A DNA stretch of 64,000 bases from [Bacillus] enclensis. GTDB lineage: Bacteria > Bacillota > Bacilli > Bacillales > Bacillaceae_B. The stretch is taken from positions 1,034,249-1,098,248 of the forward strand of contig NZ_KQ758482.1 in NCBI RefSeq assembly GCF_001456935.1. Direction: 5' to 3'. Position numbers and translations under genes: made by a program. Positions 1 to 64,000 of this stretch are shown one piece after another; the stretch's first letter is position 1; each line of letters starts with the position of its first letter. The notes beneath the pieces are model-generated. The model was not told the DNA's origin, searched no databases, and saw only the letters and a list, made by a program, of their open reading frames with translations.

Positions 1-404
1 GTTCCACTTACCTCAGGGTCATCTTCTGCAGGATTCGTTGTTTCCCATTCAGTGATAAAGCCTTGTCGATATTCTGCACCAAATGTGAAAGTACCTGGAT
101 TAACCTCATCCTCTACTTTGTCTGCCAAGTCCACTTCCCACATTTCTACTGGATAGTCATCCACAATGGAATCACTTAGCATTGTAAATGTAGGATCCGT
201 TTCAGCTTGAAGTGCCGAGATGCTTACCTCATCTTCAAGTGCACCAGAACCTGAAACGCTACCATCCTTCGTGACGGTTGATTCACGATCGCGGGAATAA
301 GATTTTGAGTGTTCGGTTTGAAACACAAGCTTTGCACCCTCTGCAGCCTCACCGAGTTTCCGAAAATAGAGCACTTTGTGTACTCCTTTTGCTATGTTGG
401 CCAT
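1..404 (-). CDS. Phage major tail protein, N-terminal part
   Basis: An open frame starts at an ATG ending at 404, preceded by a GGAGGTAG ribosome binding site, and runs off the window after 134 codons. The opening (MANIAKGVHKVLYF) and acidic, low-complexity body are typical of major tail tube proteins of siphophages of the phi13/TP901-1 type. It lies directly downstream of the tail completion gene, where the tail tube gene is expected. The C-terminal part is outside the window. The call rests on start motif and gene order. Confidence 0.75.
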   Translation of the reverse strand, partial: MANIAKGVHKVLYFRKLGEAAEGAKLVFQTEHSKSYSRDRESTVTKDGSVSGSGALEDEVSISALQAETDPTFTMLSDSIVDDYPVEMWEVDLADKVEDEVNPGTFTFGAEYRQGFITEWETTNPAEDDPEVSG

Positions 405-419
405 GCTACTACCTCCTTA

Positions 420-809
420 TTAGGTAATTCTGTATTCTGCCTGGATCACTCCATGCAACAGATTGTCAGTCGTTGTATTATCAAAGATTTCATTTGAATC
501 AAGAGAGACCAGCCTCACGTAGTAATTATCGAGTTGTGCCAGCCTTCGCAAGGCCATTTCGAGATTATAAATCATTTCGGCAAAGTGGACTCGATTATTG
601 GCCATCTCCCAAACATGAATGGTTTGCGATAGATTACCGGTGATCACTTGTTTGTTATTTATGACATCAGAACCTACCTGTCCAGCTACATGCACAAATG
701 GATAAGGAACTTCCTCGTCTTTCCCTGGAAGATAATCGTATGTGTCATATCCCAGATTAAGAGAGTTATTGAATACTGCATTGAACAGTTGAATTTTTGG
801 TGACTTCAT
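420..809 (-). CDS. Phage tail completion/terminator protein (DUF3168-like)
   Basis: This 129-residue protein lies between the gp10-like protein and the major tail protein, where siphophages of this group encode the protein that caps the tail tube and joins it to the head connector. Its pattern (short N-terminal helix, a YDYLPGKDEEVPYPFVHV segment, then alternating strands ending in a conserved YRIT-like tail) resembles the DUF3168 tail-completion family. It starts at an ATG 8 nt after the stop of the preceding gene, so translation is probably coupled. Assignment is by family resemblance plus synteny. Confidence 0.7.
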   Translation of the reverse strand: MKSPKIQLFNAVFNNSLNLGYDTYDYLPGKDEEVPYPFVHVAGQVGSDVINNKQVITGNLSQTIHVWEMANNRVHFAEMIYNLEMALRRLAQLDNYYVRLVSLDSNEIFDNTTTDNLLHGVIQAEYRIT

Positions 810-817
810 CTACTCAC

Positions 818-1159
818 CTACTTTACAAGTCTATTTAAATCATCAAGGAACTGCTTTTTCTGATTGTAGAATCCAGGAAAGATGAATGGTTGTGCATCCA
901 TGAACCTTGTTCCGAATTCCAGGTAGCCGGAGTGTTCGGATTTACTGATTGTTTTACCGACAAGATTACTAACTATCTTCGTTTCAATGTTTCTCTTGGT
1001 GTAGCCAGTTTGATAACCTTGAGTAAATTCAGCGTTCTTAACTACCTTCTGAGTCATTTCAATGGTGTTGTTCTTCACGATTGTCCCGACATCACCTTCA
1101 ATCTCCCTATCCATCCGGTCAAGCTTTGCAAGCAAGGCGTCCAATCCATCTAAGTCCAC
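818..1159 (-). CDS. HK97 gp10-like head-tail joining protein
   Basis: This 113-residue protein begins with a helical segment (MDLDGLDALLAKLDRM) and ends with a pattern typical of the HK97 gp10/minor tail family, including YLEFGTRFMDAQPFIFPGF, in which the aromatic 'EFGT..M.AQPF.RP'-type motif is characteristic. These proteins act in the head-tail interface or in tail completion. Its start overlaps the end of the upstream gene by 10 nt, as expected for a tightly packed late operon. Confidence 0.8.
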   Translation of the reverse strand: MDLDGLDALLAKLDRMDREIEGDVGTIVKNNTIEMTQKVVKNAEFTQGYQTGYTKRNIETKIVSNLVGKTISKSEHSGYLEFGTRFMDAQPFIFPGFYNQKKQFLDDLNRLVK

Positions 1160-1461
1160 TCGCTCACCCCTTCCAAAAACAAAACGCTCTCAGACCTGTA
1201 TGGCACATGCCGGAGAACGTTGTATTTATTACCGTTAATGACAGCTTTATCAACTTCATGTTTATATGGTCTCTGTAGCCTCACAGTGGTGATTTGCTTG
1301 TCTAAGGAACCGAATATAACTTTCACTCTTTCCAAGCTGATTGGAGAAGTGTTGCAGGATAATGTAACACCCTCATCCACCTCAACAACTGTCTTTCCGA
1401 CAGAAGGATCATAAGCCCTGCCTAAAACTTTATGAAGTGTTACCCGATCGGAGTATCTCAT
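1150..1461 (-). CDS. Phage head closure protein
   Basis: This 103-residue, beta-rich protein sits between the head-tail connector and the gp10-like protein, which is the invariant position of the head closure (SPP1 gp16-like) protein. Residues such as MRYSDRVTLHKVLG at the start resemble the family, which begins with a strand carrying 'RITIQ'-like sequence. The function would be to plug the connector after DNA packaging and form the docking site for the tail. Its start shares a base with the upstream stop. Confidence 0.65.
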   Translation of the reverse strand: MRYSDRVTLHKVLGRAYDPSVGKTVVEVDEGVTLSCNTSPISLERVKVIFGSLDKQITTVRLQRPYKHEVDKAVINGNKYNVLRHVPYRSESVLFLEGVSEWT

Positions 1462-1793
1462 CAGAAGAACATTACCTTTCCTGCAGTCTCGATTTTAGGA
1501 ATATACGTTTCTAAGATAGACTGATAGGGTTTAAAGTCGTCTTCAGTAAATGAAACGGACCTTCCCTCGATGGATTCTGACTTCATTCCTTCACTACCAA
1601 TCTTGTTATACCGGTTCACGACCAGCTCCTCAACAATGAACATTAACTCCTCTGGTATCGCTGTCATCCCAGCATTTTGTTTTAACCAGACCAATAATCT
1701 AGCTTCTACATTTGCAATCAATCTATCAATCTGGCTGTCTTGAAGGTCATCTTGAACGCCTACTATAATCTTGACGTTTTCTTTAATCGTCAT
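1461..1793 (-). CDS. Phage head-tail connector (gp6/gp15-like)
   Basis: This 110-residue, all-helical protein has the opening seen in connector adaptor proteins of SPP1 gp15/HK97 gp6 type (a short N-terminal turn, then repeated helices with QIDRLIANVEARLLVWL and ELMFIVEELVVNRYNKIGSEGMKSESIEG). The 'NRYNKIGSEGMKSES.EG.S..F' stretch is a hallmark of this family. It forms the ring under the portal. The gene lies between a small unknown gene and the head closure gene in the late operon. Confidence 0.82.
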   Translation of the reverse strand: MTIKENVKIIVGVQDDLQDSQIDRLIANVEARLLVWLKQNAGMTAIPEELMFIVEELVVNRYNKIGSEGMKSESIEGRSVSFTEDDFKPYQSILETYIPKIETAGKVMFF

Positions 1794-1797
1794 TCAA

Positions 1798-2124
1798 TCA
1801 CTTCAATTCTGCTTCTGCAGCAATTGCTTCTTCTTTACCCTGAATTTTTTCTCCGTTAGACAGCACATACCAAGGGCCGCCTGTATGCTTCGGAAATTCA
1901 CTTTCTTCAGGAGATTGATTTGATCCTTCAGGCTCTTGGTCGGCTTCTTCTGACCCCACTCCCAATTGCTCAATCAACGGCTTCCCTACTTTATTTTCTG
2001 TGCTTGATAATTCCGAGATCCGTTCCTTGCTTACTTTACCCTTAGAAGGGAAGGTATCTCCCTTTCGATAAACGCGATGATCATCTTCTATATCTCTGAA
2101 AGCTCGTATCACTTTGTAAGGCAT
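1798..2124 (-). CDS. Small phage structural-operon protein, unknown function
   Basis: This 108-residue protein begins MPYKVIRAFRDIEDDHRVYRKGD, then has a short 'ERI.EL' helix, an acidic Ser/Glu/Pro-rich linker (about residues 55-80) and a compact C-terminal motif containing GGPWYVLSNGEKIQGKEEA. Proteins of this shape are commonly encoded right after the capsid gene in Bacillus and Listeria phages and are annotated only as phage proteins or as having a Rho N-terminal-like fold. Head decoration or a connector role is possible but not shown here. Confidence 0.75.
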   Translation of the reverse strand: MPYKVIRAFRDIEDDHRVYRKGDTFPSKGKVSKERISELSSTENKVGKPLIEQLGVGSEEADQEPEGSNQSPEESEFPKHTGGPWYVLSNGEKIQGKEEAIAAEAELK

Positions 2125-2155
2125 TCCTAATCATCCTCTCTTTGATAAATGGTTA

Positions 2156-3091
2156 TTACGCTGCTGGGGCAGGACCTGGGACTAATTTAGCAAAGGCTTC
2201 ATCTTTTATGATCATCAAACCAACATCCATAGTGGCACGCAGGGCAACCATCTCTTGCTCAAACAAGTTGATAGGTGAACCATCCGCGTTGGTAATGGTC
2301 GACAGTTGAGCTTCCTCTGAAATTGCATAATCAATGTTAAAAGGAATACCATAACGCAATTGATCAAAATCCCCAGCGTAAAGAGTACCTTTTGAAAGAT
2401 TAGCAGATTTCAAATCCACTGCCGGCAGCCCATCAATCGTATTGTTTGAACGGTCATACAATGATTGCAATGTTCCATTTTCAGCTTTTTGTGCATTCCT
2501 TAAAGCAGTATGGTTTTGCACTTTAGAGATCCATGCATTTGGTTCTACATCATTCTCGAAAAGTTCATCTTCTACTGCCAGGATATTATCGTAAGTGATT
2601 CCGTCATAAACGATGTTGTCAGTAGCTGTTACAGATTGTTCAATCGATTGAGTGAATGGGTTTGCTACATTCAGGATCCCTGCTTCATCAAACTTCTTAT
2701 AGAATGCCTCTGCAATCTTTGGACGCATGATTTCAAAGAAATTCGAAACCCTGTACTGCAGATACTCACGGGAGACTGGTAGAATGACACCCAGCTTCTT
2801 TGCCGTCATCTTGACTTGCAGCAAGGTTGGTTTAGAAGTTTGAATCTTCTCAGTCTCACCTACCCAGTAAGCCCCTGGTCCTTCAGCAAAGTATTCGAAA
2901 GTCTTTTCCTTATCCGTCATTTCCTCATAAACGCCAAGCTGCATGATCTTGGAGTTTTCCATTACATCATTCAAAATCATGGTGTTGTACTTATCCGGAA
3001 TCGTCCCATCTTTCGCTTCGTGAACCATCACGTTATCCGGGCTAAATGTTTGTGCAAAAAATTGTATATCCAGTTTTAATAGTTTTGGCAT
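2156..3091 (-). CDS. Phage major capsid protein
   Basis: This 311-residue protein follows the scaffold gene in the late operon and matches major capsid proteins of SPP1/A118-like siphophages: an N-terminal peptide (MPKLLKLDIQFFAQTF), a middle with repeated aromatic/strand segments, 'SREYLQYRVSNFFEIMRPKIAEAFYKKFDEAGI', and a beta-rich C-terminal half. It would form the HK97-fold shell. A strong GAGGAGAG ribosome binding site precedes the ATG. The N-terminal LDIQFFA motif recurs in the adjacent scaffold protein. Confidence 0.87.
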   Translation of the reverse strand: MPKLLKLDIQFFAQTFSPDNVMVHEAKDGTIPDKYNTMILNDVMENSKIMQLGVYEEMTDKEKTFEYFAEGPGAYWVGETEKIQTSKPTLLQVKMTAKKLGVILPVSREYLQYRVSNFFEIMRPKIAEAFYKKFDEAGILNVANPFTQSIEQSVTATDNIVYDGITYDNILAVEDELFENDVEPNAWISKVQNHTALRNAQKAENGTLQSLYDRSNNTIDGLPAVDLKSANLSKGTLYAGDFDQLRYGIPFNIDYAISEEAQLSTITNADGSPINLFEQEMVALRATMDVGLMIIKDEAFAKLVPGPAPAA

Positions 3092-3107
3092 AAGTGTTTC
3101 TCTCCTC

Positions 3108-3761
3108 TTATTTAATGATTCTGTTCTTTCTTGCCATTTCGGCTTTTGAAGTATGGCTGCTGTTGGTTATTTTTGAACCGCCTGTTTCAGGTGGATCCTG
3201 ACGAAGCTTTTCCTTCACTGCATTATTTACTGCAGCATCGAATTCCTTTTTGATACTCGACACTGCTTCTTTGATTTTCTCGTTGTCCTCAAGCTTGATA
3301 AGAGATTCAGCAAACGCAGCCGGCAGTCCCTCATCTTTTAAATCTGTTTCTACTTCAGAACGAAGCTGCTTTGTGTTTAATTCACGCTCTCGCTTATCAA
3401 GGGCTTCGAGTCGCTTCTTAAATTCAGCATCTTCTCTTTCTTTCTGAGTCATCTTGGCATATTGTTCTGCATCCTTTTTGGCATCGGCAATTCTTTGATC
3501 GAGCTGGTCTTCCCACTCTTTCTGTTTCTTCTCCAGTGCCTTTGCAAGCTTACGGTCTGACTCAGCTTCAATCTTCTTCTGTAGTTCTTCGGCAGAAAGC
3601 TCAATCTTTTCCGGTGGATCGCTTGGTGGATTATCGGGATTCTGTGGATCCGCAGGCGGGTCATTCGGCTCGGAAAAATACTGCAGATTTAGTTTTAGAG
3701 GTTCAAACTGTTTCTTAAAGGCTGCTGAATTAAACACATTAATTGGTCCTGTCACTCTCAT
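3108..3761 (-). CDS. Phage scaffolding protein (DUF4355)
   Basis: This 217-residue protein has the DUF4355 scaffold layout: an N-terminal LKLNLQYFSEP peptide, a proline/aspartate-rich linker (about 30-50), a long charged coiled coil (about 55-185, rich in K, E, Q, R) and a basic tail. Scaffold proteins guide capsid assembly and are removed before packaging. The first ATG is only 2 nt from AGGAGG; the GTG two codons later has 8 nt spacing, so translation may begin there. Confidence 0.85.
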   Translation of the reverse strand: MRVTGPINVFNSAAFKKQFEPLKLNLQYFSEPNDPPADPQNPDNPPSDPPEKIELSAEELQKKIEAESDRKLAKALEKKQKEWEDQLDQRIADAKKDAEQYAKMTQKEREDAEFKKRLEALDKRERELNTKQLRSEVETDLKDEGLPAAFAESLIKLEDNEKIKEAVSSIKKEFDAAVNNAVKEKLRQDPPETGGSKITNSSHTSKAEMARKNRIIK

Positions 3762-3888
3762 TTCCTCCTAACCCATGAACACGCAACAACACACAGGTGC
3801 CCATCGTTAACGTCCTCACACGTTTTTAGTCAAAACGAATAAGCCTGTTTATAACGTCTGGTGCTTAAAGACGCGCTCACTAAATTTC
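3762..3888 (-). other. Non-coding gap in late operon with hairpin
   Basis: This 127-nt stretch is the longest gap between structural genes in an otherwise packed operon. No ORF with a ribosome binding site is visible except the scaffold's own AGGAGG near 3767. Read on the minus strand it holds a small hairpin (arms CGTTTT and AAAACG near 3820-3836). It may be a leader or processing region for the scaffold-capsid part of the operon; no known RNA family was recognised. Confidence 0.4.
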
Positions 3889-4839
3889 TTATAAGGTGTA
3901 TTTATCTTTCACGCTTGCGAAAAATTCCTCTCTCCAGTCTCCCAAGTCAAGAGCCGTTGAACTCCTACAAAACGGATGCATGGGTGGTGCATTGATGCCT
4001 GGCTTCATTTCCTTCACCTTGAATTTTTTCTTATTCAAGAGTTTACATTTCTTTGTGGTCTTCCCATCCATTACAGCAACATATTCATATTCAGCTTCCT
4101 CATCATCAGAAACAGCCTGATAGGATAACTTTTGGGCTTCCACCTGGACTCTGGCAGTTTCAGTTATCAGTAACCTTTTAGCTTCAAATGAACTTATATC
4201 AAATCGTTCTCGAATTTTTCTGATATACCTATTTGGATGGACACCACGGACGATTGCACTGTTGATAATAACGTCCAATTCTTCTCTTAGAGCTTCCATG
4301 TCTCCCCATATCCTTGAAGACCAATTGGCCCCATAAAAAGAAGCTCCAACAATCGATTTAAGAGTTGGAGTGGTGATTGCCATGTTGACTCCTAAGATTC
4401 CGGCTTGCCTCAATACTTCAGATATTCCAGCTTGCTCCAGATAACCTTGGAAAGTCTTTTCTTGCTCATTCGTCATTGATACCAGGTGAGCATTTAAATA
4501 CATCATGAGAAGCTCCTGACGGTTAATCCGCATCTTTGTATTGTAGGTGAAGAGTTCCTTATTCGCTTTCGGGGAGAAGTCCTTCTCCCTCACATATCGT
4601 GCAGCTGTTCTTTCAAATGATTGGACATCAAATTCGGACACCCTCTTCTTAGCTTCGGCTAAAGAGATCGTATTCTTTTCTGCGTACCGGGAATAAAAGG
4701 CATTGATTTCTTTTTCTACCTCGCTAAGAGCATGATCGATGATCCCTTTTAATTTTCTTGATACCTCTTCATCTTTCATTTGTTCACGCTTGATGTTGTC
4801 TCTTTCTCTTTTCACCCAGTAGCTTTCTTCCTCAGGCAT
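3889..4839 (-). CDS. Phage minor head protein, Mu gpF-like
   Basis: This 316-residue protein has a helical N-terminal half and the C-terminal MuF domain: an 'ITETARV.VEAQ' helix, a VAVMDGKTTKKCKLLNKKKFKVKE region and the NAPPMHPFCRSST motif with conserved His and Cys. MuF proteins are minor head proteins, a few copies of which bind the portal and help head assembly or DNA ejection (SPP1 gp7 type). It starts 10 nt after the portal stop, as usual for this gene pair. Confidence 0.9.
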   Translation of the reverse strand: MPEEESYWVKRERDNIKREQMKDEEVSRKLKGIIDHALSEVEKEINAFYSRYAEKNTISLAEAKKRVSEFDVQSFERTAARYVREKDFSPKANKELFTYNTKMRINRQELLMMYLNAHLVSMTNEQEKTFQGYLEQAGISEVLRQAGILGVNMAITTPTLKSIVGASFYGANWSSRIWGDMEALREELDVIINSAIVRGVHPNRYIRKIRERFDISSFEAKRLLITETARVQVEAQKLSYQAVSDDEEAEYEYVAVMDGKTTKKCKLLNKKKFKVKEMKPGINAPPMHPFCRSSTALDLGDWREEFFASVKDKYTL

Positions 4840-4849
4840 CTACCACACC

Positions 4850-6295
4850 TCAATTCCTCATATACTCGGAGGACATCGATTGTCTTTGTTTGGCCCTTTC
4901 ACTTGTAATTCTCTTTTCTTCCTCTTCTGGATTTTCTACAATCATTGGAATGATCTTCAGTTTCGTTTCCTGAGAGAGCTCTCCTCCAAGTGCATTGAAC
5001 ATGTCTACTGCTTCTTTGGTGCTCTTAGGAAGGTTCGGAGTGAACTTATAGGTTAACCCCTCAAACTCTCCTTCCCCGGCTTCACTCGCCAAGTGCATGA
5101 CATTGTTTATCAGCTTATAGCGACGATTAAGAGACCTTTTGAATAACCGTTCCTTGTTGATCCGAATTTGTTCCAGGCCAAATAACTTGTACTTCATCGC
5201 TTCACCGGTTTGTTGGCCAGCAAAGTTCTCGTCATTCAAGTCCGGTGTATTAGTGAATTTATGAATGTCTGTTTGCAGTCTGCCTTTATAAGCCTCACTG
5301 CCTGACACATCATACTGCTTGTAAATATAATCAGCTTCAACTCGACCTTCTGCACCGTCTGCGTTTTGAGTTGGCTTCAAGAAGATAATATTGGCTTCTT
5401 TCATCTTCTTTGCTTCCCCAGCATCCAGTTCCACATTACCGAGAATCTTCAGCATTGCATCATTCAAATCAGTCATATAGTTTGCCGTATCAGATTGAGC
5501 TGCATCATATAAATCAATCAAGTCGAGGACGTTCTCGAAGTCCCCCTGGCGGAAACGATTATTACTGTGTTCATTAATCGGCACTTCACCGAACGGATGG
5601 TCAGCCTCACTTTCAATTGTCAGATTATAATCACCCATGTTTGAAGAGAAATACGTGTAGATTTTCTTGTCTGTATAAAGGATGACTTTAATCCTTCGTT
5701 CGCCACCATAACCAACTGAGAAGTATCGGATCCCCGCTATCACGTTCTTCTCAATCGTAGTGTCATAGATTAAGAAAGTTTCTAAGGGTGAAGACAGATA
5801 CACTTTGGTCTGATCCTGCTGGTTCCGATGAATTAGTTCATATGCCCGTCCATAAATAGAAAGATCAAGAACGATATCTGCATTAAGCGCTGCATCTTCT
5901 ATTGTCCCGTTGATTTCATTTATTTTTTCCTGAGTGGACTTATCCTTATGGCGGACTGAAACAGGAACACCCACGAAGAAGCCCTGCATGAAGTTAGATA
6001 CATACTTTGCATAATTGTGCTTAGCCCGGTGATCGGCCTTGTCATCTTCTTTCCGCCTATTGGCTGCAGATATCGTTGTGTTATCCCCGAGATAATAATC
6101 GTCCAAGACAGTGAGCCTCGGACGTTGGTGTTCAATATGATGTTTTAATATCGCAGACAGTTCCTTTGTATTTTGCACCAGCTCTTCTGCAGACTCGAAC
6201 GTGTACTGTATGTTTGCTTCTTTACTGAACCGCCTCTTCTTCCCGGCATTTCCACTCGTACCTTCTCCAAGCTCAAAATTATTAACGTGATTCAT
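4850..6295 (-). CDS. Phage portal protein (SPP1 gp6 type)
   Basis: This 481-residue protein is a portal of the SPP1 type. Recognisable segments are the N-terminal 'YYLGDNTTI..ANRRKED..ADHRAKHNYAKYVSNFMQGFFVGVPVSV' region, a wing with 'YGRAYELIHRN', the 'NNRFRQGDFENVLDLIDLYDAAQSDTANYMTDLNDAMLKI' stretch and the crown helix region with NTPDLNDENFAGQQTGEAMKYKL. The portal is the dodecameric vertex through which DNA enters. It lies between the large terminase and the MuF protein; the acidic tail may contact neighbouring head proteins. Confidence 0.94.
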   Translation of the reverse strand: MNHVNNFELGEGTSGNAGKKRRFSKEANIQYTFESAEELVQNTKELSAILKHHIEHQRPRLTVLDDYYLGDNTTISAANRRKEDDKADHRAKHNYAKYVSNFMQGFFVGVPVSVRHKDKSTQEKINEINGTIEDAALNADIVLDLSIYGRAYELIHRNQQDQTKVYLSSPLETFLIYDTTIEKNVIAGIRYFSVGYGGERRIKVILYTDKKIYTYFSSNMGDYNLTIESEADHPFGEVPINEHSNNRFRQGDFENVLDLIDLYDAAQSDTANYMTDLNDAMLKILGNVELDAGEAKKMKEANIIFLKPTQNADGAEGRVEADYIYKQYDVSGSEAYKGRLQTDIHKFTNTPDLNDENFAGQQTGEAMKYKLFGLEQIRINKERLFKRSLNRRYKLINNVMHLASEAGEGEFEGLTYKFTPNLPKSTKEAVDMFNALGGELSQETKLKIIPMIVENPEEEEKRITSERAKQRQSMSSEYMRN

Positions 6296-6305
6296 GTTCC
6301 ACCTC

Positions 6306-7592
6306 CTATAAACCCAGTCCTTTTAAAGCATTGTACGTTTCGTCTTTCTTGGCCACTCCCAAATGATATTGTTCCAGGCTGTATCGAAGTGCATCGATAA
6401 TATGGTTATTTGCATCAACTGGAGTATTCAGCCACTTACCGTCTTTATCCTGATCAAACGTATACGTATTGAATTCTTCTATCGTGTGTTCACAAGTTGG
6501 ATGAATGTACACCTTGAAACCTTGAATGAATAATATCCCCTGATTTACGCTGCCTTTCCCTTTGACTGAAGCTCTCATTCTTCGAACACCTTTATTGATT
6601 AATTCTTGGATCAATCGTCGTTCTGCAGAGTCAGCAGTGATGACTGATTTAAGAAGACCTTTACTCACAATCATTTTGTATATGTCCTCAGTTAACATTG
6701 CTTTCTCATAATGTTCATCGTAGATCCATAGCTCTTTCTTCTTAAGATCAACTACAGAGCTCGGTAAAGTTGTTGGATCGTTCGTGAATCCAAAGTCCAT
6801 ACCATGAGCCGTTTCTTGTATCTCTTTGATTTTTTGTTGAATATCGAAGTCAACCACATGAAAGTTATCGAAGACAAGCCCTTCTGCTACTCCCCAATCA
6901 CCATCACAGACTATCCTGGCACGTCGAGGATTTGTTCTATATAAATCTTCATATCTTGCCCGGTCAACATCATCCAGCCATTCATTCACCCTGAAGGTTG
7001 TTGTAATAGCAAACGTATCTTTTTCCCGGGTATCTTCATCGAAAAAGACCTTCTTAAGCCAATGCCTCTCAGACCACGGGTTAAACGTAACTGTGACCTG
7101 TTTAAAGAACTCAGGATCATCGTAACTACCACGGATGGATTCAACTACTGTCCGGAACTTAGCTTCCGTTTCAATCTGGTATGCTTCTTCAAACCACGCC
7201 CAAGATAAGATGCCAACATCAACGGTGATCGATGTGATTTTCAGTTCATCATCAAGACCCCTGAACAAGATCTTCTGGCCAGTAGGCATATACGTGATCT
7301 CTGGCATCGATTCATTGAACTTAAATAAATGGGCAACCCCTAATTGCGTGGCTGCCCATTTTAAATCAGTATAGGTGGATTGTTTGTTGGTGTTGGAATA
7401 ACGCCGGACAACCAGTAGGTTTGCCCAGGAATACTTCATGATTCGGTGGATGAAATTCAATGCGGTCGTTTTCGATTTCTTACTTCCCCGGGATCCTTTA
7501 ACTACCCGGTAAAATTGCTTGTTGTTCCAGAACCGGTTGTACCCTCCACCAATCTTCTGCTTGATGGAGATTCGTTGCTGCTTAGTCTTCAT
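6306..7592 (-). CDS. Terminase large subunit
   Basis: The 428-residue protein is a phage packaging ATPase/nuclease (PBSX/YqaT type). The N-terminal ATPase part has VVKGSRGSKKSKTT as deviant Walker A and GILSWAWFEEAYQIE as Walker B with its catalytic Glu; the C-terminal nuclease part has GMDFGFTNDPTT, VITADSAERRLIQEL and DANNHIIDALRYSLE, matching RuvC-like acidic residues. An ATG with AGAGG at 9-nt spacing marks the start at 7592; an earlier ATG is too close to the site. It overlaps the terS end by 11 nt. Confidence 0.94.
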   Translation of the reverse strand: MKTKQQRISIKQKIGGGYNRFWNNKQFYRVVKGSRGSKKSKTTALNFIHRIMKYSWANLLVVRRYSNTNKQSTYTDLKWAATQLGVAHLFKFNESMPEITYMPTGQKILFRGLDDELKITSITVDVGILSWAWFEEAYQIETEAKFRTVVESIRGSYDDPEFFKQVTVTFNPWSERHWLKKVFFDEDTREKDTFAITTTFRVNEWLDDVDRARYEDLYRTNPRRARIVCDGDWGVAEGLVFDNFHVVDFDIQQKIKEIQETAHGMDFGFTNDPTTLPSSVVDLKKKELWIYDEHYEKAMLTEDIYKMIVSKGLLKSVITADSAERRLIQELINKGVRRMRASVKGKGSVNQGILFIQGFKVYIHPTCEHTIEEFNTYTFDQDKDGKWLNTPVDANNHIIDALRYSLEQYHLGVAKKDETYNALKGLGL

Positions 7593-8016
7593 CGGGTACA
7601 TCCTCTACAAAGACAGGTGTAATGTTCTCTACTTGCTGCTTATCGGTCCACATGACATATCGCTTGCCTAAGAGCTCTGCTGCTTTTACACGATCTTTCA
7701 AGTAGGTGTCCTTGTCCTCTAACTGCTGGGCACCTTCTCCAATCCCTACGGGTATCTGTTCGGTATATTCTCCGCGCATCACGGAAGTGAGGAATTGTAG
7801 GATTTCATCCTGTTCTGCGATTGATTCTTTCTTCAATTCCTCTAAGCGATCGTCAATATATGCTCTCACGTTAGCTTTTGTTAGCAGCCTACTTCCTGAT
7901 GCTCTTGCTGCTGCATCTTTTTTTACGCTCGGATAGGCAACTTTATAAGAAGCTGAGATATTCCCTGTTTTAACATACTCATCAGCAAAACGTTTCTGTT
8001 TTTCTGTCAATTTCAT
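7582..8016 (-). CDS. Terminase small subunit
   Basis: This 144-residue protein opens with MKLTEKQKRFADEYVKTGNISASYKVAYP, the typical DNA-binding helix-turn-helix of terminase small subunits (terminase_2 family), followed by an oligomerisation helix region and an acidic C-terminal tail. It recognises the packaging site and stimulates TerL. The start follows an AGGTGAG site. It is the first gene after a hairpin terminator, so a late promoter probably lies just upstream (TATTATAA near 8045). Confidence 0.92.
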   Translation of the reverse strand: MKLTEKQKRFADEYVKTGNISASYKVAYPSVKKDAAARASGSRLLTKANVRAYIDDRLEELKKESIAEQDEILQFLTSVMRGEYTEQIPVGIGEGAQQLEDKDTYLKDRVKAAELLGKRYVMWTDKQQVENITPVFVEDVPDED

Positions 8017-8055
8017 TACATCTCACCTGCCACCTCCAAAACTTTTATAATAAGA

Positions 8056-8081
8056 AAGAGCACCCCTAAGGATGCTCTTTA
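8056..8081 (-). terminator. Hairpin terminator downstream of 78-aa gene
   Basis: Arms AAAGAGCA and TGCTCTTT form a stem that on the minus strand is followed by a T-rich run. It separates the gene ending at 8085 from terS and fits a rho-independent terminator between the middle and late transcripts. Confidence 0.65.
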
Positions 8082-8084
8082 AAA

Positions 8085-8321
8085 TTAAAGCCAATCTTCA
8101 TCTACATTGTTATTATAATCATTTGAAGTATAATTCCCTTGTGCGTCTAATTCGTAAATTCGACAAGATATGGCCTTATCCAAATTGACTAGCTCCTCCT
8201 CGGTCTCAATCCAACCACCATCTTGAATTTCTTGCTTTAGAAAATCTAAACTAACCCTTTTAACCGTGTAATTCAATAAAGTATTGTTTTCGAAATTTAG
8301 ACTTATAGTAAAATCTTTCAT
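8085..8321 (-). CDS. Hypothetical phage protein, 78 aa
   Basis: This small acidic protein starts at the ATG at 8321 behind AAAGGAG/GGAGG; a longer upstream frame lacks a site. It contains ISLNFENNTLLNYTVKRVSLDFLKQEIQDGGWIETEEELVNLDKAISCRIYEL and an Asn/Asp-rich tail, suggesting a small beta-alpha fold. I do not recognise the family. It sits alone between the methyltransferase and terS and ends at a terminator. Confidence 0.7.
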   Translation of the reverse strand: MKDFTISLNFENNTLLNYTVKRVSLDFLKQEIQDGGWIETEEELVNLDKAISCRIYELDAQGNYTSNDYNNNVDEDWL

Positions 8322-8409
8322 GCCTCCAACTCCTTTCGAAAATAAGATTCGACAAAAGGAGATATTTTCCTGCAAACTCCAAATACTTTTTCAAATAATA
8401 GTGGCTTTC

Positions 8410-9153
8410 CTACGACAAATTCACCGATTTTATTCTCTTTAGAGCTTCAATATACCAAAACTCATCTTTCTCAATCCCAATAAAATTTCTACCAGTATTT
8501 AAACAAGCAACTGCAGTTGTCCCACTGCCCATACAATTATCCAAAATCACTTCCCCTTTGTGAGTATATGTCTTTATCAAATATTCAAATAGAGCAACCG
8601 GCTTCTGTGTCGGATGTTTGGTTTTTGAATCTCTAGAATAATCAAGAATGCTTCTTGGGTAATTCTTATGCGTGGTAACATACTCATTCTTTAATGAATC
8701 TGTATTTGCCATTATGTCTGATAATTTTTGTCGTTTCTTTCTTTTGGTTTGTACCAGGGGAACTATCCCTTGAGGATTATATGTAGGTAACCTTTTATAA
8801 AACACACAAATATTTTCATGATTCTTCATGGGCATTCTCTTAGCGTTCGGAAACCCAGTAACATGTTTTCCTTTCTTCCAAATCCATTCATATCTAAATA
8901 ATTTCATGTTGCTGCTGATCAGTTTAGTCGTAAATGGTTGGGAAGCAGTTAAGACAATCGCTCCGTTATCTTTTATCACTCGTTCATATTGCTCCCAAAG
9001 TTTATCAAAAGGGATAATTTCGTCCCATGAGCACCTGGTGGTTCCATACGGTAAATCACATAAAATCATATCGATGCTCTTGTCTTCAATTAAATTCATC
9101 TGCTCCAAGCAATCCCCTAAGATAATTGTGTTATGTAAGTCCTTAGCCCTCAT
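8410..9153 (-). CDS. DNA (adenine/cytosine-N4) methyltransferase
   Basis: This 247-residue protein is an amino-methyltransferase of the N6-adenine/N4-cytosine class. It has the catalytic DLPYG motif (residues 33-37), a KHPTQKP motif and the SAM-binding LDNCMGSGTTAVA motif near the C terminus, in the order catalytic-then-SAM (beta group). No restriction enzyme is adjacent, so it is probably an orphan phage methylase protecting phage DNA or altering expression. The ATG at 9153 has GGAG at 9 nt; a GTG upstream would add seven residues. A LexA-like box overlaps its promoter region. Confidence 0.92.
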   Translation of the reverse strand: MRAKDLHNTIILGDCLEQMNLIEDKSIDMILCDLPYGTTRCSWDEIIPFDKLWEQYERVIKDNGAIVLTASQPFTTKLISSNMKLFRYEWIWKKGKHVTGFPNAKRMPMKNHENICVFYKRLPTYNPQGIVPLVQTKRKKRQKLSDIMANTDSLKNEYVTTHKNYPRSILDYSRDSKTKHPTQKPVALFEYLIKTYTHKGEVILDNCMGSGTTAVACLNTGRNFIGIEKDEFWYIEALKRIKSVNLS

Positions 9154-9189
9154 AAACTTCAACTCCATTCTCACTTTAATAAATATAAC

Positions 9190-9203
9190 AGAACGTATGT
9201 TCG
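9190..9203 (-). promoter_or_regulatory. LexA (DinR) box upstream of DNA methyltransferase
   Basis: On the minus strand the sequence is CGAACATACGTTCT, 13 of 14 positions of the Bacillus LexA consensus CGAAC-N4-GTTC-type box. It lies 37 bases upstream of the methyltransferase start, between a weak -35 (TTGTTA) and a T/A-rich -10 region. This suggests damage-induced expression. Confidence 0.6.
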
Positions 9204-9226
9204 TTTAACAATGTAAAAAAATAGGC

Positions 9227-9727
9227 TCAACTGCTTAAGCAGAAGAGACTATCATATCTTCTTTTGGCAATTTTCTTTTCTGCACGCTCAATCATCGTCT
9301 GAACACTACTTGAGCTGATGCACAAGTAATTCGCAATTTTATTGTATGATAAGCAGTGACCACGAGACATAAGATATACTTCTTTTTCTTTAGCCGTAAG
9401 GACAGACAAGGCATCATCTATCATTTCTTGTTCTGCAGAAGAAATTACACTCTCATTTTCTGATTCATCCCATACATAGGTCTCATCTTGACTCCTAAAA
9501 AATCTCTGCATCAATAACGGATCAAAGGGTCTTTCTCTTTGATATGCTGCTAATCTTTCAACCCCCCTTTTGTTTCCTGGCTGCCTTCCTGTTTCCATCC
9601 ATTCAATAGCATACTGCATGTCTCTTATCATTCCATTAAGCAGTGATTTATCCCGATTAGAAGCTTCTTTAATCATCCTTTTGGCTTTTGATAAATTGTC
9701 TTTATAGCTTGAAAGAAGATTTTCCAA
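9227..9727 (-). CDS. Phage sigma-70-like late transcription activator (Xpf/YqaQ type)
   Basis: This protein of 166 residues matches the PBSX Xpf/skin YqaQ family: YLENLL, IRDMQYAIEWMETGRQPGNKRGVERLAAYQRERPFDP, then a sigma region-4-like helix-turn-helix (LTAKEKEVYLMSRGHCLSYNKIANYLCISSSSVQTMIERAEKKI). In PBSX, Xpf turns on late genes. A TTG start at 9727 follows AGGGGTG with 5-nt spacing; the longer frame upstream runs through a terminator and is not credible. Placement just before the late genes supports a role as late activator. Confidence 0.87.
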   Translation of the reverse strand: MENLLSSYKDNLSKAKRMIKEASNRDKSLLNGMIRDMQYAIEWMETGRQPGNKRGVERLAAYQRERPFDPLLMQRFFRSQDETYVWDESENESVISSAEQEMIDDALSVLTAKEKEVYLMSRGHCLSYNKIANYLCISSSSVQTMIERAEKKIAKRRYDSLFCLSS

Positions 9728-9740
9728 ATAATCACCCCTA

Positions 9741-9798
9741 AACAAAATAAAAAGGACACCAATCAAAACACCGGTAATTCGGTGAGCGATTAGTGTCC
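9741..9798 (-). terminator. Rho-independent terminator before the late activator gene
   Basis: An 11-of-12 bp stem (AGGACACTAATC with GATTGGTGTCCT, minus strand) encloses a second CACCG/CGGTG hairpin and is followed by TTTTTATTTTG. It ends the early/middle transcript after the gene at 9804-10511; the sigma-like gene then probably needs readthrough or its own promoter. Confidence 0.8.
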
Positions 9799-9803
9799 TC
9801 CAG

Positions 9804-10511
9804 TTAGCTGGTCGGACTATATTTATCTTTAATTCTAAATTGTAAATCAGATTTATATTTAACCTCACCCTCTACTTCTTTTCTATAGATATCTCTTAAT
9901 AAAGGGATAATGGTTACTTTGTCTACTAATTCATTCCAATGAGAATCAAAGTATTTTAGGTTTAACTCTAAGTTAGGCAGGTTCCTAATTTCCTGGCTCA
10001 TATAAAATTCATTAATCATAATCGATAATATTTGAACATATGAAGAAGGTAGTCTAATTTCTATTTCTTTTTTCTCTCCTAAAATTGAAATAGAATAACT
10101 ATCAAGATCCTCAACAGTAAAATAGCCATGTTTTTTTGTTTCGAATTGTTTTTCATTATGGTTCTTTAAGTACCTATAATATTCTCCTTTGCAATAAAGT
10201 AACTCTACACAGTTTTGAAAATTAAAATCCCACTTCATGTCTATCTTCTTAGCAGGTCCTACACCAATATTTTTCATCATAATATATATAGGAATGTCCA
10301 ACCCCTTTCTTTCCGAAATGAAAATAGGCAAGTCATCAGATTCTGAATACTCAATGCTATATTTTTCTTCAGATAAAACTATTTCTGGCCTGATAGAATC
10401 TTCCCTCTGTTTCTTCATTTCACGTACAGTTGCAAGAGCTGCAATAGAAGCAAACAAAGCTCCGATACCAGAAATAACACTCCCTATATCAGCTAAAATA
10501 CTGAAGGTCAA
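9804..10511 (-). CDS. Membrane-anchored protein of unknown function
   Basis: This 235-residue protein starts with one hydrophobic segment (about 5-30, ILADIGSVISGIGALFASIAALATV) followed by a basic helix and a mostly beta-type domain facing the cytoplasm or outside. Similar 'one TM plus soluble domain' proteins occur widely in Firmicute mobile elements without known roles. It overlaps the XtrA gene by 4 bp or less. It interrupts the usual XtrA-sigma factor order and is AT-rich, so it may be a recently gained accessory gene. Confidence 0.7.
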   Translation of the reverse strand: MTFSILADIGSVISGIGALFASIAALATVREMKKQREDSIRPEIVLSEEKYSIEYSESDDLPIFISERKGLDIPIYIMMKNIGVGPAKKIDMKWDFNFQNCVELLYCKGEYYRYLKNHNEKQFETKKHGYFTVEDLDSYSISILGEKKEIEIRLPSSYVQILSIMINEFYMSQEIRNLPNLELNLKYFDSHWNELVDKVTIIPLLRDIYRKEVEGEVKYKSDLQFRIKDKYSPTS

Positions 10512-10708
10512 AACTCTTCCCCCTCATTCCATTTGATTCGTTTCACTTTCCCTTGATGTGTGACAATATTCGTTTCTCCAAAAGCCGGCAGCTCCGAAAT
10601 TTTAGCCTTCCCATCACACACCACCACCGCAAAACTTCCTTCTTTATCCATTATATCAATTTCTAGTTTTAATGTACTAGGGTTAATTTCCAAGTCTGAT
10701 AGTCTCAC
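10508..10708 (-). CDS. XtrA/YqaO family phage protein
   Basis: This 66-residue protein matches the XtrA/YqaO family found next to the RusA and sigma-like genes in PBSX and skin: 'LEINPSTLKLEIDIMDKEG.FAVVVCDGKAKISELPAFGETNIVTHQGKVKRIKWNEGEEF'. Function is not known. The start is taken as the GTG at 10708, 7 nt from AGGAGG; a TTG one codon upstream is too close to the site. Confidence 0.85.
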   Translation of the reverse strand: MRLSDLEINPSTLKLEIDIMDKEGSFAVVVCDGKAKISELPAFGETNIVTHQGKVKRIKWNEGEEF

Positions 10709-10722
10709 CAAGACCCCTCCTG

Positions 10723-10765
10723 TGTTATAATTAAGTTGGCTGGCCGGGAGAGATCCTGGCTTTTT
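10723..10765 (+). promoter_or_regulatory. Extended -10 element followed at once by a terminator-like hairpin
   Basis: TGTTATAAT (10723-10731) is a perfect extended -10 hexamer on the plus strand. It is followed within about 12 nt by a GCCGGGA/TCCTGGC hairpin and TTTTTC. No matching -35 is obvious. If active it would make only a ~30-nt RNA antisense-adjacent to the xtrA leader; it may instead be a terminator blocking transcription into the small plus-strand genes. Confidence 0.35.
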
Positions 10766-10801
10766 CTTATTTTATGAAAAATGAATATTTCATCCTAGAT
10801 A

Positions 10802-10830
10802 TTTACATTTTTCTGTACTATGATTATAGT
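10802..10830 (+). promoter_or_regulatory. Sigma-A promoter for small plus-strand genes
   Basis: TTTACA (10802-10807) and TATAGT (10825-10830) are separated by exactly 17 bp, one mismatch each from consensus. The first ATG with a ribosome binding site is 17 nt further on. It drives transcription against the lytic operon. Confidence 0.7.
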
Positions 10831-10846
10831 TGTAATAGGTGATGGA

Positions 10847-10990
10847 ATGAAAGAACTAGAAACGTTAGATCGTATAAGGAAATTAGGATTACTTCTCAAA
10901 GAATTCTACAGGTGTAAATGCCCTGACCAGAAGCAATTAATTGCTGAAGAAATAAAAAAGACCTCAGAAACAATCCGACCTAAAACCTAA
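10847..10990 (+). CDS. Small phage protein, 47 aa
   Basis: This short frame begins at an ATG behind AGGTGATGG, just after a strong promoter. The peptide is highly charged and helical (MKELETLDRIRKLGLLLKEF, then two Cys in YRCKCPDQ). It is not recognised. It lies on the opposite strand to all lytic genes, in an 850-bp gap between XtrA and RusA, with two further small frames downstream, so it may be part of a lysogenic or regulatory mini-operon. Confidence 0.55.
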   Translation: MKELETLDRIRKLGLLLKEFYRCKCPDQKQLIAEEIKKTSETIRPKT

Positions 10991-11159
10991 CCCAACATAT
11001 TATTCACACTTTATGCCTAAAAGAATTAATCTACTTACTTTATAAAGAATAATGAAGCACCCGTACCTAAAACCTCTTTAAATAAAAAAATATAAAAATC
11101 CCTCTTAATCTTATTTTTGGTAGTATATACCTATAAATAATTTTTTGAGAGGTATTAAT

Positions 11160-11315
11160 ATGATGTTCTTTATTGGCGATAACGTAATTTACAACCATGA
11201 AGAGTATTTTGTGCATTTCATTTATGATTCTGAGTACTTAGAAATATCTAAGGAAAAAAATAAAATGAGCAATTGCATACTCGTTCATAAATCTGAAATT
11301 GAATTGAAGAAGTAA
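11160..11315 (+). CDS. Small phage protein, 51 aa
   Basis: The frame starts with tandem ATG codons behind GAGAGG and encodes MMFFIGDNVIYNHEEYFVHF plus a second half ending in VHKSEIELKK. The opening resembles small SH3/KOW-like barrels ('GD.V.Y....Y.V..I') that are common among tiny Firmicute phage proteins. No function can be assigned. Codon pattern and ribosome binding site support translation. Confidence 0.5.
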   Translation: MMFFIGDNVIYNHEEYFVHFIYDSEYLEISKEKNKMSNCILVHKSEIELKK

Positions 11316-11358
11316 TCATCTACTTCTCCAATATAAACTCCTTGGATGGTGAACTCCT

Positions 11359-11517
11359 TTGAATGGACTAACAAACCTAACAGAGAAAAGACTTAAGGAA
11401 TTGCTAGTTGATTCCAAAAGAGTTGGGACCTCGAAAGATTTCATTAGTTTGATTGAAGCAGCCATTCACCAGAAGAAATTACTTAAGGAAAAAGAAAGGC
11501 ACCAAATACTAAATTGA
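11359..11517 (+). CDS. Possible small phage protein, 52 aa, TTG start
   Basis: A frame starting at TTG behind GGATGGTGA encodes a basic helical peptide (NGLTNLTEKRLKELLVDSKRV...) ending just before a strong terminator at 11547. It is probably the last gene of the small plus-strand unit. The evidence is limited to the frame, the site and the terminator. Confidence 0.4.
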   Translation: MNGLTNLTEKRLKELLVDSKRVGTSKDFISLIEAAIHQKKLLKEKERHQILN

Positions 11518-11546
11518 AATCTTAGAAGTCCAAACTAATCTTGCAA

Positions 11547-11580
11547 GAGAGACGATCCTTACCCCGTCTCTCCTTTTTCT
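11547..11580 (+). terminator. Rho-independent terminator of plus-strand unit
   Basis: An 8-bp perfect stem (GAGAGACG with CGTCTCTC) is followed by CTTTTTCTTTT on the plus strand. It also overlaps the stop region of RusA coming from the other side, so it isolates two convergent transcripts. Confidence 0.82.
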
Positions 11581-11996
11581 TTTATTCGCACTACCATAAT
11601 CTCAATCCGCGGTGTCTCGCTGTACCACTTGCTGGCCAACAATTCTACAATCTGGCTATCATCCCTCCAGAGAACCCCACTACAAGCGTCCTTGATCCCT
11701 TTCACATAATTGTCTACATCCGGCTTTGTGGTTGGCCTCAATTCTCCACTCTCTGCAGCTGCATGTTTCTTTTTACTGAAGCTCTTTAGCGATGGCTTGA
11801 ACACCCTGATAAACAACTGAAGTGGTCCTTCCAGGGGCTTCTCAGGTCGATGTTCTGCCGCAACAAGCTTCACGTACTTTTTAAAGTCCTTTGACTTCTT
11901 AGGATCGTATGCTTTAACCATTCCGCCCTTAGAGCTGAACCGTGGCCGGCCCTGGGCAACCGGAGTCCCGTATACGGTAAAATTGATTATCTCCAC
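11559..11996 (-). CDS. RusA-family Holliday junction resolvase (YqaN-like)
   Basis: This 145-residue protein carries the RusA signature: KPDVDNYVKGIKDACSGVLWRDDSQIVEL, with the catalytic Asp residues of the D..DN...D...DD motif. It resolves branched DNA made during phage recombination and replication. Its position after the replication genes matches yqaN of the skin element. Its ATG overlaps the stop of the preceding small gene. Confidence 0.92.
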   Translation of the reverse strand: MEIINFTVYGTPVAQGRPRFSSKGGMVKAYDPKKSKDFKKYVKLVAAEHRPEKPLEGPLQLFIRVFKPSLKSFSKKKHAAAESGELRPTTKPDVDNYVKGIKDACSGVLWRDDSQIVELLASKWYSETPRIEIMVVRIKEKGETG

Positions 11997-12203
11997 TTAT
12001 TCATTTCCCCCTTCGCTTTCCCGGTAATGATTCGACTGGGTAACAGCTGCGATGGCAAGCTCGTGTCTCAAATCATAATAACTTAAGTCGTAAATGCTCT
12101 CCCCTGTTCGTGCCCTGGTAATACCCAAGGCTAACAGATCATTAATCATGAGCTGCGCCTCGGCATCTTGTTTACGCCTAACCGTGTTATACAAAACACC
12201 CAA
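11997..12203 (-). CDS. Small phage protein, 68 aa
   Basis: The best start is a TTG at 12203, 8 nt after AGGAGGGG; a longer open frame upstream only shadows the DnaD gene. The product is helical (GVLYNTVRRKQDAEAQLMINDLLALGITRARTGESIYDLSYYDLRHELAIAA), a form often seen next to RusA in Bacillus phages and annotated as hypothetical. It may be an accessory replication or regulatory protein. Confidence 0.65.
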   Translation of the reverse strand: MGVLYNTVRRKQDAEAQLMINDLLALGITRARTGESIYDLSYYDLRHELAIAAVTQSNHYRESEGGNE

Positions 12204-12207
12204 TCGA

Positions 12208-13065
12208 TCATCCCCTCCTGTAGGCCAATAATTCAGCCTGTAGCTTTTCTTTTTCTTTCTCGAAGTCATAGTCATCCGACCCACCGGCAGGGGCATCTTG
12301 GCTTGATTGCGACTCCTCAAACCAATCGGGCAGCATTTCCTTTCGGATCGGCCGTACTTTCCCGCCGGCCGTGTTAGGCGGTCGCTTAGACTTATGCTCT
12401 TTGTATTGCTTCTGCTCAGCCTTACACTGCTCCACCGTCCTAATCCCTTTCTGGGACCAGTTTCTAAGGATGACCTCAACGTACCCCCATTTTTTTGTCC
12501 CCTGCTCTACCGCAATTTTCATGGCTTCCAAGACCATCTCCTCCGAAAGATCATCACACCAGCCGACAATCTTTTGAGGAATATAGCCACCCAACACACC
12601 AAACCCTTCTTGTTCGTAAAACTGAAATGGATTCGGAGACACACGCGCATCATCTCCTACATCATCTTTTAGTTTCGTTTTGTTTTGTTTATGTTTAGGT
12701 ATGGTCAACTGTTGGTCATCGGATTGGTATCCAGATTGGTATATGGATTGGGTATCGGATTGGTATAGCGATTGGTCAACTGAGTTGACCAATGATTTTA
12801 CCTTATAGATTGGAGCCTTACCTTTCTTGCCCTTTTCATATTCGATTAGTTCGTTCTCAATAAGCTTTATTCGAGCATTGACCAGCCCTTGCTTTGAAAG
12901 GCCAGTCAATTTCTCTACTGTGGAGTTGGGCGCATTGAATCGTTCTTTCCAGCCAGCCATATTGTTTATAGCCATCAGTGTGTGCCATAACGCAATTGCG
13001 CTGGTATTAAGATCGTTCAGCAGCAGCCAATCCTTAAAAGCTTTGAGTTCCTTTAGGTAATTCAA
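12208..13065 (-). CDS. Phage replication initiator, DnaD-like (YqaL type)
   Basis: This 285-residue protein has an N-terminal winged-helix domain (about 1-95, FNAPNSTVEKLTGLSKQGLVNARIKLIENELIEYEKGKKGKAPIYKV), a Gln/Ser-rich linker with 4-residue repeats (about 98-120) and a DnaD C-terminal domain (about 150-215) with GGYIPQKIVGWCDDLSEEMVLEAMKIAVEQGTKKWGYVEVILRNW. Proteins of this type open the phage origin and load helicase. It starts at TTG behind GAGGGTGAT. The linker is encoded by a tandem DNA repeat that looks like origin iterons. Confidence 0.9.
   Translation of the reverse strand: MNYLKELKAFKDWLLLNDLNTSAIALWHTLMAINNMAGWKERFNAPNSTVEKLTGLSKQGLVNARIKLIENELIEYEKGKKGKAPIYKVKSLVNSVDQSLYQSDTQSIYQSGYQSDDQQLTIPKHKQNKTKLKDDVGDDARVSPNPFQFYEQEGFGVLGGYIPQKIVGWCDDLSEEMVLEAMKIAVEQGTKKWGYVEVILRNWSQKGIRTVEQCKAEQKQYKEHKSKRPPNTAGGKVRPIRKEMLPDWFEESQSSQDAPAGGSDDYDFEKEKEKLQAELLAYRRG
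12722..12790. repeat. Five 12-bp iterons plus palindrome: candidate phage origin
   Basis: GATTGGT occurs at 12722, 12734, 12746, 12758 and 12770, exactly 12 bp apart, most in the form GGATTGGTAT. The array is bordered on the right by a perfect 17-bp palindrome GGTCAACTGAGTTGACC (12774-12790) and on the left by a related GGTCAACTGTTGGTC near 12703. It lies within the initiator gene, as origins do in lambda-type replicons. Confidence 0.65.
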
Positions 13066-13077
13066 ACTATCACCCTC

Positions 13078-13341
13078 TTAAGCTTGTTTAACATATGAAA
13101 TGGCTGCTTCAATGGATTCCCTGTCTTCGACATTGGTGGCATCCTGTAAGGCCGTCTCGAGCCAGGTAAGTGTATTCTGTTTGGTCACATCCGTTTGATA
13201 CGGTCTGAAGATGATCCCTCCGTGGCCAATGAACATTTCTAATGGTGTCCCGGTGTGTAACCCTTGGGTTCTCCTGACTTCCTTTGGAATAACGACTCTC
13301 CCTAATTCATCGATCTTTCTAACGATTCCAGTTGCTTTCAT
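13078..13341 (-). CDS. AbrB-family regulator
   Basis: This 87-residue protein has the N-terminal swapped-hairpin DNA-binding domain of AbrB/SpoVT: KATGIVRKIDELGRVVIPKEVRR, then L.GTPLEMF. The C-terminal part is short and helical, unlike AbrB itself. It probably regulates phage or host transition-state genes. Its ATG overlaps the stop of the upstream small gene (ATGA), showing translational coupling in the early operon. Confidence 0.88.
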   Translation of the reverse strand: MKATGIVRKIDELGRVVIPKEVRRTQGLHTGTPLEMFIGHGGIIFRPYQTDVTKQNTLTWLETALQDATNVEDRESIEAAISYVKQA

Positions 13342-13517
13342 ACTTCCTCTTCCTTTCTATCGCATATTGCTTTTCCGTTTTGTATTCCTCGCACATGATA
13401 GTGCGGATATCTCTTCATATACTGCAGAACCAACGCCTTGAGTTCTTCCTTACTTTGAGCCTTCTCCCAGATCCATGCCGGGAGAAGGACTTTGTAAGGG
13501 ACCTCCTGGTTAATCAA
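13338..13517 (-). CDS. Small phage protein, about 59 aa, start uncertain
   Basis: An open frame of clear coding character (PAWIWEKAQSKEELKALVLQYMKRYPHYHVRG, then NGKAICDRKEEE) lies between RecT and the AbrB-like gene and ends in an ATGA overlap with the latter. A perfect AGGAGG lies near 13505-13500, but no ATG, GTG or TTG follows in frame at a usable distance. The only canonical start is the TTG at 13517, upstream of that site. Either translation starts at an unusual codon after AGGAGG or the TTG is used. Confidence 0.6.
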   Translation of the reverse strand: MINQEVPYKVLLPAWIWEKAQSKEELKALVLQYMKRYPHYHVRGIQNGKAICDRKEEEV

Positions 13518-14367
13518 AACTCATGTCCATTGCTTCTTGAGCTGAATCTTTCTTGCCTTTCTTTGAGGACGATTTTTCTTTCTTATCCTCAGCCGGCTGT
13601 TCTTCCGGAAGATCATAGTCAATGGTGTTGTCATCATCTTCAGGTGTAATGTCTTTCATTTCACGCTCATCGCTCGGATCATTCTCTTCGATGACGGCCT
13701 TCTGCATTTCGACCGAAAGAATGCCCCATTTAGATAATAGATTCTTAAGTACCGTCTTCATGGCCATAGCGTCCCAATCATTTTTCCATCCGAAATCTGA
13801 TTTACTAAATTTCTTCCGGTGCTTCTCGACTGCCTCCTTGGTCCAGTACACCGTCTTCCTAAATCCATTCAATAGTTCGAAGTAGGCAGCGTAACCAATG
13901 ACCACTTCCGACTTCCTTTGCTCAAAATCGATATCAATGTCTTCAGTAAGAGGGTTCCATTTGATCAGCTCCCCCTCATGGATGGGAGTGACGTTTATAT
14001 ACCGGTACTGGCCGGTTCTAAGGGCTAACTGAATGTATCCTTTATATCCGAGCTGGAACTGTGCTTTGCCCCCATACGGGACGATCCATGCATATCCTAA
14101 GTTCTTATCTACCGGAAGGTCCAGAGTGGCCGCGATCATCGCTGAAGAGATAACCGACATAGGCTCTGATTTCTGCAGCATCTTTTCGCTGTTATAAAGG
14201 CTAAGGATCGAGGCGGTAAATTGTGTTGCTCGCTTCCCTAAAACCTCTTCAAATCGTTTGATTACCGAAGGACTCGCCAGCAGCCCTTTCATGGTGGCCC
14301 CCTGTGTTGAAGGGGCCTGTCCATTCTTATTTGCTAAATGATTTTTGAGAGATTGATTGGTGGCCAT
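13510..14367 (-). CDS. recT: RecT-family single-strand annealing protein (YqaK-like)
   Basis: This 285-residue protein shows RecT family blocks: KGLLASPSVIKRFEEVLGKRATQFTASILSL, LPVDKNLGYAWIVPYGGKAQFQLGYKGYIQLALRTGQY and a charged, low-complexity Lys/Glu/Ser tail. RecT anneals complementary strands and works with the YqaJ exonuclease encoded immediately upstream in the same operon. Start and stop of the pair overlap. Confidence 0.95.
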   Translation of the reverse strand: MATNQSLKNHLANKNGQAPSTQGATMKGLLASPSVIKRFEEVLGKRATQFTASILSLYNSEKMLQKSEPMSVISSAMIAATLDLPVDKNLGYAWIVPYGGKAQFQLGYKGYIQLALRTGQYRYINVTPIHEGELIKWNPLTEDIDIDFEQRKSEVVIGYAAYFELLNGFRKTVYWTKEAVEKHRKKFSKSDFGWKNDWDAMAMKTVLKNLLSKWGILSVEMQKAVIEENDPSDEREMKDITPEDDDNTIDYDLPEEQPAEDKKEKSSSKKGKKDSAQEAMDMSFD

Positions 14368-15308
14368 TATTTAGCCTCCTTGATATCAAACCGTCTGTAG
14401 GAGCTCTTTTTGATGACTTCCTGATAGATATTAGGAAACTTCTCTTTTAACAGTTTTGTATCCACTCGATTGGATTCAATTGGCTTCCAGGCTACTTCGT
14501 AATTGGAGCAGAATCCTAGCTCGGCTTCTTTTAGTTCGTGCTGCAGGTCATGTTGAATATGTTTCTTTTGCTTTTCCAGTTCACTGATTGTTTTCTTTAG
14601 ATCGAAGTATTGAAGGATTCGATCTTTGTGATTGCTCTTCAGTTCAACTGTCTTACCTTTTTCTGCAGCTGAGTATTTTTCTTTCAGATACTTTTCAGCT
14701 GCACTGGATCCGTCTAATGCCGGCGGGTTCCCTTCGATCACATGGTACTGCCAGAAATGTTTTTCTGCTTCAAAGATGATATTGATCAGTTCCTCGTCTC
14801 GTTCGACTTCCTTACAGATAAATCTGTTACCGCCTATAAGTACCGCAATATATGCTTTCGGGTAGCCAAGGACCCCTAAATAGTGCTGCACCTGTACCAG
14901 GTAGGACTCCGGTATTTCTTCACTCTCCCATTCCTTCAATAGAAACTGGTTGGCTGTTTTACATTCCAGGAGAGCATCTTCCCCAACCACCTTACGGTCG
15001 ATGTTCGCGATAATAAATTCATGATCAGGGTGCTGCAGGATGGCATTTCGTTTTCGTACTTTCTTTCCCATCCGTACTTCAAATTCTTTTGCGACCATAT
15101 CCTCAAATAGATTCCCAAAATAGGCTGCCTCACTTGAGGAATCCTCAACAATGACCTGGCCGGTCTTCTCAAGCCATAATTCAAAAGGTGTTTTATATTT
15201 ATTAAGTCCAAGGATAATGGAGGCGTCTGATCCTCCAATTCCTTTTCTTCTCATTTCCAGCCATTCATTACGTTCCATATCTGTTGTAGTAGCTAATACA
15301 GAAACCAT
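14367..15308 (-). CDS. YqaJ-family viral recombinase exonuclease
   Basis: This 313-residue protein is a lambda-exonuclease-like nuclease of the YqaJ family: WLEMRRKGIGGSDASIILGLNKYKTPFELWLEKTG, then AAYFGNLFEDMVAKEFE, ANIDRKVVGEDALLECKTAN (PD-(D/E)XK core, D...ECK) and VQVQHYLGVLGYPKAYIAVLIGG. It would produce single strands for RecT. The ATG at 15308 follows GGAGGGG; an upstream extension to 15338 lacks a site. Confidence 0.94.
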   Translation of the reverse strand: MVSVLATTTDMERNEWLEMRRKGIGGSDASIILGLNKYKTPFELWLEKTGQVIVEDSSSEAAYFGNLFEDMVAKEFEVRMGKKVRKRNAILQHPDHEFIIANIDRKVVGEDALLECKTANQFLLKEWESEEIPESYLVQVQHYLGVLGYPKAYIAVLIGGNRFICKEVERDEELINIIFEAEKHFWQYHVIEGNPPALDGSSAAEKYLKEKYSAAEKGKTVELKSNHKDRILQYFDLKKTISELEKQKKHIQHDLQHELKEAELGFCSNYEVAWKPIESNRVDTKLLKEKFPNIYQEVIKKSSYRRFDIKEAK

Positions 15309-15391
15309 AATTTCCCCTCCGATTGATTTTATTTTCAAAGTGCTTTAGAATGGTATCAACTTTTTCTTTTTGAGGTTGACCCCTCTTTCTT

Positions 15392-15421
15392 AAAAGACCC
15401 GTGTGCCAGCATGGGTCTTTT
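15392..15421 (-). terminator. Hairpin between YqaI-like and YqaJ genes
   Basis: AAAAGACCC and GGGTCTTTT form a 9-bp stem with a short loop, overlapping the stop of the YqaI-like gene. T-rich sequence follows on the plus strand more than on the minus, so attenuation rather than full termination of the early operon is plausible. Confidence 0.5.
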
Positions 15422-15635
15422 ATTCTGCCGTCGTGAAATGAAACTTGCATTTCTCGATTAAGTAATCCTCTAAATTGTCTTCTAAAATGACCTCTCCGTT
15501 GTCTGGATCAATCACGATTGAATCTCCCGTAAGGATCTCTTCTCCAAAGAAATCAATTCCGTTATGTTCGGGCTGAGAAACCATATTGGGATAACCCTGT
15601 TTTTCGATTTGGCTGATAACCGGATGTTGAAGCAT
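15420..15635 (-). CDS. YqaI-like phage protein
   Basis: This 71-residue acidic protein resembles skin YqaI: HPVISQIEKQGYPNM, then IDFFGEEILTGDSIV with NGEVILEDNLEDYLIEKCKFHF. The pattern 'DFYGDE...D..V...GEIIL.ENLE.YL' is typical. Function unknown. The start is the ATG at 15635 behind AAGGAGGTGA; it precedes the YqaJ gene exactly as yqaI precedes yqaJ. Confidence 0.8.
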   Translation of the reverse strand: MLQHPVISQIEKQGYPNMVSQPEHNGIDFFGEEILTGDSIVIDPDNGEVILEDNLEDYLIEKCKFHFTTAE

Positions 15636-15749
15636 TTGTTTCACCTCCTTAAAATGGTTAATGCATGAAACTTGCATTCTAGATCATGCAAGTTATATAA
15701 TTCTAATTGCGCATAAAATAGTGAGATGCAGTAAGCTCTGGTGACAGCC

Positions 15750-15839
15750 TTAGCTTGCTGCTTTTTTACTTTTGCTTCTAAGTAAGAGCGACTTTTCAAA
15801 TGAAGTAAGTCTCAACCATTCCCCTGCTTTAATCTTCAT
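15750..15839 (-). CDS. Possible 29-aa phage peptide
   Basis: A short frame starts at ATG behind GGAAGGAGTGAGG, one of the strongest ribosome binding sites in the prophage, and encodes MKIKAGEWLRLTSFEKSLLL followed by a basic tail. It lies between the YqaI-like gene and the 82-aa gene. Its stop lies inside an imperfect GCAGTAAGCT/AGCTTGCTGC stem. Size makes any functional guess unsafe. Confidence 0.45.
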   Translation of the reverse strand: MKIKAGEWLRLTSFEKSLLLRSKSKKAAS

Positions 15840-15854
15840 TTTCCTCACTCCTTC

Positions 15855-16103
15855 CTATCTTCGTTTCAACATTACATTCACAAAGGTTTGAGTAATGTAC
15901 TCGAGTTCATCCTGCTTTACTTTCTTTTCTGCTAATCTATCAAGCTCTCTAATTGAGTTGAGCAAATCAACTGTCGAAAGCATGGCTTCTTTATATTTTT
16001 CTCCTTGAATGTTTTCCTCTACTGCTTGTAGAGCGTTCCAGGTCCCACGGTGATGTTGTGCTGCCTTTCTAAGATCTTCCTTTAGAAATGTTTGCTTGCT
16101 CAC
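15855..16103 (-). CDS. Hypothetical phage protein, 82 aa
   Basis: The best start is the GTG at 16103, 8 nt after AAGGAGG and overlapping the TGA of the upstream regulator (GTGA). The product is helical and charged (SKQTFLKEDLRKAAQHHRG..NALQAVEENIQGEKYKEAMLSTVDLLNSIRELDRLAEKKVKQDE). It is probably an early protein coupled to the XRE-type gene. No family recognised; longer frames upstream overlap that gene and lack sites. Confidence 0.65.
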   Translation of the reverse strand: MSKQTFLKEDLRKAAQHHRGTWNALQAVEENIQGEKYKEAMLSTVDLLNSIRELDRLAEKKVKQDELEYITQTFVNVMLKRR

Positions 16104-16618
16104 TTCTGTAGCCTCCTTGCTTTTAAGGTCAGTCTCCATTGCTTGAATATCTGGACCATGGAGAACCGATATTCTTTCGTAATCAGAGCGACAAGGTTGA
16201 TCATGCTTGCTGCAGCATCCAATACTTCGAATACCACTCGTTTCATTTCCTCTCGCTCTGATTCTGTTTGAGCTTGTACTGGTTTGAACCAACATGCTCT
16301 TTCCAAGTGATCTAATGCCTCAGTTGATTCTCGTTTGACCAGGAGCATCATGGATGTTGGATGATGTTCAATAAATTCTCCGTTCAAATACGGAATTGAT
16401 ACATCGCCGGCTGATTCGTTCCATCTAACGAAGTAATACTCTTCATCATCAATGGCCTCAGCTGTAATCGATCGCAGATCTTTCGGAAACCCTTGCCTGC
16501 CTGTTTCATACTTGGCTATGCTTTCTCTTGAAATTGGAAGCTTAAACGATAGTTGTTGCTGCGTTAATCCTTGGCGCTTTCTCGCACTAGCAAGCTCCTC
16601 CCCTTCCTTGACTTTCAT
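16100..16618 (-). CDS. XRE-family regulator with extra C-terminal domain
   Basis: This 172-residue protein starts with a helix-turn-helix of the XRE type (ARKRQGLTQQQLSFKLPISRESIAKYETGRQGFP) and continues with an unassigned helical region. Such proteins occur in the early operons of skin-like elements. It follows Cro and the 36-aa gene and probably tunes early expression. Its end is coupled to the downstream gene. Confidence 0.82.
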   Translation of the reverse strand: MKVKEGEELASARKRQGLTQQQLSFKLPISRESIAKYETGRQGFPKDLRSITAEAIDDEEYYFVRWNESAGDVSIPYLNGEFIEHHPTSMMLLVKRESTEALDHLERACWFKPVQAQTESEREEMKRVVFEVLDAAASMINLVALITKEYRFSMVQIFKQWRLTLKARRLQK

Positions 16619-16683
16619 AAGGGTTGCTCCTCTCTTTACCTATATATGGATTTCAATGTTCAGGCTTATTTCATAAAATGAAG

Positions 16684-16794
16684 TTAACTTGCTTTTTCAG
16701 ATTTCTTTTTACGCTCTTCGAGGATTCTTGGGACAGAAGTTTTTAAGAAGTAGCGTAGGATTTTTTTAATTGTTTCGTCTGATGGTTGGTTCAT
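16684..16794 (-). CDS. Small early phage protein, 36 aa
   Basis: This short frame has a near-perfect AAGGAGGTGATCTGA leader before the ATG and encodes MNQPSDETIKKILRYFLKTS followed by VPRILEERKKKSEKAS. Small proteins beginning with 'SDETI.KI..FF..TS.PRI' are common immediately after cro in Bacillus and Listeria prophages; their role is unknown. An operator copy lies at 16815-16833, just upstream. Confidence 0.75.
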   Translation of the reverse strand: MNQPSDETIKKILRYFLKTSVPRILEERKKKSEKAS

Positions 16795-16807
16795 TCAGAT
16801 CACCTCC

Positions 16808-17038
16808 TTATTGGTTGATACATTCCGTATCAAAATTAATCAAAAAAATATCTGGAAACAATTCGGTTAACTCATATTGATAAAACTGCTGAAATTTCAC
16901 CATTGTTTCTCTACCAGGATTGGAATCTCCTTTTTCAATTTTTCTTACGTATACTTCAGAAATCCCTAATGACTCAGCCACTTGTCTTTGAGTTAGATTC
17001 CTTTGTTTTCGTAACTCAATTAGTTTTCTTCTTTTCAT
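16808..17038 (-). CDS. Cro-like XRE regulator
   Basis: This 76-residue protein is a single helix-turn-helix domain (IELRKQRNLTQRQVAESLGISEVYVRKIEKGDSNPGRETMVKF). It is divergent from the repressor at 17220 and starts the early lytic operon, the place of Cro. Its last codons overlap an operator (16815-16833). It follows AGGAGGTGAAG. A promoter lies upstream on this strand: TTGACG and TAATAT, 17 bp apart (about 17108-17080). Confidence 0.88.
   Translation of the reverse strand: MKRRKLIELRKQRNLTQRQVAESLGISEVYVRKIEKGDSNPGRETMVKFQQFYQYELTELFPDIFLINFDTECINQ
16815..16833. promoter_or_regulatory. Repressor operator, perfect copy within the end of cro
   Basis: TTGATACATTCCGTATCAA is a perfect 7-bp-arm inverted repeat identical in its arms to the copy at 17055-17073. 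It sits in the last codons of the cro-like gene, upstream of the 36-aa gene. Confidence 0.7.
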
Positions 17039-17054
17039 CTCTTCACCTCCTATA

Positions 17055-17162
17055 TTGATACGTTTTGTATCAATAACTATATATTAATCGATATTTTTTG
17101 TATCGTCAACTATTTTTGATACATTTTTTATCATTTATTTATTCCGATAAAATTTGTATCTA
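17055..17162. promoter_or_regulatory. Lysis-lysogeny switch: four operators and divergent promoters
   Basis: Four 19-bp sites follow the pattern TTGATAC-N5-GTATCAA: 17055-17073 (perfect), 17088-17106, 17116-17134 and 17144-17162 (degenerate). They cover the early promoter on the minus strand (TTGACG...TAATAT) and the repressor promoter on the plus strand (TATAAT at about 17160-17165 with a weak -35). This is the classic control region between repressor and Cro. Confidence 0.75.
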
Positions 17163-17174
17163 TAATAAAGTTAA

Positions 17175-17190
17175 TACGTGAATTCACGTA
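17175..17190. repeat. 16-bp perfect palindrome in repressor leader
   Basis: TACGTGAATTCACGTA is a perfect palindrome, unrelated to the operator sequence, lying between the repressor -10 and its ribosome binding site. It could be a second regulator's binding site or a leader hairpin. Confidence 0.5.
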
Positions 17191-17219
17191 CATAGATCCG
17201 TACTAAGGAAGGGTTGCTT

Positions 17220-17615
17220 ATGCTAACAAAAAGGCTGAAAAATTTAAGAGGTAAAACAACCCAGGAAGAAGTCGCAGGACGAATTGGTATCTCGAGAGCG
17301 CGCTACTCCCATTACGAAAATGGACGAAGTGAACCTGATACTGAAACCCTAAATAAATTAGCTGATTATTACGATGTGAGTGTTGACTACTTACTTGGAA
17401 GAACTGATGATCCAAATGAAACCCTTAATAATAAAGGTAGTAACTCCAGTTCTCTCGATGAAATAAACAACCTCGTTAAAGAATACGGCATAGAACAATT
17501 TGGTTTCTTTGATATTGAGAAGTGGAAAGATCTTTCCCAGGAGGATATTGAAGAAATTAAGAAGCATTTTGAATATGTGGTGTTCCAGGCGAAACAGAGG
17601 AATAAAGATAATTAA
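17220..17615 (+). CDS. Prophage repressor, XRE family (CI/ImmR-like)
   Basis: This 131-residue protein has an N-terminal helix-turn-helix ([60 protein letters not shown]) and a C-terminal acidic helical part. It is divergent from cro across the operator array, so it is most likely the lysogeny repressor. It lacks a LexA-like peptidase domain, consistent with inactivation by the ImmA-type protease encoded at 27157. The start is ATG 17220 behind AAGGAAGGG. Confidence 0.88.
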
Positions 17616-17620
17616 ACACC

Positions 17621-17655
17621 AAAAAAGCTCAGAGAAGATTCTCCGAGCTTTTTTG
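17621..17655 (+). terminator. Repressor terminator (copy 1 of duplicated terminator)
   Basis: AAAAAAGCTC and GAGCTTTTTT arms enclose a second GAGA/TCTC pair. The sequence is nearly repeated at 18224-18258. Confidence 0.85.
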
Positions 17656-17738
17656 ATTCCATTATTGCCTTGTAAGAAGAATGAATAATGCATAAAGTAG
17701 GATATTCTACACAATCTAACCAAAAGGAGTGAACATAA

Positions 17739-18161
17739 TTGAAAAGAATATTGGCTTTAGTTACAATCACCGTACTATTAACCAGTTTAGTTTACACATC
17801 CGTTAGTGCTGAAAAACTTAGCCAACACGATTCGGAGCAGGTTACTGACTATTTTATACTTTCAGCGTTTCAAAACCAGATTGGCAAAGCAGTGAGCGAC
17901 TATTATAAAAATGATTCAGTTACAGTGACTTATTTGCATCCTTCTCAGAAAGATCTCGTTCAAGTGTTCCAAAGCGAAAAAGGAACCGACTTAGGATACC
18001 CCTATGTTGTAAAAGTCACTGTTAATTCATCTGATGGAACCAAGAGGCTGGGGACGGATACAATCACATTCGGTACATCTACACCACTTGAGAATAAGGA
18101 TGTAAATGTAGCAGCTATTACGACTAAGGTGATTGATTTTAAACACAACGCACCAAAATGA
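17739..18161 (+). CDS. Secreted DUF3888-like protein (lysogenic conversion candidate)
   Basis: This 140-residue protein has a clear signal peptide (MKRILALVTITVLLTSLVYT, cleavage near SVSA-E) and a mature domain with 'DYFILSAFQNQIGKAVSDYYKN' and a C-terminal AAITTKVIDFKHN, typical of DUF3888 proteins of unknown function in Bacillaceae. It is the first cargo gene after the repressor and is bracketed by two almost identical terminators, a typical 'moron' setup allowing expression in the lysogen. Confidence 0.78.
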   Translation: MKRILALVTITVLLTSLVYTSVSAEKLSQHDSEQVTDYFILSAFQNQIGKAVSDYYKNDSVTVTYLHPSQKDLVQVFQSEKGTDLGYPYVVKVTVNSSDGTKRLGTDTITFGTSTPLENKDVNVAAITTKVIDFKHNAPK

Positions 18162-18223
18162 AAAAGTAAATGGTTGACGGGTTCTCCTCACGAAGATTAA
18201 TTTGTAACTTCTAACGAAATTGA

Positions 18224-18258
18224 CAAAAAGCTCAGAGATGATTTCTCGGAGCTTTTTG
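18224..18258 (+). terminator. Terminator after DUF3888 gene (copy 2)
   Basis: AAAAAGCTCAGAGA and TCTCGGAGCTTTTT repeat the repressor terminator with minor changes, followed by the same TTCCATTA flank. Confidence 0.85.
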
Positions 18259-18292
18259 AATTCCATTAAAACCACCTTAGCAGGAGATGGTA

Positions 18293-18478
18293 CTAGAAGT
18301 TAACTAGAATAAACAAAAGAATAAAAAGGGATAGTCCCAAACAAACAATAGCTACTATTTTTGACTGTACAGCAACACGCTTATCACCTTCATGTAAGCT
18401 TTCAATAAAATTAAGAGTAAAGGAAAAACATAAAATGAATAGCGAAATTGAAATAAAACTTAACCCGCCTAAACTCAT
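18293..18478 (-). CDS. Small two-helix membrane protein
   Basis: The 61-residue product has two hydrophobic segments (about 5-25 and 38-58) joined by a charged loop (ESLHEGDKRVAVQSK). The ATG at 18478 is placed well for GGAGGATGAGG; an ATG three codons upstream is too close. No family recognised. It lies beside a YcxB-like gene on the same strand and may form a pair with it. Confidence 0.6.
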   Translation of the reverse strand: MSLGGLSFISISLFILCFSFTLNFIESLHEGDKRVAVQSKIVAIVCLGLSLFILLFILVNF

Positions 18479-18542
18479 ATACCTCATCCTCCATCTACTC
18501 CGTTAACCTGCCCGTTCGTATAAGTCCTATAATTAATTTACT

Positions 18543-19115
18543 TCAGCTATTCCCCGTTATTTTATTCTTTTCAGCAGTAACATTCTCGTTTATCATTTTT
18601 TTAAATAGCTTTATCTTTTCATCGGATTCGAAAAATCTTTTGGGGATTACCATGGCTTTATTTCTTGATACATATATAAGAAACATCGGAGCGAATTCTT
18701 TAATAGAAACAATTTCATTCCAATCAATTGCGCTTATCGATCTCCCTCTTTTTTGAATTATTCCAGTATCACTAAATGTATAGATTAGTTCATTCTTTAT
18801 CAATTGGTCACTCTTATATTCTCGAGTTGCTTTCACTCGAATAATTACTTTTGCATAAAGAAAAATTAAAGCTGTTATACAAACTGAAACTGTTGAACTA
18901 ATCAAAAGAATTGCTGCCATGTCTCCAAAATTAAAGATATCCCCTGGATTATATTGAATGTATATTAACCCTAGAAAGAGTACTATATAAGTAGATATCG
19001 TTATCCACAGTATCCATCTACTAGTATGAAAGGATGAAAACTTTTTATATTCTTTTGCTGTTAAAGTACCGCGAACAGACAGTTCTCTGCTGGTATCTAT
19101 ATCTTTGTTGCTCAT
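18543..19115 (-). CDS. YcxB-like membrane protein
   Basis: This 190-residue protein has two transmembrane helices (about 30-55 and 65-90) followed by a cytoplasmic domain with ELIYTFSDTGIIQKRGRSISAIDWNEIVSIKEFAPMFLIYVSRNKAMVIPKRFF, the hallmark of YcxB-like proteins. Their function is unknown. The ATG at 19115 follows AAAGGGGGAG. It is AT-rich compared with the host genes, fitting phage cargo. Confidence 0.82.
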   Translation of the reverse strand: MSNKDIDTSRELSVRGTLTAKEYKKFSSFHTSRWILWITISTYIVLFLGLIYIQYNPGDIFNFGDMAAILLISSTVSVCITALIFLYAKVIIRVKATREYKSDQLIKNELIYTFSDTGIIQKRGRSISAIDWNEIVSIKEFAPMFLIYVSRNKAMVIPKRFFESDEKIKLFKKMINENVTAEKNKITGNS

Positions 19116-19231
19116 TGACACTCCCCCTTTTATTCAAATTTAATATGTCTTCCCTAATCTAATACCAATTATTTCAATAAATTCTTAATTACTCAAGGGT
19201 AAATTCACTATTATGAGATACTTAATGTAAA

Positions 19232-19259
19232 CAAAAACCCCCAAATCAAGGGGGGTTTT
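19232..19259 (-). terminator. Rho-independent terminator after CheX-like gene
   Basis: AAAACCCCCC and GGGGGTTTTTG arms on the minus strand with a T run; it ends the transcript of the gene at 19264-19710. Confidence 0.85.
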
Positions 19260-19263
19260 CTAA

Positions 19264-19710
19264 TTAGTGGATAGTTAAAATGACATCCATCTCTCCAATA
19301 TCCAAAATACTCGCAGATAATTTAAGAGCAACCTTATGACCGTTGGTTGTGACTTTCCCCTCCACTACAGTAGGCGGGGTAATATCAATTTCAACGTCTT
19401 CACTATAAATAATTCTACTGATGTTCCCTGAGATCATGTTTCCAAATTCTCCTTGGAAGGACGTGAGCATATCCCCTTCCACACTGACTCCATACATTTT
19501 TTCAGCTATGCTGCTGCTTGTATGCTTCTTCGTCATCAGGTACATGGTTCCCTTTATATCTCCTGTAATTCCAATTACAACACCTAATTCGGTCTTGATA
19601 TCCTTATCTCTGAAGAGAGTTGGTTTTTCCATTTGTACCTCAAATGGAACTACTGACTTAATTGCTGTTGTTGTTGAATTTAGTAGATGCGTTACTAGTT
19701 GACTGGACAT
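19264..19710 (-). CDS. CheX-like chemotaxis phosphatase family protein
   Basis: This 148-residue protein matches the CheX/CheC family: SVVPFEVQMEKPTLF, LGVVIGITGDIKGTMYLMT, and a catalytic-type helix SFQGEFGNMISGNIS with the conserved Glu and Asn (E..N) that dephosphorylate CheY-P. A C-terminal strand region (MDVILTIH) follows. CheX-type phosphatases reset the flagellar switch. A stand-alone copy in a prophage is unusual. ATG follows AAGGAGTG. Confidence 0.82.
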   Translation of the reverse strand: MSSQLVTHLLNSTTTAIKSVVPFEVQMEKPTLFRDKDIKTELGVVIGITGDIKGTMYLMTKKHTSSSIAEKMYGVSVEGDMLTSFQGEFGNMISGNISRIIYSEDVEIDITPPTVVEGKVTTNGHKVALKLSASILDIGEMDVILTIH

Positions 19711-19990
19711 ACCAACACTCCTTAGTTTTACTCACTTTTATATCGGTTGGCTTGTCCAAGGATTTTACTATTCTAATTTAATATTTTATTATGTTCTAGA
19801 GGCTTACTCCCCTACCATTCCGTCTCCAAATTTTTACTGTTACCTAGGATAATATCGGTATATGGCCAGAAGTATTTTACTATCAATCTTATCTTTCACT
19901 AAGTAAATTTCTATTTCATCAACCAGAACTAATAAATCTTAGTTTTATATTAACAAGTATTTCTTCCACTTACCTCTTTATATATTTCAT

Positions 19991-21058
19991 TTAATTTGTT
20001 GGTTTTAATACTAATTGGGAAAGTTCAGGATACTTTTTCTTTATTTTTTCAGAATGAAATAAATCAGTAAGGTAATTGTTTAAAGTATTCACAGCATCAA
20101 GACATTTTTCAGTTTTTTCGAAGTCAGGTAAATACCCCTCGTGTACAACATTATTTCTTAATAAATATGTATTTTCCCACCAATTTCCTACTGGTGAATC
20201 AATATCATCTACATTGAAGTCCCCACCAAGCCTTTTGTGAAAATGATCTATAACCATGCTTTTGAATCTCATCTCATTACTTTTCTTATCAATTTCGCTT
20301 TTTGAGAACCCTTCTTTTTTTAGTAAATATTTATACAAGGCAGTTAAGAAAATTTCCACAGAAGTTTGAGAATCAATTACAGCTCTAGTGTAATCACCAT
20401 TGCTAAGGCTTCTTTTTGATCCATAGAATAATTCAGCTGCACGAAAAAATGGATTATTAGGCAATAAATCAATACCTTCCATCACTCTTTTAGTATTTAT
20501 ATCAGTGAGATATCCTCCGCCCTGCTCAAGCTTATTGAAGTTTAATTGGAATAAACCTTCTGATTTTAAAGTATAATTCTTAGGGTCTATTATTGAATAT
20601 AAAATTGTAGGATCTAATACTTCTCTAGTAATTTTAGAAACATAAGGGTCTTTAGTCAGTACGATAATGGAAGAAACCAATTGATTTAACCCACCCACCA
20701 ACAAATCAAATTTTTCTGATAGAAATTCTTCTAACTTATCTAATGAAGGCTTATCCTTAGAAATATAGACCATTTCAACTCTTGTGCACTTTTTAGGAAG
20801 ATTAAGAGGTTCTTCATTATAGGCACCAGTATAAACATTTACTTTGTTTTCTATAGTATGAAAACGATAATGGCATAACTCATTTTTGTTAACATGGTAT
20901 GTTAAATGATTTTGATTCTTTAATGGGATAAAAAACGGGACAATAATACCAAATATCAACAACTGTTTAGCCTTAAAATATTTTTCGATTTCTGGTTTTA
21001 ACTTCAGTATGTAATTTTCTTTATTGTAGTAAAAATTTCTACCATTCATATCAGTCAA
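19991..21058 (-). CDS. HEPN-motif protein, candidate defence gene
   Basis: This 355-residue protein has an N-terminal domain I do not recognise (about 1-190) and a helical C-terminal domain (about 210-340) with SQTSVEIFLTALYKYLL and NTYLLRNNVVHEG. R301-N-N-V-V-H306 fits the R-x4-H catalytic motif of HEPN ribonucleases. It lies downstream of the Septu pair on the same strand. It starts at TTG, 7 nt after AAAGG. It may be an independent abortive-infection RNase or an accessory to Septu; neither is shown. Confidence 0.6.
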   Translation of the reverse strand: MTDMNGRNFYYNKENYILKLKPEIEKYFKAKQLLIFGIIVPFFIPLKNQNHLTYHVNKNELCHYRFHTIENKVNVYTGAYNEEPLNLPKKCTRVEMVYISKDKPSLDKLEEFLSEKFDLLVGGLNQLVSSIIVLTKDPYVSKITREVLDPTILYSIIDPKNYTLKSEGLFQLNFNKLEQGGGYLTDINTKRVMEGIDLLPNNPFFRAAELFYGSKRSLSNGDYTRAVIDSQTSVEIFLTALYKYLLKKEGFSKSEIDKKSNEMRFKSMVIDHFHKRLGGDFNVDDIDSPVGNWWENTYLLRNNVVHEGYLPDFEKTEKCLDAVNTLNNYLTDLFHSEKIKKKYPELSQLVLKPTN

Positions 21059-21122
21059 CTAACAACCTTTCTTAGATAGAATATTCAAAAACGGAAACTT
21101 TTTTCACTTTTTTCAAAGAATC

Positions 21123-21148
21123 AGGACCCTTATCTATGATAGGGTCCT
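21123..21148 (-). terminator. Hairpin between ptuB and the HEPN gene
   Basis: AGGACCCT and AGGGTCCT form an 8-bp stem. The T tract is poor on both strands, so termination may be partial. Confidence 0.4.
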
Positions 21149-21154
21149 TAATTT

Positions 21155-21862
21155 TCATATTGTTTTCGTATCACTTTCTTGTTCTAGGAACAAGGAGCCA
21201 AATTCTATGGTTAAAGATTCGTTTGCTTTTATTATCCATCTCTTAAAACCTGTATATGCAGAACTATTTCTTAAATGTCTGGAAATTTGCTTCTTTATAT
21301 TATTAATTTCTTCTAAGTCATCTTCATGGTCATGTTCTAGCTCATCATACTCAAACAGGAGAGACTGGAAAGCCAAAATTTCTTTTAATAAATTTTTTTT
21401 GATAGTTTCTGCTTCTTCAGTTTTTAATATAGTAGTACCGTTATAAACTTTATTTAATAACTCGACAGTTTTTTCAACTCTTTCATCATTCTTTAATGCA
21501 GTCACTTCTACACTAGATTTTGGATAAGGATCTACTTTTAATTTGATACTATTTTCTATATCATCCTCTACCATAGTACAATTTAAAATATTATCATAAT
21601 GATGTAATTTAATATTATTGCAGTGGGAACAAGACAAAAACAAGTTCTCCCAACTGAACTTTTTATCTATATCTTCTCTATGAGAAACTAGATGTTCAAC
21701 ATTAATAGAGATTAAAGCTTTATTTTCACAAATATAGCATTTATTCTTAAAATCTTGTTTTAACTGGCTAATTACATCTGCTTTTAGGTAAGTACCATTA
21801 TTTTTGTGTTTTTCAATTTCCAAACTTGGAGGAGCCGGCAAAGATTTTTCAAAATAGATCAA
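21155..21862 (-). CDS. ptuB: Septu defence HNH nuclease PtuB
   Basis: This 235-residue protein has the PtuB layout: LPAPPSLEIEKHKNNGTY at the start, a zinc pair C42-x2-C45 (KCYICENK), VEHLVSHRED with H57 and H61, WENLFLSCSHCNNIK with C78/H80/C81, and a helical tail. This is an HNH nuclease with two zinc-binding knuckles. Its ATG overlaps the stop of the ATPase gene by 4 nt (ATGA). PtuB is the effector nuclease of Septu, directed by the PtuA ATPase. Confidence 0.88.
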   Translation of the reverse strand: MIYFEKSLPAPPSLEIEKHKNNGTYLKADVISQLKQDFKNKCYICENKALISINVEHLVSHREDIDKKFSWENLFLSCSHCNNIKLHHYDNILNCTMVEDDIENSIKLKVDPYPKSSVEVTALKNDERVEKTVELLNKVYNGTTILKTEEAETIKKNLLKEILAFQSLLFEYDELEHDHEDDLEEINNIKKQISRHLRNSSAYTGFKRWIIKANESLTIEFGSLFLEQESDTKTI

Positions 21863-23421
21863 GATCTCATCTTCTCCTTTCTTAGTTGTTCAAGCCTATA
21901 AAACTCTAATTTCACTTCTTGAGCGAACTTATCCGGGACACTCTTTAAATATTGTTTTAGTTGAAAAAGTTCATCAATATCTTCTTCAGTAATGTTTTCG
22001 ATACCTACTATTAATTCTCTATATCTTTCTAACTTTTTCTTTACTGCTACTGAATACTTATCAATGCCAAAGTACGCTTCAACAATGCCTTCATAAGAAT
22101 AGGGAGATAAGTCTTCGATACGTAATTTGTGTTCCAAGTCATAAACAACGGAATTCTCAGCAGAGCTAAGTACAAAAGGAGAATGAGTCGTCACTATAAA
22201 CTGTATTCTCGGAAAAAGGGCACACAAAAAAGGAAAAATTTTCTTTTGTAGACTTACATGTAAATGAGTTTCTATTTCATCTATTAATACAATTCCTTCA
22301 AGATTATAAATACCACTTTCATTATTCTTATTTTCCATTCTCATTAAGATATCAGATACAATATTAATTACAGATGCGTAACCATCAGAGAGGTGCTGAA
22401 AAGAATACTTTGTTTTGTTTTTTTCTTTAATAAAAAAATTTAATTCTTTGAAATCAAACTCAAGTTTAAAATCTTCACTCTCGAATAACTCTCTAAATGC
22501 TATTTCTAAATTATTAAACCATTTATCAATTTTTTTCACTAAAGCCTTATCATTAGATTGATTTGCAAAAGCTTGTTCCGCTTTCATATTAACTAAATAT
22601 TGTATGAAAATATTACTTGGACGATCATCTGCACGATATTTTAAGTGTAATTTAATTTTGCTTATAGAATCAGGCACTATCATATTTGTTGTTCTTTTAG
22701 AATCAAAGTATGCAATGATGAAGTTTCCATTATCATAAGAAGACTGTAATTCGTACACTTCTGAAAACGTTGGATTTATTTCTCCATATCTTCTCATGGA
22801 TTCTTTAATGCTTTTAATATTACTTGTAATTCTCTCTCGTTCTGAATTCTCTACATTAGAGTTATTTATCCTTTCTTTTAAATTTACTATGGTTTCCTTC
22901 CATTCTTTAAGATGACGGAAGTTGCCATCCTCAAAAGACAATAAATAATTCTTCAACTCTAATAGAAAAGATGTTTTCCCACTTCCATTTTTCCCAGTTA
23001 ATATTAAATGCTTTTTCTTTTTACTACCTAAATCTATTTGTAAATTTTTGAAATTTCGGAAGTTATTTATTTCTAACTTCTGGATGAAATATTTTGAGGA
23101 AGAAAGATCATTTTTTATTCTTTCCAAAAAATCTTTAAATAGGTGATTATGTACTTCTAGAAACACACCGTCATTAAATTTATAAACACTATTTATTTTC
23201 CCGGGTGAATATATATACCATTTCCAATAATCAGGAGGACCTATTTTATCAATATTCATATAGTTCAAAATTCTTTGTTGATTTTCATTTAAGTCAATGC
23301 CATTAATTAAGGAAGTCGTATTGGGATCCCATAAATCTAAAACATGAATTATTCTATTTATATAGTCTATTTCAACTTCCACCCTGAATGGATTATCATA
23401 TCCCTCTAATTTTAATATCAT
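21859..23421 (-). CDS. ptuA: Septu defence AAA ATPase PtuA
   Basis: This 520-residue protein is an ABC/SMC-like ATPase: Walker A GKNGSGKTS at 143-151 after KLEINNFRNFKNLQIDL, a coiled-coil insertion (about 165-220), a signature-like HLSDGYAS (343-350), Walker B LEGIVLIDE (374-382) and a switch His in TTHSPF (411-416). About 110 residues precede the ATPase core. With the overlapping HNH gene it forms a type I Septu operon. Base composition is AT-rich, consistent with horizontally moving cargo. Confidence 0.88.
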   Translation of the reverse strand: MILKLEGYDNPFRVEVEIDYINRIIHVLDLWDPNTTSLINGIDLNENQQRILNYMNIDKIGPPDYWKWYIYSPGKINSVYKFNDGVFLEVHNHLFKDFLERIKNDLSSSKYFIQKLEINNFRNFKNLQIDLGSKKKKHLILTGKNGSGKTSFLLELKNYLLSFEDGNFRHLKEWKETIVNLKERINNSNVENSERERITSNIKSIKESMRRYGEINPTFSEVYELQSSYDNGNFIIAYFDSKRTTNMIVPDSISKIKLHLKYRADDRPSNIFIQYLVNMKAEQAFANQSNDKALVKKIDKWFNNLEIAFRELFESEDFKLEFDFKELNFFIKEKNKTKYSFQHLSDGYASVINIVSDILMRMENKNNESGIYNLEGIVLIDEIETHLHVSLQKKIFPFLCALFPRIQFIVTTHSPFVLSSAENSVVYDLEHKLRIEDLSPYSYEGIVEAYFGIDKYSVAVKKKLERYRELIVGIENITEEDIDELFQLKQYLKSVPDKFAQEVKLEFYRLEQLRKEKMRS

Positions 23422-23562
23422 GTATTAACCTCCAGTAAAACTAAAAATTGCATACTATTCATAAACTTTTTTATTAAACTAACCACATAATTAATATAGC
23501 ATAAAATTACTATTAATCTAATATTACCCTGTTAAAATATAGGATATTTATTAAGACTCAAT

Positions 23563-23586
23563 AAAAAACCTCCCAATAAGGGAGGC
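23563..23586 (-). terminator. Rho-independent terminator of the GGDEF/EAL gene
   Basis: CCTCCC/GGGAGG stem followed on the minus strand by TTTTTTATTG. Confidence 0.8.
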
Positions 23587-23628
23587 ATTAAAGGTTGTTA
23601 ATTAAATTCAAATTTTCGTATTTTTTAA

Positions 23629-26600
23629 TCACCTTTTGGAAAAGTATTCTTTGGGACCAACCTTAAGAAACTTTCTATCAGTGATTACTTTCTTAGTCTT
23701 TAAATCTAGCTGCAGCTGATTAATCAACTTAGAAAGAGAACTCGTTTCTTGCTCTGATAAGATAAATTGCATTCCATATTGATTAACATTTTCAATATAG
23801 TCATTTTTCCATACCACATTCCCATGTAAGATTACTGGTTGGTTCAATAACTCCGCTTCAATAATAAGAATGATATCGTCTCTTACTGGCAAGTTAATTT
23901 GAGATAAGAATCTCACTCCTCCTAGCCCAATATCCTCTATTAATACTTCTGTTGTACCAAGTTTCACTTTTTTTCCCTTTATTTCAGAGATAGTCAAATC
24001 CGCTAAGAGTGGAAAAGTAAAATTGATTCTAAAGTATTTTCTTCTATTCTCAAAGTTACTTCTTTTTGACATTTGTATTGGTTTTATGAATTGCTTTTTC
24101 AGGAGCCTTTCCAATTCATTTGGTAGTACAGGCTTACTGAATAAATACCCTTGAATATAGTCGCATCCTTTTTGTCTTAAAAAGTTTAATTGGTCTTGAT
24201 CCTCTACTCCCTCAGCTACAATTGTTAATCCTAACCCATGAGCCATTTGAATTAAGCTTGTAATTATAATCTGATCCTCTTCTTTATCCATAATGTTATC
24301 AATAAATGACTTATCAATTTTCAAAGTATTTAATTTAAAGTTTTTCAAATGTGTAATGGACGAATAACCTACACCGAAGTCATCCAGTGCAATTTTTATC
24401 CCCATTCCCCTAATTTGTTCTATGGTAGATAATACTATCTCAGATGGTTCAATGAGAGTTGATTCGGTTAATTCGAATTCAATTAACCCTGGATCGACTT
24501 GATATGTGTGTAATAACCCTCTAACTAGACCAGTTAAATTCTTTTTTAGTAATTGCTTCGGTGACAGATTGACAGAAATTGGTACTGGGGTGAGATTCTT
24601 AGAGTTCCATTCTTTGATCTGCTCAAATACTTTCTTAATTACCCATTCACCTATCTCACAAATTAAATCACTTTCCTCAGCAATTGGGATGAACTCACTT
24701 GGTGACACTTTGCCCCATTCAGGATGCTGCCATCTAATTAATGCTTCTGCACCAATAATCTCCCCGGTTTCAGTCTTAACTTTTGTTTGGTACTCAATGA
24801 AAAAATCATTATTTAGAAGAGCTTGTCTCATATCTCTCTCTAGATGGTAAATTTTATAGGACTCAATATCCATTGATGGAGTGTAGATTTTATATGTGTC
24901 CCTACCCAAGTGTTTTGCATTATACAATGCAGTATCTGCGGTTTTTAATATAGATTTAGCGGTCACATCTTCCCCATCTTCGAAAGGGTAAACACTAATA
25001 CCAATGCTAGTAGTAATATGAAGGTCAAATTCTCCTATGGTATATACTTTTCTCACTTCAGAAGTGATAAGATTTGATATTCTAATTGCCTCTTCTACTT
25101 GTACATCATAAAGAATAACCGCAAACTCGTCTCCGCCCATTCGAGCAACTAGGTGCTTGTCAGCCACACATTCCTTTAATCTTTTAGAAACAGCAATTAA
25201 TAACTCGTCGCCTATTTCATGACCCAACATATCATTAACATGTTTAAACCTATCAAGGTCCAACAGTAAAACAGAAAAATTATTCGCCATATTATCGTTT
25301 AGTAATTCTTGAACTGATTCATCAAACATCCTTCTATTTGGTAAGTCCGTCAAATAATCATGGTAAGCAGAATGCTGAATTTTTTCTTCAGCAACCTTTT
25401 CTTCGGTTATATCCCACATTATTCCATCAATTCTTATCAGTTCACCATTTTCATTTAATACTGGGAAGCACTTTGTGTCCGCCCATCTTGTATCGCCTGA
25501 GCTATGAATAAACCTATGTTTAATAAGTACTTTTTCACCCACAAATAAACCTTTTATAGATTTCATTATTTTTTCTTTATCTTTTGGATGAAGCACATTT
25601 TCCCAAAAGCTAGGAGAACTAATCACACTCTCTAAAGAATATCCGTAAATCTCCTCAAATCCATTTGAGCAAAACAGTACTTTTTTTGATTTTACATCTA
25701 TTGACCATATAACCTCTTCAAGATTGTTATATATAGTTTCTATTTGCTTTTCTTTTTCTTCAAGTTTTTCTTTCACTTCCAAGAAATCGGTCATGTCATA
25801 GAATGTACCAATAATTTTCTCGACGCTATCTTCCACTCCATAAACAGGTCTTCCTGTTACCTGAACTATCCGTTGAGTCCCATCCTTCCGAATAATCCTT
25901 GAATAATGTGAAAACCTTTTTCCTTTCTGTATAGTTTCTGACATTACATTCACACATTCTTCTACATCTTCTGGATGCAACATGTTTAGATATCCTTGAA
26001 AAGTGGGCGGAGTATCAGTCTCCGGATCCATACCGAAAATACGAAATAACTGTTTGGACCAATATCCTTCATCTCTAGTGAAATCGTATTCCCAGCTTCC
26101 AATATTGGCTATTTCCTGGGCATCATTAAGATTTCTCTGTACATTATGAATATTTGCCTCGTATTCTTTTAACAGTGAAATATCCTTAACTATAACGGTT
26201 AAGCTTTCAACTTTATCTTCATGAAGGTTGGGGATTAGGGTGATGCAAGTTTTAAGTACTTCGTTTTGCTTAGTGGAGATGAATGCTTGGTATTGCACCA
26301 AATCTCCTGAGAAAGCAGCTTTGAGGTTTAAGTCAAACTCTCTTACATGTTCTTCTGGAAAAAAATCGAGGTACGAATCGATATCATTTTTATTAAATCC
26401 TGTTAATTTATACAGTGATTCATTAATTGCTTTTATCTCTCGATCAGGAGTTAGGCTAAATACTCCTTCCGGATACTGATTGAATAATTCCTTACTTAAT
26501 TCAATTGATTGTTTAAGTTTTCTTTCATTTGTAACGTCTTTGGCAATCACCAATATGCCACAGACTTTTTTGTCTTTATAACAAGGTGATGCAGCCACAT

Positions 26601-26934
26601 GTAGTTTAAAGTTTTGTGATTTTTTGTTTTTCAAATCAATTGTAGTTACTTGAGGCTTACCTTTTATGGTTTTATTAAATCTTTTCATCATTTCTTCTAA
26701 AAAAATCTTATCAATATATGGGATGAACGATTTACCCAATACTTCTTTTTCACTTACACATAATAACTTTTCTCCAGACTTATTGATTGCTAGAAAGTTT
26801 CCTTCTACATCGAGTAAAAATGTTGCATCTATATTGACTTTAAATGCTTCTATAAGATAGTCGTTAATATCTATGTTTATGTTTGAATCTTTACCTTTTT
26901 TCCATAATGATTTAAATGTGTTCAAGTGTTTCAC
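23629..26934 (-). CDS. PAS-GGDEF-EAL-PilZ cyclic-di-GMP protein
   Basis: This 1101-residue protein has about four PAS/PAC modules (within 30-515, with typical 'RKDGTQRIVQVTGRPVYG' and 'WADTKCFPVLNENGELIRIDG' PAC ends), a GGDEF domain with intact MGGDEF and a GIGISVYP strand, an EAL domain with intact EALIRWQHP, DDFGVGYSS and VAEGVED, and a C-terminal PilZ-like domain (RRKYFRINF, then EDIGLGG where the usual Ser is Gly). It may both make and degrade c-di-GMP and sense it. No TM helix: a cytosolic sensor. Its size and location inside a prophage are unusual. Confidence 0.92.
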   Translation of the reverse strand: MKHLNTFKSLWKKGKDSNINIDINDYLIEAFKVNIDATFLLDVEGNFLAINKSGEKLLCVSEKEVLGKSFIPYIDKIFLEEMMKRFNKTIKGKPQVTTIDLKNKKSQNFKLHVAASPCYKDKKVCGILVIAKDVTNERKLKQSIELSKELFNQYPEGVFSLTPDREIKAINESLYKLTGFNKNDIDSYLDFFPEEHVREFDLNLKAAFSGDLVQYQAFISTKQNEVLKTCITLIPNLHEDKVESLTVIVKDISLLKEYEANIHNVQRNLNDAQEIANIGSWEYDFTRDEGYWSKQLFRIFGMDPETDTPPTFQGYLNMLHPEDVEECVNVMSETIQKGKRFSHYSRIIRKDGTQRIVQVTGRPVYGVEDSVEKIIGTFYDMTDFLEVKEKLEEKEKQIETIYNNLEEVIWSIDVKSKKVLFCSNGFEEIYGYSLESVISSPSFWENVLHPKDKEKIMKSIKGLFVGEKVLIKHRFIHSSGDTRWADTKCFPVLNENGELIRIDGIMWDITEEKVAEEKIQHSAYHDYLTDLPNRRMFDESVQELLNDNMANNFSVLLLDLDRFKHVNDMLGHEIGDELLIAVSKRLKECVADKHLVARMGGDEFAVILYDVQVEEAIRISNLITSEVRKVYTIGEFDLHITTSIGISVYPFEDGEDVTAKSILKTADTALYNAKHLGRDTYKIYTPSMDIESYKIYHLERDMRQALLNNDFFIEYQTKVKTETGEIIGAEALIRWQHPEWGKVSPSEFIPIAEESDLICEIGEWVIKKVFEQIKEWNSKNLTPVPISVNLSPKQLLKKNLTGLVRGLLHTYQVDPGLIEFELTESTLIEPSEIVLSTIEQIRGMGIKIALDDFGVGYSSITHLKNFKLNTLKIDKSFIDNIMDKEEDQIIITSLIQMAHGLGLTIVAEGVEDQDQLNFLRQKGCDYIQGYLFSKPVLPNELERLLKKQFIKPIQMSKRSNFENRRKYFRINFTFPLLADLTISEIKGKKVKLGTTEVLIEDIGLGGVRFLSQINLPVRDDIILIIEAELLNQPVILHGNVVWKNDYIENVNQYGMQFILSEQETSSLSKLINQLQLDLKTKKVITDRKFLKVGPKEYFSKR

Positions 26935-27111
26935 CTTTCTCTTTAGATAATGAAAATTTTAAAAATCAATTCTTAATATACCATAATATTACTTTATACC
27001 TAATAAATCACTGGGAATATATGAAAGTTGAGTGTGATTCTATTTTATATTTGTTTGTACATTTTCAAATTCCATTTAGAAACCAAAATTTGTAACTAAC
27101 TATAGAATCTT

Positions 27112-27138
27112 GAAAATACGAACATATGTTTGTATAAT
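27112..27138 (+). promoter_or_regulatory. Promoter of immA-int with overlapping LexA box
   Basis: A near-consensus promoter (TTGAAA, 17 bp, TATAAT at 27133-27138) is overlapped by CGAACATATGTTTG (27119-27132), 13 of 14 positions of the Bacillus LexA box. The site would be blocked by LexA until DNA damage. It precedes the TTG start of immA by 18 nt. Confidence 0.75.
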
Positions 27139-27156
27139 GTTTCCGAGGTGAGCAAA

Positions 27157-27648
27157 TTGTACCAAGAATATTATCAAACCACTGAACTTGAAGACTGGGT
27201 CTCTAACATGTATAGAAAAATTGGGATCTCCACCCCCTCCCTCATTAACGAACAAAAAATTTCACGTTACTTTGGTATTTACCTAAAAAAGAAACCCATG
27301 CACAGCAGCTTTCATATTTTGGGCAGATATAGGGATATCGTTATTGACGATCGTGAGCCTAAAGAGAAGCACAGAGAAATATTCTTTCATGAACTATGTC
27401 ATATCCTAAGGCACTCTGGAATTCAAAGTATGATGCCCACTGCATTTAGAGAACTCCAAGAATGGGATGCCCAGCATTTTACTCAATATGCAGCTATCCC
27501 CCATCACATGCTTAAGTATATTCCCTTTCATGAACATGACGTAGTTAATCAAATGTCCATCATGTTTCAAGTCTCACCCGAGCTCTGTGAAATGAGATTG
27601 GAACAGGTTAAAAGAAGATTGCAAATATCTAGTAATATTACCTATTAA
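27157..27648 (+). CDS. ImmA/IrrE metalloprotease
   Basis: The product (163 residues from TTG at 27157, behind GAGGTGA) has the HELCH metal site (FFHELCHILRH) and the downstream EWDAQHFTQYAAIP helix with the third ligand Glu. ImmA proteases cut the XRE-type immunity repressor after DNA damage. Unusually, its repressor partner is about 9.5 kb away, with the cargo block in between. It is the first gene of the operon with the integrase; an ATG-like upstream frame is inside the promoter. Confidence 0.88.
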   Translation: MYQEYYQTTELEDWVSNMYRKIGISTPSLINEQKISRYFGIYLKKKPMHSSFHILGRYRDIVIDDREPKEKHREIFFHELCHILRHSGIQSMMPTAFRELQEWDAQHFTQYAAIPHHMLKYIPFHEHDVVNQMSIMFQVSPELCEMRLEQVKRRLQISSNITY

Positions 27649-27702
27649 GCTATTTTTTTGTTCTGAGTGAGTGTATATCGTTAAACAAAAGGAAGTGATC
27701 AT

Positions 27703-29166
27703 ATGAAGGCAGCAATATACGTACGAGTAAGTACAGCTGAACAAGCAGCTGAAGGTTATTCCATTCGGGCTCAAACTGACCGATTAAAAGCCTACTGTGT
27801 GTCCCAGGGATGGGAGATATTAGAATTCTATGTAGATGATGGCTACAGTGCTAAAGACACGAACAGGCCGAATCTGAAGCGAATGATGAAGCATATAGAG
27901 GAAGGTTTGATTGATTGTGTGTTGGTATATCGTTTAGATCGACTAACACGCTCTGTCAGAGACCTTTATACGATCTTAGAAACCTTTGATAAGTATGATT
28001 GCAAGTTCAAGTCCGCCACGGAAGTTTATGATACGACCACTGCAATGGGAAGAATGTTCATAACCATTGTGGCTGCACTTGCTCAGTGGGAACGTGAGAA
28101 CACCGGTGAGCGTATTCGCATGGGGATGGAACAAAAAGCCCGGGAAGGAAATTGGGTTATTAACCAAGCTCCTTACGGATATGAGATTGATAAGGAGAAT
28201 AAAACACTTATCATTAATGACCGAGAAGCAATGTTGGTAAAAAGAATTTATGATGATTATCTCAGTGGGAAGACCATGAGGAATATTGCTATCGATTTCA
28301 ACAAATCTAACATAACCACTAAATCCGGTGCTATATGGAATGACTTTAAGATTAAGTACATACTTTCAAACCCTCTTTATATCGGTACAATGCGATATAA
28401 CTATCGAACAAATAAAGAAAATTATTTTGAGGTTGAAGATGCACATCCAGCAATCATTTCAAAAGAGACATTTGAGAATGTACAAAAAATCAAAGAAAGT
28501 CGCAGAATCGTTCATCCCCGTTCAGCGACCAGCAAATTTATTTTCTCTGGTATTGCAAAATGTGCCCGCTGCGGATCTCCCCTGGCTGGAAAGTATGGTT
28601 ATTATAAGAGTAAAACTAAAAAGGATCATATTTCTCGGCCCAGAAGTTATTACTGTACAAAAAGACGGTTAGGGAAATGCGATCTGCCTAACATTGGGGA
28701 AAATCATTTAGAAGTGCAATTTCTGAACTACTTGAACACCTTCAAAATAGATCCAGACATCATTGAAGATGTTAGCCATGAAAAAGAAGATAATGCAAAT
28801 GAACAACAAAAGAAGGCTCTTCAAAAAGAATTAAAAGAAATTGATAACCGTCGGAAGAAATGGCAGTATGCTTGGGTAAATGAAATGATTAGCGATGAAG
28901 ATTTCTCTAATAGGATTGAAGAGGAAAATAGCAAAGAGAATGATATCAAAAATCAACTAACATCATTGGAGCCTCGAGGTGAAAAAATGAATACAGAAGA
29001 TTTGTATGGAATCCTTCTTGATATAAAATCTAACTGGAACCAGCTTGAGGCACTGGAGAAGAAAACGCTGCTTCAAATGTTCATGAAAAAGATAGTCGTT
29101 AACAGAGATAAAAAATCTTCAGGAGATCCAAATTCAATTAGTATTCTCGATGTTGAATTTTATTGA
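27703..29166 (+). CDS. int: Large serine recombinase (phage integrase)
   Basis: This 487-residue protein starts with a resolvase catalytic domain (MKAAIYVRVSTAEQ, catalytic Ser10; YRLDRLTRSVRDL), then a recombinase domain (APYGYEIDKENKT..I...EA..VKRIYDDYLSG), a zinc ribbon (CARCGSPL ... YYCTKRR..KCDLP) and a long coiled coil (about 360-450). Such integrases act in one direction unless aided by a directionality factor. It ends about 60 bp from the comGA junction, and is in the immA operon. Confidence 0.96.
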   Translation: MKAAIYVRVSTAEQAAEGYSIRAQTDRLKAYCVSQGWEILEFYVDDGYSAKDTNRPNLKRMMKHIEEGLIDCVLVYRLDRLTRSVRDLYTILETFDKYDCKFKSATEVYDTTTAMGRMFITIVAALAQWERENTGERIRMGMEQKAREGNWVINQAPYGYEIDKENKTLIINDREAMLVKRIYDDYLSGKTMRNIAIDFNKSNITTKSGAIWNDFKIKYILSNPLYIGTMRYNYRTNKENYFEVEDAHPAIISKETFENVQKIKESRRIVHPRSATSKFIFSGIAKCARCGSPLAGKYGYYKSKTKKDHISRPRSYYCTKRRLGKCDLPNIGENHLEVQFLNYLNTFKIDPDIIEDVSHEKEDNANEQQKKALQKELKEIDNRRKKWQYAWVNEMISDEDFSNRIEEENSKENDIKNQLTSLEPRGEKMNTEDLYGILLDIKSNWNQLEALEKKTLLQMFMKKIVVNRDKKSSGDPNSISILDVEFY

Positions 29167-29186
29167 TTTATACAAGACGATCAAGT

Positions 29187-29906
29187 TTAATTTTTGGTTG
29201 TCTTTATTTTATTGAGTCCTATTATATTTACTGGGTGGCCGGTAAGCGCTGCCCTTATTGCAGTCTCAGCAGTTTCCCTGTCCCTGATCTCGCCGACCAT
29301 GATAATGTCGGGATCATGCCTCAATATGGCTTTTAATCCCGCAGAATAAGTGATTCCAGCTTTTTCATTCACTTGAATCTGCACCATATCTTCATGATCT
29401 TTCTCAATGGGATCTTCCAACGTGATGACATTTCGGTTGAGAGCGGACGAGCAATGATGGACGAGCGAATATAAGGTCGTGGTTTTCCCGCTGCCAGTAG
29501 GGCCTGTGAAAATGATGAGTCCATGGGAATACATGAGAAGGGCTAGAAGTTTTTTTGCTGAAGAAGGGTAAAGGGACATTTTTTCGAGCGGGACCTGAAA
29601 CTCCTGCGGAAGGATCCGGATGACCAGGCTTTCTTTGAGATGATTGGTAGGCAGTGTGGAGATCCTGAGGGAAACCGGGGAGTCTTTGATCATCGTGTTG
29701 AAGGATCCGCTTTGAGGTTTCCGTTTTTCCCCGATATCCATCTGCGCCATGAATTTCAGATGGGCGATGAGTCTTTCACCTTGTTCGTGGGGGATCGATT
29801 GAAATGGGGACAGCACCCCCGTCTTGCGGAACTGGATGTGGTAATCATTGAGTCTGGGGATAAAGTGAATATCGGATGCATCATTGGTAATGGCATCCTT
29901 GAGCAT
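29187..29906 (-). pseudogene. comGA: comGA, 5' portion, disrupted by the prophage
   Basis: ComGA is the traffic ATPase of the competence pseudopilus. The fragment keeps ASDIHFIPR, Walker A FTGPTGSGKTTTLYSL, the Asp box, and Walker B VGEIRDRETAETAIRAALTGH; the last ~18 residues come from prophage DNA and the C-terminal third is lost. In frame, coding similarity extends about 15 codons upstream of the ATG at 29906 (to about 29,950) but without a canonical start: only ATA, ACG and similar codons follow AAAGGTGG. The gene is inactive unless the phage excises. Confidence 0.9.
29225..29250. other. Prophage attachment site (right end) within comGA
   Basis: The ComGA reading frame matches its family up to RAALTGHPV, encoded at about 29,228-29,255, and then reads into unrelated sequence. 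Around the break the minus strand has an imperfect inverted repeat TTACCGG CCACC CAGTAA, typical for a serine-integrase core. The exact crossover dinucleotide cannot be fixed without the other end. Confidence 0.6.
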
Positions 29907-29959
29907 GATCTCTGAAAGAGCTTCTACTGATTGATATATCGTTGTGGCACCACCTTTCT

Positions 29960-30477
29960 TTTTCCATAACTACTATATACGACAAAAGTTTACAAAATCC
30001 TTTATTTTTCTGAGTTGAGATGGAAAGTTTTTCAAAGGGGCGTTAACTATAGCTTTGCTTTTGTCTTTGCAGTGGTTCCAGCTTGGTTTTTGTTGAAGAT
30101 GCGGACAATAGGATAAAAATATATCCATTTTCAAAGGATTTTTTTACCTTTTTTATAAATTTTTTAAGTTTTTGATGAATAATGACCGGAATGCATCGCT
30201 GAAATTCCGGAGCGATCATGATTTATGATCCATTTTCAGGTTTTATGATCCATTCGACAAAAAATACGCGCCAAATTAAGAATTTATGATCCTAAACTGA
30301 AAAATATGATCCTAATTTGAATTTTATGATCTTACAAGAATAATTCTAATCTAGACTCCTTTTCTAAGCTTCTGTATCAACCTTTGCCTCTTATTAAATA
30401 ATCTATCTAAAAAAACTTTAAACACACTGTATATTTTCCACCCAACCTTCTCATACTATCTCTTGTAACATCCCATT
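29960..30477. other. Intergenic region upstream of comGA with phased TATGATCC repeats
   Basis: No gene is visible. The comGA promoter must lie near 29,960-30,050 on the minus strand (TTGTAA ... TATAGT type). Five copies of TATGATC(C/T) start at 30224, 30244, 30295, 30305 and 30325, mostly TTTATGATCC; spacings are 20, 51, 10 and 20 bp, close to multiples of a helical turn. The remainder is AT-rich without obvious structure. Confidence 0.6.
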
Positions 30478-30549
30478 GGGCTATAGCCAAGCGGTAAGGC
30501 ATCGCACTTTGACTGCGACATGCGTTGGTTCGAATCCAGCTAGCCCAGT
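30478..30549 (+). tRNA. tRNA-Gln (anticodon TTG)
   Basis: The acceptor arms TGGGCTA and TAGCCCA pair perfectly; the anticodon stem TCGCA/TGCGA encloses the loop CTTTGAC with anticodon TTG; the T arm has GGTTCGAATCC. CCA is not encoded. It lies between comGA and a hairpin repeat. Confidence 0.95.
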
Positions 30550-30551
30550 TA

Positions 30552-30672
30552 GAAAAGCGGAGGCGGCTCGTTTAGGAGCGACAAGCATAAGATGAACTTA
30601 CCGGAAAGGCGTTCTTTGCCTTTTTGGTAAGTTCATCTTATGACCTCGAGTCTCTAGCCGCCGGAGCTGGAA
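30552..30672 (+). repeat. Dispersed long-hairpin repeat, copy A
   Basis: The unit AAAAGCGGAGGCGGCTCG ... CGACAAG, a 25-bp hairpin from CATAAG (30587) to CTTATG (30643), then GACCTCGAG ... GCCGGAGCTGG recurs around 43.8-44.1 kb and 59.3 kb. Hairpin arms differ between copies but still pair. Confidence 0.8.
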
Positions 30673-30728
30673 AACCGAAAAACGGAGGCGGCCCAATCAC
30701 GATCAACATTATAAACACAGCCTCCCTC

Positions 30729-30774
30729 AAAAACAGAAGAGGCAGCCATCCAAAAAAAGATGGCTGCCTCTTCT
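30729..30774 (-). terminator. mgsR terminator
   Basis: A 16-bp perfect stem (AGAAGAGGCAGCCATC and complement) with T run on the minus strand, directly after the mgsR stop. Confidence 0.9.
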
Positions 30775-30782
30775 ATTTCTCT

Positions 30783-31163
30783 CTAACTGCTCTTCTTCAA
30801 ACTGCTCTTTTTACCGGAAAAGCTCTTAAGGCCGTCAGGATTGTATCCGACGACGAGCTTTTTTCCGTCGGTCAATAACGGGCGGCGAAGGAGTTTCGGT
30901 TCCTGGACGATCAGGTCGATCACTTTGGATAAAGGCAGGTCATTTACATCCGTCCCAAGCTGTTTGAATGTCTGGCTTCGGGTGGCCAGGATTTCATCGA
31001 GCCCTTCAGTAGTTAATGAGAGTAATTGGACGAGCTCATCATGGGTCGGTGTATCCCGGAAAAGATGGCGTTCATCAAAGGCAATTGAATTTGCATTGAG
31101 CCATTTTTTTGCTTTTCTACAAGAGGTGCAGCTTGGATAAGTAAAAAACGTTAAGTTTTCCAT
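30783..31163 (-). CDS. mgsR: Spx/MgsR-type regulator (ArsC family)
   Basis: This 126-residue protein begins LTFFTYPSCTSCRKAKKWL with a C-x-x-C redox pair and has the Spx/ArsC thioredoxin-like fold with KVIDLIVQEPKLLRRPLLTDGKKLVVGYNPDGLKSF. MgsR is the Spx paralogue controlling part of the general stress response in Bacillus. Its position beside yqgY and yqgX matches B. subtilis yqgZ (mgsR). Start is ATG 31163 behind AAAGGAGG. Confidence 0.88.
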   Translation of the reverse strand: MENLTFFTYPSCTSCRKAKKWLNANSIAFDERHLFRDTPTHDELVQLLSLTTEGLDEILATRSQTFKQLGTDVNDLPLSKVIDLIVQEPKLLRRPLLTDGKKLVVGYNPDGLKSFSGKKSSLKKSS

Positions 31164-31457
31164 TTGAATTCCTCCTTTAATTGTATAAATAAGCAAGTTA
31201 CCTTATTAGTTAAATACATTGTATACTTTTTGTATAACTTTTGTACAGTAATTACACTCGGTAATTTATGAATTTTTTTCAAACGCTTCAAAACCTTGCT
31301 AATAGCAGGGTGAAGGCGGTTTCGGAATACGTTTTCAGCTTCTGGGAGTAGAAATCACGTAATCGTCACAAACTATCATCAAACAGATATTTACTTTTGC
31401 AGTATGATTCATTTATAATATTGAATGATGGACTTAGGGTGCAAAGGAGGGTTACAT

Positions 31458-31703
31458 ATGGATCGTATGTACAGAGTTCTTGGATTCTGGACTGGAATTT
31501 TTGCTGTAATGTTTTATCTTGGCGATATGACAACGACATCATTAATCTTTTTAGGCCAAACAGGATTCTTCATTATGTTAAGCTACTTAAAACTTTCCGA
31601 ACGTATGTATATTTATATTTTCGGTGCCTATCTGACTGTGTTCTTCGCTGGGTTTACTTACTGGACGACCTTTATGATGACTCCGGGTGCAGGAGGACAC
31701 TAA
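31458..31703 (+). CDS. yqgY: YqgY, DUF2626 small membrane protein
   Basis: This 81-residue protein has about three hydrophobic segments (LGFWTGIFAVMFYL; TTSLIFLGQTGFFIML; IFGAYLTVFFAGFTYWTTFM) and ends TPGAGGH. It matches DUF2626, a short Bacillaceae-specific membrane protein of unknown role. ATG 31458 follows AAAGGAGGG; a longer frame starting at 31425 has no site. Promoter-like TTTACT...TATAAT lies near 31390-31419. Confidence 0.88.
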   Translation: MDRMYRVLGFWTGIFAVMFYLGDMTTTSLIFLGQTGFFIMLSYLKLSERMYIYIFGAYLTVFFAGFTYWTTFMMTPGAGGH

Positions 31704-31743
31704 AAAAATTCCCTTTAGCTTAAATGCTAAAGGGAATTTTTTT
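31702..31743 (+). terminator. yqgY terminator, bidirectional
   Basis: AAAAAAATTCCCTTTAGC and its complement form a long stem between convergent yqgY and yqgX. Confidence 0.9.
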
Positions 31744-31750
31744 CTTTCTC

Positions 31751-32383
31751 TTAAAATCCATTCAAGAAAGGATTGCCGTCCATTTCATTTCCCACCGAAG
31801 TTGCCGGACCGTGGCCTGGAAGGACTTCTGTTTCTTCCGGAAGAGTGAGCAGATGATCATGGATGCTTGACAGGAGCTCTTGATGATCGCCTCCGGGCAG
31901 GTCACTCCGGCCGATGCTTCCCATAAAAAGTGTATCTCCTGCAAATACTATTCCTTCACTTTGCGCATAATAGGAAAGACTTCCCGGAGAGTGGCCGGGT
32001 GTCTTGAACACCTGAAGTGTAAAATCATCAATGGTAAGGGTATGTTCAGATGTGATGATTCTGTCGGCAGGTGCCGCTTGAATCTTACCCATTCCGAATA
32101 AACCGGAACCATTCAGGCCGGGATCAGTCAGCCATTCCGATTCTTTCTCATCGATATATACCGGAATATTATATGTATGCCTGACTGTATCGACTGCTCC
32201 AATATGATCAAAATGGGCATGCGTCAATAAAATGGCAAGGGGCTTAAGGTTATGTTCATTCAGCCAGCTTACAAGTTTCTCACCTTCTGCACCCGGATCT
32301 ACGATTAGACAGTTTTTCTGATCGTTCCAAAGGATATAACAGTTTGTCTGCAGCGGTCCTAAGGGCATTTGTTTCCATTTCAT
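31751..32383 (-). CDS. yqgX: YqgX, metallo-beta-lactamase-fold hydrolase
   Basis: This 210-residue enzyme has the glyoxalase-II-like metal motif LLTHAHFDHIGAV, GHSPGSLSYY with downstream metal His, AGDTLFMGSIGRSD and a C-terminal LPGHGPATS. Substrate is unknown; hydroxyacylglutathione- or bacillithiol-type thioesters are possible. ATG follows GAGG. Position as in B. subtilis. Confidence 0.92.
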   Translation of the reverse strand: MKWKQMPLGPLQTNCYILWNDQKNCLIVDPGAEGEKLVSWLNEHNLKPLAILLTHAHFDHIGAVDTVRHTYNIPVYIDEKESEWLTDPGLNGSGLFGMGKIQAAPADRIITSEHTLTIDDFTLQVFKTPGHSPGSLSYYAQSEGIVFAGDTLFMGSIGRSDLPGGDHQELLSSIHDHLLTLPEETEVLPGHGPATSVGNEMDGNPFLNGF

Positions 32384-32601
32384 TCATTTACCTCCTTTAT
32401 GGTATCGGGATATAATTATTGTAGCAGATGCAGGGATCAGAAAAAAACAAATTCGGTGCCATAGAAGTGTCAAACTTTTAGACCTCGACAAATAGAGGAA
32501 AAAAATATAAAATGTTAATGAGTGCATTTATGTACATACGATTATATGTATTTTGTAAGCGTTGTTAGGAAAACGTATTTTCAATGAAAGGGGTCATATA
32601 A

Positions 32602-32775
32602 ATGGGTCTTGTAATTATTACAGCATTGGTCACACTATTGGCTTTATTCGCAGTGGTAAGCACATTCAAAAACAAGAATGGTCTTGGAATCGTGTTTTCA
32701 TTGGCAACTCTAGGTGTTTTTGGCTGGTTTACAATTATGACTGTCCTTCACTCCGGATACCCGGGTGGCCACTAG
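32602..32775 (+). CDS. yqgW: YqgW, DUF2759 small membrane protein
   Basis: This 57-residue protein begins MGLVIITALVTLLALFAV, has two hydrophobic segments and ends SGYPGGH. It matches DUF2759 (YqgW). It has its own AAAGGGG site and a strong terminator. The C-terminal GGH resembles that of nearby YqgY. Function is unknown. Confidence 0.88.
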   Translation: MGLVIITALVTLLALFAVVSTFKNKNGLGIVFSLATLGVFGWFTIMTVLHSGYPGGH

Positions 32776-32780
32776 AATCA

Positions 32781-32821
32781 AAAAGAAAAAAACCCTCCGT
32801 CATGGAGGGTTTTTTCTTTTT
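32781..32821 (+). terminator. Bidirectional terminator between yqgW and yqgV
   Basis: AACCCTCC/GGAGGGTT stem flanked by A and T tracts on both sides. Confidence 0.9.
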
Positions 32822-32842
32822 GAGAGATACAGTCTATATTTC

Positions 32843-33154
32843 TTACTCCATATGGGCCTTAACGGAAGCAAGTTTGCCTTCCATTGTCCCCTTTTTATCT
32901 CTCCGATCATCGATTCTGATATTTGTGGCCACACGCTTGATCCCTTTTTGGAAAGGGGCCTCGTGAATTTCCTGTATCACTCCGAGCAAGGTGGAAAGTT
33001 CCCCTTCTATGATTGTATTCATCGGTGTAAGCTGATACCGGATATTCCCTTCATCTTCATGCTTCTGCAGGATTTTCTGAAGATCAGCAACATACGAACT
33101 CACACTTGGTGTTTCAGTCCCAATAGGAATAACAGTTACGTCTACGATTGCCAT
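32843..33154 (-). CDS. yqgV: YqgV, MTH1187-family thiamine-binding protein
   Basis: This 103-residue ferredoxin-like-fold protein has MAIVDVTVIPIGTETPSVSS at the start and YQLTPMNTIIEGELSTLLGVIQEIHEAPF, the family signature. YqgV-type proteins bind thiamine in the cytoplasm. It starts 6 nt after the yqgU stop and is likely cotranscribed with it. Confidence 0.9.
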   Translation of the reverse strand: MAIVDVTVIPIGTETPSVSSYVADLQKILQKHEDEGNIRYQLTPMNTIIEGELSTLLGVIQEIHEAPFQKGIKRVATNIRIDDRRDKKGTMEGKLASVKAHME

Positions 33155-33159
33155 ACTAT

Positions 33160-34260
33160 CTACCCTTCCTCTTTTACTAATTCAATGATGGATGCATCAT
33201 TGGTATCAATGATTTTTTCAAGTTGATTACCATACAAACAATGAGTCCCGGCTGGAGAGCATTGGAGTGGTTCAGCAGCAAGACCTGTCATCAGTGTCTC
33301 CTCACTCCCATCAGTCACATTCCATTTTTCCAAAGAAAACGTACCGGAATATGTATCATAAGAGCCTGCCTCATTTGCTTTAAAGGTAATCAGTTCATCA
33401 TTATTATCTATCATATCATAGAAAGGAATGAACCAATCGGAATACCGGCTCAGTAATGTCGCCTGGAACTCAGAGAGGATTTCTCCATTTTCATTGATGA
33501 ATTGGTACATGAAACGATCATCCTTATTTTCATTATCATGGACAGAAAGGAGGGAATGAGGGAAGCGTTCAAAATGGACACTTGCCGTATCAATCGTTTC
33601 TTTTTTTCCATCCAGAATATTTTGGGCCATCAAAGGGGCTGATATACTGATTTCCTCACTGTTCCAGTCCTGATAAAGGACCGATACTTCGGAATTCCAT
33701 TTCAAGAAGGGCTCTTCCACATCCAATAATCGTAACTTAGAGGAATTCAGGTCCAGTTCAAATACTTCAAAGCTCCAATCTTCTGCAAAACTCGTAATCA
33801 GAAGTTTGTCTGTATTGAACGCATTCCAAACGTATGTTAGTTCTGAAGACGGAATTTCACTCCTGTATATCTCTTTTCCATCGAGGTCGATGATCGTGAT
33901 CATCGCTGAGTAAGTAGCAGGTGCTGAATGGATGAGGATCTTGCTTTTATCGGGAGAAACCATGGAGCGGACATAGGAAGAAGGTATTTCAGCAAGCTTT
34001 TCCTTGTCCCCTTTAAAGACGTCTGTAATATATAAGGCCGCTGCCCCCTTTTCTTCGATTACAGTCAAGATTTCGCGATCGGATAGCCAATCGATGTTTT
34101 CGATAAATGTATCGGATGATATGCTTTTCCCTATTACTTTCAACGGTTCTTGTTTTTGCGGGTTCTGTTCACCGGTCTGGGGAGCATCAGTGATTTTAGA
34201 TTGGCAGCCAGCCAACATTATCAAACTGCCCAATAATAATATAAAGACTAGTTTTTTCAC
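33160..34260 (-). CDS. yqgU: YqgU-like lipoprotein
   Basis: The 366-residue product from GTG 34260 (AAAGGGGGAG site) begins with a signal sequence ending in a lipobox (LAGC-QSK), so it is a lipid-anchored, outward-facing protein. Repeated WD-like strand patterns (ENIDWLSDREILTVIEEKG; YVWNAFNTDKLLITS) suggest a beta propeller. It occupies the yqgU position. Function unknown. Confidence 0.82.
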   Translation of the reverse strand: MKKLVFILLLGSLIMLAGCQSKITDAPQTGEQNPQKQEPLKVIGKSISSDTFIENIDWLSDREILTVIEEKGAAALYITDVFKGDKEKLAEIPSSYVRSMVSPDKSKILIHSAPATYSAMITIIDLDGKEIYRSEIPSSELTYVWNAFNTDKLLITSFAEDWSFEVFELDLNSSKLRLLDVEEPFLKWNSEVSVLYQDWNSEEISISAPLMAQNILDGKKETIDTASVHFERFPHSLLSVHDNENKDDRFMYQFINENGEILSEFQATLLSRYSDWFIPFYDMIDNNDELITFKANEAGSYDTYSGTFSLEKWNVTDGSEETLMTGLAAEPLQCSPAGTHCLYGNQLEKIIDTNDASIIELVKEEG

Positions 34261-34574
34261 TAAGACACTCCCCCTTTTTATTTTCACCGAAAAATTCGCC
34301 TATATGAATTAGTACGTATTACAGACCAAAATGTTTCAATAATATGATAAAAACATTACAAAAATTCAAAAAATGATGACCAATTGATTCTGCTCCATCC
34401 AGCATCGACAAAGGTCACCACTCTTTTATTCATTTCATGTTGGTTTCATTATAGGAACGATATCACAATAATAAAGCTGATGATTCATTTTACTCCTCTT
34501 TCACTTAAAAATCTACTATGATATTTTTAATTTCAACAGGTAAAAAAGACTATTTTTTTACTTGACCCATTAAA
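34261..34574. other. Intergenic region between yqgT and yqgU
   Basis: An AT-rich region of 314 bases with no credible ORF. It must hold the yqgU promoter on the minus strand (about 34,300-34,360). No clear terminator for yqgT was found; TAC..GTA-type pairs near 34,310 are weak. Confidence 0.5.
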
Positions 34575-35771
34575 TTAGTACCATCTATATATTGAAACAA
34601 GAAAGATCCCCAATGTATCTCTATATATCTCGTCAAATTGCGAGAGGGGAAGGGGGTTGATCCCTTTACCAAGTTCCAGAGTAAATGCCGGTTTTCTATA
34701 TTCTTTTATATACCAGTCCTTATATCCCGCATAACTGTCAATGTACCTTACAGATCTGTAGCCGCTGACCCGTTCGAAATCTTCGGCAAGCCTTTCAGCT
34801 TCAGGAGGTTCCAGTCCCTCATATCCCCAGTAAAATTCCTTGCCCTGTGTGTGTAAAGCAAGCATCCGATCGAACAATTCTTCCTGTGCAAGCTCTGCCA
34901 TTGCAATCGTCTCTGGCTCAGAAAGGGGCTTATCACCTGGGAAATCCCGGGGGGCCGGGGACTTTACTTCTTTCCTTTCTTTTTCAAGTTCCCATTTCGC
35001 AGGAAACTGATTATTAAGATCCACGCCGCGTATATTTGCCTTCCATCCCGTAAAATCAGAGCTCCCATTATTTATGTTCAACAATTGATCCTTCATCGCT
35101 GAAGGAGGCCCCTTCAGGACAAGATCCACCCCATCTGGATTCACCATGGGAACAATCGAGAGTGTCACCGCCTTATAGACGGACAATGTCTCTACTCCCC
35201 TTATAGGCATCATATTCGTCAACGAAAGTAAAAAATCATTCAGGAATGTCATTAAGACCGAAGTCGTGATCCATTCATTTGCATGAAAAGATGCGTTCAT
35301 GTGGACTTTTTTGGAACCGTCCCCTATTTTTATTTCATAAAGCGGTTTCCCCAATACACTCTCGCCAATCGAACGCAATCTGATGAATGGATATATTTCT
35401 TTCAGTCTTGTTAAATCCCTTTGTAATATTTCAAAACTGTACCCCTGTCTTCCATTGACAATAGGTGTAGTGACCCTTGAAGGCAAAATGATGGCCGAAC
35501 CGATCTTCAAGGCATCGGGATTTATATTACCATTCAAAAGCAGCAGACCGTCAACATGGATATTCCGCTGCTCCGCGAGCTTCCAGAATGTATCTCCTTG
35601 TTTAATTGTATAACTTTCTTTGATGAACCCCGGTATTTCCACTTCTGACCCGATTTTCAAGGCGTTCGGATCCAGAGATGGATTTGAATCGATGATCAGT
35701 CCTGCCGGTATAAAAAACAGCTGACTGTAGTACCAGAATGTATCCCCGCTCCTAACACTGATTTTCATCAT
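34575..35771 (-). CDS. yqgT: YqgT, LysM peptidase M14 (gamma-D-glutamyl-diamino acid endopeptidase)
   Basis: This 398-residue protein starts with two LysM domains (about 3-50 and 50-95: SVRSGDTFWYYSQLF; YTIKQGDTFWKLAEQ) and continues with an M14 carboxypeptidase domain: NASFHANEWITTSVL (zinc ligands H-x-x-E), MLALHTQGKEFYW (third zinc His) and a catalytic Glu region FTLELGKG. Such enzymes trim the stem peptide of peptidoglycan, for example in the spore or germinating cell wall. Tandem ATG codons follow GGGAGG. Confidence 0.9.
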   Translation of the reverse strand: MMKISVRSGDTFWYYSQLFFIPAGLIIDSNPSLDPNALKIGSEVEIPGFIKESYTIKQGDTFWKLAEQRNIHVDGLLLLNGNINPDALKIGSAIILPSRVTTPIVNGRQGYSFEILQRDLTRLKEIYPFIRLRSIGESVLGKPLYEIKIGDGSKKVHMNASFHANEWITTSVLMTFLNDFLLSLTNMMPIRGVETLSVYKAVTLSIVPMVNPDGVDLVLKGPPSAMKDQLLNINNGSSDFTGWKANIRGVDLNNQFPAKWELEKERKEVKSPAPRDFPGDKPLSEPETIAMAELAQEELFDRMLALHTQGKEFYWGYEGLEPPEAERLAEDFERVSGYRSVRYIDSYAGYKDWYIKEYRKPAFTLELGKGINPLPLSQFDEIYRDTLGIFLVSIYRWY

Positions 35772-35828
35772 GAGACCTCCCTGCTATACATCCATACTTA
35801 CTCATATGATTCGCTCATTATTTCATGA

Positions 35829-35864
35829 CAAAAAAAGAGCTTGCGAATCTTATTCGCAAGCTCT
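35829..35864 (-). terminator. yqgS terminator
   Basis: AGAGCTTGCGAA and its complement, followed on the minus strand by TTTTTTT. Confidence 0.9.
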
Positions 35865-35872
35865 GCAATCAA

Positions 35873-37747
35873 TTATTGTTCTTCATCCCGATACTCTGTT
35901 TCTTCATAGAAGCGGAGCAGGTCTCCATAGATGACCTTATCGGAATAGTCGAGTTCTTCTGTGACACGCTCTTGATATGGTTTACAGAATTTCATGTCGG
36001 TTTTTTCTTCTGTCTCCTTATCCCAGCATTTCTCACCTGCATACACATAATCCTTTGTAATGAAGCGTCCGTCTCTCAGGATGGTGAAATCTTCATGCTG
36101 GTCAGAGAAGATGTCCCCTCCGAATTGGATATCTTTTTTCGTATCGATTCCCAACAGGTTCAAGATTGTAGGTCTCAAATCGATTTGTCCTGCGACTTTG
36201 GAAATCGTCTTACCTTCTTGTCCGGGCACATGGATGATGAGCGGGACTCTCTGCAGTTGAGTACTCACAAACGGAGTGACTTCTTTCCCGAGATACTGAC
36301 TCATTGCCGTATTATGATTTTCAGAGATGCCGTAGTGATCACCGTACATGACGATGACGGAATTCTCGTAAAGTCCTGATTCTTTCAGATCGTTGATGAA
36401 GTTCTTCAACGCCTCATCCATGTAACGGACTGTCTGGAAATAACGGTTTACAGTACCGTCCTTAGAAGTATACGGCTCGATTAACTTATCTTCTTCATCC
36501 AGTGTGAACGGGTAATGATTTGTCAGTGTGATCATTTTGGTACTGAATGGCTTTGGCATTTCTTTCATGTGCTGCACTGATTGTTCGAAGAACGGGATAT
36601 CTTTCATTCCCCAGTTAACGGAATTATCTTCGGTCACTTCATAATCAGGTAAAGAATAGAAGCGCTCATACCCGAGGGAATCATACATGATATCACGATT
36701 CCAGAAGCTCTTATTATTGGCGTGCATTGCCGTTGTGTAATAGCCGTTTGCATCGAGCTTTTCTGTCATGGAGTCGAATTCGTTGCCTGAATGTGTGAAG
36801 AAAACGGCCCCTCGGTTCAACGGGTAAAGGGAATTATCCAAGATGAATTCGGAATCCGACGTTTTCCCCTGCTGCGTTTGATGATAGAAGTTATCAAAGT
36901 AATAGCTTTCTCCGATGAAATCATTTAAGAAAGGAGTAACTTCTTCGCCGTTCACTTTACTGTTGATGACAAAATTCTGGAGTGATTCCATGGAAACGAT
37001 GATCAGATTCTTGTCTTTTGCGATGCCCGTCATCTCTTTATCGGGCTCAATGTAATTTGCTCTTACGTAATTATCAATATCCGCCAGCTCGCTGCCGTCC
37101 GCCAATGCTCTTTGGGCGGAAGATTTCGATTGCAGGAAAATATCATAAATATGGTAATTGTAAGTCCCGATGTTCTTTACGAGCATTTCACGGTCGAAGG
37201 TTCTCGTGAGAAGCTGCGGCCTTTCGGATTCAGCCAGTCCAAGATTGAAGAAGACAAGTGCTGTCGCAACGAGGAAATAAGCCCTCCTGCTTGCCCGGCT
37301 GTAATTTTTAAGAGAAAACCATGAAGGCAAGAATTTGATTAACGCAATCAGGACGAAGACATCCACGAAGTAAAACATATCTTTCCAACTCATGATGGCA
37401 CTGGCGCTGCCCCCTAAATCGGAGAAGTTGCTTGTCTGGAATAATACAGGGAGCGTCAGGAAGTCATCGAAGAATCGATAGAAGACTACATTCCCATAAA
37501 GGATGAAAGACAACACGAAACTTGTGATGATCATATAGCGGGTGCGGGATTTATCTTTTTTCATTAAGAGCCCGATTCCAAATATGAACAGCAGGAACCC
37601 TAATGGATTCATGAAAAGGATGATTTCCTGGATCGTGTTTTCTATTTTTATATCAAAACTAGTTTTATAGACGATATATGTTTTTATCCAAAGGAGCAGC
37701 GCTGCAATGAGGACTAATGGTACCTTTGGAATCTTATTTATCTTCAT
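35873..37747 (-). CDS. yqgS: LTA synthase-family enzyme YqgS
   Basis: This 624-residue protein has five N-terminal transmembrane helices (within 10-190) and an extracellular sulfatase-like domain: [32 protein letters not shown] with the catalytic Thr, [12 protein letters not shown] and [14 protein letters not shown] metal-binding motif. It transfers glycerol phosphate from phosphatidylglycerol to build lipoteichoic acid or its primer. In B. subtilis YqgS is a minor LTA synthase. An AEKC..-type Cys is present near the C terminus. Confidence 0.93.
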
Positions 37748-38082
37748 TTTGTAACCTCCTTGCTACTTACGTGTTCGTTCGTATGTAACATAAAATGTAA
37801 TTTTTTAACTGGTAAAATAAGTAAATTTTAAATTAGAACCATGTGTTATCTTAATACTTTTTTTACAAAACGTCAAACCCAATATCATACAACCCGTGTA
37901 AAATAGTATTTTACACCTTATTCTCCTACCCTTACTATTAGACGTTTAAAACAACTAAAAGTTTCATATTCTCCTTTTTTATTCAAAATGAACCCATAGA
38001 CCCAGGAAACACTGTGTCTCCATAAGAGCCTTGCAGGTCATGAGTCCCTCGGCGGCTGGCGGAACAGTAGATTTTCCCCATC
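37748..38082. other. Intergenic region upstream of yqgS
   Basis: This AT-rich region of about 330 bases has no supported gene. It should contain the yqgS promoter on the minus strand near 37,800-37,860. A GC-richer patch at about 38,020-38,070 (GGTCATGAGTCCCTCGGCGG) vaguely resembles the dispersed hairpin repeat but is too degraded to assign. Confidence 0.45.
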
Positions 38083-38107
38083 AAAAAAAAGCCCCCTTTA
38101 TGGGAGC
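38083..38107 (-). terminator. glcK terminator
   Basis: GCTCCC/GGGGGC stem followed by eight T on the minus strand. Confidence 0.8.
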
Positions 38108-38124
38108 TCAGGTCTTTGCGAAAA

Positions 38125-39093
38125 TCAGATCTTATTTTTCACAAGCCATGCCGCACCTATCACACCTGCGTCATTACCCAATGTCGCGATGCTCAGGCCG
38201 GTCGATGTCCTGACAGTCGGAAAAGAGAATTGTTCAAAGCAGCTTAGTACTGGTTTCAATAATATATCCCCTGCTTGTGACACGCCTCCTCCGATCACGA
38301 TTTTTTCTGGATTCAAAACATTCCCTAAATTCGCCAATGCGAGACCAAGATAGAAAGCAAGTTGTCCGACAACGCTTACAGCCAATTCATCATTGCTCCT
38401 TGCCGCATCAAATACATCCTTGGCACTGACCTTCCCTTTTTCATTTCGGATATCCCTCAATGTTGAGTGATCGGAAGTCGAATCCAGCTTTTCATTTGCG
38501 AGGCGCACAACTCCAGTGGCGGAAGCAACCGTTTCAAGGCACCCTGTCTTCCCGCAATTGCATTGAAAACCACCTTCGGGAACGACTGTTATATGTCCAA
38601 TTTCTCCGCCGGCGCCTTTTACCCCGTGTACGATGTCTCCGTTGGTGATGACTCCTCCGCCTACACCTGTTCCGAGTGTGACACAGACGAGATCCTTTGC
38701 ACCGTCCCCTGCACCTTTCCACATTTCACCGAGTGCAGCACAGTTTGCATCGTTGTCAATGACAGCCGGAAGGCCGGTTTCCACTTCAAGCAGATCTTTC
38801 AAAGGGGTATTTGTATCCCATCCGAGATTGACTGCTTCATATATAATGCCTTTTGCCATATCCACCGGCCCTGGTGCACCCATGCCGATCCCGACCAGCT
38901 TTGCCTTGCTCTGTCCGAGTTCCTCGAGTTTCCGGTCGATCGCTTTTGCTATGTTGACGATGATGTTTTTTCCGTTTTCGGATTTATCCGTAGGGATTTC
39001 CCATTTATGTAGCAACTCTCCGTATTTACTTAGAAATGCTATTTTTGTCGTCGTGCCGCCTAAGTCGACTCCGACCAGCCATTGTTCTGTCAT
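38125..39093 (-). CDS. glcK: Glucokinase (ROK family)
   Basis: This 322-residue ROK kinase has the phosphate-binding [16 protein letters not shown] at the start, [18 protein letters not shown] with catalytic Asp, [13 protein letters not shown] and the ROK zinc signature [10 protein letters not shown]. It phosphorylates glucose released inside the cell. yqgQ lies 10 nt upstream and the same pair is present in B. subtilis. Confidence 0.96.
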
Positions 39094-39103
39094 CTAATCA
39101 CCC

Positions 39104-39310
39104 TTATTTTTCTTGTTTTTCTTTTTCCATTGCAATTTCCTGCCTTAATATCAAGAGAGCTGTCTGAAACTCCCTCATTTCAATCAGCTGGGATTTGTAA
39201 AGCTCCTTCAGTTCGTCTTCAATGAGCTGCAGGTCTGAAAGACGGTGTCCGGTATAAATGATGGTTCCATAGCTTTTCAAAAACTGCTGAATGTCATAGA
39301 TCGTTCTCAT
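39104..39310 (-). CDS. yqgQ: YqgQ, DUF910 protein
   Basis: This 68-residue protein (RTIYDIQQFLKSYGTIIYTGHRLSDLQLIEDELKELYKS) matches the DUF910 family, a small helical protein that binds single-stranded nucleic acid in structural studies of the family. ATG 39310 follows AGCAGGTG. A longer frame upstream has no site. Confidence 0.88.
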   Translation of the reverse strand: MRTIYDIQQFLKSYGTIIYTGHRLSDLQLIEDELKELYKSQLIEMREFQTALLILRQEIAMEKEKQEK

Positions 39311-39465
39311 TCTTACACCTGCTTTCTCTCTTCCCACTAAAGTATATGACAAATCCCGGGTGTTCTCAATTCTTTCTTCATAAAAGTGGTTTATCAACGC
39401 AGTTGATTTCTGTAAGCTCTTTTTGACTTCTCAACTTTTTTGATTCCACTCATCGCCGCTATTGA

Positions 39466-39530
39466 TTTCCGTGCTAAACTTCGCTTTTCTTATCAGCTAC
39501 TCTTCCCCCAGGAGTCTTCATCTTGCACTC
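39466..39530. repeat. Dispersed repeat, decayed copy
   Basis: TTGATTTCCGTGC...CTTCGCTTTT and CCCCAGGAGTCTTCATCTTG..CACTCCAAT match the left and right ends of the composite repeat at 43.77-44.13 kb, with the interior missing. Confidence 0.7.
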
Positions 39531-39582
39531 CAATCCACTTCTGATGCCCTCTGGAACAGACCTTTAATCTTTAGCAAAGTTC

Positions 39583-39623
39583 AAAAAAGACTACCTTCCA
39601 GGTTTAACACCAAAGGTAGTCTT
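39583..39623 (-). terminator. Terminator after GerA-type gene
   Basis: AAGACTACCTT and its complement with TTTTTTG on the minus strand. Confidence 0.88.
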
Positions 39624-39637
39624 CAAACTATTTATTC

Positions 39638-41107
39638 CTAGCGGTCCGGGTCTTTTGGATGCAGGAAGCGCGGCCTTCTGTTTTTGAGGGGCATCGGCGA
39701 GCGCAGGAATACGTCTCTGAAAGCCCGGAAATTGAATGGTATGAACGGCCACATATAAGGGATGTCGAATGATTTCATTCTTGATAGTGCAATGATCCAG
39801 GCCATGACACCGATGACGAAACCGTAAACGCCGAATAGTGCAGTGGCAGCGAGCAGAAAGATCCGCACGAGCCGGTTTGCCAGGCTGAGTTCATAACTCG
39901 GGGTGGAAAATGTCCCGATTGCAGCGATTGCAAGGTACAGGATCACTTCGTTTACAAACAGGCCGACTTCAACGGCAACCTGACCGATCATCAACGCAGC
40001 TACAAGGCCCAGTGCTGTGGCGAGCGATGAAGGTGTGTGGATTGCGGCCATCCTCAATATATCGATCCCTATCTCGATCAGCAGGAACTGAAGGAATAAG
40101 GGAACTTCTCCCGTTTCATTCGGTCCGACATAGCTGAATTGTTCCGGCAGGAGGTCTGGCTGCACGGCAAATAAATAGTAGAGAGGAAGCAGGAAGATGG
40201 AACTCCACACTGCTATAAATCTTACAAAACGCAGATAAGCCCCAACCGATGGCTTGTTACGGTATTCTTCTGCATGCTGCAAATGATGCCAAAAGGTCGT
40301 AGGAGTGATCAATACACTCGGTGACCCGTCTACCATGATGATGACATGCCCTTCGTATAAATGGGCTGCGGCAGTATCCGGCCTCTCCGTATACCTCACC
40401 ATCGGATATGGGTTCCAGTGCCTTCCCGATATGTACTCTTCCAGCGTTTTTTCTCCCATCGGCAGTCCATCTGTGTCAATTTTAGAAATGGAATCCTTTA
40501 TTTTTTTAACTAAGTGGGGGTCGGCGATGTCCTCCAGATAGGACACGACAATATCCGTTTTCGACCTTCTGCCAACCTGCATATATTCCATGCGGAGGGA
40601 TGGGTCGCGCACCCTCCTTCTGGTAAGGGCGGTATTGAATACGATTGTCTCCACATATCCGTCCCTTGAACCCCTTACAACTCTTTCGATATCCGGTTCC
40701 TGCGGTCCTCTGACCGGATAGGTTCTCGCATCGATGATGATGACTTTATCGATGCCGTCCACGACGAGAGCCGTCGGTCCTGCCAGCACCAGATCCACGA
40801 CTTTATTCAGGTCGTCCACTTGTTCAATCTCGATATACGGGATATAAGTTTTTAATAATTTCTCCAGCGTGTTTTCTTCCAGCTGTTCCGGATTCAGTCC
40901 TGCCAGCAGCTTCATTAAGTAATGCATGATATCATCTTTTACGAACCCGTCCACCATAAACATCGCCATTTTACGTTCCGCATATTCTAAATCCAGCTTT
41001 ATGACATCAAAACTCTTATCAACAGCCAGGACTTCTTTCAGAAAGCTTGTATTCTCCTCTATTTTCGCAGAGACAGGCTTTTTCTCCATCGTCATTTCAG
41101 CCTTCAC
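39638..41107 (-). CDS. GerA-family spore germination protein, A subunit
   Basis: This 489-residue protein matches GerAA/GerBA/GerKA: an N-terminal cytosolic domain (about 1-240 with RVVRGSRDGYVETIVFNTALTRRRVRDPSLRMEYMQVGRRSKTDI) and a membrane domain of about five to six helices with a conserved PFIPFNFRAFRDVFLRSPM tail. It forms the receptor channel in the spore inner membrane. No B or C subunit is adjacent, so it is an orphan A subunit. Start could be GTG 41107 or an ATG four codons later behind GAGGGGTGAAGG. Confidence 0.9.
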   Translation of the reverse strand: MKAEMTMEKKPVSAKIEENTSFLKEVLAVDKSFDVIKLDLEYAERKMAMFMVDGFVKDDIMHYLMKLLAGLNPEQLEENTLEKLLKTYIPYIEIEQVDDLNKVVDLVLAGPTALVVDGIDKVIIIDARTYPVRGPQEPDIERVVRGSRDGYVETIVFNTALTRRRVRDPSLRMEYMQVGRRSKTDIVVSYLEDIADPHLVKKIKDSISKIDTDGLPMGEKTLEEYISGRHWNPYPMVRYTERPDTAAAHLYEGHVIIMVDGSPSVLITPTTFWHHLQHAEEYRNKPSVGAYLRFVRFIAVWSSIFLLPLYYLFAVQPDLLPEQFSYVGPNETGEVPLFLQFLLIEIGIDILRMAAIHTPSSLATALGLVAALMIGQVAVEVGLFVNEVILYLAIAAIGTFSTPSYELSLANRLVRIFLLAATALFGVYGFVIGVMAWIIALSRMKSFDIPYMWPFIPFNFRAFRDVFLRSPMPLKNRRPRFLHPKDPDR

Positions 41108-41237
41108 CCCTCATAAGTTAACATGTTTTACCATCTTTACCATACTAGACAACCTGCACATAAATCATACCTTGGAACATATTAAAACCTCTTATGACAT
41201 AGGAATTAAAAACGGACAAACCACTGAGGTGAACGAT

Positions 41238-42122
41238 ATGAAACAAATCTTACGGAACGCCCTTCCCTTCTTGATCCTTATGGTCATACTGGCGGTCGGC
41301 ATCGAGTTTATATATCAGCCGCGGACAGAGGAAAGCATCATTTTTTTCCCGATCAATGAAAATGTTGCCTATGAATCGGCTTCGACCCTTCTCACGCTTG
41401 TTCCTGAAAAAAAAGATAATGTATATGAAGTGAAATGGAAGATTTCCTCCAAGCTGGATACACCGGCTTATCTGCGCCAGGATGTGGGTTTCTTATTTAT
41501 CAACGGGAGACTGAAGGGGAAGATGAATGAATGGGAGCAGGATACCGATGGGATCGTCCAGGAAAAAACCATAGAATGGAAAGAAAGCAGCCTCTTGGAG
41601 GCAGTAGCTTTTCATTACTCTGAAATTCATGAAGATGAAGACGCGACTTATACCAGTGCACAAAAGATGACTGAGGATACGCTTTATGTCATCGATTCTA
41701 ATTTCAGCCCGCTCAACTCTTTCAGACAGCCTGTAACAGACGCAGAAAAAGAATGGAAGACCATCCTCGACAGGGTGACATCTCAGCAGCTGGACTACTT
41801 ATGGGAAAAAGCAGTCGAAACGTACGGTATCCCTCTCGAAGAATACACAGCTGTACCGCTCACTGAATTACCAAGGTTTGAGGAAGACCCCTTGGAAGGG
41901 TTTGAGAAGGCAGAATGGGATAGGCTCATCGGAAACCTTTGGGAAGGACTGTATAAAAACTATTATTTAGGAATAAAAAAGGAAGACGGTACAATCATCG
42001 ATTCAATCGACAGTACCATCCCCCTAATTCTGATCAAGAAAGATAAAAAAGAAGTTCTTGTTGTTCTGGTAGACAAAGACGGAAATCCTTCCTTATTGAG
42101 GCAGAGGGTAACGCCATCCTAG
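41238..42122 (+). CDS. Membrane-anchored protein of unknown function
   Basis: This 294-residue protein has one N-terminal membrane helix (about 8-25, LPFLILMVILAVGIEFI) and an external domain with no recognised family. It is divergent from the GerA-type gene, with only 130 bp between them, and its stop codon overlaps that of gluP on the other strand. ATG 41238 follows GAGGTGA. It might be a sporulation or envelope protein, by neighbourhood only. Confidence 0.75.
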   Translation: MKQILRNALPFLILMVILAVGIEFIYQPRTEESIIFFPINENVAYESASTLLTLVPEKKDNVYEVKWKISSKLDTPAYLRQDVGFLFINGRLKGKMNEWEQDTDGIVQEKTIEWKESSLLEAVAFHYSEIHEDEDATYTSAQKMTEDTLYVIDSNFSPLNSFRQPVTDAEKEWKTILDRVTSQQLDYLWEKAVETYGIPLEEYTAVPLTELPRFEEDPLEGFEKAEWDRLIGNLWEGLYKNYYLGIKKEDGTIIDSIDSTIPLILIKKDKKEVLVVLVDKDGNPSLLRQRVTPS

Positions 42123-43651
42123 GAATCCCCCTCTAACTCATCAACCAATTTTTTATATTTTTTCTCATTTTTATTGAGGCTGTAAGCTTTTCTGGCTTGT
42201 TTGAGTGCCTCTTCACGGTCACCGCTGTCAATCAGGATCAGAGCTAGATTATAATGCGCCTCGTGGAAATCATCCCTTTTCTCGATGGCACTCCTCAAAT
42301 GATCCTTGGCGGTGTCTGTTTTCCCAAGTTTTATTTCAGCATATGAAAGATAGAAGTAAGTCTCTGCATTCGGCGTGCCCGTTTCAATGACTTCATTCAA
42401 CAATTCTTCAGCTTCCGACCATTCTTCATCTGCAATTTTTTCCTGGGCCACGCCGTTCACTGTATTAATATCCCATTCAGAAGGAGCTGACTGCCGGTCG
42501 CCGGCATAAAATACTCCGATAAGAATTACGGTAGCCGACAAGATGAGAAACTGCCTGAAAATCCTGCGATTACCCGGGACACTGACAATCCCGGCAGCAA
42601 GGAAACCTCCTGCCAAACCGCCGAGATGACCGGCGTTATCTATGCCTGGGACCGTGAATCCGAAAGCCAGATTTAAAATGATGACCGCTATGATATTGAA
42701 GCCCATCGTGCGGAAAAAGATTTTCGGATACAGCACCCCGAAATAAAGGAGGGCACCAAAACATCCAAAGATGGCTCCGCTCGCTCCCGCCGAAAGGTTA
42801 GAAGTGAAAAGGTAGCTTGCAAATGAGCCTGCGATCCCTGACAGCATGTAGATGAAGACAAAACGTATACGTCCATATATCCTTTCTACAGCAATGCCCA
42901 GATAGTAGAGAGCAAGGGTATTCATGAGCAGATGCAGCAGCCCGATATGTAAGAATATCGGCGTGATGAGTCTCCACCATTCTCCTTCAATGATCAGCGG
43001 ATTATATTTTGCCCCATATTTGATCAGCGTTTGAGGGTCCTGGCTTCCACCATTCATCTCAAGTATCGCAAACATGATGAGCTGCACCGCGATGAAGAGA
43101 TAAGTGAAGAACGGTTTTCCCTTTTCAAACAACTCCCTATCTCTCTTCGCCTGCTTTGCTGACGCGTTCACCGCACTTCTTCTCATCCATTCGACGTTCG
43201 CTTCAAGCACCTCGGGAGGAAGCTCCCAGTCACCATCACTGAATAATGTGTCTTGTTTAAGCGTTTCTTTTCCGGTTGATTCGTCGATCAGAATGGATTC
43301 TACGGCAGCCTTCCCTACATGAGAATCATCAGTGATCATTCCTTCTGCACCATCAACAGGCGGATAGGTGGTTATGTATATATTTTTCATTTTCAAATTT
43401 CGTTTTCGGAGCTTTTTTCTTATCATATCTGCATTCCGGACAGTTTGTTCAATATCCCGTTCAAGCCATGAACCCCAATCGAGATCTTTCAGGCGCAGCC
43501 TAATGACATCAGGATCTTTTAAGACCGTGGATTCGAACCAGATTTCATCCTGCTCCTGTGACAGATTCAGGATCCGGTAATGCTTTTGTTCGATTAAGTA
43601 ATGCGCCATCTTCCAAAAGAGGTAATGATATCGTAAATTCACTACATCCAC
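42119..43651 (-). CDS. gluP: Rhomboid intramembrane protease GluP
   Basis: This 510-residue protein has an N-terminal soluble domain (about 1-165), a rhomboid membrane core with HIGLLHLLMNTLAL, the catalytic GASGAIFG (Ser) and NAGHLGGLAGG (His), and a C-terminal TPR region (about 395-505). It cuts membrane proteins and is YqgP/GluP in B. subtilis. Its stop overlaps that of the convergent gene in a CTAG palindrome. Confidence 0.94.
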   Translation of the reverse strand: MDVVNLRYHYLFWKMAHYLIEQKHYRILNLSQEQDEIWFESTVLKDPDVIRLRLKDLDWGSWLERDIEQTVRNADMIRKKLRKRNLKMKNIYITTYPPVDGAEGMITDDSHVGKAAVESILIDESTGKETLKQDTLFSDGDWELPPEVLEANVEWMRRSAVNASAKQAKRDRELFEKGKPFFTYLFIAVQLIMFAILEMNGGSQDPQTLIKYGAKYNPLIIEGEWWRLITPIFLHIGLLHLLMNTLALYYLGIAVERIYGRIRFVFIYMLSGIAGSFASYLFTSNLSAGASGAIFGCFGALLYFGVLYPKIFFRTMGFNIIAVIILNLAFGFTVPGIDNAGHLGGLAGGFLAAGIVSVPGNRRIFRQFLILSATVILIGVFYAGDRQSAPSEWDINTVNGVAQEKIADEEWSEAEELLNEVIETGTPNAETYFYLSYAEIKLGKTDTAKDHLRSAIEKRDDFHEAHYNLALILIDSGDREEALKQARKAYSLNKNEKKYKKLVDELEGDS

Positions 43652-43764
43652 TACTTTCTGTTTTTTTACAGGAACCCCTAAGGCTTCCTTGATTTACTGC
43701 TACTATACCCTTACCTTTTTTAGAATGTAAAGTTATAAGGGTCAGAGTCTATTATCACTTAAAC

Positions 43765-44130
43765 ACGCTAATGATTTCCGTGCAAGACTTCGCTTTCCGC
43801 GAGCGGTTGGTGAGCCTCCTCGGCTTCGCCTTCGGGTTAGAAAAGTGGAAGGGCTTTGGTCAGAGGCGGGTGGCATAAGGCGAATCGCCCACGAAGGCGT
43901 TCTTTGCCTTCTTGGGCGAGTTGACTTATGACCTGTGCCTCTAAGCCCTGGAGCTGGACAAACAGAAAAGCGCAGGCGGCTCGCCCAGAGGCGACAAGCA
44001 TAAGGCGAGCAAGCCGGAAAGGCGCTTTTTGGCTTTCTTGACTTATGACCTCGAGCCTCTCCGCTGGAGCTGGACAAGTCTCACCCAACACGCTTCTCCC
44101 GCAGGAGTCTACGTCTTGCACTCCAATTAT
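43765..44130 (+). repeat. Composite dispersed repeat, two hairpin units
   Basis: A left end (TGATTTCCGTGCAAGACTT...GAGCGGTTGGTGAGCCTCC) is followed by two tandem hairpin units (about 43,840-43,960 and 43,964-44,075) and a right end (CTTCTCCCGCAGGAGTCTACG, CTTGCACTCCAAT). The units are of the same family as the copy at 30.6 kb; CATAAG/CTTATG stems are preserved while inner arms change together. It is GC-rich and lacks genes. Confidence 0.8.
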
Positions 44131-44173
44131 CCGCTGAAAATACTAAATTTTGATAAATGCATTGAACAAATTC

Positions 44174-44223
44174 AAAACCCGAACCAATTTGCTTCCTAGA
44201 ATGCAAAATGGGTTCGGGTTTTA
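44174..44223 (-). terminator. yqgO terminator
   Basis: AAAACCCGAACC and GGTTCGGGTTTT arms with AT flanks. Confidence 0.85.
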
Positions 44224-44247
44224 CTTTAATAATACATAGCTAAATCT

Positions 44248-44427
44248 CTACCTGAATGTACTTTGAATGAATTTCGAGCGAATTGCGGGTATGCTCATTG
44301 CTCCTTGAACTGCAAAGCGGCGGATAAGAAAATTCCCCAGGAGCAGGTTGAGTATACGATAACGGTTAGGCAGCAAAAAGAGAATGAAGCTGCCGATTAC
44401 GAGCCATTTGATCCATCCGTTCATCAT
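44248..44427 (-). CDS. yqgO: YqgO-like small membrane protein
   Basis: This 59-residue protein has one hydrophobic helix (WLVIGSFILFLL) and a basic tail (IRRFAVQGAMSIPAIRSKF). Tandem ATG codons follow GGAGGGATC. It lies between gluP (yqgP) and yqgN as yqgO does in B. subtilis, and is of the same size. Function unknown. Confidence 0.72.
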   Translation of the reverse strand: MMNGWIKWLVIGSFILFLLPNRYRILNLLLGNFLIRRFAVQGAMSIPAIRSKFIQSTFR

Positions 44428-44466
44428 GATCCCTCCTGAGAATAGTTTGGATTATAATACGGAAGT

Positions 44467-45276
44467 TTATCCAATTATTATCACAAACATCAAAAAAAGG
44501 ATCACCCCTGCAAAAAGGCTGGACAAAAAGTTCACAGCTTCATTGTTCAGCCACGTATACCCTTTGTTTTTTACAGTGGCAGTACCACAATGAACGGGTG
44601 CTTCAGTGGAGGAATTACATACAGTACATCTGAATTCAGCCTGCCAGTATGCTCCTGCCACCGTATCGAATACATTTCCAAGAAAACCTGCAGCTGTAAT
44701 CATGATAAATATCGTCCAGTCAAATGACTCCATGAAAACAAAGAACAAAAGAGAGATAAAGACAGCCCCTGCGAATGATGCAATTGTGCCGATCAGGGAT
44801 ACGGCTCCGGAAGTCCCTTTTTCCACTCTCCTGAAAGATCGGATCGAGAGCGGTGCTTTTTTACTCAATGGACCGATTTCGGAAGCCCATGTATCAGAGT
44901 TTGCTGCAGCGACAGCGGCTGCAAATGAGTAGAGCCACCAGTCATGGCCGGTAAAATGGAACAATAAGATGAAAAGAACCGAAGGCCCGCCATTCGCAGC
45001 AACTTGCTGCCAATCTCGGACGGAGGTCTTCGCGAGCCGCCTTTCTATTTCTTTTTTTGAAGAGGAAAACAGCTTTGACCATATGCTGGAACTCAGAAAG
45101 AATGCCCCGATCAACAACAGGCCCCTCCAATGATAAAACTGGGAGATGATCAAACCCATAAGAAAAGCGGATACGGCTCCAGAAGGACTCAGATTGTCCG
45201 TTTTCCATCCCCCTATTGCAACCAGCAGTATAGTCAGATAGACAATAATGATTTCAGTCACACTGTATACGTTCAC
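44467..45276 (-). CDS. DUF92 family membrane protein
   Basis: This 269-residue protein has about seven hydrophobic segments and the DUF92 (TMEM19) signatures GGPSVLFILL, AAVAAANSDTWASEIGPLSK and RRVEKGTSGAVSLIGTIASFAGA, and a LNNEAVNFLSSLFAGV end. Members include enzymes acting on prenyl phosphates such as phytol kinase-like proteins, but this one's substrate is unknown. It starts at GTG inside the yqgN end (23-nt overlap) and is cotranscribed with it. Confidence 0.85.
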   Translation of the reverse strand: MNVYSVTEIIIVYLTILLVAIGGWKTDNLSPSGAVSAFLMGLIISQFYHWRGLLLIGAFFLSSSIWSKLFSSSKKEIERRLAKTSVRDWQQVAANGGPSVLFILLFHFTGHDWWLYSFAAAVAAANSDTWASEIGPLSKKAPLSIRSFRRVEKGTSGAVSLIGTIASFAGAVFISLLFFVFMESFDWTIFIMITAAGFLGNVFDTVAGAYWQAEFRCTVCNSSTEAPVHCGTATVKNKGYTWLNNEAVNFLSSLFAGVILFLMFVIIIG

Positions 45277-45817
45277 TTTCCGTTAAGATTTCAGCTACCG
45301 GAATATCGAAAGGTTCAACAGGCAGACTTTTTACCAGCTGATCACTGAATGCCAATGATAAGGTCTTCCCTTTATACCCTGAAAGAAAGCGGTCATAATA
45401 CCCCCCGCCGAATCCGAGCCGGTACCCTTTTTGTGTATAGGCGATACCCGGGACGATCACTGACTGGATGCTGTCCCTATGTATGGATGGAGTAATGGAA
45501 GGGATGGGTTCGTACAGTTCATAAAAGACTTTCTCAAGCTCTTGAAACGATGTCAGTTTATGAAAGATCAGTTCTTTTCCTGCCGGCTTGCATTTCGGGA
45601 CACATATCGTCTTCCCTTCTTCCCAGCCCCTTTTAATGATGTTCCACGTATTTACTTCAGGCGGCTTTGAGACAGTTACCGCTATGACTTCACTGCTCTT
45701 CCAGAATTCGGACCGAAAGAGGCGCTGTTCGATTGAATAACATTTTTGTTCATATTCCAACGGAGAAATCGCTTTTAACACCTCAAGCTGACTTATTCTC
45801 ATTTCTTTTTTGTCCAT
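45254..45817 (-). CDS. yqgN: 5-formyltetrahydrofolate cyclo-ligase (YqgN)
   Basis: This 187-residue enzyme has the 5-FCL signatures: EVNTWNIIKRGWEEGKTICVPKC, then VIVPGIAYTQKGYRLGFGGGYYDRFL. It converts 5-formyl-THF to 5,10-methenyl-THF with ATP. ATG 45817 follows AAAAGGAGG; the longer frame upstream is not preceded by a site. Confidence 0.94.
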   Translation of the reverse strand: MDKKEMRISQLEVLKAISPLEYEQKCYSIEQRLFRSEFWKSSEVIAVTVSKPPEVNTWNIIKRGWEEGKTICVPKCKPAGKELIFHKLTSFQELEKVFYELYEPIPSITPSIHRDSIQSVIVPGIAYTQKGYRLGFGGGYYDRFLSGYKGKTLSLAFSDQLVKSLPVEPFDIPVAEILTESERIQCD

Positions 45818-45878
45818 AATGTCCCTCCTTTTCACAGACTATTATATCAGCAGATCACCTGGCTGCTAAAAAGAAGTA

Positions 45879-45910
45879 TAAAAAAAAGCAGCGGATAAAA
45901 TCCGGCTGCT
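45879..45910 (-). terminator. rpmG terminator
   Basis: AGCAGCCGGAT and ATCCGCTGCT arms with eight T on the minus strand. Confidence 0.88.
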
Positions 45911-46059
45911 TATTTCGTTTCGCGGTGAAGAGTCACACGCTTTAATTTCGGGCAATATTTTTTTAGCTCTAGACGATCTGGATTATTACGCTTGTTTTTT
46001 GTAGTAATATAGTTACGCTCACCAGTTTCTGTGCAAGCTAATGTAATGTTTACACGCAT
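45910..46059 (-). CDS. rpmG: Ribosomal protein L33
   Basis: This 49-residue protein is a complete bL33 ([20 protein letters not shown], then [20 protein letters not shown]). Of the four Cys of the zinc-binding form only two isolated residues remain (LACTETG and KYCPKL), so it looks like the zinc-independent or decayed C-minus type. ATG 46059 follows GGAGGG. It has the rpmGA position of B. subtilis. Confidence 0.93.
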
Positions 46060-46116
46060 TATTATTTCCCTCCAAACTTCACTATCTTCATCTATTCATA
46101 CGACTTTTCTATAATA

Positions 46117-46695
46117 TCACTTTTCCTGCTGAAATGCTAGTCCGTTTTTCATTCTGTCCGTTAAAATTAATCCATTGCCTTTTACCGCACCTTCAACGGC
46201 AAACAGCCTTCCTTGTTTAACTTCAAAAGGTTTGAATGTATATTCCAGCATGTAGGCCATCATATGAAGACCGTTCGTGATCGGATAGTAATGAAGACTT
46301 CCGGACTTTAAAGACTTCTTCCACATTTGCAATCCTTTCAGATTCAAAGGGAAAACGGATTTCTTTATACTGTCTGCACTTGTTACCACGTTGGACATCG
46401 CCATATCTCTTTTACTGTAGTTGTAGAATGCATTTTTTGAGAGGGAAAGTACTCCTATGGTCTCTTCACAACAGGAAAGCCATTCCACCAGAAAGAAGAT
46501 TTTCAGTTTCTTTGTTTCCTTCGTGACATTTACCAATTCGAACGATAATGATTCTCCCCAATTTTCATCAGCTTCCGACAGGTTGACTGTTATACCGTCG
46601 AATCCGTCCATCATTTTCTCGAGAGGTATATATGAGCCGGCTTCCTTCCAGGCGATCCCTTGAATATGAAACTTTTTATTAGGTTTATTATTCAT
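46117..46695 (-). CDS. Unknown protein, last gene of polysaccharide-like operon
   Basis: This 192-residue protein has no recognised domain; mixed strands and helices with ITVNLSEADENWGESLSFELVNV and KIFFLVEWLSCCEETIGVLSL. It begins 6 nt after the nucleotidyltransferase stop, so it is almost surely in one operon with it. It could be an accessory for glucan or glycoprotein building or spore-associated polysaccharide; this is inference only. Confidence 0.78.
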   Translation of the reverse strand: MNNKPNKKFHIQGIAWKEAGSYIPLEKMMDGFDGITVNLSEADENWGESLSFELVNVTKETKKLKIFFLVEWLSCCEETIGVLSLSKNAFYNYSKRDMAMSNVVTSADSIKKSVFPLNLKGLQMWKKSLKSGSLHYYPITNGLHMMAYMLEYTFKPFEVKQGRLFAVEGAVKGNGLILTDRMKNGLAFQQEK

Positions 46696-46701
46696 CAGCC
46701 T

Positions 46702-47715
46702 CTACACCTTTTGCCATGTTTTTATTTTTTTCCCATAGTACCTGGCAAGCTCCCTTGCCAGATTTTTTCTATCCGCTTTTGAATAAATGATAAAACCCCT
46801 GTCTGGATCACTGACAATCCTGGTCCATCCACCGTCACGGTGTTCAATCTTGAACTCCTGTTCATCCATGAAGGGAACGGACTCGGTTTCCAGCAGTTTG
46901 GCAACTACGATTGGCTTTTTCACTTTAGGACAGGCTACCTGAACCCTGGTAATGAAAGGATCAAGGACGGCCGTCTCGGTTTTTCCGGCAGCAGTTGCCG
47001 CATCTGTTGTAAACTGCCCCCTCATGAGATCCTCACGTGCTTTCTTGTATTCCTCCGGGTTTCCGATATCCCTCCAGTAGGCGTTCGTTTTGAAAACATA
47101 TACTTCTTCATTGTTGTGGAGCAGAGCCGGAATAAGATCATGACTGAAGTCCAATGCCCCTTTTCGTGAATACTTCCGCAGAAGGAAAGGTTCGATGATA
47201 TACACACCGGTGTTTACCTCGTTCCCCTCCCATGAAGAAGGTTTTTCTTTAAACCCGAGGAGCTTCCTGCTTTGGTCGGTGTAGCAGATACCATATTCCC
47301 TAGGGTCCGGTACATCTTTGGACACAAGCGTCATGGCAGCTTTCTTACTCTGGTGGAAACGGACTACCTGGTCGATCGGGATGTTCGTGAAAGCATCGCC
47401 GCTCAATACGAGAAAAGGCTCCACGAGTAGGTGCTTTGCCAAAAAGACTCCCCCGGCGGTTCCGAGCGGCTTTCTTTCTTCCAAATACGTGATATTCACG
47501 TTGAACCGGCTTCCGTTTCCGAAGTATTCTTTAATGGTACTGCTTTTGTAACAGGTGGTAATGAAGATATCCCTGATCCCGTAGGAACGAAGCAGGTTGA
47601 TGCTGTACTCGAGTATCGGTTTATTAAGGATCGGCACCATTGGCTTGGCGACTGAAATCGTATACGGTCTCAGCCGCTTTCCTTCTCCTCCTGCTAAGAT
47701 GACGGCTTTCATCAC
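46702..47715 (-). CDS. Sugar-1-phosphate nucleotidyltransferase
   Basis: This 337-residue protein has an N-terminal nucleotidyltransferase fold: AVILAGGEGKRLRPYTISVAKPMVPILNKPILEYSI, LGTAGGVFLA, LVLSGDAFTN with metal-binding Asp, and AYWRDIGNPEEY. It lacks a full left-handed helix domain; the C-terminal ~110 residues are different. It would make an NDP-sugar (GDP-mannose or NDP-glucose type) for the glycosyltransferase encoded immediately upstream; the two genes overlap by 4 nt. Confidence 0.9.
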   Translation of the reverse strand: MMKAVILAGGEGKRLRPYTISVAKPMVPILNKPILEYSINLLRSYGIRDIFITTCYKSSTIKEYFGNGSRFNVNITYLEERKPLGTAGGVFLAKHLLVEPFLVLSGDAFTNIPIDQVVRFHQSKKAAMTLVSKDVPDPREYGICYTDQSRKLLGFKEKPSSWEGNEVNTGVYIIEPFLLRKYSRKGALDFSHDLIPALLHNNEEVYVFKTNAYWRDIGNPEEYKKAREDLMRGQFTTDAATAAGKTETAVLDPFITRVQVACPKVKKPIVVAKLLETESVPFMDEQEFKIEHRDGGWTRIVSDPDRGFIIYSKADRKNLARELARYYGKKIKTWQKV

Positions 47716-50015
47716 CGAAGCCCTTCTACTTTTGTCTGAAGGAGGACATCTTCATATACATGCAAGGTCTGATCAGCAATCCGTTCCCAGCTGAACATGG
47801 ATTCGGCCATTTTCAAACCAAATTCCCCCAAACGTTCAGATTTTAAAGGATCATGGAGCAATGAAAGAAGAACTTCGTATAAATCCGAGTCATTATCCGG
47901 CTGGAATAATAAGCCCGTCTTTTCGTGCTTTACGATGCTTTTCAGTCCACCAGTCTCTGATGCAACAACTGCTTTCCTGAAAGCCATCGCCTCAAGGGCA
48001 ACAATGCCGAACGGTTCGTAAAGACTTGGGAAGATGACGGCCAGACAGCTTTTCAAATAACCGTTTCTCTTCTCATCTGAAATGAACCCAGGGAAGAAAA
48101 CCATATCATCAAGATTTTCATTCTTCACAAGCTGGCGGTAATGATCAAGCATCGGTCCTTTACCGGCAATGATGAACGAAACCATGTGACCGTCCCGTTT
48201 TAGCAGGGAAGCGGCCCTGATAAGCGTTTCAAAGCCTTTCTCATGCACCATCCTCCCGATGGAAAAGAAATACGGCCTGCCCTCCTCTATTGATTGATCA
48301 GTGGTCATTTGCCCGAGTCTTTCCAATTCAACTCCGTTTGGTATCACTTCTATCGGTGCATCAAAAGTAAACAATGAACGGACTTCTTCCTTCATATGCT
48401 CGCTGCACACGATCAGATGGTCGGAAGCAGCGACCAGCAACTGCTCTTCTCGGTGAATCTTCTGCTGAAGTTCTGTGTAGATTCCCTGATTTCTGCCGTG
48501 TTCAGTTGCGTGAATGGTCGTGATCAGCGGGAGGGAATAAAATTCCTTCAGCTTGATGGCAGAAGTTGAAACGATCCAGTCATGCGCGTGAATGTGTGTA
48601 ATCTTTTCCTGAGAGATCAGCTCATGTGCATATTGCACAAAAGATTGGTTCAGGTCGAACACCCATTTAAAGAAATTCTCTTCATAGGGGTGCAGAGGGT
48701 GTACACGGTGAATCGTCACACCTTCCAATGTTTCATAAGCAACAGCATCCTTTGAGCGGGCAGTAAGGACGTGTACCTGCTTCCCCTTCTTGACCAGGTT
48801 ATTCGCTAAATCGTAAACATGCCGCGAAAGCCCCCCAATGATATTCGGTGGATACTCCCAGCTGAGAATTAAGACCGCATCCTGCTTATCCGCAATCTGA
48901 GCCGATTTTTTTGACCCCGGGATCTCTAATAATTCATCTGACGGAAGTGGATTCACTTTTTTGCGGTGGTGAAAAAAGTGATCCTCCATATCTCCCCCCA
49001 TCATGATAGATGCCGTCCTGTTAAAGGCAGAATCGTCCAAGAAACTCTCAGACATCCCTTGGATCGCTGCGATGAATTCTCTAGTTAACTGTTTGAAGCC
49101 GGCAGCATTTATATCCTTAGCAACACTCAATTCCTCAAGCTTTTCTTCCATTCCATGTATTTTGCGCAGATTTTTCATCTCTGCATCCTTCATTATCGGC
49201 AATTGTTCCTCCATCCCCATATAACCGAATCCGATCCGTGCAAGTGTTGACGGTGCAGTAAGCCAGTCTTTTACAGGTAAAGCTGCAACTCCCAGCAATT
49301 TCTGCCCGTCATCATCCAGGGCAATCGGTTCTATTGATCCCCCGGCATTCGATTGAAGAATTTTAGAAGATACCGGAATCAATTTCAATCCTCTTGGACT
49401 GTGAAGAATATCTGCTTCTTCATTCTCTTTCTCGCTGAACTTGCAAGAAAAGGAGGAAATGAACGAAGCTTTTATCCCTTCCTTGAGAAGATAAAGATCG
49501 ATTCCCGGGAGGTAGGCTGCTTGTGGAAGCCAGAAAAACTCCGGTTCGTGTCCAAGATATTCCTTGAAAATCCCGATGCTGATCTTCACCTGTACCTCAA
49601 CCCCGATTGTGGTCCGGTAATGGGTCAAAGGGATCGAATTCAGAGCGGTCGGTATGATGATGGCTTTTCCGTCGTCCATAAGAGTTTTATACGCTTCCGA
49701 TAATTTCTTCTCCCAATTTAACCATTGAGAGTAAATCCTGACCCACTTTTCTTTTTCTTCCTTGTTCCCCATCAGCATCCCTTGAAGGTATTCGTCGGCG
49801 GCCTCAATGAATTCCTCTTTCGAAAAGAGGCACAGCGCCAATGGATTCAAGATCACCGGAATGGGTTCACCGTCATTTTCTTTAAGCGCTTGGATCAGGT
49901 TCAAATGTTCCTTAAACAGGGTCGAACATTTTACTATATACTCTTTCTTATCTTCCATTTCAATTGCAGGTTCATTGAAACGGGGTAAGATCATCACGTT
50001 CTGCCTATTGCTCAT
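47712..50015 (-). CDS. Fusion of degenerate GH57-like domain and GT4 glycosyltransferase
   Basis: This 767-residue protein has an N-terminal part (about 1-330) resembling GH57/1,4-alpha-glucan branching-type enzymes (VILNPLALCLF; GHEPEFFWLPQAAYLPGIDLYLL). In that family the WLPE motif carries the catalytic Glu; here it is Gln165. The C-terminal half (about 375-760) is a GT4 glycogen-synthase-like transferase with LSWEYPPNIIGGLSRHVYDLANNLVKKGKQVHVLT, SIGRMVHEKGFETLI and PSLYEPFGIVALEAMAFRKAVVASETGGL. It sits in an operon with a nucleotidyltransferase and a DUF4912 protein. Confidence 0.85.
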   Translation of the reverse strand: MSNRQNVMILPRFNEPAIEMEDKKEYIVKCSTLFKEHLNLIQALKENDGEPIPVILNPLALCLFSKEEFIEAADEYLQGMLMGNKEEKEKWVRIYSQWLNWEKKLSEAYKTLMDDGKAIIIPTALNSIPLTHYRTTIGVEVQVKISIGIFKEYLGHEPEFFWLPQAAYLPGIDLYLLKEGIKASFISSFSCKFSEKENEEADILHSPRGLKLIPVSSKILQSNAGGSIEPIALDDDGQKLLGVAALPVKDWLTAPSTLARIGFGYMGMEEQLPIMKDAEMKNLRKIHGMEEKLEELSVAKDINAAGFKQLTREFIAAIQGMSESFLDDSAFNRTASIMMGGDMEDHFFHHRKKVNPLPSDELLEIPGSKKSAQIADKQDAVLILSWEYPPNIIGGLSRHVYDLANNLVKKGKQVHVLTARSKDAVAYETLEGVTIHRVHPLHPYEENFFKWVFDLNQSFVQYAHELISQEKITHIHAHDWIVSTSAIKLKEFYSLPLITTIHATEHGRNQGIYTELQQKIHREEQLLVAASDHLIVCSEHMKEEVRSLFTFDAPIEVIPNGVELERLGQMTTDQSIEEGRPYFFSIGRMVHEKGFETLIRAASLLKRDGHMVSFIIAGKGPMLDHYRQLVKNENLDDMVFFPGFISDEKRNGYLKSCLAVIFPSLYEPFGIVALEAMAFRKAVVASETGGLKSIVKHEKTGLLFQPDNDSDLYEVLLSLLHDPLKSERLGEFGLKMAESMFSWERIADQTLHVYEDVLLQTKVEGLR

Positions 50016-50719
50016 GCTTTATCCTCCTGCTCCATCACATAATATGAGTATGTGCTTACATGCTCCACCCATTTGGGTTCTTTCACTCTTCCCTGCTCGA
50101 ATTCTTTTAGTTCTCTTAAACTATGATATTCGGCATCCTGAGCAGTCCGCGGCGTATGAATGACATTCGAACGCTTTATTGCAATGAATTCACCCGAAGG
50201 GATCCGCACCCCTAAATCCATGCAATAGCTTCTATTATCTTTAAGGCCATTTATGAACCAATCCGATTCGGTTGAAGGGACGTAAGAATCACGATAGGAG
50301 TGATGATTATGCCCATTAAAGATGATGGAGGTGATATCATATAACCTGAGAATGAAAGGCAATTCACCGTCCAGATTGAAACGATCTTTCAAATGATCCA
50401 GCCAGTCCTTCGAAATCGTCCAGTAACAATAGATCCTGGCCCCGGTTGAGTATGTAATCGTGAAGTCTTCCATAATGGGTTTGCGGCTTTGGCGGCCGGA
50501 TTTTAAAGAAGCCTTTCTCTTTACTTTCCCGATCCGGATATCCTGGTTCTTTTTTTCTGTTATGGTTTCCGCTGGTTCGATTTGAACGCTGCCTGATTCA
50601 AGAACCTTTTGGTATTTTACCCATTGGTATTGAACCTTTCCTACGGTCGTACCCAGCTCTTTGGCAATTTTCCTGAACGAGATGCCCTTTTCTCTCATTT
50701 CTATTATTTCATCCAGCAT
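50012..50719 (-). CDS. HTH plus DUF4912 protein
   Basis: This 235-residue protein begins with a resolvase-like helix-turn-helix (LDEIIEMREKGISFRKIAKELGTTVGKVQYQWVKY), a basic linker, and a DUF4912 domain (about 90-225: ITYSTGARIYCYWTISKDWLDHLKD, RLYDITSIIFNGHNHHSY, SDWFINGLKDNRSYCMDLGVR). DUF4912 domains appear with glycosyltransferase and GH57 genes; role unknown. ATG 50719 follows GGGAGGG. It is first in the operon, so it could be the regulator. Confidence 0.85.
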   Translation of the reverse strand: MLDEIIEMREKGISFRKIAKELGTTVGKVQYQWVKYQKVLESGSVQIEPAETITEKKNQDIRIGKVKRKASLKSGRQSRKPIMEDFTITYSTGARIYCYWTISKDWLDHLKDRFNLDGELPFILRLYDITSIIFNGHNHHSYRDSYVPSTESDWFINGLKDNRSYCMDLGVRIPSGEFIAIKRSNVIHTPRTAQDAEYHSLRELKEFEQGRVKEPKWVEHVSTYSYYVMEQEDKA

Positions 50720-51080
50720 TGAAGACCCTCCCAGCATAAACAAATAGTATATGAATTCATCTAAATATTATGACAATTATCCTTAAATCAATCGTAACAC
50801 CCCGTTCAAAAACCTACAATAAACGCATTTTGTCGTATCTTGTTAAATGGGATGAAAACAACGTAAGGATAAAGCAAAAACCCTATATAATTTCTCCAAC
50901 TTTTCTTAAATTGTGCATATAAAGCGATTTCATTTAGGTTACGACATAATTTTCACTGTTGAATCAAGAGCCGCCTGACAAATAAACTAGATTTTTTACA
51001 AATTATTCTTTCCTTCACTAGAGAACGCTTTGCCACTATGCTATAAATAAGGAAGAATAAATTAGCAAGAGGTGATTTTT
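50720..51080. other. Divergent intergenic region (361 bp)
   Basis: No gene. It must hold the divergent promoters of the polysaccharide-like operon and the gene at 51081. TATATAAT occurs at about 50,882-50,889 and TATAAA near 51,044. It is AT-rich throughout; no strong inverted repeat was found. Confidence 0.55.
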
Positions 51081-51428
51081 TTGGAAACATTACTTATTGG
51101 ATTATTGGGATTTTCCATTCTATTATTCTTTCTATCTTTTTTTCAAAAAGACAGGTATGCGGCAATCGAGAAAGAAGTGGAAGAGTTATCGATGACTGTT
51201 CTGCAGGAAAATTATCAATTAAAAAAACGGCTGAAAGTGCTGGAGGAAGAACTTATGATGGACGGAGAAGTGTTTCGGAAAGGTAATCCCTCCCTTAAGA
51301 AACCGATTCATGAAGTGGTAAGGAATCAAGTCATCGCCCTCCATCAGCAGGGGACCCCGCTGGACCAGATTGCAAAACAATCAGCACTTACAAAGTCGGA
51401 AGTCGCCCACATCATTTCCGCGCTTTAG
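51081..51428 (+). CDS. Membrane-anchored coiled-coil protein with HTH end
   Basis: The 115-residue product from TTG 51081 (GAGGTG, 6-nt spacing) has an N-terminal membrane helix (about 3-22), a coiled coil (about 30-65) and a C-terminal helix-turn-helix-like part (HQQGTPLDQIAKQSALTKSEVAHIISAL). The C-terminal HTH may bind DNA, or be structural. It is paired with the next gene. Confidence 0.75.
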   Translation: METLLIGLLGFSILLFFLSFFQKDRYAAIEKEVEELSMTVLQENYQLKKRLKVLEEELMMDGEVFRKGNPSLKKPIHEVVRNQVIALHQQGTPLDQIAKQSALTKSEVAHIISAL

Positions 51429-51440
51429 AAAGGAGCCCAT

Positions 51441-51890
51441 ATGAATAAACAGACAACCAGAGCCTTTTCAGCGGGCATATTGTTCACAGCCGTAATCATA
51501 TTTCTTTATAATCTTTATTTTCATGAGGCTCCTTTGCAGGATTCAACTTCTATCCCAGAAGGCAGTATCGTCGTAAATGAGTCAGAAGTACAGGAAAAAG
51601 AAAAAGAAATCTCCGTCTTGAAAGAACAACTTGAACGATATAAGTCTGAAAAAGGCAAGGAAGAAGATGCCCGCCAGACAGACAAATATCAATTGACCTT
51701 GACAATCAAACCTGGAATGACCCCAGGTGATATTGAAGAGAAATTGAAAGATGCTAACATTATCAGTGAAGATGAGGATTTCGTACAGTTTATCGTGGAT
51801 AATGAGTATGCTGATAAAATACAAATCGGTGATTTTCTTGTTAACTCTGAGATGACGGTAGAGGAAGTCGCAAAACAAATCACAAACTAA
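51441..51890 (+). CDS. Small MltG/YceG-like membrane protein
   Basis: This 149-residue protein has one membrane helix (about 8-25), a Glu/Lys coiled coil (about 48-78) and a LysM-like YceG N-terminal fold (LTLTIKPGMTPGDIEEKLKDANIISEDEDFVQFIVDN...IQIGDFLVNSEMTVEEVAKQIT). It lacks the lytic transglycosylase catalytic domain. It could help MltG or bind cell wall. It is 12 nt from the previous gene, with AAAGGAG. Confidence 0.78.
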   Translation: MNKQTTRAFSAGILFTAVIIFLYNLYFHEAPLQDSTSIPEGSIVVNESEVQEKEKEISVLKEQLERYKSEKGKEEDARQTDKYQLTLTIKPGMTPGDIEEKLKDANIISEDEDFVQFIVDNEYADKIQIGDFLVNSEMTVEEVAKQITN

Positions 51891-51905
51891 AAAAGCCACA
51901 ACCAT

Positions 51906-51946
51906 AAAAAACGTGCGGACATCTGTTTTGTCCACACGTTTTTTTA
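51906..51946 (+). terminator. Bidirectional terminator
   Basis: AAAAAACGTG ... CACGTTTTTTT stem with inner GGACA/TGTCC; serves the MltG-like gene and the convergent chemotaxis gene. Confidence 0.9.
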
Positions 51947-51949
51947 AGG

Positions 51950-53700
51950 TTATTCCATTATGAATTTCTTCACCAGCCCCGATAATTCATCGGCTTCATA
52001 CAAGAGAAAATCAGAATTGGAAAACATCGACTCCACCATTACATGCTGCTCTTGGACAGAAGAACTGATCATCATTGCTCCATCATTTAGTTCTTCCCCC
52101 ACATCAGACACAGCATGAAATGCACCGCTCATTTGTTTTTTTCCTTCGTTCAGCATCTCTATACTCATGGAAATCTCGTTGATAAAGCCTGTCATGCCTT
52201 CAATCCGTGATTTTATATTACTGAAGTGCCGACCTGATAGATTGATTAACTCTCTCCCTTCATTTAACTCAGTATACCCTTTTTTCAAAGATGATGTGAT
52301 CGAACCGGTGGATTCCTGCACGTTGTGAACTACAGAGTTGATTTCAGCCAGGGACCCTTGTACATCTCCTGCCAATTTACGTACTTCATCGGCCACCACC
52401 GCAAACCCTTTCCCTGCTTCTCCTGCTCTAGCGGCCTCAATCGACGCATTCAATGAAAGAAGATTCGTTTGTACAGCTATCTTTTTTATTGAATCGGTAA
52501 GCTTGATAATTTGCCTTACGCTTTCTTCCATATGGTCGATCATTGTATATGTATGCTTTATTGTATCGTATAGTTGATTGATCCCATTCATCGTATCATT
52601 CATCGATTTGTATCCTGAAACAGTGACTGCTTTCACCTCGTCGGATACATCTTTGAGCTGTTTACATTTCTTATCTACATTGGAAAGCTGATGATCAAAT
52701 GTTTCATTGCTATGCGAAAGCTGGAGTGTGGATGCAGCCTGCTGCTCTGAACTCTGTGTCAGATGATCGATGTAGCTTGTGACTGTGTCGGAAGACTCTT
52801 TGACAGCTTGTGCAACATTCCTTAACCCTTTGCTTTGTTCATTTACAATATGTGCCCTCTGTTTATGCCGGTAACCAATTCTCTTAATTTTAATACCATA
52901 CTTCCGATGGAATTGCTTAATTTCCCTAATTCATCTTCATAGGGTTCAGGCGGACGGAGGGCATGATTTAGTTCACCACGGGAGACTGCATCAGTAATAT
53001 TCAGGATTGAATGGACCCTTTTCTTAATATACTCAGAAACAAAATGTACGAGAACGAAGCTGATGATGAGTGCTGCAGCAGCAGTTATGATTACCAAAAC
53101 AAGGGATTTGAATACAGTATCCCGCATATCATTCATTATTCGGTTTTGGTCTTCTAATGTACCGGCCCTGAATTCAGTCAGTAATTTGTTATTTTGATTC
53201 CTTAACCGACTGATTTCCTTTCTGGATTCCGTATATATTTCTTCATCAAGCCGGATGACTGCAGGTGCTACCTCCTTGATGAATAATTCATCGATCAATT
53301 TATTGTTTTTCACTACGCTATGAAGCAAGTCTTTATTTTCTCTGTTTGAATAACTCATTAAATGGTTCAGTTCTTTATTTAATTCTTTTCTTAACGTTCG
53401 ATATTCTCTTAAATCCTCCTCATTAAGAAACGTTATATAATCTGCAATCCTGATATCTTTTGCATTGATCAATCTCCCAATCTCAGTAACGGTAATAGAC
53501 TTATCACCTGTTTTTTTCACCGAATTCATATTACTTAACATTCCATTTGCAGAATAGGCAGCGATTACACTGGCCGCCAAATAAAGACTTGAACTTAATA
53601 AAAAGGTATAGGCAAGCTTCTTTTTTATTGATGCCGACAGAAAAAAACGATTAAAAAATTTGGACATGGACGACAAGATGCCAGATAGTTTGTTTTTCAC
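51950..53700 (-). pseudogene. Methyl-accepting chemotaxis protein, frameshifted
   Basis: The first frame (52843-53700, 285 residues) has a transmembrane helix, a four-helix-type sensory domain, a second transmembrane helix and HAMP. It stops soon after KLRELVTG. The signalling domain (51950 to about 52,868) continues in another frame: [20 protein letters not shown], then [32 protein letters not shown], the CheA/CheW contact tip. A missing base near 52,868 would restore a ~580-residue receptor. A sequencing error cannot be ruled out; no homopolymer is present. Confidence 0.85.
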
Positions 53701-53825
53701 ATGAGTCTCCCGGTTTTATATGACTTTTTACCTATATAAACTATGGACCAGATACCGTTTTTTTTCTATACGTACGGTTGATTGTTAACAAAGAATTTAC
53801 ATACCATTTACAAAGGGATGCATAC

Positions 53826-53866
53826 AAAAAAACCACTAGTCCATCGATCTGGACTAGTGGTTTTTT
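53826..53866 (-). terminator. pst-phoU operon terminator
   Basis: AAAACCACTAGTCC and its complement with T run on the minus strand. Confidence 0.9.
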
Positions 53867-53870
53867 CATT

Positions 53871-54530
53871 TTAGTCATTTAAATCAAAGCGCTCTCCGGT
53901 CACGAGGTAAATGACGTTCTCACAAATGTTCGTAACATGGTCGGCAACGCGCTCAATATATCTGCACGTAAACGCAAGCTGAGTGATCTGGCTGATCTCG
54001 TCCGGATATTGAGGGATGTATGTCATCAGTTCCTGGACTAGCTTTCCGTAAAGCTCATCGACTTCATCATCACGGTCGGCTATCTTTCTTGCAGCAGCAG
54101 CATCTTCTTCATAAAATGCTTTCAGGGCGTCTTCAAGCATTTCTTCTGCAATCGACAGCATCCTTGGGATTTCTTCAATCGGTTTAATCAATTTTTGATC
54201 GCCGATGTGCAGAGTGGCTTTACTGATATTGGTGGCCATATCACCGATCCGTTCAATCTCGGAACAAATTCTTAAAGCGGAGATGATTTTACGCAAATCA
54301 GTTGCTACTGGTGACTCTTTCGCAATCAGTACGATAGCCATATTGTTGATTTCGTTATCAAATTTGTTAATTAGACGGTCTTTGCTAATGATTTCCCTGG
54401 CTTTTTCTGTGTCTTGAGTTTTAAGTGTCTCAATCGATTCCCTAAGAGATACTTTTGCCAAATCAGCCATGTCGAATAATTTTTCTTTCAGTTCTTTCAA
54501 TTTGTTATCAAAATGCGTTCTGTTCACCAT
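53871..54530 (-). CDS. phoU: Phosphate signalling protein PhoU
   Basis: This 219-residue protein has the two three-helix bundles of PhoU, each with a metal-binding E/D-x-x-x-D motif: KFDNEINNMAIVLIA, RICSEIERIGDMATNIS, DRDDEVDELYGKLVQEL and CRYIERVADHVTNICENVIYLVTGE. PhoU links the Pst transporter to the PhoR kinase. B. subtilis lacks phoU at the end of its pst operon; here it is present, 38 bp after pstB. Confidence 0.96.
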   Translation of the reverse strand: MVNRTHFDNKLKELKEKLFDMADLAKVSLRESIETLKTQDTEKAREIISKDRLINKFDNEINNMAIVLIAKESPVATDLRKIISALRICSEIERIGDMATNISKATLHIGDQKLIKPIEEIPRMLSIAEEMLEDALKAFYEEDAAAARKIADRDDEVDELYGKLVQELMTYIPQYPDEISQITQLAFTCRYIERVADHVTNICENVIYLVTGERFDLND

Positions 54531-54567
54531 GAATTCATTCCCCTTTATCGTCTTTTATGAGCTAAAA

Positions 54568-55341
54568 TCAGCCAAATCTGCCGCTGATGTAGTCTTCTGT
54601 ACGTTTGTCAGCTGGATTTGAGAAGATTTTATCAGTTTCGTCCAATTCAATTAAGTCCCCGAGAAGGAAAAATGCCGTTTTATCCGACACCCTTGCAGCC
54701 TGCTGCATATTATGGGTGACGATGACGATTGTATATTGTTTTTTCAGCTCTGCGATCAACTCTTCGATTTTCACCGTAGAGATAGGGTCAAGCGCGGACG
54801 TAGGTTCATCCATCAAAAGGACATCCGGCTTGGTGGCCATTGCTCGGGCAATGCACAAGCGCTGCTGCTGACCCCCGGAAAGTCCAAGCGCTGGAGCATC
54901 CAAACGGTCTTTTACTTCATCCCACAGTGCAACATTCTTAAGGCTGGTTTCTACGATTTCATCCAGTTCAGCCTTCTTTTTGGTACCGTGGATCTTTGGC
55001 CCGAAAGTGACATTGTCAAAAATGCTCTGAGGGAAGGGATTCCCCTTCTGGAAGACCATTCCGACGTTTTTCCTAAGCTCAACCAGGTCGATGCGGTCCG
55101 AAAGAATGTTTTTGCCTTTATAATTTATTTCACCTGACATTTTAATCCCGGGCACGGAACGATTCATCAGATTCAACGTTTTGACAAACGTTGATTTCCC
55201 GCAGCCAGAAGGACCGATGATGGCGGTCACTTCCTTCTCAAGGATTGGAAATGTAATATTTTTTAGCGCATAGTTATTTCCATACCATAAATTCAGGTCA
55301 TCTACATTGAATATCGTTTTCTTTTCTACAGCTGTTGTCAT
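54568..55341 (-). CDS. pstBB: Phosphate ABC transporter ATPase PstB (second copy)
   Basis: This 257-residue ATPase has Walker [11 protein letters not shown], signature LSGGQQQRL and Walker [14 protein letters not shown], plus the PstB-type '[15 protein letters not shown]'. ATG 55341 is preceded by GGAGGGG; a longer upstream frame has none. Two adjacent PstB proteins are the B. subtilis arrangement pstBA-pstBB. Confidence 0.95.
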
Positions 55342-55366
55342 TTTAGTACCCCTCCATCCTCTTCGA

Positions 55367-56179
55367 TCAACTGAAACGCCCTGAGATATAGTCTTCCGTA
55401 CGTTTCTCTGATGGGTTTGTGAATATCTTCTCCGTCTCGTCAAATTCAACCAGATCACCGTTATAGAAGAAAGCCGTTTTGTCGGAAACCCGGGAAGCCT
55501 GCCCCATATTGTGTGTAACAATGACGATTGTATAGTCTTTCTTCAATTCAGTGATCAATTCCTCTATTTTTGCATTTGAAATCGGATCAAGTGCAGATGC
55601 CGGCTCATCAAGCAGCATGACGGTTGGTTTCATCGCAATCGTCCTGGCAATGCAAAGACGCTGCTGCTGTCCGCCTGATAGAGAAAGGGCTGATGTATGA
55701 AGACGATCCTTTACTTCATCCCATAAGGCAGCCTTCCTTAAACTTTCTTCTACAGTGTCCATAAGAGTACTCTTCTTTTTGATACCGGAAAACTTAAGGG
55801 CATGAGTGATGTTCTCATAAATTGATTTATTGAATGGATTCGGCTTTTGGAAAACCATACCGATCTCTTTTCTCAGTGCCACGACGTCAATGTTTTTCCC
55901 GAGAAGGTTGACATCCTCATACATGATCTTCCCTTCAGCACGAGCAATCGGGACGAGGTCGTTCATTCGATTGACTGTCCTTAGGAATGTGGATTTCCCG
56001 CATCCTGACGGACCGATCAATGCCGTTACCGCGTTCTTCTCTATTTTCATATTAATATTCTTTACAGCATGATTATCGCCGTAATAAAAGTTGAGGTCCT
56101 GCACATCCAAGATGATTTCCCTGGATGATTTTTTATCGGCCGGTCTAATTGGTTTTTCCGTTAATTGTACAGACATCAT
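55367..56179 (-). CDS. pstBA: Phosphate ABC transporter ATPase PstB (first copy)
   Basis: This 270-residue protein has Walker [33 protein letters not shown] and [20 protein letters not shown]. It is highly similar to the next ATPase in the operon. Tandem ATG codons follow AGAAGGTG. Confidence 0.95.
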
Positions 56180-56194
56180 TTATCACACCTTCTA

Positions 56195-57082
56195 TTATTT
56201 TGTTGCTGTGATTTTCTTGTGAATATAGCTTCCAAGGAATCTGGCACCAAGATTAAAAATCAGTACAGAGATGATAAGGACCGCAGATGCGCCTGCAGCT
56301 TTCTCATCAACATCCGGGATTAACCCCTGTGTGTTTACTGACCAAATGTGTACCGCCAGTGTTTCAGCAGGTCTGAAAAGATTGAGCGGTGAAGTCGGTG
56401 AAAATGGATTCCAATCCATGTAATTCAGTCTCGGTGTAGATAAGCCGGCTGTGAATAATAATGCCGCCGCTTCTCCAAAAACCCTTCCCGAGGCCAGGAT
56501 GGCTCCAGTAAGAATGGATGGGAATGCACCCGGGATCAAGACGGTTTTAACCGTATGCCAATTGGTGATGCCGAGAGCGAGACTTGCTTCTTTCAGCTCC
56601 CTCGGTACACTTCTGATTGCGTCTTCGCTGACACGTACCATGACGGGCAGGTTGAACACTGTCAAAGCAAGTGCTCCTCCGATGATTGTATAGCCCCAGC
56701 CAGTGATGTTAACAAATACTAATAAACCGAACATCCCAATGACAATCGATGGAAGGGATGCAAGTACTTCTATACAAGAACGGATGGTATCCGTCACTTT
56801 ACCCGGCTTTGCATACTCAGCCATATAAATACCGCCGCCGACACCAAGAGGGACGGTAATGATCATCGTAATCACCAGGATGTAGAAAGAGTTAAATAAC
56901 TGATCCCTGATCCCGCTTCCCGCACGAACGGCACTTGAAGGGGTGGTAAGGAAATCCCAGGTGATATACGGAACCCCTTTTACCAAAATATATGAAAATA
57001 ATGCTACCAATATCGAAATGATGATGGCGGCGATCCCGATAAATATACCGGTCGCCACTTTATCGGCTGTTTTACTATTCAT
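56195..57082 (-). CDS. pstA: Phosphate ABC transporter permease PstA
   Basis: This 295-residue protein has six hydrophobic segments, an initial TM, ILVITMIITVPLGVGGGIYMAEYA and the EAA loop ELKEASLALGITNWHTVKTVLIPGAFPSILTG. Its start overlaps the pstC stop by one base, as expected for the channel pair. Confidence 0.95.
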   Translation of the reverse strand: MNSKTADKVATGIFIGIAAIIISILVALFSYILVKGVPYITWDFLTTPSSAVRAGSGIRDQLFNSFYILVITMIITVPLGVGGGIYMAEYAKPGKVTDTIRSCIEVLASLPSIVIGMFGLLVFVNITGWGYTIIGGALALTVFNLPVMVRVSEDAIRSVPRELKEASLALGITNWHTVKTVLIPGAFPSILTGAILASGRVFGEAAALLFTAGLSTPRLNYMDWNPFSPTSPLNLFRPAETLAVHIWSVNTQGLIPDVDEKAAGASAVLIISVLIFNLGARFLGSYIHKKITATK

Positions 57083-57999
57083 TAGATTTTCCTCCTAGCA
57101 GAGAGATAACGGATAATCAGAATAAATATGAATGACATAACTAATAAGATTAAGCCCATTGACCACAGTGTGTTATTTTCAACACTTCCATACGTTGTAT
57201 GTCCCATATTCAGTGTGATGATTGTCGTTAATGTTGCAGAGGCATCCAATATACTGCCAGGAAGGTCCCTCGTATTCCCGATGACCATCTGAACTGCCAG
57301 TGCTTCGCCGAATGCCCTTGCCATACCAAGCACAACCGCTGTAAGCAAAGTAGGCAGTGCTGCTGGTATCAATACTTTTCTAATTGTCTGCCAGCGTGTT
57401 GCACCCAAAGCATAAGACCCGTCCCTTAAACTTTTCGGCAGTGAACTCATTGCATCCGTTGCAATGGTCGTAACAGTCGGCAGAATCATGACAGAAAGAA
57501 CGATTGTTCCTGCCAACAGTGAAAATCCCATACCCGCAAAATTTTCGCGTATAAAAGGGACCAATACTGTAAGCCCTATAAATCCATAAACAACTGACGG
57601 AATCCCTACAAGCAGCTCGACGATCGGCTGCATGATTTTCCTTCCCCATGAAGGTGCGATTTCAGTCATGAAGATTGCTCCGCCGATACCAAGCGGGGCG
57701 GCAATCAATGCAGAAAGAATCGTAACGGCAAAGGATCCGAAGATGAACGGCAGTGCTCCATACACAGGGTTTTCTCCTGTGGGGCTCCAATCCGGGCTGG
57801 TTAAGAACTCAATGAGGCTTACACCATTTTTTATGAATGATTGCAATCCTTTCGTGCTAAGGAAAATCGTGATAGATATTGTAGCAACAATCATGATGAC
57901 TGCAGATAACGTTACTAAGAACTTCCCTTTAACTTCCCCGTTCATCCAAGATCTATTATTTTTCACTAGCCTCTTTGAGGCAGGCATATGTTTTTCCAT
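57082..57999 (-). CDS. pstC: Phosphate ABC transporter permease PstC
   Basis: This 305-residue permease has six or so hydrophobic segments, PLGIGGAIFMTEIAPSWGRK and the EAA loop SLRDGSYALGATRWQTIRKVLIPAALP. ATG 57999 is placed 10 nt after AGGGGTG; a TTG upstream is too close. It lies between pstS and pstA. Confidence 0.95.
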   Translation of the reverse strand: MEKHMPASKRLVKNNRSWMNGEVKGKFLVTLSAVIMIVATISITIFLSTKGLQSFIKNGVSLIEFLTSPDWSPTGENPVYGALPFIFGSFAVTILSALIAAPLGIGGAIFMTEIAPSWGRKIMQPIVELLVGIPSVVYGFIGLTVLVPFIRENFAGMGFSLLAGTIVLSVMILPTVTTIATDAMSSLPKSLRDGSYALGATRWQTIRKVLIPAALPTLLTAVVLGMARAFGEALAVQMVIGNTRDLPGSILDASATLTTIITLNMGHTTYGSVENNTLWSMGLILLVMSFIFILIIRYLSARRKI

Positions 58000-58079
58000 A
58001 ATCGTCAAACACCCCTAATACGATATAATAGGGCAAATGCGGTGAGCGCATTTACCCTATTGATTTATTGAACTGTCGA

Positions 58080-58982
58080 TTACTTCTTCTTTTGATTCCC
58101 TTCAGCGTCACGCTCTACTTCCATTTTCGTAGCTGCGATATAGCCTTGGTCTTTCAATAATCCAGTTTGAACATCTTCACTCATCATGTAATCAAGGAAT
58201 TCTTTTGCAAGTCCGTCTGGTTCACCCTTTGTATAAGAGTGCTGATACGCCCAGATCGGGAATTCACCTTTTTGAACATTTTCATCTGTTGCTTCAACAC
58301 CATCTACTGATAGTGGAGTTACACTGTCATCTGTGAAGTATGAGAAAGCAAGATAACCGATTGCCCCATCTGTTTCGCTGATGATTTTCTTAACAGTGTT
58401 TGAAGAATCTTCAGTGATTCCTTCAGCTGGAGTTTCTCCATCAAGACCGAATTTAACGAAAGTTGCGCGAGTACCAGAAGAGTCAGGACGGTTTACAAGA
58501 GTGATTTTTTGGTCTTTACCACCAAGCTCTTTCCAGTTCTTGATTTCACCAGTGAATACTTTTTTAAGATCTTCTTTTGAAATATCTTTTACACCAACAT
58601 TAGGATTAACTGCAGCAGTCATACCTACAACCGCTACTTTATGGTCAACTAACTCATCCGCAGGAATTCCTTCCTTTTCTTCAGCGAACACGTCAGAGTT
58701 ACCAATTTGAACTGATCCTTCAGAAACTTGGGATAACCCTGTACCAGATCCGCCAGCGTTAACCTGGATGTCTGCTTCCGGATTTTCCGCCATGAATTCT
58801 TCAGCTGCCGCTGCAACCAATGGCTGCATCGCAGAAGAACCTGAAACTACGATTGAACCTGAGGCACCTTCTCCGCCTCCACCTTCTTCGTTGTTACTTG
58901 CATTTCCATTCCCGCAGGCAGCTGCGAAAGCAACAAGCATTCCTACGATTAGAAGCAGTCCGTATTTCTTGAAGTTCTTCAT
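58080..58982 (-). CDS. pstS: Phosphate-binding lipoprotein PstS
   Basis: This 300-residue protein has a lipoprotein signal (LLLIVGMLVAFAAAC, Cys anchor), a Gly/Asn-rich linker and phosphate-binding motifs SGSSAMQPL, GGSGTGLSQV, PDSSGTRATF and GAIGYLAFSYF. It captures phosphate for PstCA. The promoter holds a PhoP box. Confidence 0.96.
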   Translation of the reverse strand: MKNFKKYGLLLIVGMLVAFAAACGNGNASNNEEGGGGEGASGSIVVSGSSAMQPLVAAAAEEFMAENPEADIQVNAGGSGTGLSQVSEGSVQIGNSDVFAEEKEGIPADELVDHKVAVVGMTAAVNPNVGVKDISKEDLKKVFTGEIKNWKELGGKDQKITLVNRPDSSGTRATFVKFGLDGETPAEGITEDSSNTVKKIISETDGAIGYLAFSYFTDDSVTPLSVDGVEATDENVQKGEFPIWAYQHSYTKGEPDGLAKEFLDYMMSEDVQTGLLKDQGYIAATKMEVERDAEGNQKKK

Positions 58983-59044
58983 TCTTTAATTCCCCCTAAG
59001 AATATTGGTTGTTTTGTCCTACGAGTACTAGATTAATAGACGAG

Positions 59045-59083
59045 TGTTAATTGTGTATTGACGGTTTGTAAAGGTTTTGTAAA
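59045..59083 (-). promoter_or_regulatory. PhoP box upstream of pstS
   Basis: On the minus strand TTTACA, TTTACA, TCAATA and TTAACA are each separated by 5 bp, an 11-bp period over four sites, as in PhoP-regulated promoters. A -10-like TATTAA follows. This fits phosphate-starvation induction. Confidence 0.82.
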
Positions 59084-59264
59084 TTCGACAAATTTCTTTA
59101 TCCGCGCGGGTGCTTTGACGATTTTTGGAACCTTTGTAACCTGTATTATGCTGATTATTCTTCCATTTTATTCAGTGGAATTCGTTACTTTTTTCCTGCA
59201 GGTTGGGACAAAACTAAAAAAATTTTATATAAAGACGAACAATATCAGTTTAGGGCCTTTACAC

Positions 59265-59435
59265 CGCTAATGATTTCCGTGCAAGACTACGCTTTCCGCG
59301 GGTGGTTGGTGAGCCTCCTTTGACAAGTGGGTTAACTGTCTAGCTGCAGGGCTTAGAGGCACATGTCATAAGTCAAACCGGCAAAGAAGGCAAAGAACGC
59401 CTTCCAGGCCGATTCGCCAGCTAAAACCTAAATGT
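59265..59435. repeat. Dispersed repeat, truncated copy
   Basis: The left end (CTAATGATTTCCGTGCAAGACT...GGTTGGTGAGCCTCC) is joined to a hairpin unit in inverse orientation (CATAAGTC...GCCAAGAACG-like section). It lies between the pstS promoter and the pbpA terminator. Confidence 0.7.
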
Positions 59436-59449
59436 TTTTTGGACATAAT

Positions 59450-59499
59450 AAAAACCCGAGATAATTTGCCTCATTGTGTGCAAATTATCTCGGGTTTTA
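59450..59499 (-). terminator. pbpA terminator
   Basis: AAAACCCGAGATAATTTGC and its complement, with flanking A/T tracts. Confidence 0.9.
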
Positions 59500-59542
59500 C
59501 TCAGACTAAAACACTTTTGTCCCAGCCTATTATTATCATTCG

Positions 59543-61720
59543 TCAGTTATTTTCTTGTCGGTCTTCTTCCTGTCTTTTTTCCGCCTCATCGGCATTTTCA
59601 ATCTTTTTGTTGACGGAAGTCGGATCTCCCATTTCTTCTGCTCTTTCTTTTTTCAATTCGAAATACTTGTCCATAACACGCTGTGAAATATACTTATTCA
59701 CATAAGGGTCGGCGACTCCGCTTGCCTGCACATGCGATGCAGGTACCAATGTGGCATATGCCACTTCGGGCTGATTGAATGGAGCGTAGCCGATCAAGGT
59801 CGTATTATAGCTCAGCTTTCCGTCAATATATGTCTCGGCGGTACCGGATTTACCCGCTGCGTTATAAGGGGCATCCTTGAATTGTGCATAGGCCGTTCCC
59901 TCAGGACTGTGATACACACGGTAAAATCCTTTTTGAACATGCTCAATCTGTGATTGAGTCGCTTCTACGCGATTCAATACATTTGTTTCTTTTTCATAAA
60001 GAATTGGACCAAGCCTGTCTTTCTCGTCTATCGGTTCCCTGATTTCTTTCATGATATGCGGCTGTACCCGATATCCGTCATTCGCAATTGTTGAAACATA
60101 TTGTGCGAGCTGCATCGTAGAATACGTGTCAAATTGTCCGATGGCGAAATCCAAGAGCAATCCGGGATTTGTAAGGTTTCCTTCGATACCGCTCGCTTCA
60201 CCTGGAAGATCGATTCCCGTTGATACCCCCAACCCAAATTGGGAGAAGTGGTTCCGGAACGTCTTGATTGCCTGCGGATTGACCGGCATATTTGCGTGCG
60301 GCACGTATTCCTGACCATTGATCCTCATGGCCACTTTGAACATATAGGAGTTAGAAGACTTCTCCAAGGCATACAGGTCAGACATCGGTATCCTTCCATA
60401 TCGGTTGAACCAGGATGTCTTCGGGGTACCCTCTTTACCGATGATGATCGGTTCATCAATCTGCACTTCACCCGGAGTCAGTTTCCCTGTCATATATCCG
60501 GTCAGCACGGTTGCACCCTTTACCACAGAACCCACTTCATAAGTGGTCGTGAAGGTGCCGAGCGCTGCATCGCGCATTTCATACTTCCCTGTTTCCGGGT
60601 CCTTGACGTATTGCTTTCCGGCCATAGCGAGGATTTCACCTGTATTCGGGTCCATCATGACTACATAGGCACGGTCAAGATCCGGTGATTCACTGCGGTT
60701 GACCACTTGCTTCATCAATTCTTCTTCGATGATTTTTTCGACTTCGCGCTGCAGTTCCATATCGATTGTCAGTACGACGTCCTTGCCTCGCTGCCCTTCC
60801 TGGATCAGAAGGGATTCGAGTACACTTCCGCCTTTTGTGACGTTTTTAATCTGTTCTTTCTGGCCTTGCAGCACTTCTTCGTATTCCAATTCAACATAGC
60901 TTTTCCCCACCCGGTCATTGCGGTTGTAGTCTCTAGCTAAATAGGAATCTACCAGATCCTTTGGAAGCCCTTCACGTGCGGATGAAACATTTCCAAGGAT
61001 TGTCCGGAGTGTATCATCGAACATATAGGACCGTTTCCAGTCAGTTGTGGTATTGACGCCCGGAAGTTCACTCAAGTGTTCACTGACGACCGCAAATTCC
61101 TGGGGTGTGACCCCTTCGTTTTTAACGATTTGAGGATTCAGTGCATAGCCGGTTGTAAACTCCCTATAAATCGCAATCACTTCCAGGTCTTTAGCCGTCA
61201 GTGATGAGAGCTCCTTCTCAGTGATCCGGTCAAGTCTCATTTTATAGACTTTTGCGTTCACCTCTTCTTCTGATAAATCTTCATTGTTCTGAAGCTTTTC
61301 AATTTCCTTTTCAGACACCTTTGCCTCTGCTTCTTCCTTGTTGTTGATGATCCAGTAATCTTTTTTATCCCGCTCGGTCACTTCTTTTGTATCTTTCTCG
61401 ATAAAATCCGAAAGCTTAGAAGCTACATCAAGCATTTCTTCAATCGAAGTGTTATTTGTCCGTGTATAGGTAATCGCATTTAAAGGGATGTTATCGACAA
61501 TCACATTCCCGTAGCGGTCAAAAATTTTGCCGCGGGGCACACTTGTTTTCACCACTACGTCTTCTGTTCGTTCGACTTCTTTTTTGTAGCTTTCACCGTT
61601 CACGATTTGAACGAGCCCAAGTCTCAGAACCAAAAGAGAAAACAACAAGAACACCGCAAAAAACAGCAAATTCATTCTTACGGGGACATGTGTCTTTTTC
61701 TTTCTCTTACTTTTTTTCAA
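59543..61720 (-). CDS. pbpA: Penicillin-binding protein 2-like transpeptidase PbpA
   Basis: This 725-residue class B PBP has a basic start, one membrane helix (about 18-38), a dimerisation domain and a transpeptidase domain with catalytic SVVK (EVGSVVKGATVL), SSN (KSSNSYMF) and KSGTAET. It cross-links wall for rod elongation. The start is put at TTG 61720, behind AGGAAGG, matching PbpA family length; upstream in-frame codons would add 12 residues. Confidence 0.94.
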   Translation of the reverse strand: MKKSKRKKKTHVPVRMNLLFFAVFLLFSLLVLRLGLVQIVNGESYKKEVERTEDVVVKTSVPRGKIFDRYGNVIVDNIPLNAITYTRTNNTSIEEMLDVASKLSDFIEKDTKEVTERDKKDYWIINNKEEAEAKVSEKEIEKLQNNEDLSEEEVNAKVYKMRLDRITEKELSSLTAKDLEVIAIYREFTTGYALNPQIVKNEGVTPQEFAVVSEHLSELPGVNTTTDWKRSYMFDDTLRTILGNVSSAREGLPKDLVDSYLARDYNRNDRVGKSYVELEYEEVLQGQKEQIKNVTKGGSVLESLLIQEGQRGKDVVLTIDMELQREVEKIIEEELMKQVVNRSESPDLDRAYVVMMDPNTGEILAMAGKQYVKDPETGKYEMRDAALGTFTTTYEVGSVVKGATVLTGYMTGKLTPGEVQIDEPIIIGKEGTPKTSWFNRYGRIPMSDLYALEKSSNSYMFKVAMRINGQEYVPHANMPVNPQAIKTFRNHFSQFGLGVSTGIDLPGEASGIEGNLTNPGLLLDFAIGQFDTYSTMQLAQYVSTIANDGYRVQPHIMKEIREPIDEKDRLGPILYEKETNVLNRVEATQSQIEHVQKGFYRVYHSPEGTAYAQFKDAPYNAAGKSGTAETYIDGKLSYNTTLIGYAPFNQPEVAYATLVPASHVQASGVADPYVNKYISQRVMDKYFELKKERAEEMGDPTSVNKKIENADEAEKRQEEDRQENN

Positions 61721-61830
61721 TCGTTCCAGTCCTTCCTCTATGTAAAAGTAGTGCACATCTTTCTGTCCATCCCTTATTTTATAGAAAATAACCCAGTTTT
61801 TCTACTATCATGAAGCGGAAATCACACAAC

Positions 61831-61859
61831 AAAGAGAGGAAATGATTCCCTCTCTTTGT
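61831..61859 (-). terminator. yqgE hairpin terminator
   Basis: AAAGAGAGG/CCTCTCTTT stem; T tract short. Confidence 0.65.
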
Positions 61860-61873
61860 ACGTATTTACATAT

Positions 61874-63094
61874 TCAGGATACAGGTAACTCCACTTTTTT
61901 CACAAAAAAGTATATTAATGAGTGGCCGGCTCCCAATATTAAAAGCAGAATCGGTATGCTCTGATCCTGATTGAAGTAAGTCACCGCTATTATGAACGCT
62001 GCAACCGATACGATCCTCCCAAGATTGAGGAACAACTCCCTCACTACGATGTATTCGATCCTCATTTCCGCTGCCTGCCATCCGGTCCCTATCACATCAT
62101 AGGTCATGGAAATATAAGGTACCAGCAGGATAGGATAAGCAATGGCGATCGTAGCTGCATAAATGAGCAGCTTTGTATAAGTTACATCAAACACAATCAG
62201 GAATATGGCCAGATAAAGAAGCATTCCGCCAAGAAGGATGGCGCGTTTCCGGAACTGTTTCTTAATGACCCTGGAGACGACATAATAGCCGACAAACGCA
62301 ATTCCCGAATTGATCAGGCCGAATGTCCCGATGGCAAACTCACTTCCGGTGCTGATAAACACAAAGACGGAAATGATGAATACAAAGGTCCCTTCCCTCA
62401 GGCCCTGAAAGAAGTGGGCATTGGTGATCAGCCTCCAGTTATTGTTATGTTTTCTTTCCTCGAATATCCTTACAAACAGATACCGTCCCGAAGCAGGACG
62501 TCTCTTCAAGAAAAAGCTTAACAGAACAGCAACGGTAAATAGTGCAAGTGAGATGCCAAACACGATAGTATATCCTTTAAATGAAGCAAATCTTGAAATG
62601 ATATAACCGGCAAGAATAGGGCCAAGCATTCCCCCTGCAGATGTCAGGGTCCCCAGGAATCCATTGAAAAAGTCCCTTGTCTCCGGTTCGGTTATTTCGA
62701 ATGTCAGCACATTGAAGGCCAGCCAGTAAAAACCATATCCTATCCCCAATAGGGCACCCAGGACAATCAGGAAGTCCTCGGCCGATTCCCCGAAAGACAA
62801 TACGGATATGTAGAATACAGCCAAAAAGATAACACCGAACCTCAAGACGATCACCCGGTCCACTTTTTTTGCCAGCCTTCCCGCCAGGATGAATGTCAAC
62901 GGTTGAAAAATCACGACGGTCAAGTTGTAAATGCCGAGATCGATAAATTCACCGGACTGTTTCCATAAATAGATATTTACGAATGTATTCGATAACGCGA
63001 TACTAAGTGAATATAAACCGCCAATAAGCAATAACAAGGTAAGGTCTCTTGTTAAATCTATGTCGCCTAAGATCTTTTTAAAGCTGCTCATCAT
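61874..63094 (-). CDS. yqgE: MFS transporter YqgE
   Basis: This 406-residue protein has about 12 transmembrane segments and an MFS-type loop (LAGRLAKKVDRVIVLRFG). It matches YqgE by order between pbpA and sodA. Substrate is unknown. Tandem ATG codons follow AAGGGGAG. Confidence 0.88.
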   Translation of the reverse strand: MMSSFKKILGDIDLTRDLTLLLLIGGLYSLSIALSNTFVNIYLWKQSGEFIDLGIYNLTVVIFQPLTFILAGRLAKKVDRVIVLRFGVIFLAVFYISVLSFGESAEDFLIVLGALLGIGYGFYWLAFNVLTFEITEPETRDFFNGFLGTLTSAGGMLGPILAGYIISRFASFKGYTIVFGISLALFTVAVLLSFFLKRRPASGRYLFVRIFEERKHNNNWRLITNAHFFQGLREGTFVFIISVFVFISTGSEFAIGTFGLINSGIAFVGYYVVSRVIKKQFRKRAILLGGMLLYLAIFLIVFDVTYTKLLIYAATIAIAYPILLVPYISMTYDVIGTGWQAAEMRIEYIVVRELFLNLGRIVSVAAFIIAVTYFNQDQSIPILLLILGAGHSLIYFFVKKVELPVS

Positions 63095-63150
63095 TAAAAC
63101 TCCCCTTTTGCGTACCCCTATCTTTTGAAAAAGGGCGGGAAGTTATGCAG

Positions 63151-63182
63151 AAAAAAGAGAGGTTCTAAAAAGAACCTCTCTG
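63151..63182 (-). terminator. sodA terminator
   Basis: AGAGAGGTTCT and its complement with TTTTTTC on the minus strand. Confidence 0.92.
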
Positions 63183-63198
63183 CTCAGTTAAATGATAA

Positions 63199-63807
63199 TT
63201 ATTTTGCAGCTGAATAACGCTTAGCCACTTCATCCCAGTTTACTACATTCCAGAATGCACTGATGTAGTCAGGACGACGGTTTTGATAATTCAAGTAGTA
63301 AGCGTGCTCCCAAACGTCAAGTCCAAGGACAGGTGTCTTACCTTCCATCAATGGGCTGTCCTGATTAAGAGTGCTTGTTACTTCCAACTCACCATTGTTA
63401 ACGACTAGCCAAGCCCAGCCTGAACCGAAGCGGGTTGCAGCAGCGTTTGCAAATTCTTCTTTGAATTTGTCAAAGCTTCCGAATTTTGAAGTGATCGCGT
63501 CAGCCAGTTCACCGCTTGGAGCTCCTCCGCCGTTTGGAGAAAGGATCGTCCAGAATAATGAATGGTTAGCGTGTCCCCCGCCATTGTTGCGGACTGCTGT
63601 GCGTGCTCCTTCTGGAACTGCATCCAGGTTGGATACAAGATCTTCGATTGATTTGCTTAGAAGGTCGTCATGTCCTTGAAGGGCATCGTTTACTTTTGTT
63701 ACATATGCGTTATGGTGCTTTGTGTGGTGGATGTTCATTGTTTCCTTGTCGATATGAGGCTCGAGGGCATCATAAGCGTAAGGAAGTTCAGGTAATTTGT
63801 AAGCCAT
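63199..63807 (-). CDS. sodA: Manganese superoxide dismutase
   Basis: This 202-residue protein has all Mn/Fe-SOD features: [24 protein letters not shown] with metal His, [13 protein letters not shown], the GSGWAWLV segment and the [19 protein letters not shown] signature with metal Asp and His. It removes superoxide in the cytosol. Confidence 0.97.
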
Positions 63808-63973
63808 AATAAAATTCCTCCCTATGTAAGTTTCCTGAAGATTTCTTCAGGACGTTTCAGTATAAGATTACCAAATCTCCTATATGTGTTCAAATATTTT
63901 GATTGGTTATTCTTACAAGGGTTAAAATGCCCTTTTTTTTAGTATTTAACCAACGATATATTCGGTTTTAAAT

Positions 63974-64000
63974 GGCGCTTTTGATTTCCGTGCAAGACTT
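63974..64000. repeat. Dispersed repeat, left end at window edge
   Basis: TTGATTTCCGTGCAAGACTT at the end of the window matches the left end of the repeat copies at 43.77 and 59.27 kb. The remainder lies outside. Confidence 0.75.

What the first reader, a model, noticed from the sequence alone, without database searches (positions are those of the whole stretch)
27703..29906. Prophage splits comGA: competence switched off, perhaps reversibly
The ComGA frame matches its family through Walker B and TGH and then enters prophage sequence next to a large serine integrase. This cuts the ATPase and the rest of the comG operon from the promoter. Known parallel: Listeria A118-like phage in comK, where excision restores competence. 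By inference, excision here might restore DNA uptake.
Basis: partly seen in the sequence, partly recalled or inferred. Interest (0 to 1): 0.72.

Follow-up and report, generated by a model that had tools for sequence, protein, structure and literature searches.

The report
Prophage splits DNA-uptake motor gene comGA
A complete-looking virus has lodged inside the gene for the motor that bacteria of the genus Rossellomorea are thought to need to take up DNA, and the same gene has been hit repeatedly, at three different points, by unrelated mobile elements in this genus, which suggests a running conflict over DNA uptake.

Summary
comGA codons ~3-237 lie at window 29234-29939 (-). The rest of comGA, then comGB and further comG genes, lies 42.4 kb away at the other end of an apparently complete siphovirus-type prophage. 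Both ends share the core GCCACC, and a close phage-free relative has unbroken comGA there. No second comGA was found. Precise excision would restore the frame; nothing shows that excision happens or is regulated.

Prophages in competence genes are known, including one in comGA of Staphylococcus pseudintermedius. The surroundings are less ordinary. In this genus 14 of 36 species genomes have comGA split, at three sites, with serine integrases of several lineages and a tyrosine integrase; a fourth site appears elsewhere in the order. Outside the genus 4 of 134 are split. The paralogue pilB is open in 34 of 34 listed. In three genomes comGA looks rebuilt beside prophage remains; one keeps an attL scar upstream. 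Best reading: recurrent phage attack on the competence ATPase, with occasional host repair.

The parts
29234..29939 (-). comGA 5' part (codons ~3-237 in the numbering: P-loop, DPD and up to TGH; motif names recalled), host DNA
   Evidence: T2SSE 8.1e-77; NCBIfam ATPase_ComGA above cut-off; comparison with G023; probable non-AUG start at ~29939
29187..29233 (-). prophage right arm; supplies the false C-terminus (PVNIIGLNKIKTTKN) and stop of the truncated ComGA frame
   Evidence: homology to comGA ends at TGH; arm resembles the reverse complement of the left-end arm
29234..29239 (.). att core GCCACC (reads GGTGGC on +), shared with the left junction at G000:C1:1021085-1021090 outside the window
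27703..29166 (+). large serine integrase, 487 aa
   Evidence: Pfam Resolvase 4.3e-45, Recombinase 3.3e-24, Zn_ribbon_recom 1.8e-9
27130..27648 (+). ImmA-like M78 metallopeptidase beside the integrase
   Evidence: PF06114 6e-10, phrog_87 metallo-protease 3.9e-14; homologue found in 7 of 8 present-day site-A elements of the genus, not in G033
1..29233 (.). in-window part of the 42.4 kb prophage (whole: G000:C1:1021091-1063481)
   Evidence: junctions; terminase, portal, major head, tape measure, Dit, minor head/tail, holin, endolysin, RecE/RecT, DnaD-like loader, repressor
4850..8016 (-). portal (4850-6295), terminase large (6306-7601) and small (7582-8016) subunits
   Evidence: PHROGs
2156..3091 (-). 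major head protein
   Evidence: phrog_10 4e-53
12208..15338 (-). DnaD-like helicase loader, RecT-like annealing protein, RecE-like exonuclease
   Evidence: PHROGs
17214..17615 (+). HTH repressor (ImmR/CI-like; label inferred)
   Evidence: phrog_8 transcriptional regulator 9.5e-28
30476..30549 (+). tRNA-Gln(TTG) upstream of comGA, marks the native flank
   Evidence: ARAGORN
30783..31196 (-). ArsC-family gene (mgsR-like name recalled), next native flank gene
   Evidence: PF03960 1.5e-25; found within the ~1.5 kb flank of comGA in 17 of 30 genus loci examined, own included

Best explanation
A temperate siphovirus-type phage integrated through its large serine integrase at an attB inside comGA (the TGH codons, about codon 237 of 359 in G023 numbering). 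It splits the DNA-uptake ATPase and separates comGB and the downstream comG genes from the comGA promoter. Shown by sequence: the split, the shared core, arms that resemble an inverted repeat, an apparently complete prophage, and intact halves. Inferred: without ComGA the cell cannot build the transformation pseudopilus, so it is non-competent while lysogenic; precise excision would restore the gene. The most likely reason this site is used is selective: phages that stop transformation avoid being replaced by homologous recombination with phage-free DNA. This fits comGA being hit repeatedly at three sites by different integrases in this genus, and apparent rebuilding of comGA in three relatives.
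For: Both halves in order, 42.4 kb apart, then comGB; core GCCACC and G023 empty site; PHROG modules. Recurrent: 14 of 36 genus genomes split; the split label needs 10 changes on a comGA-3' tree against a shuffled mean of 11.5 (minimum 6), so it is scattered, not clade-inherited. G000 and G020: of 28.1 kb of prophage aligned in blocks of 1 kb or more, 24.6 kb is 93-98% identical (3.5 kb, at the endolysin end and round the integrase, is 85-90%), while host flanks are 84-91%, so these phages most likely arrived separately. Three sites and several integrase lineages. Specific: pilB, which has the same TGH and P-loop motifs, has frames of 460-576 aa in 34 of 34 listed. Other competence genes kept: ComK twice in 36 of 36, ComEC full frame in all 23 genus genomes of a smaller draw. 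Rebuilt comGA beside relics in 3 genomes.
Against: No phenotype. Natural competence has not been shown for Rossellomorea by anything I saw. PilB, PilT and two other T2SSE ATPases exist in the genome and could in principle stand in for ComGA. Conserved single-copy genes are general targets of serine integrases (recalled), so convergence on comGA could partly reflect conserved DNA rather than selection. The own pilB core (GTCATC) differs from the own att core (GCCACC) at two positions, so pilB may be spared simply by site recognition, although core variants with GGTCAC/T occur at other site-A junctions. The own attP arms match each other at only 12 of 18 positions, reached by 26 of 5000 shuffles. 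The pneumococcal study links gene-disrupting sites with C1-type rather than ImmAR-type phages, whereas most site-A phages here carry an ImmA-like gene.
Confidence: 0.8

Rival explanations
1. Active lysogeny: the prophage is a regulated switch that leaves comGA under competence-inducing conditions without killing the cell, as described for Listeria comK, and re-inserts later.
For: In-frame restoration is possible and both halves are undecayed; dN/dS between the split genomes G000 and G020 is low (0.032 for the 5' half, 0.059 for the 3' half); integrase complete; ImmA-like protease in 7 of 8 present-day site-A elements, and ImmAR prophages excise reversibly in pneumococcus (PMC12637031, passages and abstract).
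Against: Insertions look recent (scattered at tips), so low dN/dS may only reflect history before insertion; other split-split pairs are higher (0.122 for one 5' pair; 0.042 and 0.121 for two 3' pairs), and summed dN/dS is slightly higher for split than for intact pairs (0.049 against 0.030 for the 5' half, 0.086 against 0.067 for the 3' half). No excisionase (RDF) was looked for or identified. The prophage carries full lysis and head genes, unlike a domesticated switch. Three lineages that seem to have rebuilt comGA suggest that excision alone did not suffice there.
Confidence: 0.25
2. Neutral target: comGA offers slowly changing DNA (P-loop, DPD, TGH codons) that integrases can rely on; competence loss is a side effect that carries no benefit for the phage.
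For: All three sites used in the genus fall on conserved motifs (motif names recalled); Rossellomorea may simply host more of these phages; pilB may be spared by sequence differences at the core.
Against: pilB has the same motifs but frames of 460-576 aa in 34 of 34 listed (13 of 35 against 0 of 33 without the own genome, Fisher p 7e-5); serine and tyrosine integrases both enter comGA; the genus is enriched over the rest of the order (14 of 36 against 4 of 134, Fisher p 6e-8; 2e-7 without the ascertained own genome). Genomes are not independent draws, so all p values are guides only.
Confidence: 0.25
3. The comG system is already dispensable here and the insertion only marks a dying pathway.
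For: Many species carry the split; ComGE scores below its cut-off (34.2 against 49) and the last, 133-aa ORF of the operon matched no NCBIfam family.
Against: Halves open and in frame; ComGC and ComGD pass their equivalog cut-offs, comGB lies in one 359-aa frame; comK and comEC are intact in the genomes searched; 22 of 36 genomes keep comGA and three appear to have rebuilt it.
Confidence: 0.1
4. In G016, G018 and G011 the extra comGA 5' copy predates the phage (tandem duplication first, then insertion into the spare copy), so comGA was never lost there.
For: Duplication order is not directly recorded; G018 and G011 showed no attL scar in the stretches read. That extra copies occur only in site-A genomes is no independent evidence, because G016 and G018 were recognised by their orphan copy.
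Against: In all three the orphan ends exactly at attR, so the spare copy would have had to be the one hit each time; in G016 an attL scar with about 28 nt of comGA from the core onward (one mismatch) sits directly before the whole copy.
Confidence: 0.2

Closest known systems
Prophage SpST71A in comGA of Staphylococcus pseudintermedius ST71 (PMC7029219, passages read)
   Same: ~44 kb prophage splits comGA; comK intact; competence presumed lost
   Different: one lineage-specific prophage and one reported split point (5' 509 bp of 988); integrase class not stated in the passages I saw. Here: three split points and several integrase lineages across species of one genus, plus apparently rebuilt genes
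Competence-gene insertions in comYC, comK, comFA, comM (Croucher et al. 2016, PMC4774983, passages read) and the pneumococcal prophage survey (PMC12637031, passages and abstract)
   Same: recurrent prophages in competence genes; two distinct comFA sites already reported as convergent; 44.1% of pneumococcal genomes carry insertions expected to inhibit transformation; arms-race model
   Different: comGA insertions and Rossellomorea were not described in the passages I saw, nor three or four sites in one gene, nor rebuilding beside a relic
Listeria A118-like prophage in comK (mechanism recalled; mentions seen)
   Same: serine integrase, insertion in a competence gene, restorable frame
   Different: comK is a regulator; excision-linked competence gene expression is reported there (recalled, and title in the reference list), not here
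phiMC1 in comGC of Macrococcus caseolyticus subsp. hominis (PMC6008420, passages read)
   Same: prophage in the comG operon, called negative lysogenic conversion
   Different: different gene of the operon, different att sequence

Membership tests
Large serine integrase | N-terminal resolvase domain, recombinase domain and zinc ribbon in a ~450-600 aa protein | tested here: met
Large serine integrase | near-palindromic attP arms and short shared core | tested here: met
   own arms 12 of 18 matching (26 of 5000 shuffles reach this), 14-16 of 18 in three site-A relatives (0 of 5000); core GCCACC
Large serine integrase | recombination activity on attB x attP and RDF-dependent excision | not testable with these tools
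   needs bench work
ComGA (NF041000 equivalog) | score above the curated cut-off | tested here: met
   307.1 against 300 bits for the 5' part alone; the 3' part alone scores 43.3, below the cut-off, matching 43 profile positions
ComGA | one uninterrupted frame at the head of comGA-comGG | tested here: not met
   split by 42.4 kb
Competence-disrupting prophage | intact-looking phage inserted in a competence gene present whole in close relatives | tested here: met
Competence-disrupting prophage | loss of transformability | not testable with these tools
   no phenotype data
Active lysogeny (phage regulatory switch) | precise excision would restore the reading frame | tested here: met
   shared core and empty site in relative G023
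Active lysogeny (phage regulatory switch) | regulated excision without lysis | not testable with these tools
   needs attB/attP PCR and viability assays
ImmAR-type lysogeny control | ImmA-like M78 protease together with an ImmR-like repressor | tested here: inconclusive
   protease at 27130-27648 and HTH repressor at 17214-17615 both present but ~10 kb apart, not adjacent

The most novel reading that the evidence does not exclude
comGA of Rossellomorea is a standing battlefield: phages of several integrase lineages (serine and tyrosine) have independently come to enter the DNA-uptake ATPase at three different codon positions, each position also used in at least one other genus of the order, where a fourth is seen too. 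The hosts answer by rebuilding a whole, promoter-bearing comGA next to the dying prophage, using a phage-free copy as template; one rebuilt gene has since been hit again at another site.
Probability: 0.45. Interest if true: 0.67.

Novelty: new variant of a known kind. Interest (0 to 1): 0.5.

Why it matters
In the papers I saw, the idea that phages block transformation to avoid being recombined out of the chromosome rests mostly on streptococci, Listeria and a few other groups. A genus in which about four in ten species genomes carry a split competence ATPase, at three sites and with different integrases, and in which some lineages appear to have rebuilt the gene, gives an independent and testable case with sister species in both states and a paralogue (pilB) for comparison. 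It could also show whether excision makes the loss reversible.

Tried and rejected
Phage-borne comGA 5' segment as a gene-restoring cassette (my first idea for the duplicate comGA copies): rejected for G016, where an attL scar lies upstream of the whole copy. The comGA query found no relative in viral contigs, although one viral contig fetched with the integrase (L157) holds comGA codons 210-240 beside it, as a prophage edge would. Hits in phage records are all below 60% identity and look to me like host or mislabelled contigs. The duplicates are closest to their own species' comGA.

A second comGA in the genome: rejected; the other four T2SSE matches are PilB-sized, PilT-sized and two further ATPases.

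Vertical inheritance of the split by G000 and G020: judged unlikely; most of the shared prophage is more alike than the host flanks, though 3.5 of 28.1 kb is not.

A fourth site inside the genus (G033): my first reading from alignment ends was wrong. G033's 5' part ends at TGH like the other site-A cases, and its 3' part has lost about 20 codons. I therefore speak of three sites in the genus and lowered the probability of the novel reading from 0.5 to 0.45 and the interest from 0.52 to 0.5.

A statistic comparing extra 5' copies in site-A genomes with others is dropped as circular.

A prophage promoter driving comGB onward: the consensus scan of the left junction found 3 promoter-like sites against 1.7 expected, one on the comG strand and ~260 bp upstream; uninformative.

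dN/dS as proof of continued selection on the split halves: only 2 (5') and 3 (3') close split-split pairs, and young insertions.

Not resolved: the integrase of G038 was not found among the three ORFs of 200 aa or more near its junctions that I scanned with Pfam; comGF was not tested against any family.

Full report
WHAT IS THERE. The window is G000:C1:1034249-1098248 of a 4.48 Mb genome in 18 contigs. The comGA 5' part occupies window 29234-29939 (-). At the TGH codons it passes into prophage DNA. The family search found the missing piece (T2SSE profile 235-361) at C1:1020768-1021094 and two comGB matches in one 359-aa frame just beyond it. ComGC and ComGD follow and pass their equivalog cut-offs; ComGE scores below its cut-off; the last, 133-aa ORF had no NCBIfam match; comGF was not tested. 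The two junctions share GCCACC, and G023, 96% identical over the 5' part, has one unbroken frame through the same point. From the two core positions the insert is 42,397 bp, counting one core. It carries terminase, portal, major head, tape measure, Dit, minor head/tail, holin, endolysin, RecE/RecT, a DnaD-like loader, a repressor and the integrase (20 prophage proteins were scanned with PHROGs): an apparently complete temperate siphovirus.

SECOND COPY. The genome has six T2SSE matches: the two comGA halves and four other ATPases. The best other match to the comGA 5' part is 45% identical and PilB-sized (561 aa).

RECURRENCE IN THE GENUS. Of 36 genus genomes (own included), 14 have a comGA 3' part in a frame of 105-238 aa with the 5' part elsewhere; 22 have one frame of 359-400 aa. 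In three of the 14 (G001, G015, G017) the halves are on different contigs and the split is read from the junction sequences. Sites, in the numbering: A, TGH, about codon 237 (G000, G001, G009, G012, G015, G020, G025, G033, and the older insertion of G011; relics in G016 and G018); B, P-loop, about codon 150 (G004, G006, the second insertion of G011, G027, G028); C, the DPD codons, about 212 (G017). In G033 the 3' part lacks about 20 codons next to the junction. Integrase identity to the window's: at site A 65-93% in the five undecayed relatives, and 48% over 386 residues in G033; at site B 35-39% for G004, G006, G011 and G028, and 26% for G027. Pfam assigns serine-integrase domains to those of G004, G027, G028 and G033 (G006 was not scanned), and a tyrosine phage integrase to G017 (site C) and to G049 (site C, another family). 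The attP arms resemble inverted repeats in the four site-A, three site-B and one other (G038) cases tested.

INDEPENDENCE. Split and intact states need 10 changes on a tree of the comGA 3' part, with a shuffled mean of 11.5 and minimum of 6: the split is scattered, not inherited by clades. The tree is short (342 columns) and comes from comGA itself, so the count is a rough guide. G000 and G020 share 29 kb of prophage; of 28.1 kb in blocks of at least 1 kb, 24.6 kb is 93-98% identical and 3.5 kb is 85-90%, while the host flanks are 84-91%. Separate arrival is the simplest reading.

OUTSIDE THE GENUS. In an even draw of 150 genomes of the order, 139 had a ComGA C-terminal match; 5 of these are of the genus. 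Of the other 134, 4 are split: G140 (site A), G145 (B), G049 (C) and G038 (a fourth position, about codon 257). G077 had a 313-aa frame, but its pieces adjoin, and it is counted as not split. The 11 genomes without a match were not followed. Fisher p for 14 of 36 against 4 of 134 is 6e-8, and 2e-7 without the own genome; genomes are not independent draws. Sites A, B and C are thus each seen in at least two genera. Of 10 named loci with relatives of the integrase, 8 carry a comGA 5' piece within the fetched flank, among them Fictibacillus fluitans and Bacillus sp. SA1-12; in the other two none was found.

CONTROLS. pilB has the same TGH and P-loop motifs. Its core in this genome (GTCATC) differs from the own att core (GCCACC) at two positions, but resembles core variants at other site-A junctions. 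PilB-type matches with frames of 460 (G035) to 576 aa are listed in 34 of 36 genus genomes; the list was cut, and G001 and G018 are not shown. ComK is present twice in 36 of 36. ComEC has frames of 758-781 aa in all 23 genus genomes of a smaller draw, ten of which have split comGA.

REBUILT COPIES. G016, G018 and G011 each have an orphan comGA 5' part ending exactly at attR beside integrase or prophage remains, plus a second comGA 5' part with its own upstream region joined in frame to the native 3' part (in G011 that gene is now split again at site B). Copy and orphan are 94%, 90% and 98% identical in DNA for G016, G018 and G011. In G016 an attL scar followed by about 28 nt of comGA from the core onward, with one mismatch, lies directly before the whole copy; none was found in the stretches of G018 and G011 that I read. 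The copies begin at different upstream points: in G018 inside a tRNA-Gln copy (68 of 74 nt match), in G011 before IS-like DNA (my recognition, from the sequence), in G016 within a short patch resembling the native upstream. Because the new copy joins seamlessly across attB, its template must have been phage-free, either a cured sister chromosome or incoming DNA; that is inference. Duplication before insertion is not excluded.

HOW IT LIKELY WORKS. Shown: position, core, arms, gene content, recurrence. Inferred from established knowledge of ComGA: the truncated protein lacks the C-terminal third and the downstream genes lose their promoter, so pseudopilus assembly should fail. Inferred from the arms-race model (PMC4774983, passages read; PMC12637031, passages and abstract): the phage gains by preventing its own removal through recombination. 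An ImmA-like protease is found in 7 of 8 present-day site-A elements; G033 has none detectable, and the relics of G018 and G011 give a broken match and none. This leaves reversible excision open, and contrasts with the pneumococcal pattern, where C1-type phages dominate gene-disrupting sites.

LITERATURE. Eight searches were made. Passages were read in PMC7029219, PMC4774983, PMC3948429, PMC12637031 (also its abstract) and PMC6008420. Of these only PMC7029219 describes a prophage in comGA. Other listed papers on S. pseudintermedius that mention comGA (PMC8297860, PMC12540322) were seen only as listings. I saw no account of Rossellomorea comGA, of three or more sites in one competence gene, or of rebuilding beside a relic; absence is limited to those searches of that open-access library. 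The two papers listed for Rossellomorea with prophage were seen only as listings.

VERDICT. The finding is real, and its interpretation is largely right in structure but unproven in function. The single case is a new member of a known kind; the genus-wide pattern makes it a new variant worth testing.

Noticed in passing
window 29937-29939 (-) and comGA starts of all 36 genus genomes: comGA seems to lack an AUG/GUG/UUG start: codon 3 after a strong Shine-Dalgarno (AAAGGTGGTG or AAAGGCGGTG) is ATA, ATT or ATC in 34 of 36 genomes, AAT in G015 and GTT in G030. Some genomes do have in-frame ATG/GTG/TTG codons further up (G001 an ATG at codon 1), and most have an ATG at codon 14, so this is not proven.
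   Followed up: partly
window 21155-23421 (-): Septu-type defence pair inside the prophage: PtuB-like HNH protein (1.3e-61) and PtuA-like ATPase (1.1e-119).
   Followed up: partly
window 23629-26934 (-): 1101-aa PAS-GGDEF-EAL-PilZ protein inside the prophage, to my knowledge unusual cargo that could alter host c-di-GMP signalling; it lies in a stretch (about 19828-27120) with no block over 150 bp shared with the related G020 prophage.
   Followed up: no
window 19991-21058 (-) and 18543-19121 (-): Two prophage proteins (355 and 192 aa) without a match in NCBIfam, PADLOC or PHROGs at the thresholds used.
   Followed up: no
L125 (G027:C1), 2803191-2813346: A ~10 kb element, far smaller than the prophages, sits at the comGA P-loop site with its own divergent serine integrase; perhaps a satellite or defence island.
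   Followed up: no
L160, after the integrase gene: A metagenomic viral contig carries a sequence resembling the comGA site-A attachment site next to a 51% identical integrase.
   Followed up: no
G000:C1:1267844-1271234: A PilB-PilT-PilC-like type IV pilus gene group exists besides comG in this genome, and PilB-sized relatives are listed in 34 of 36 genus genomes.
   Followed up: no
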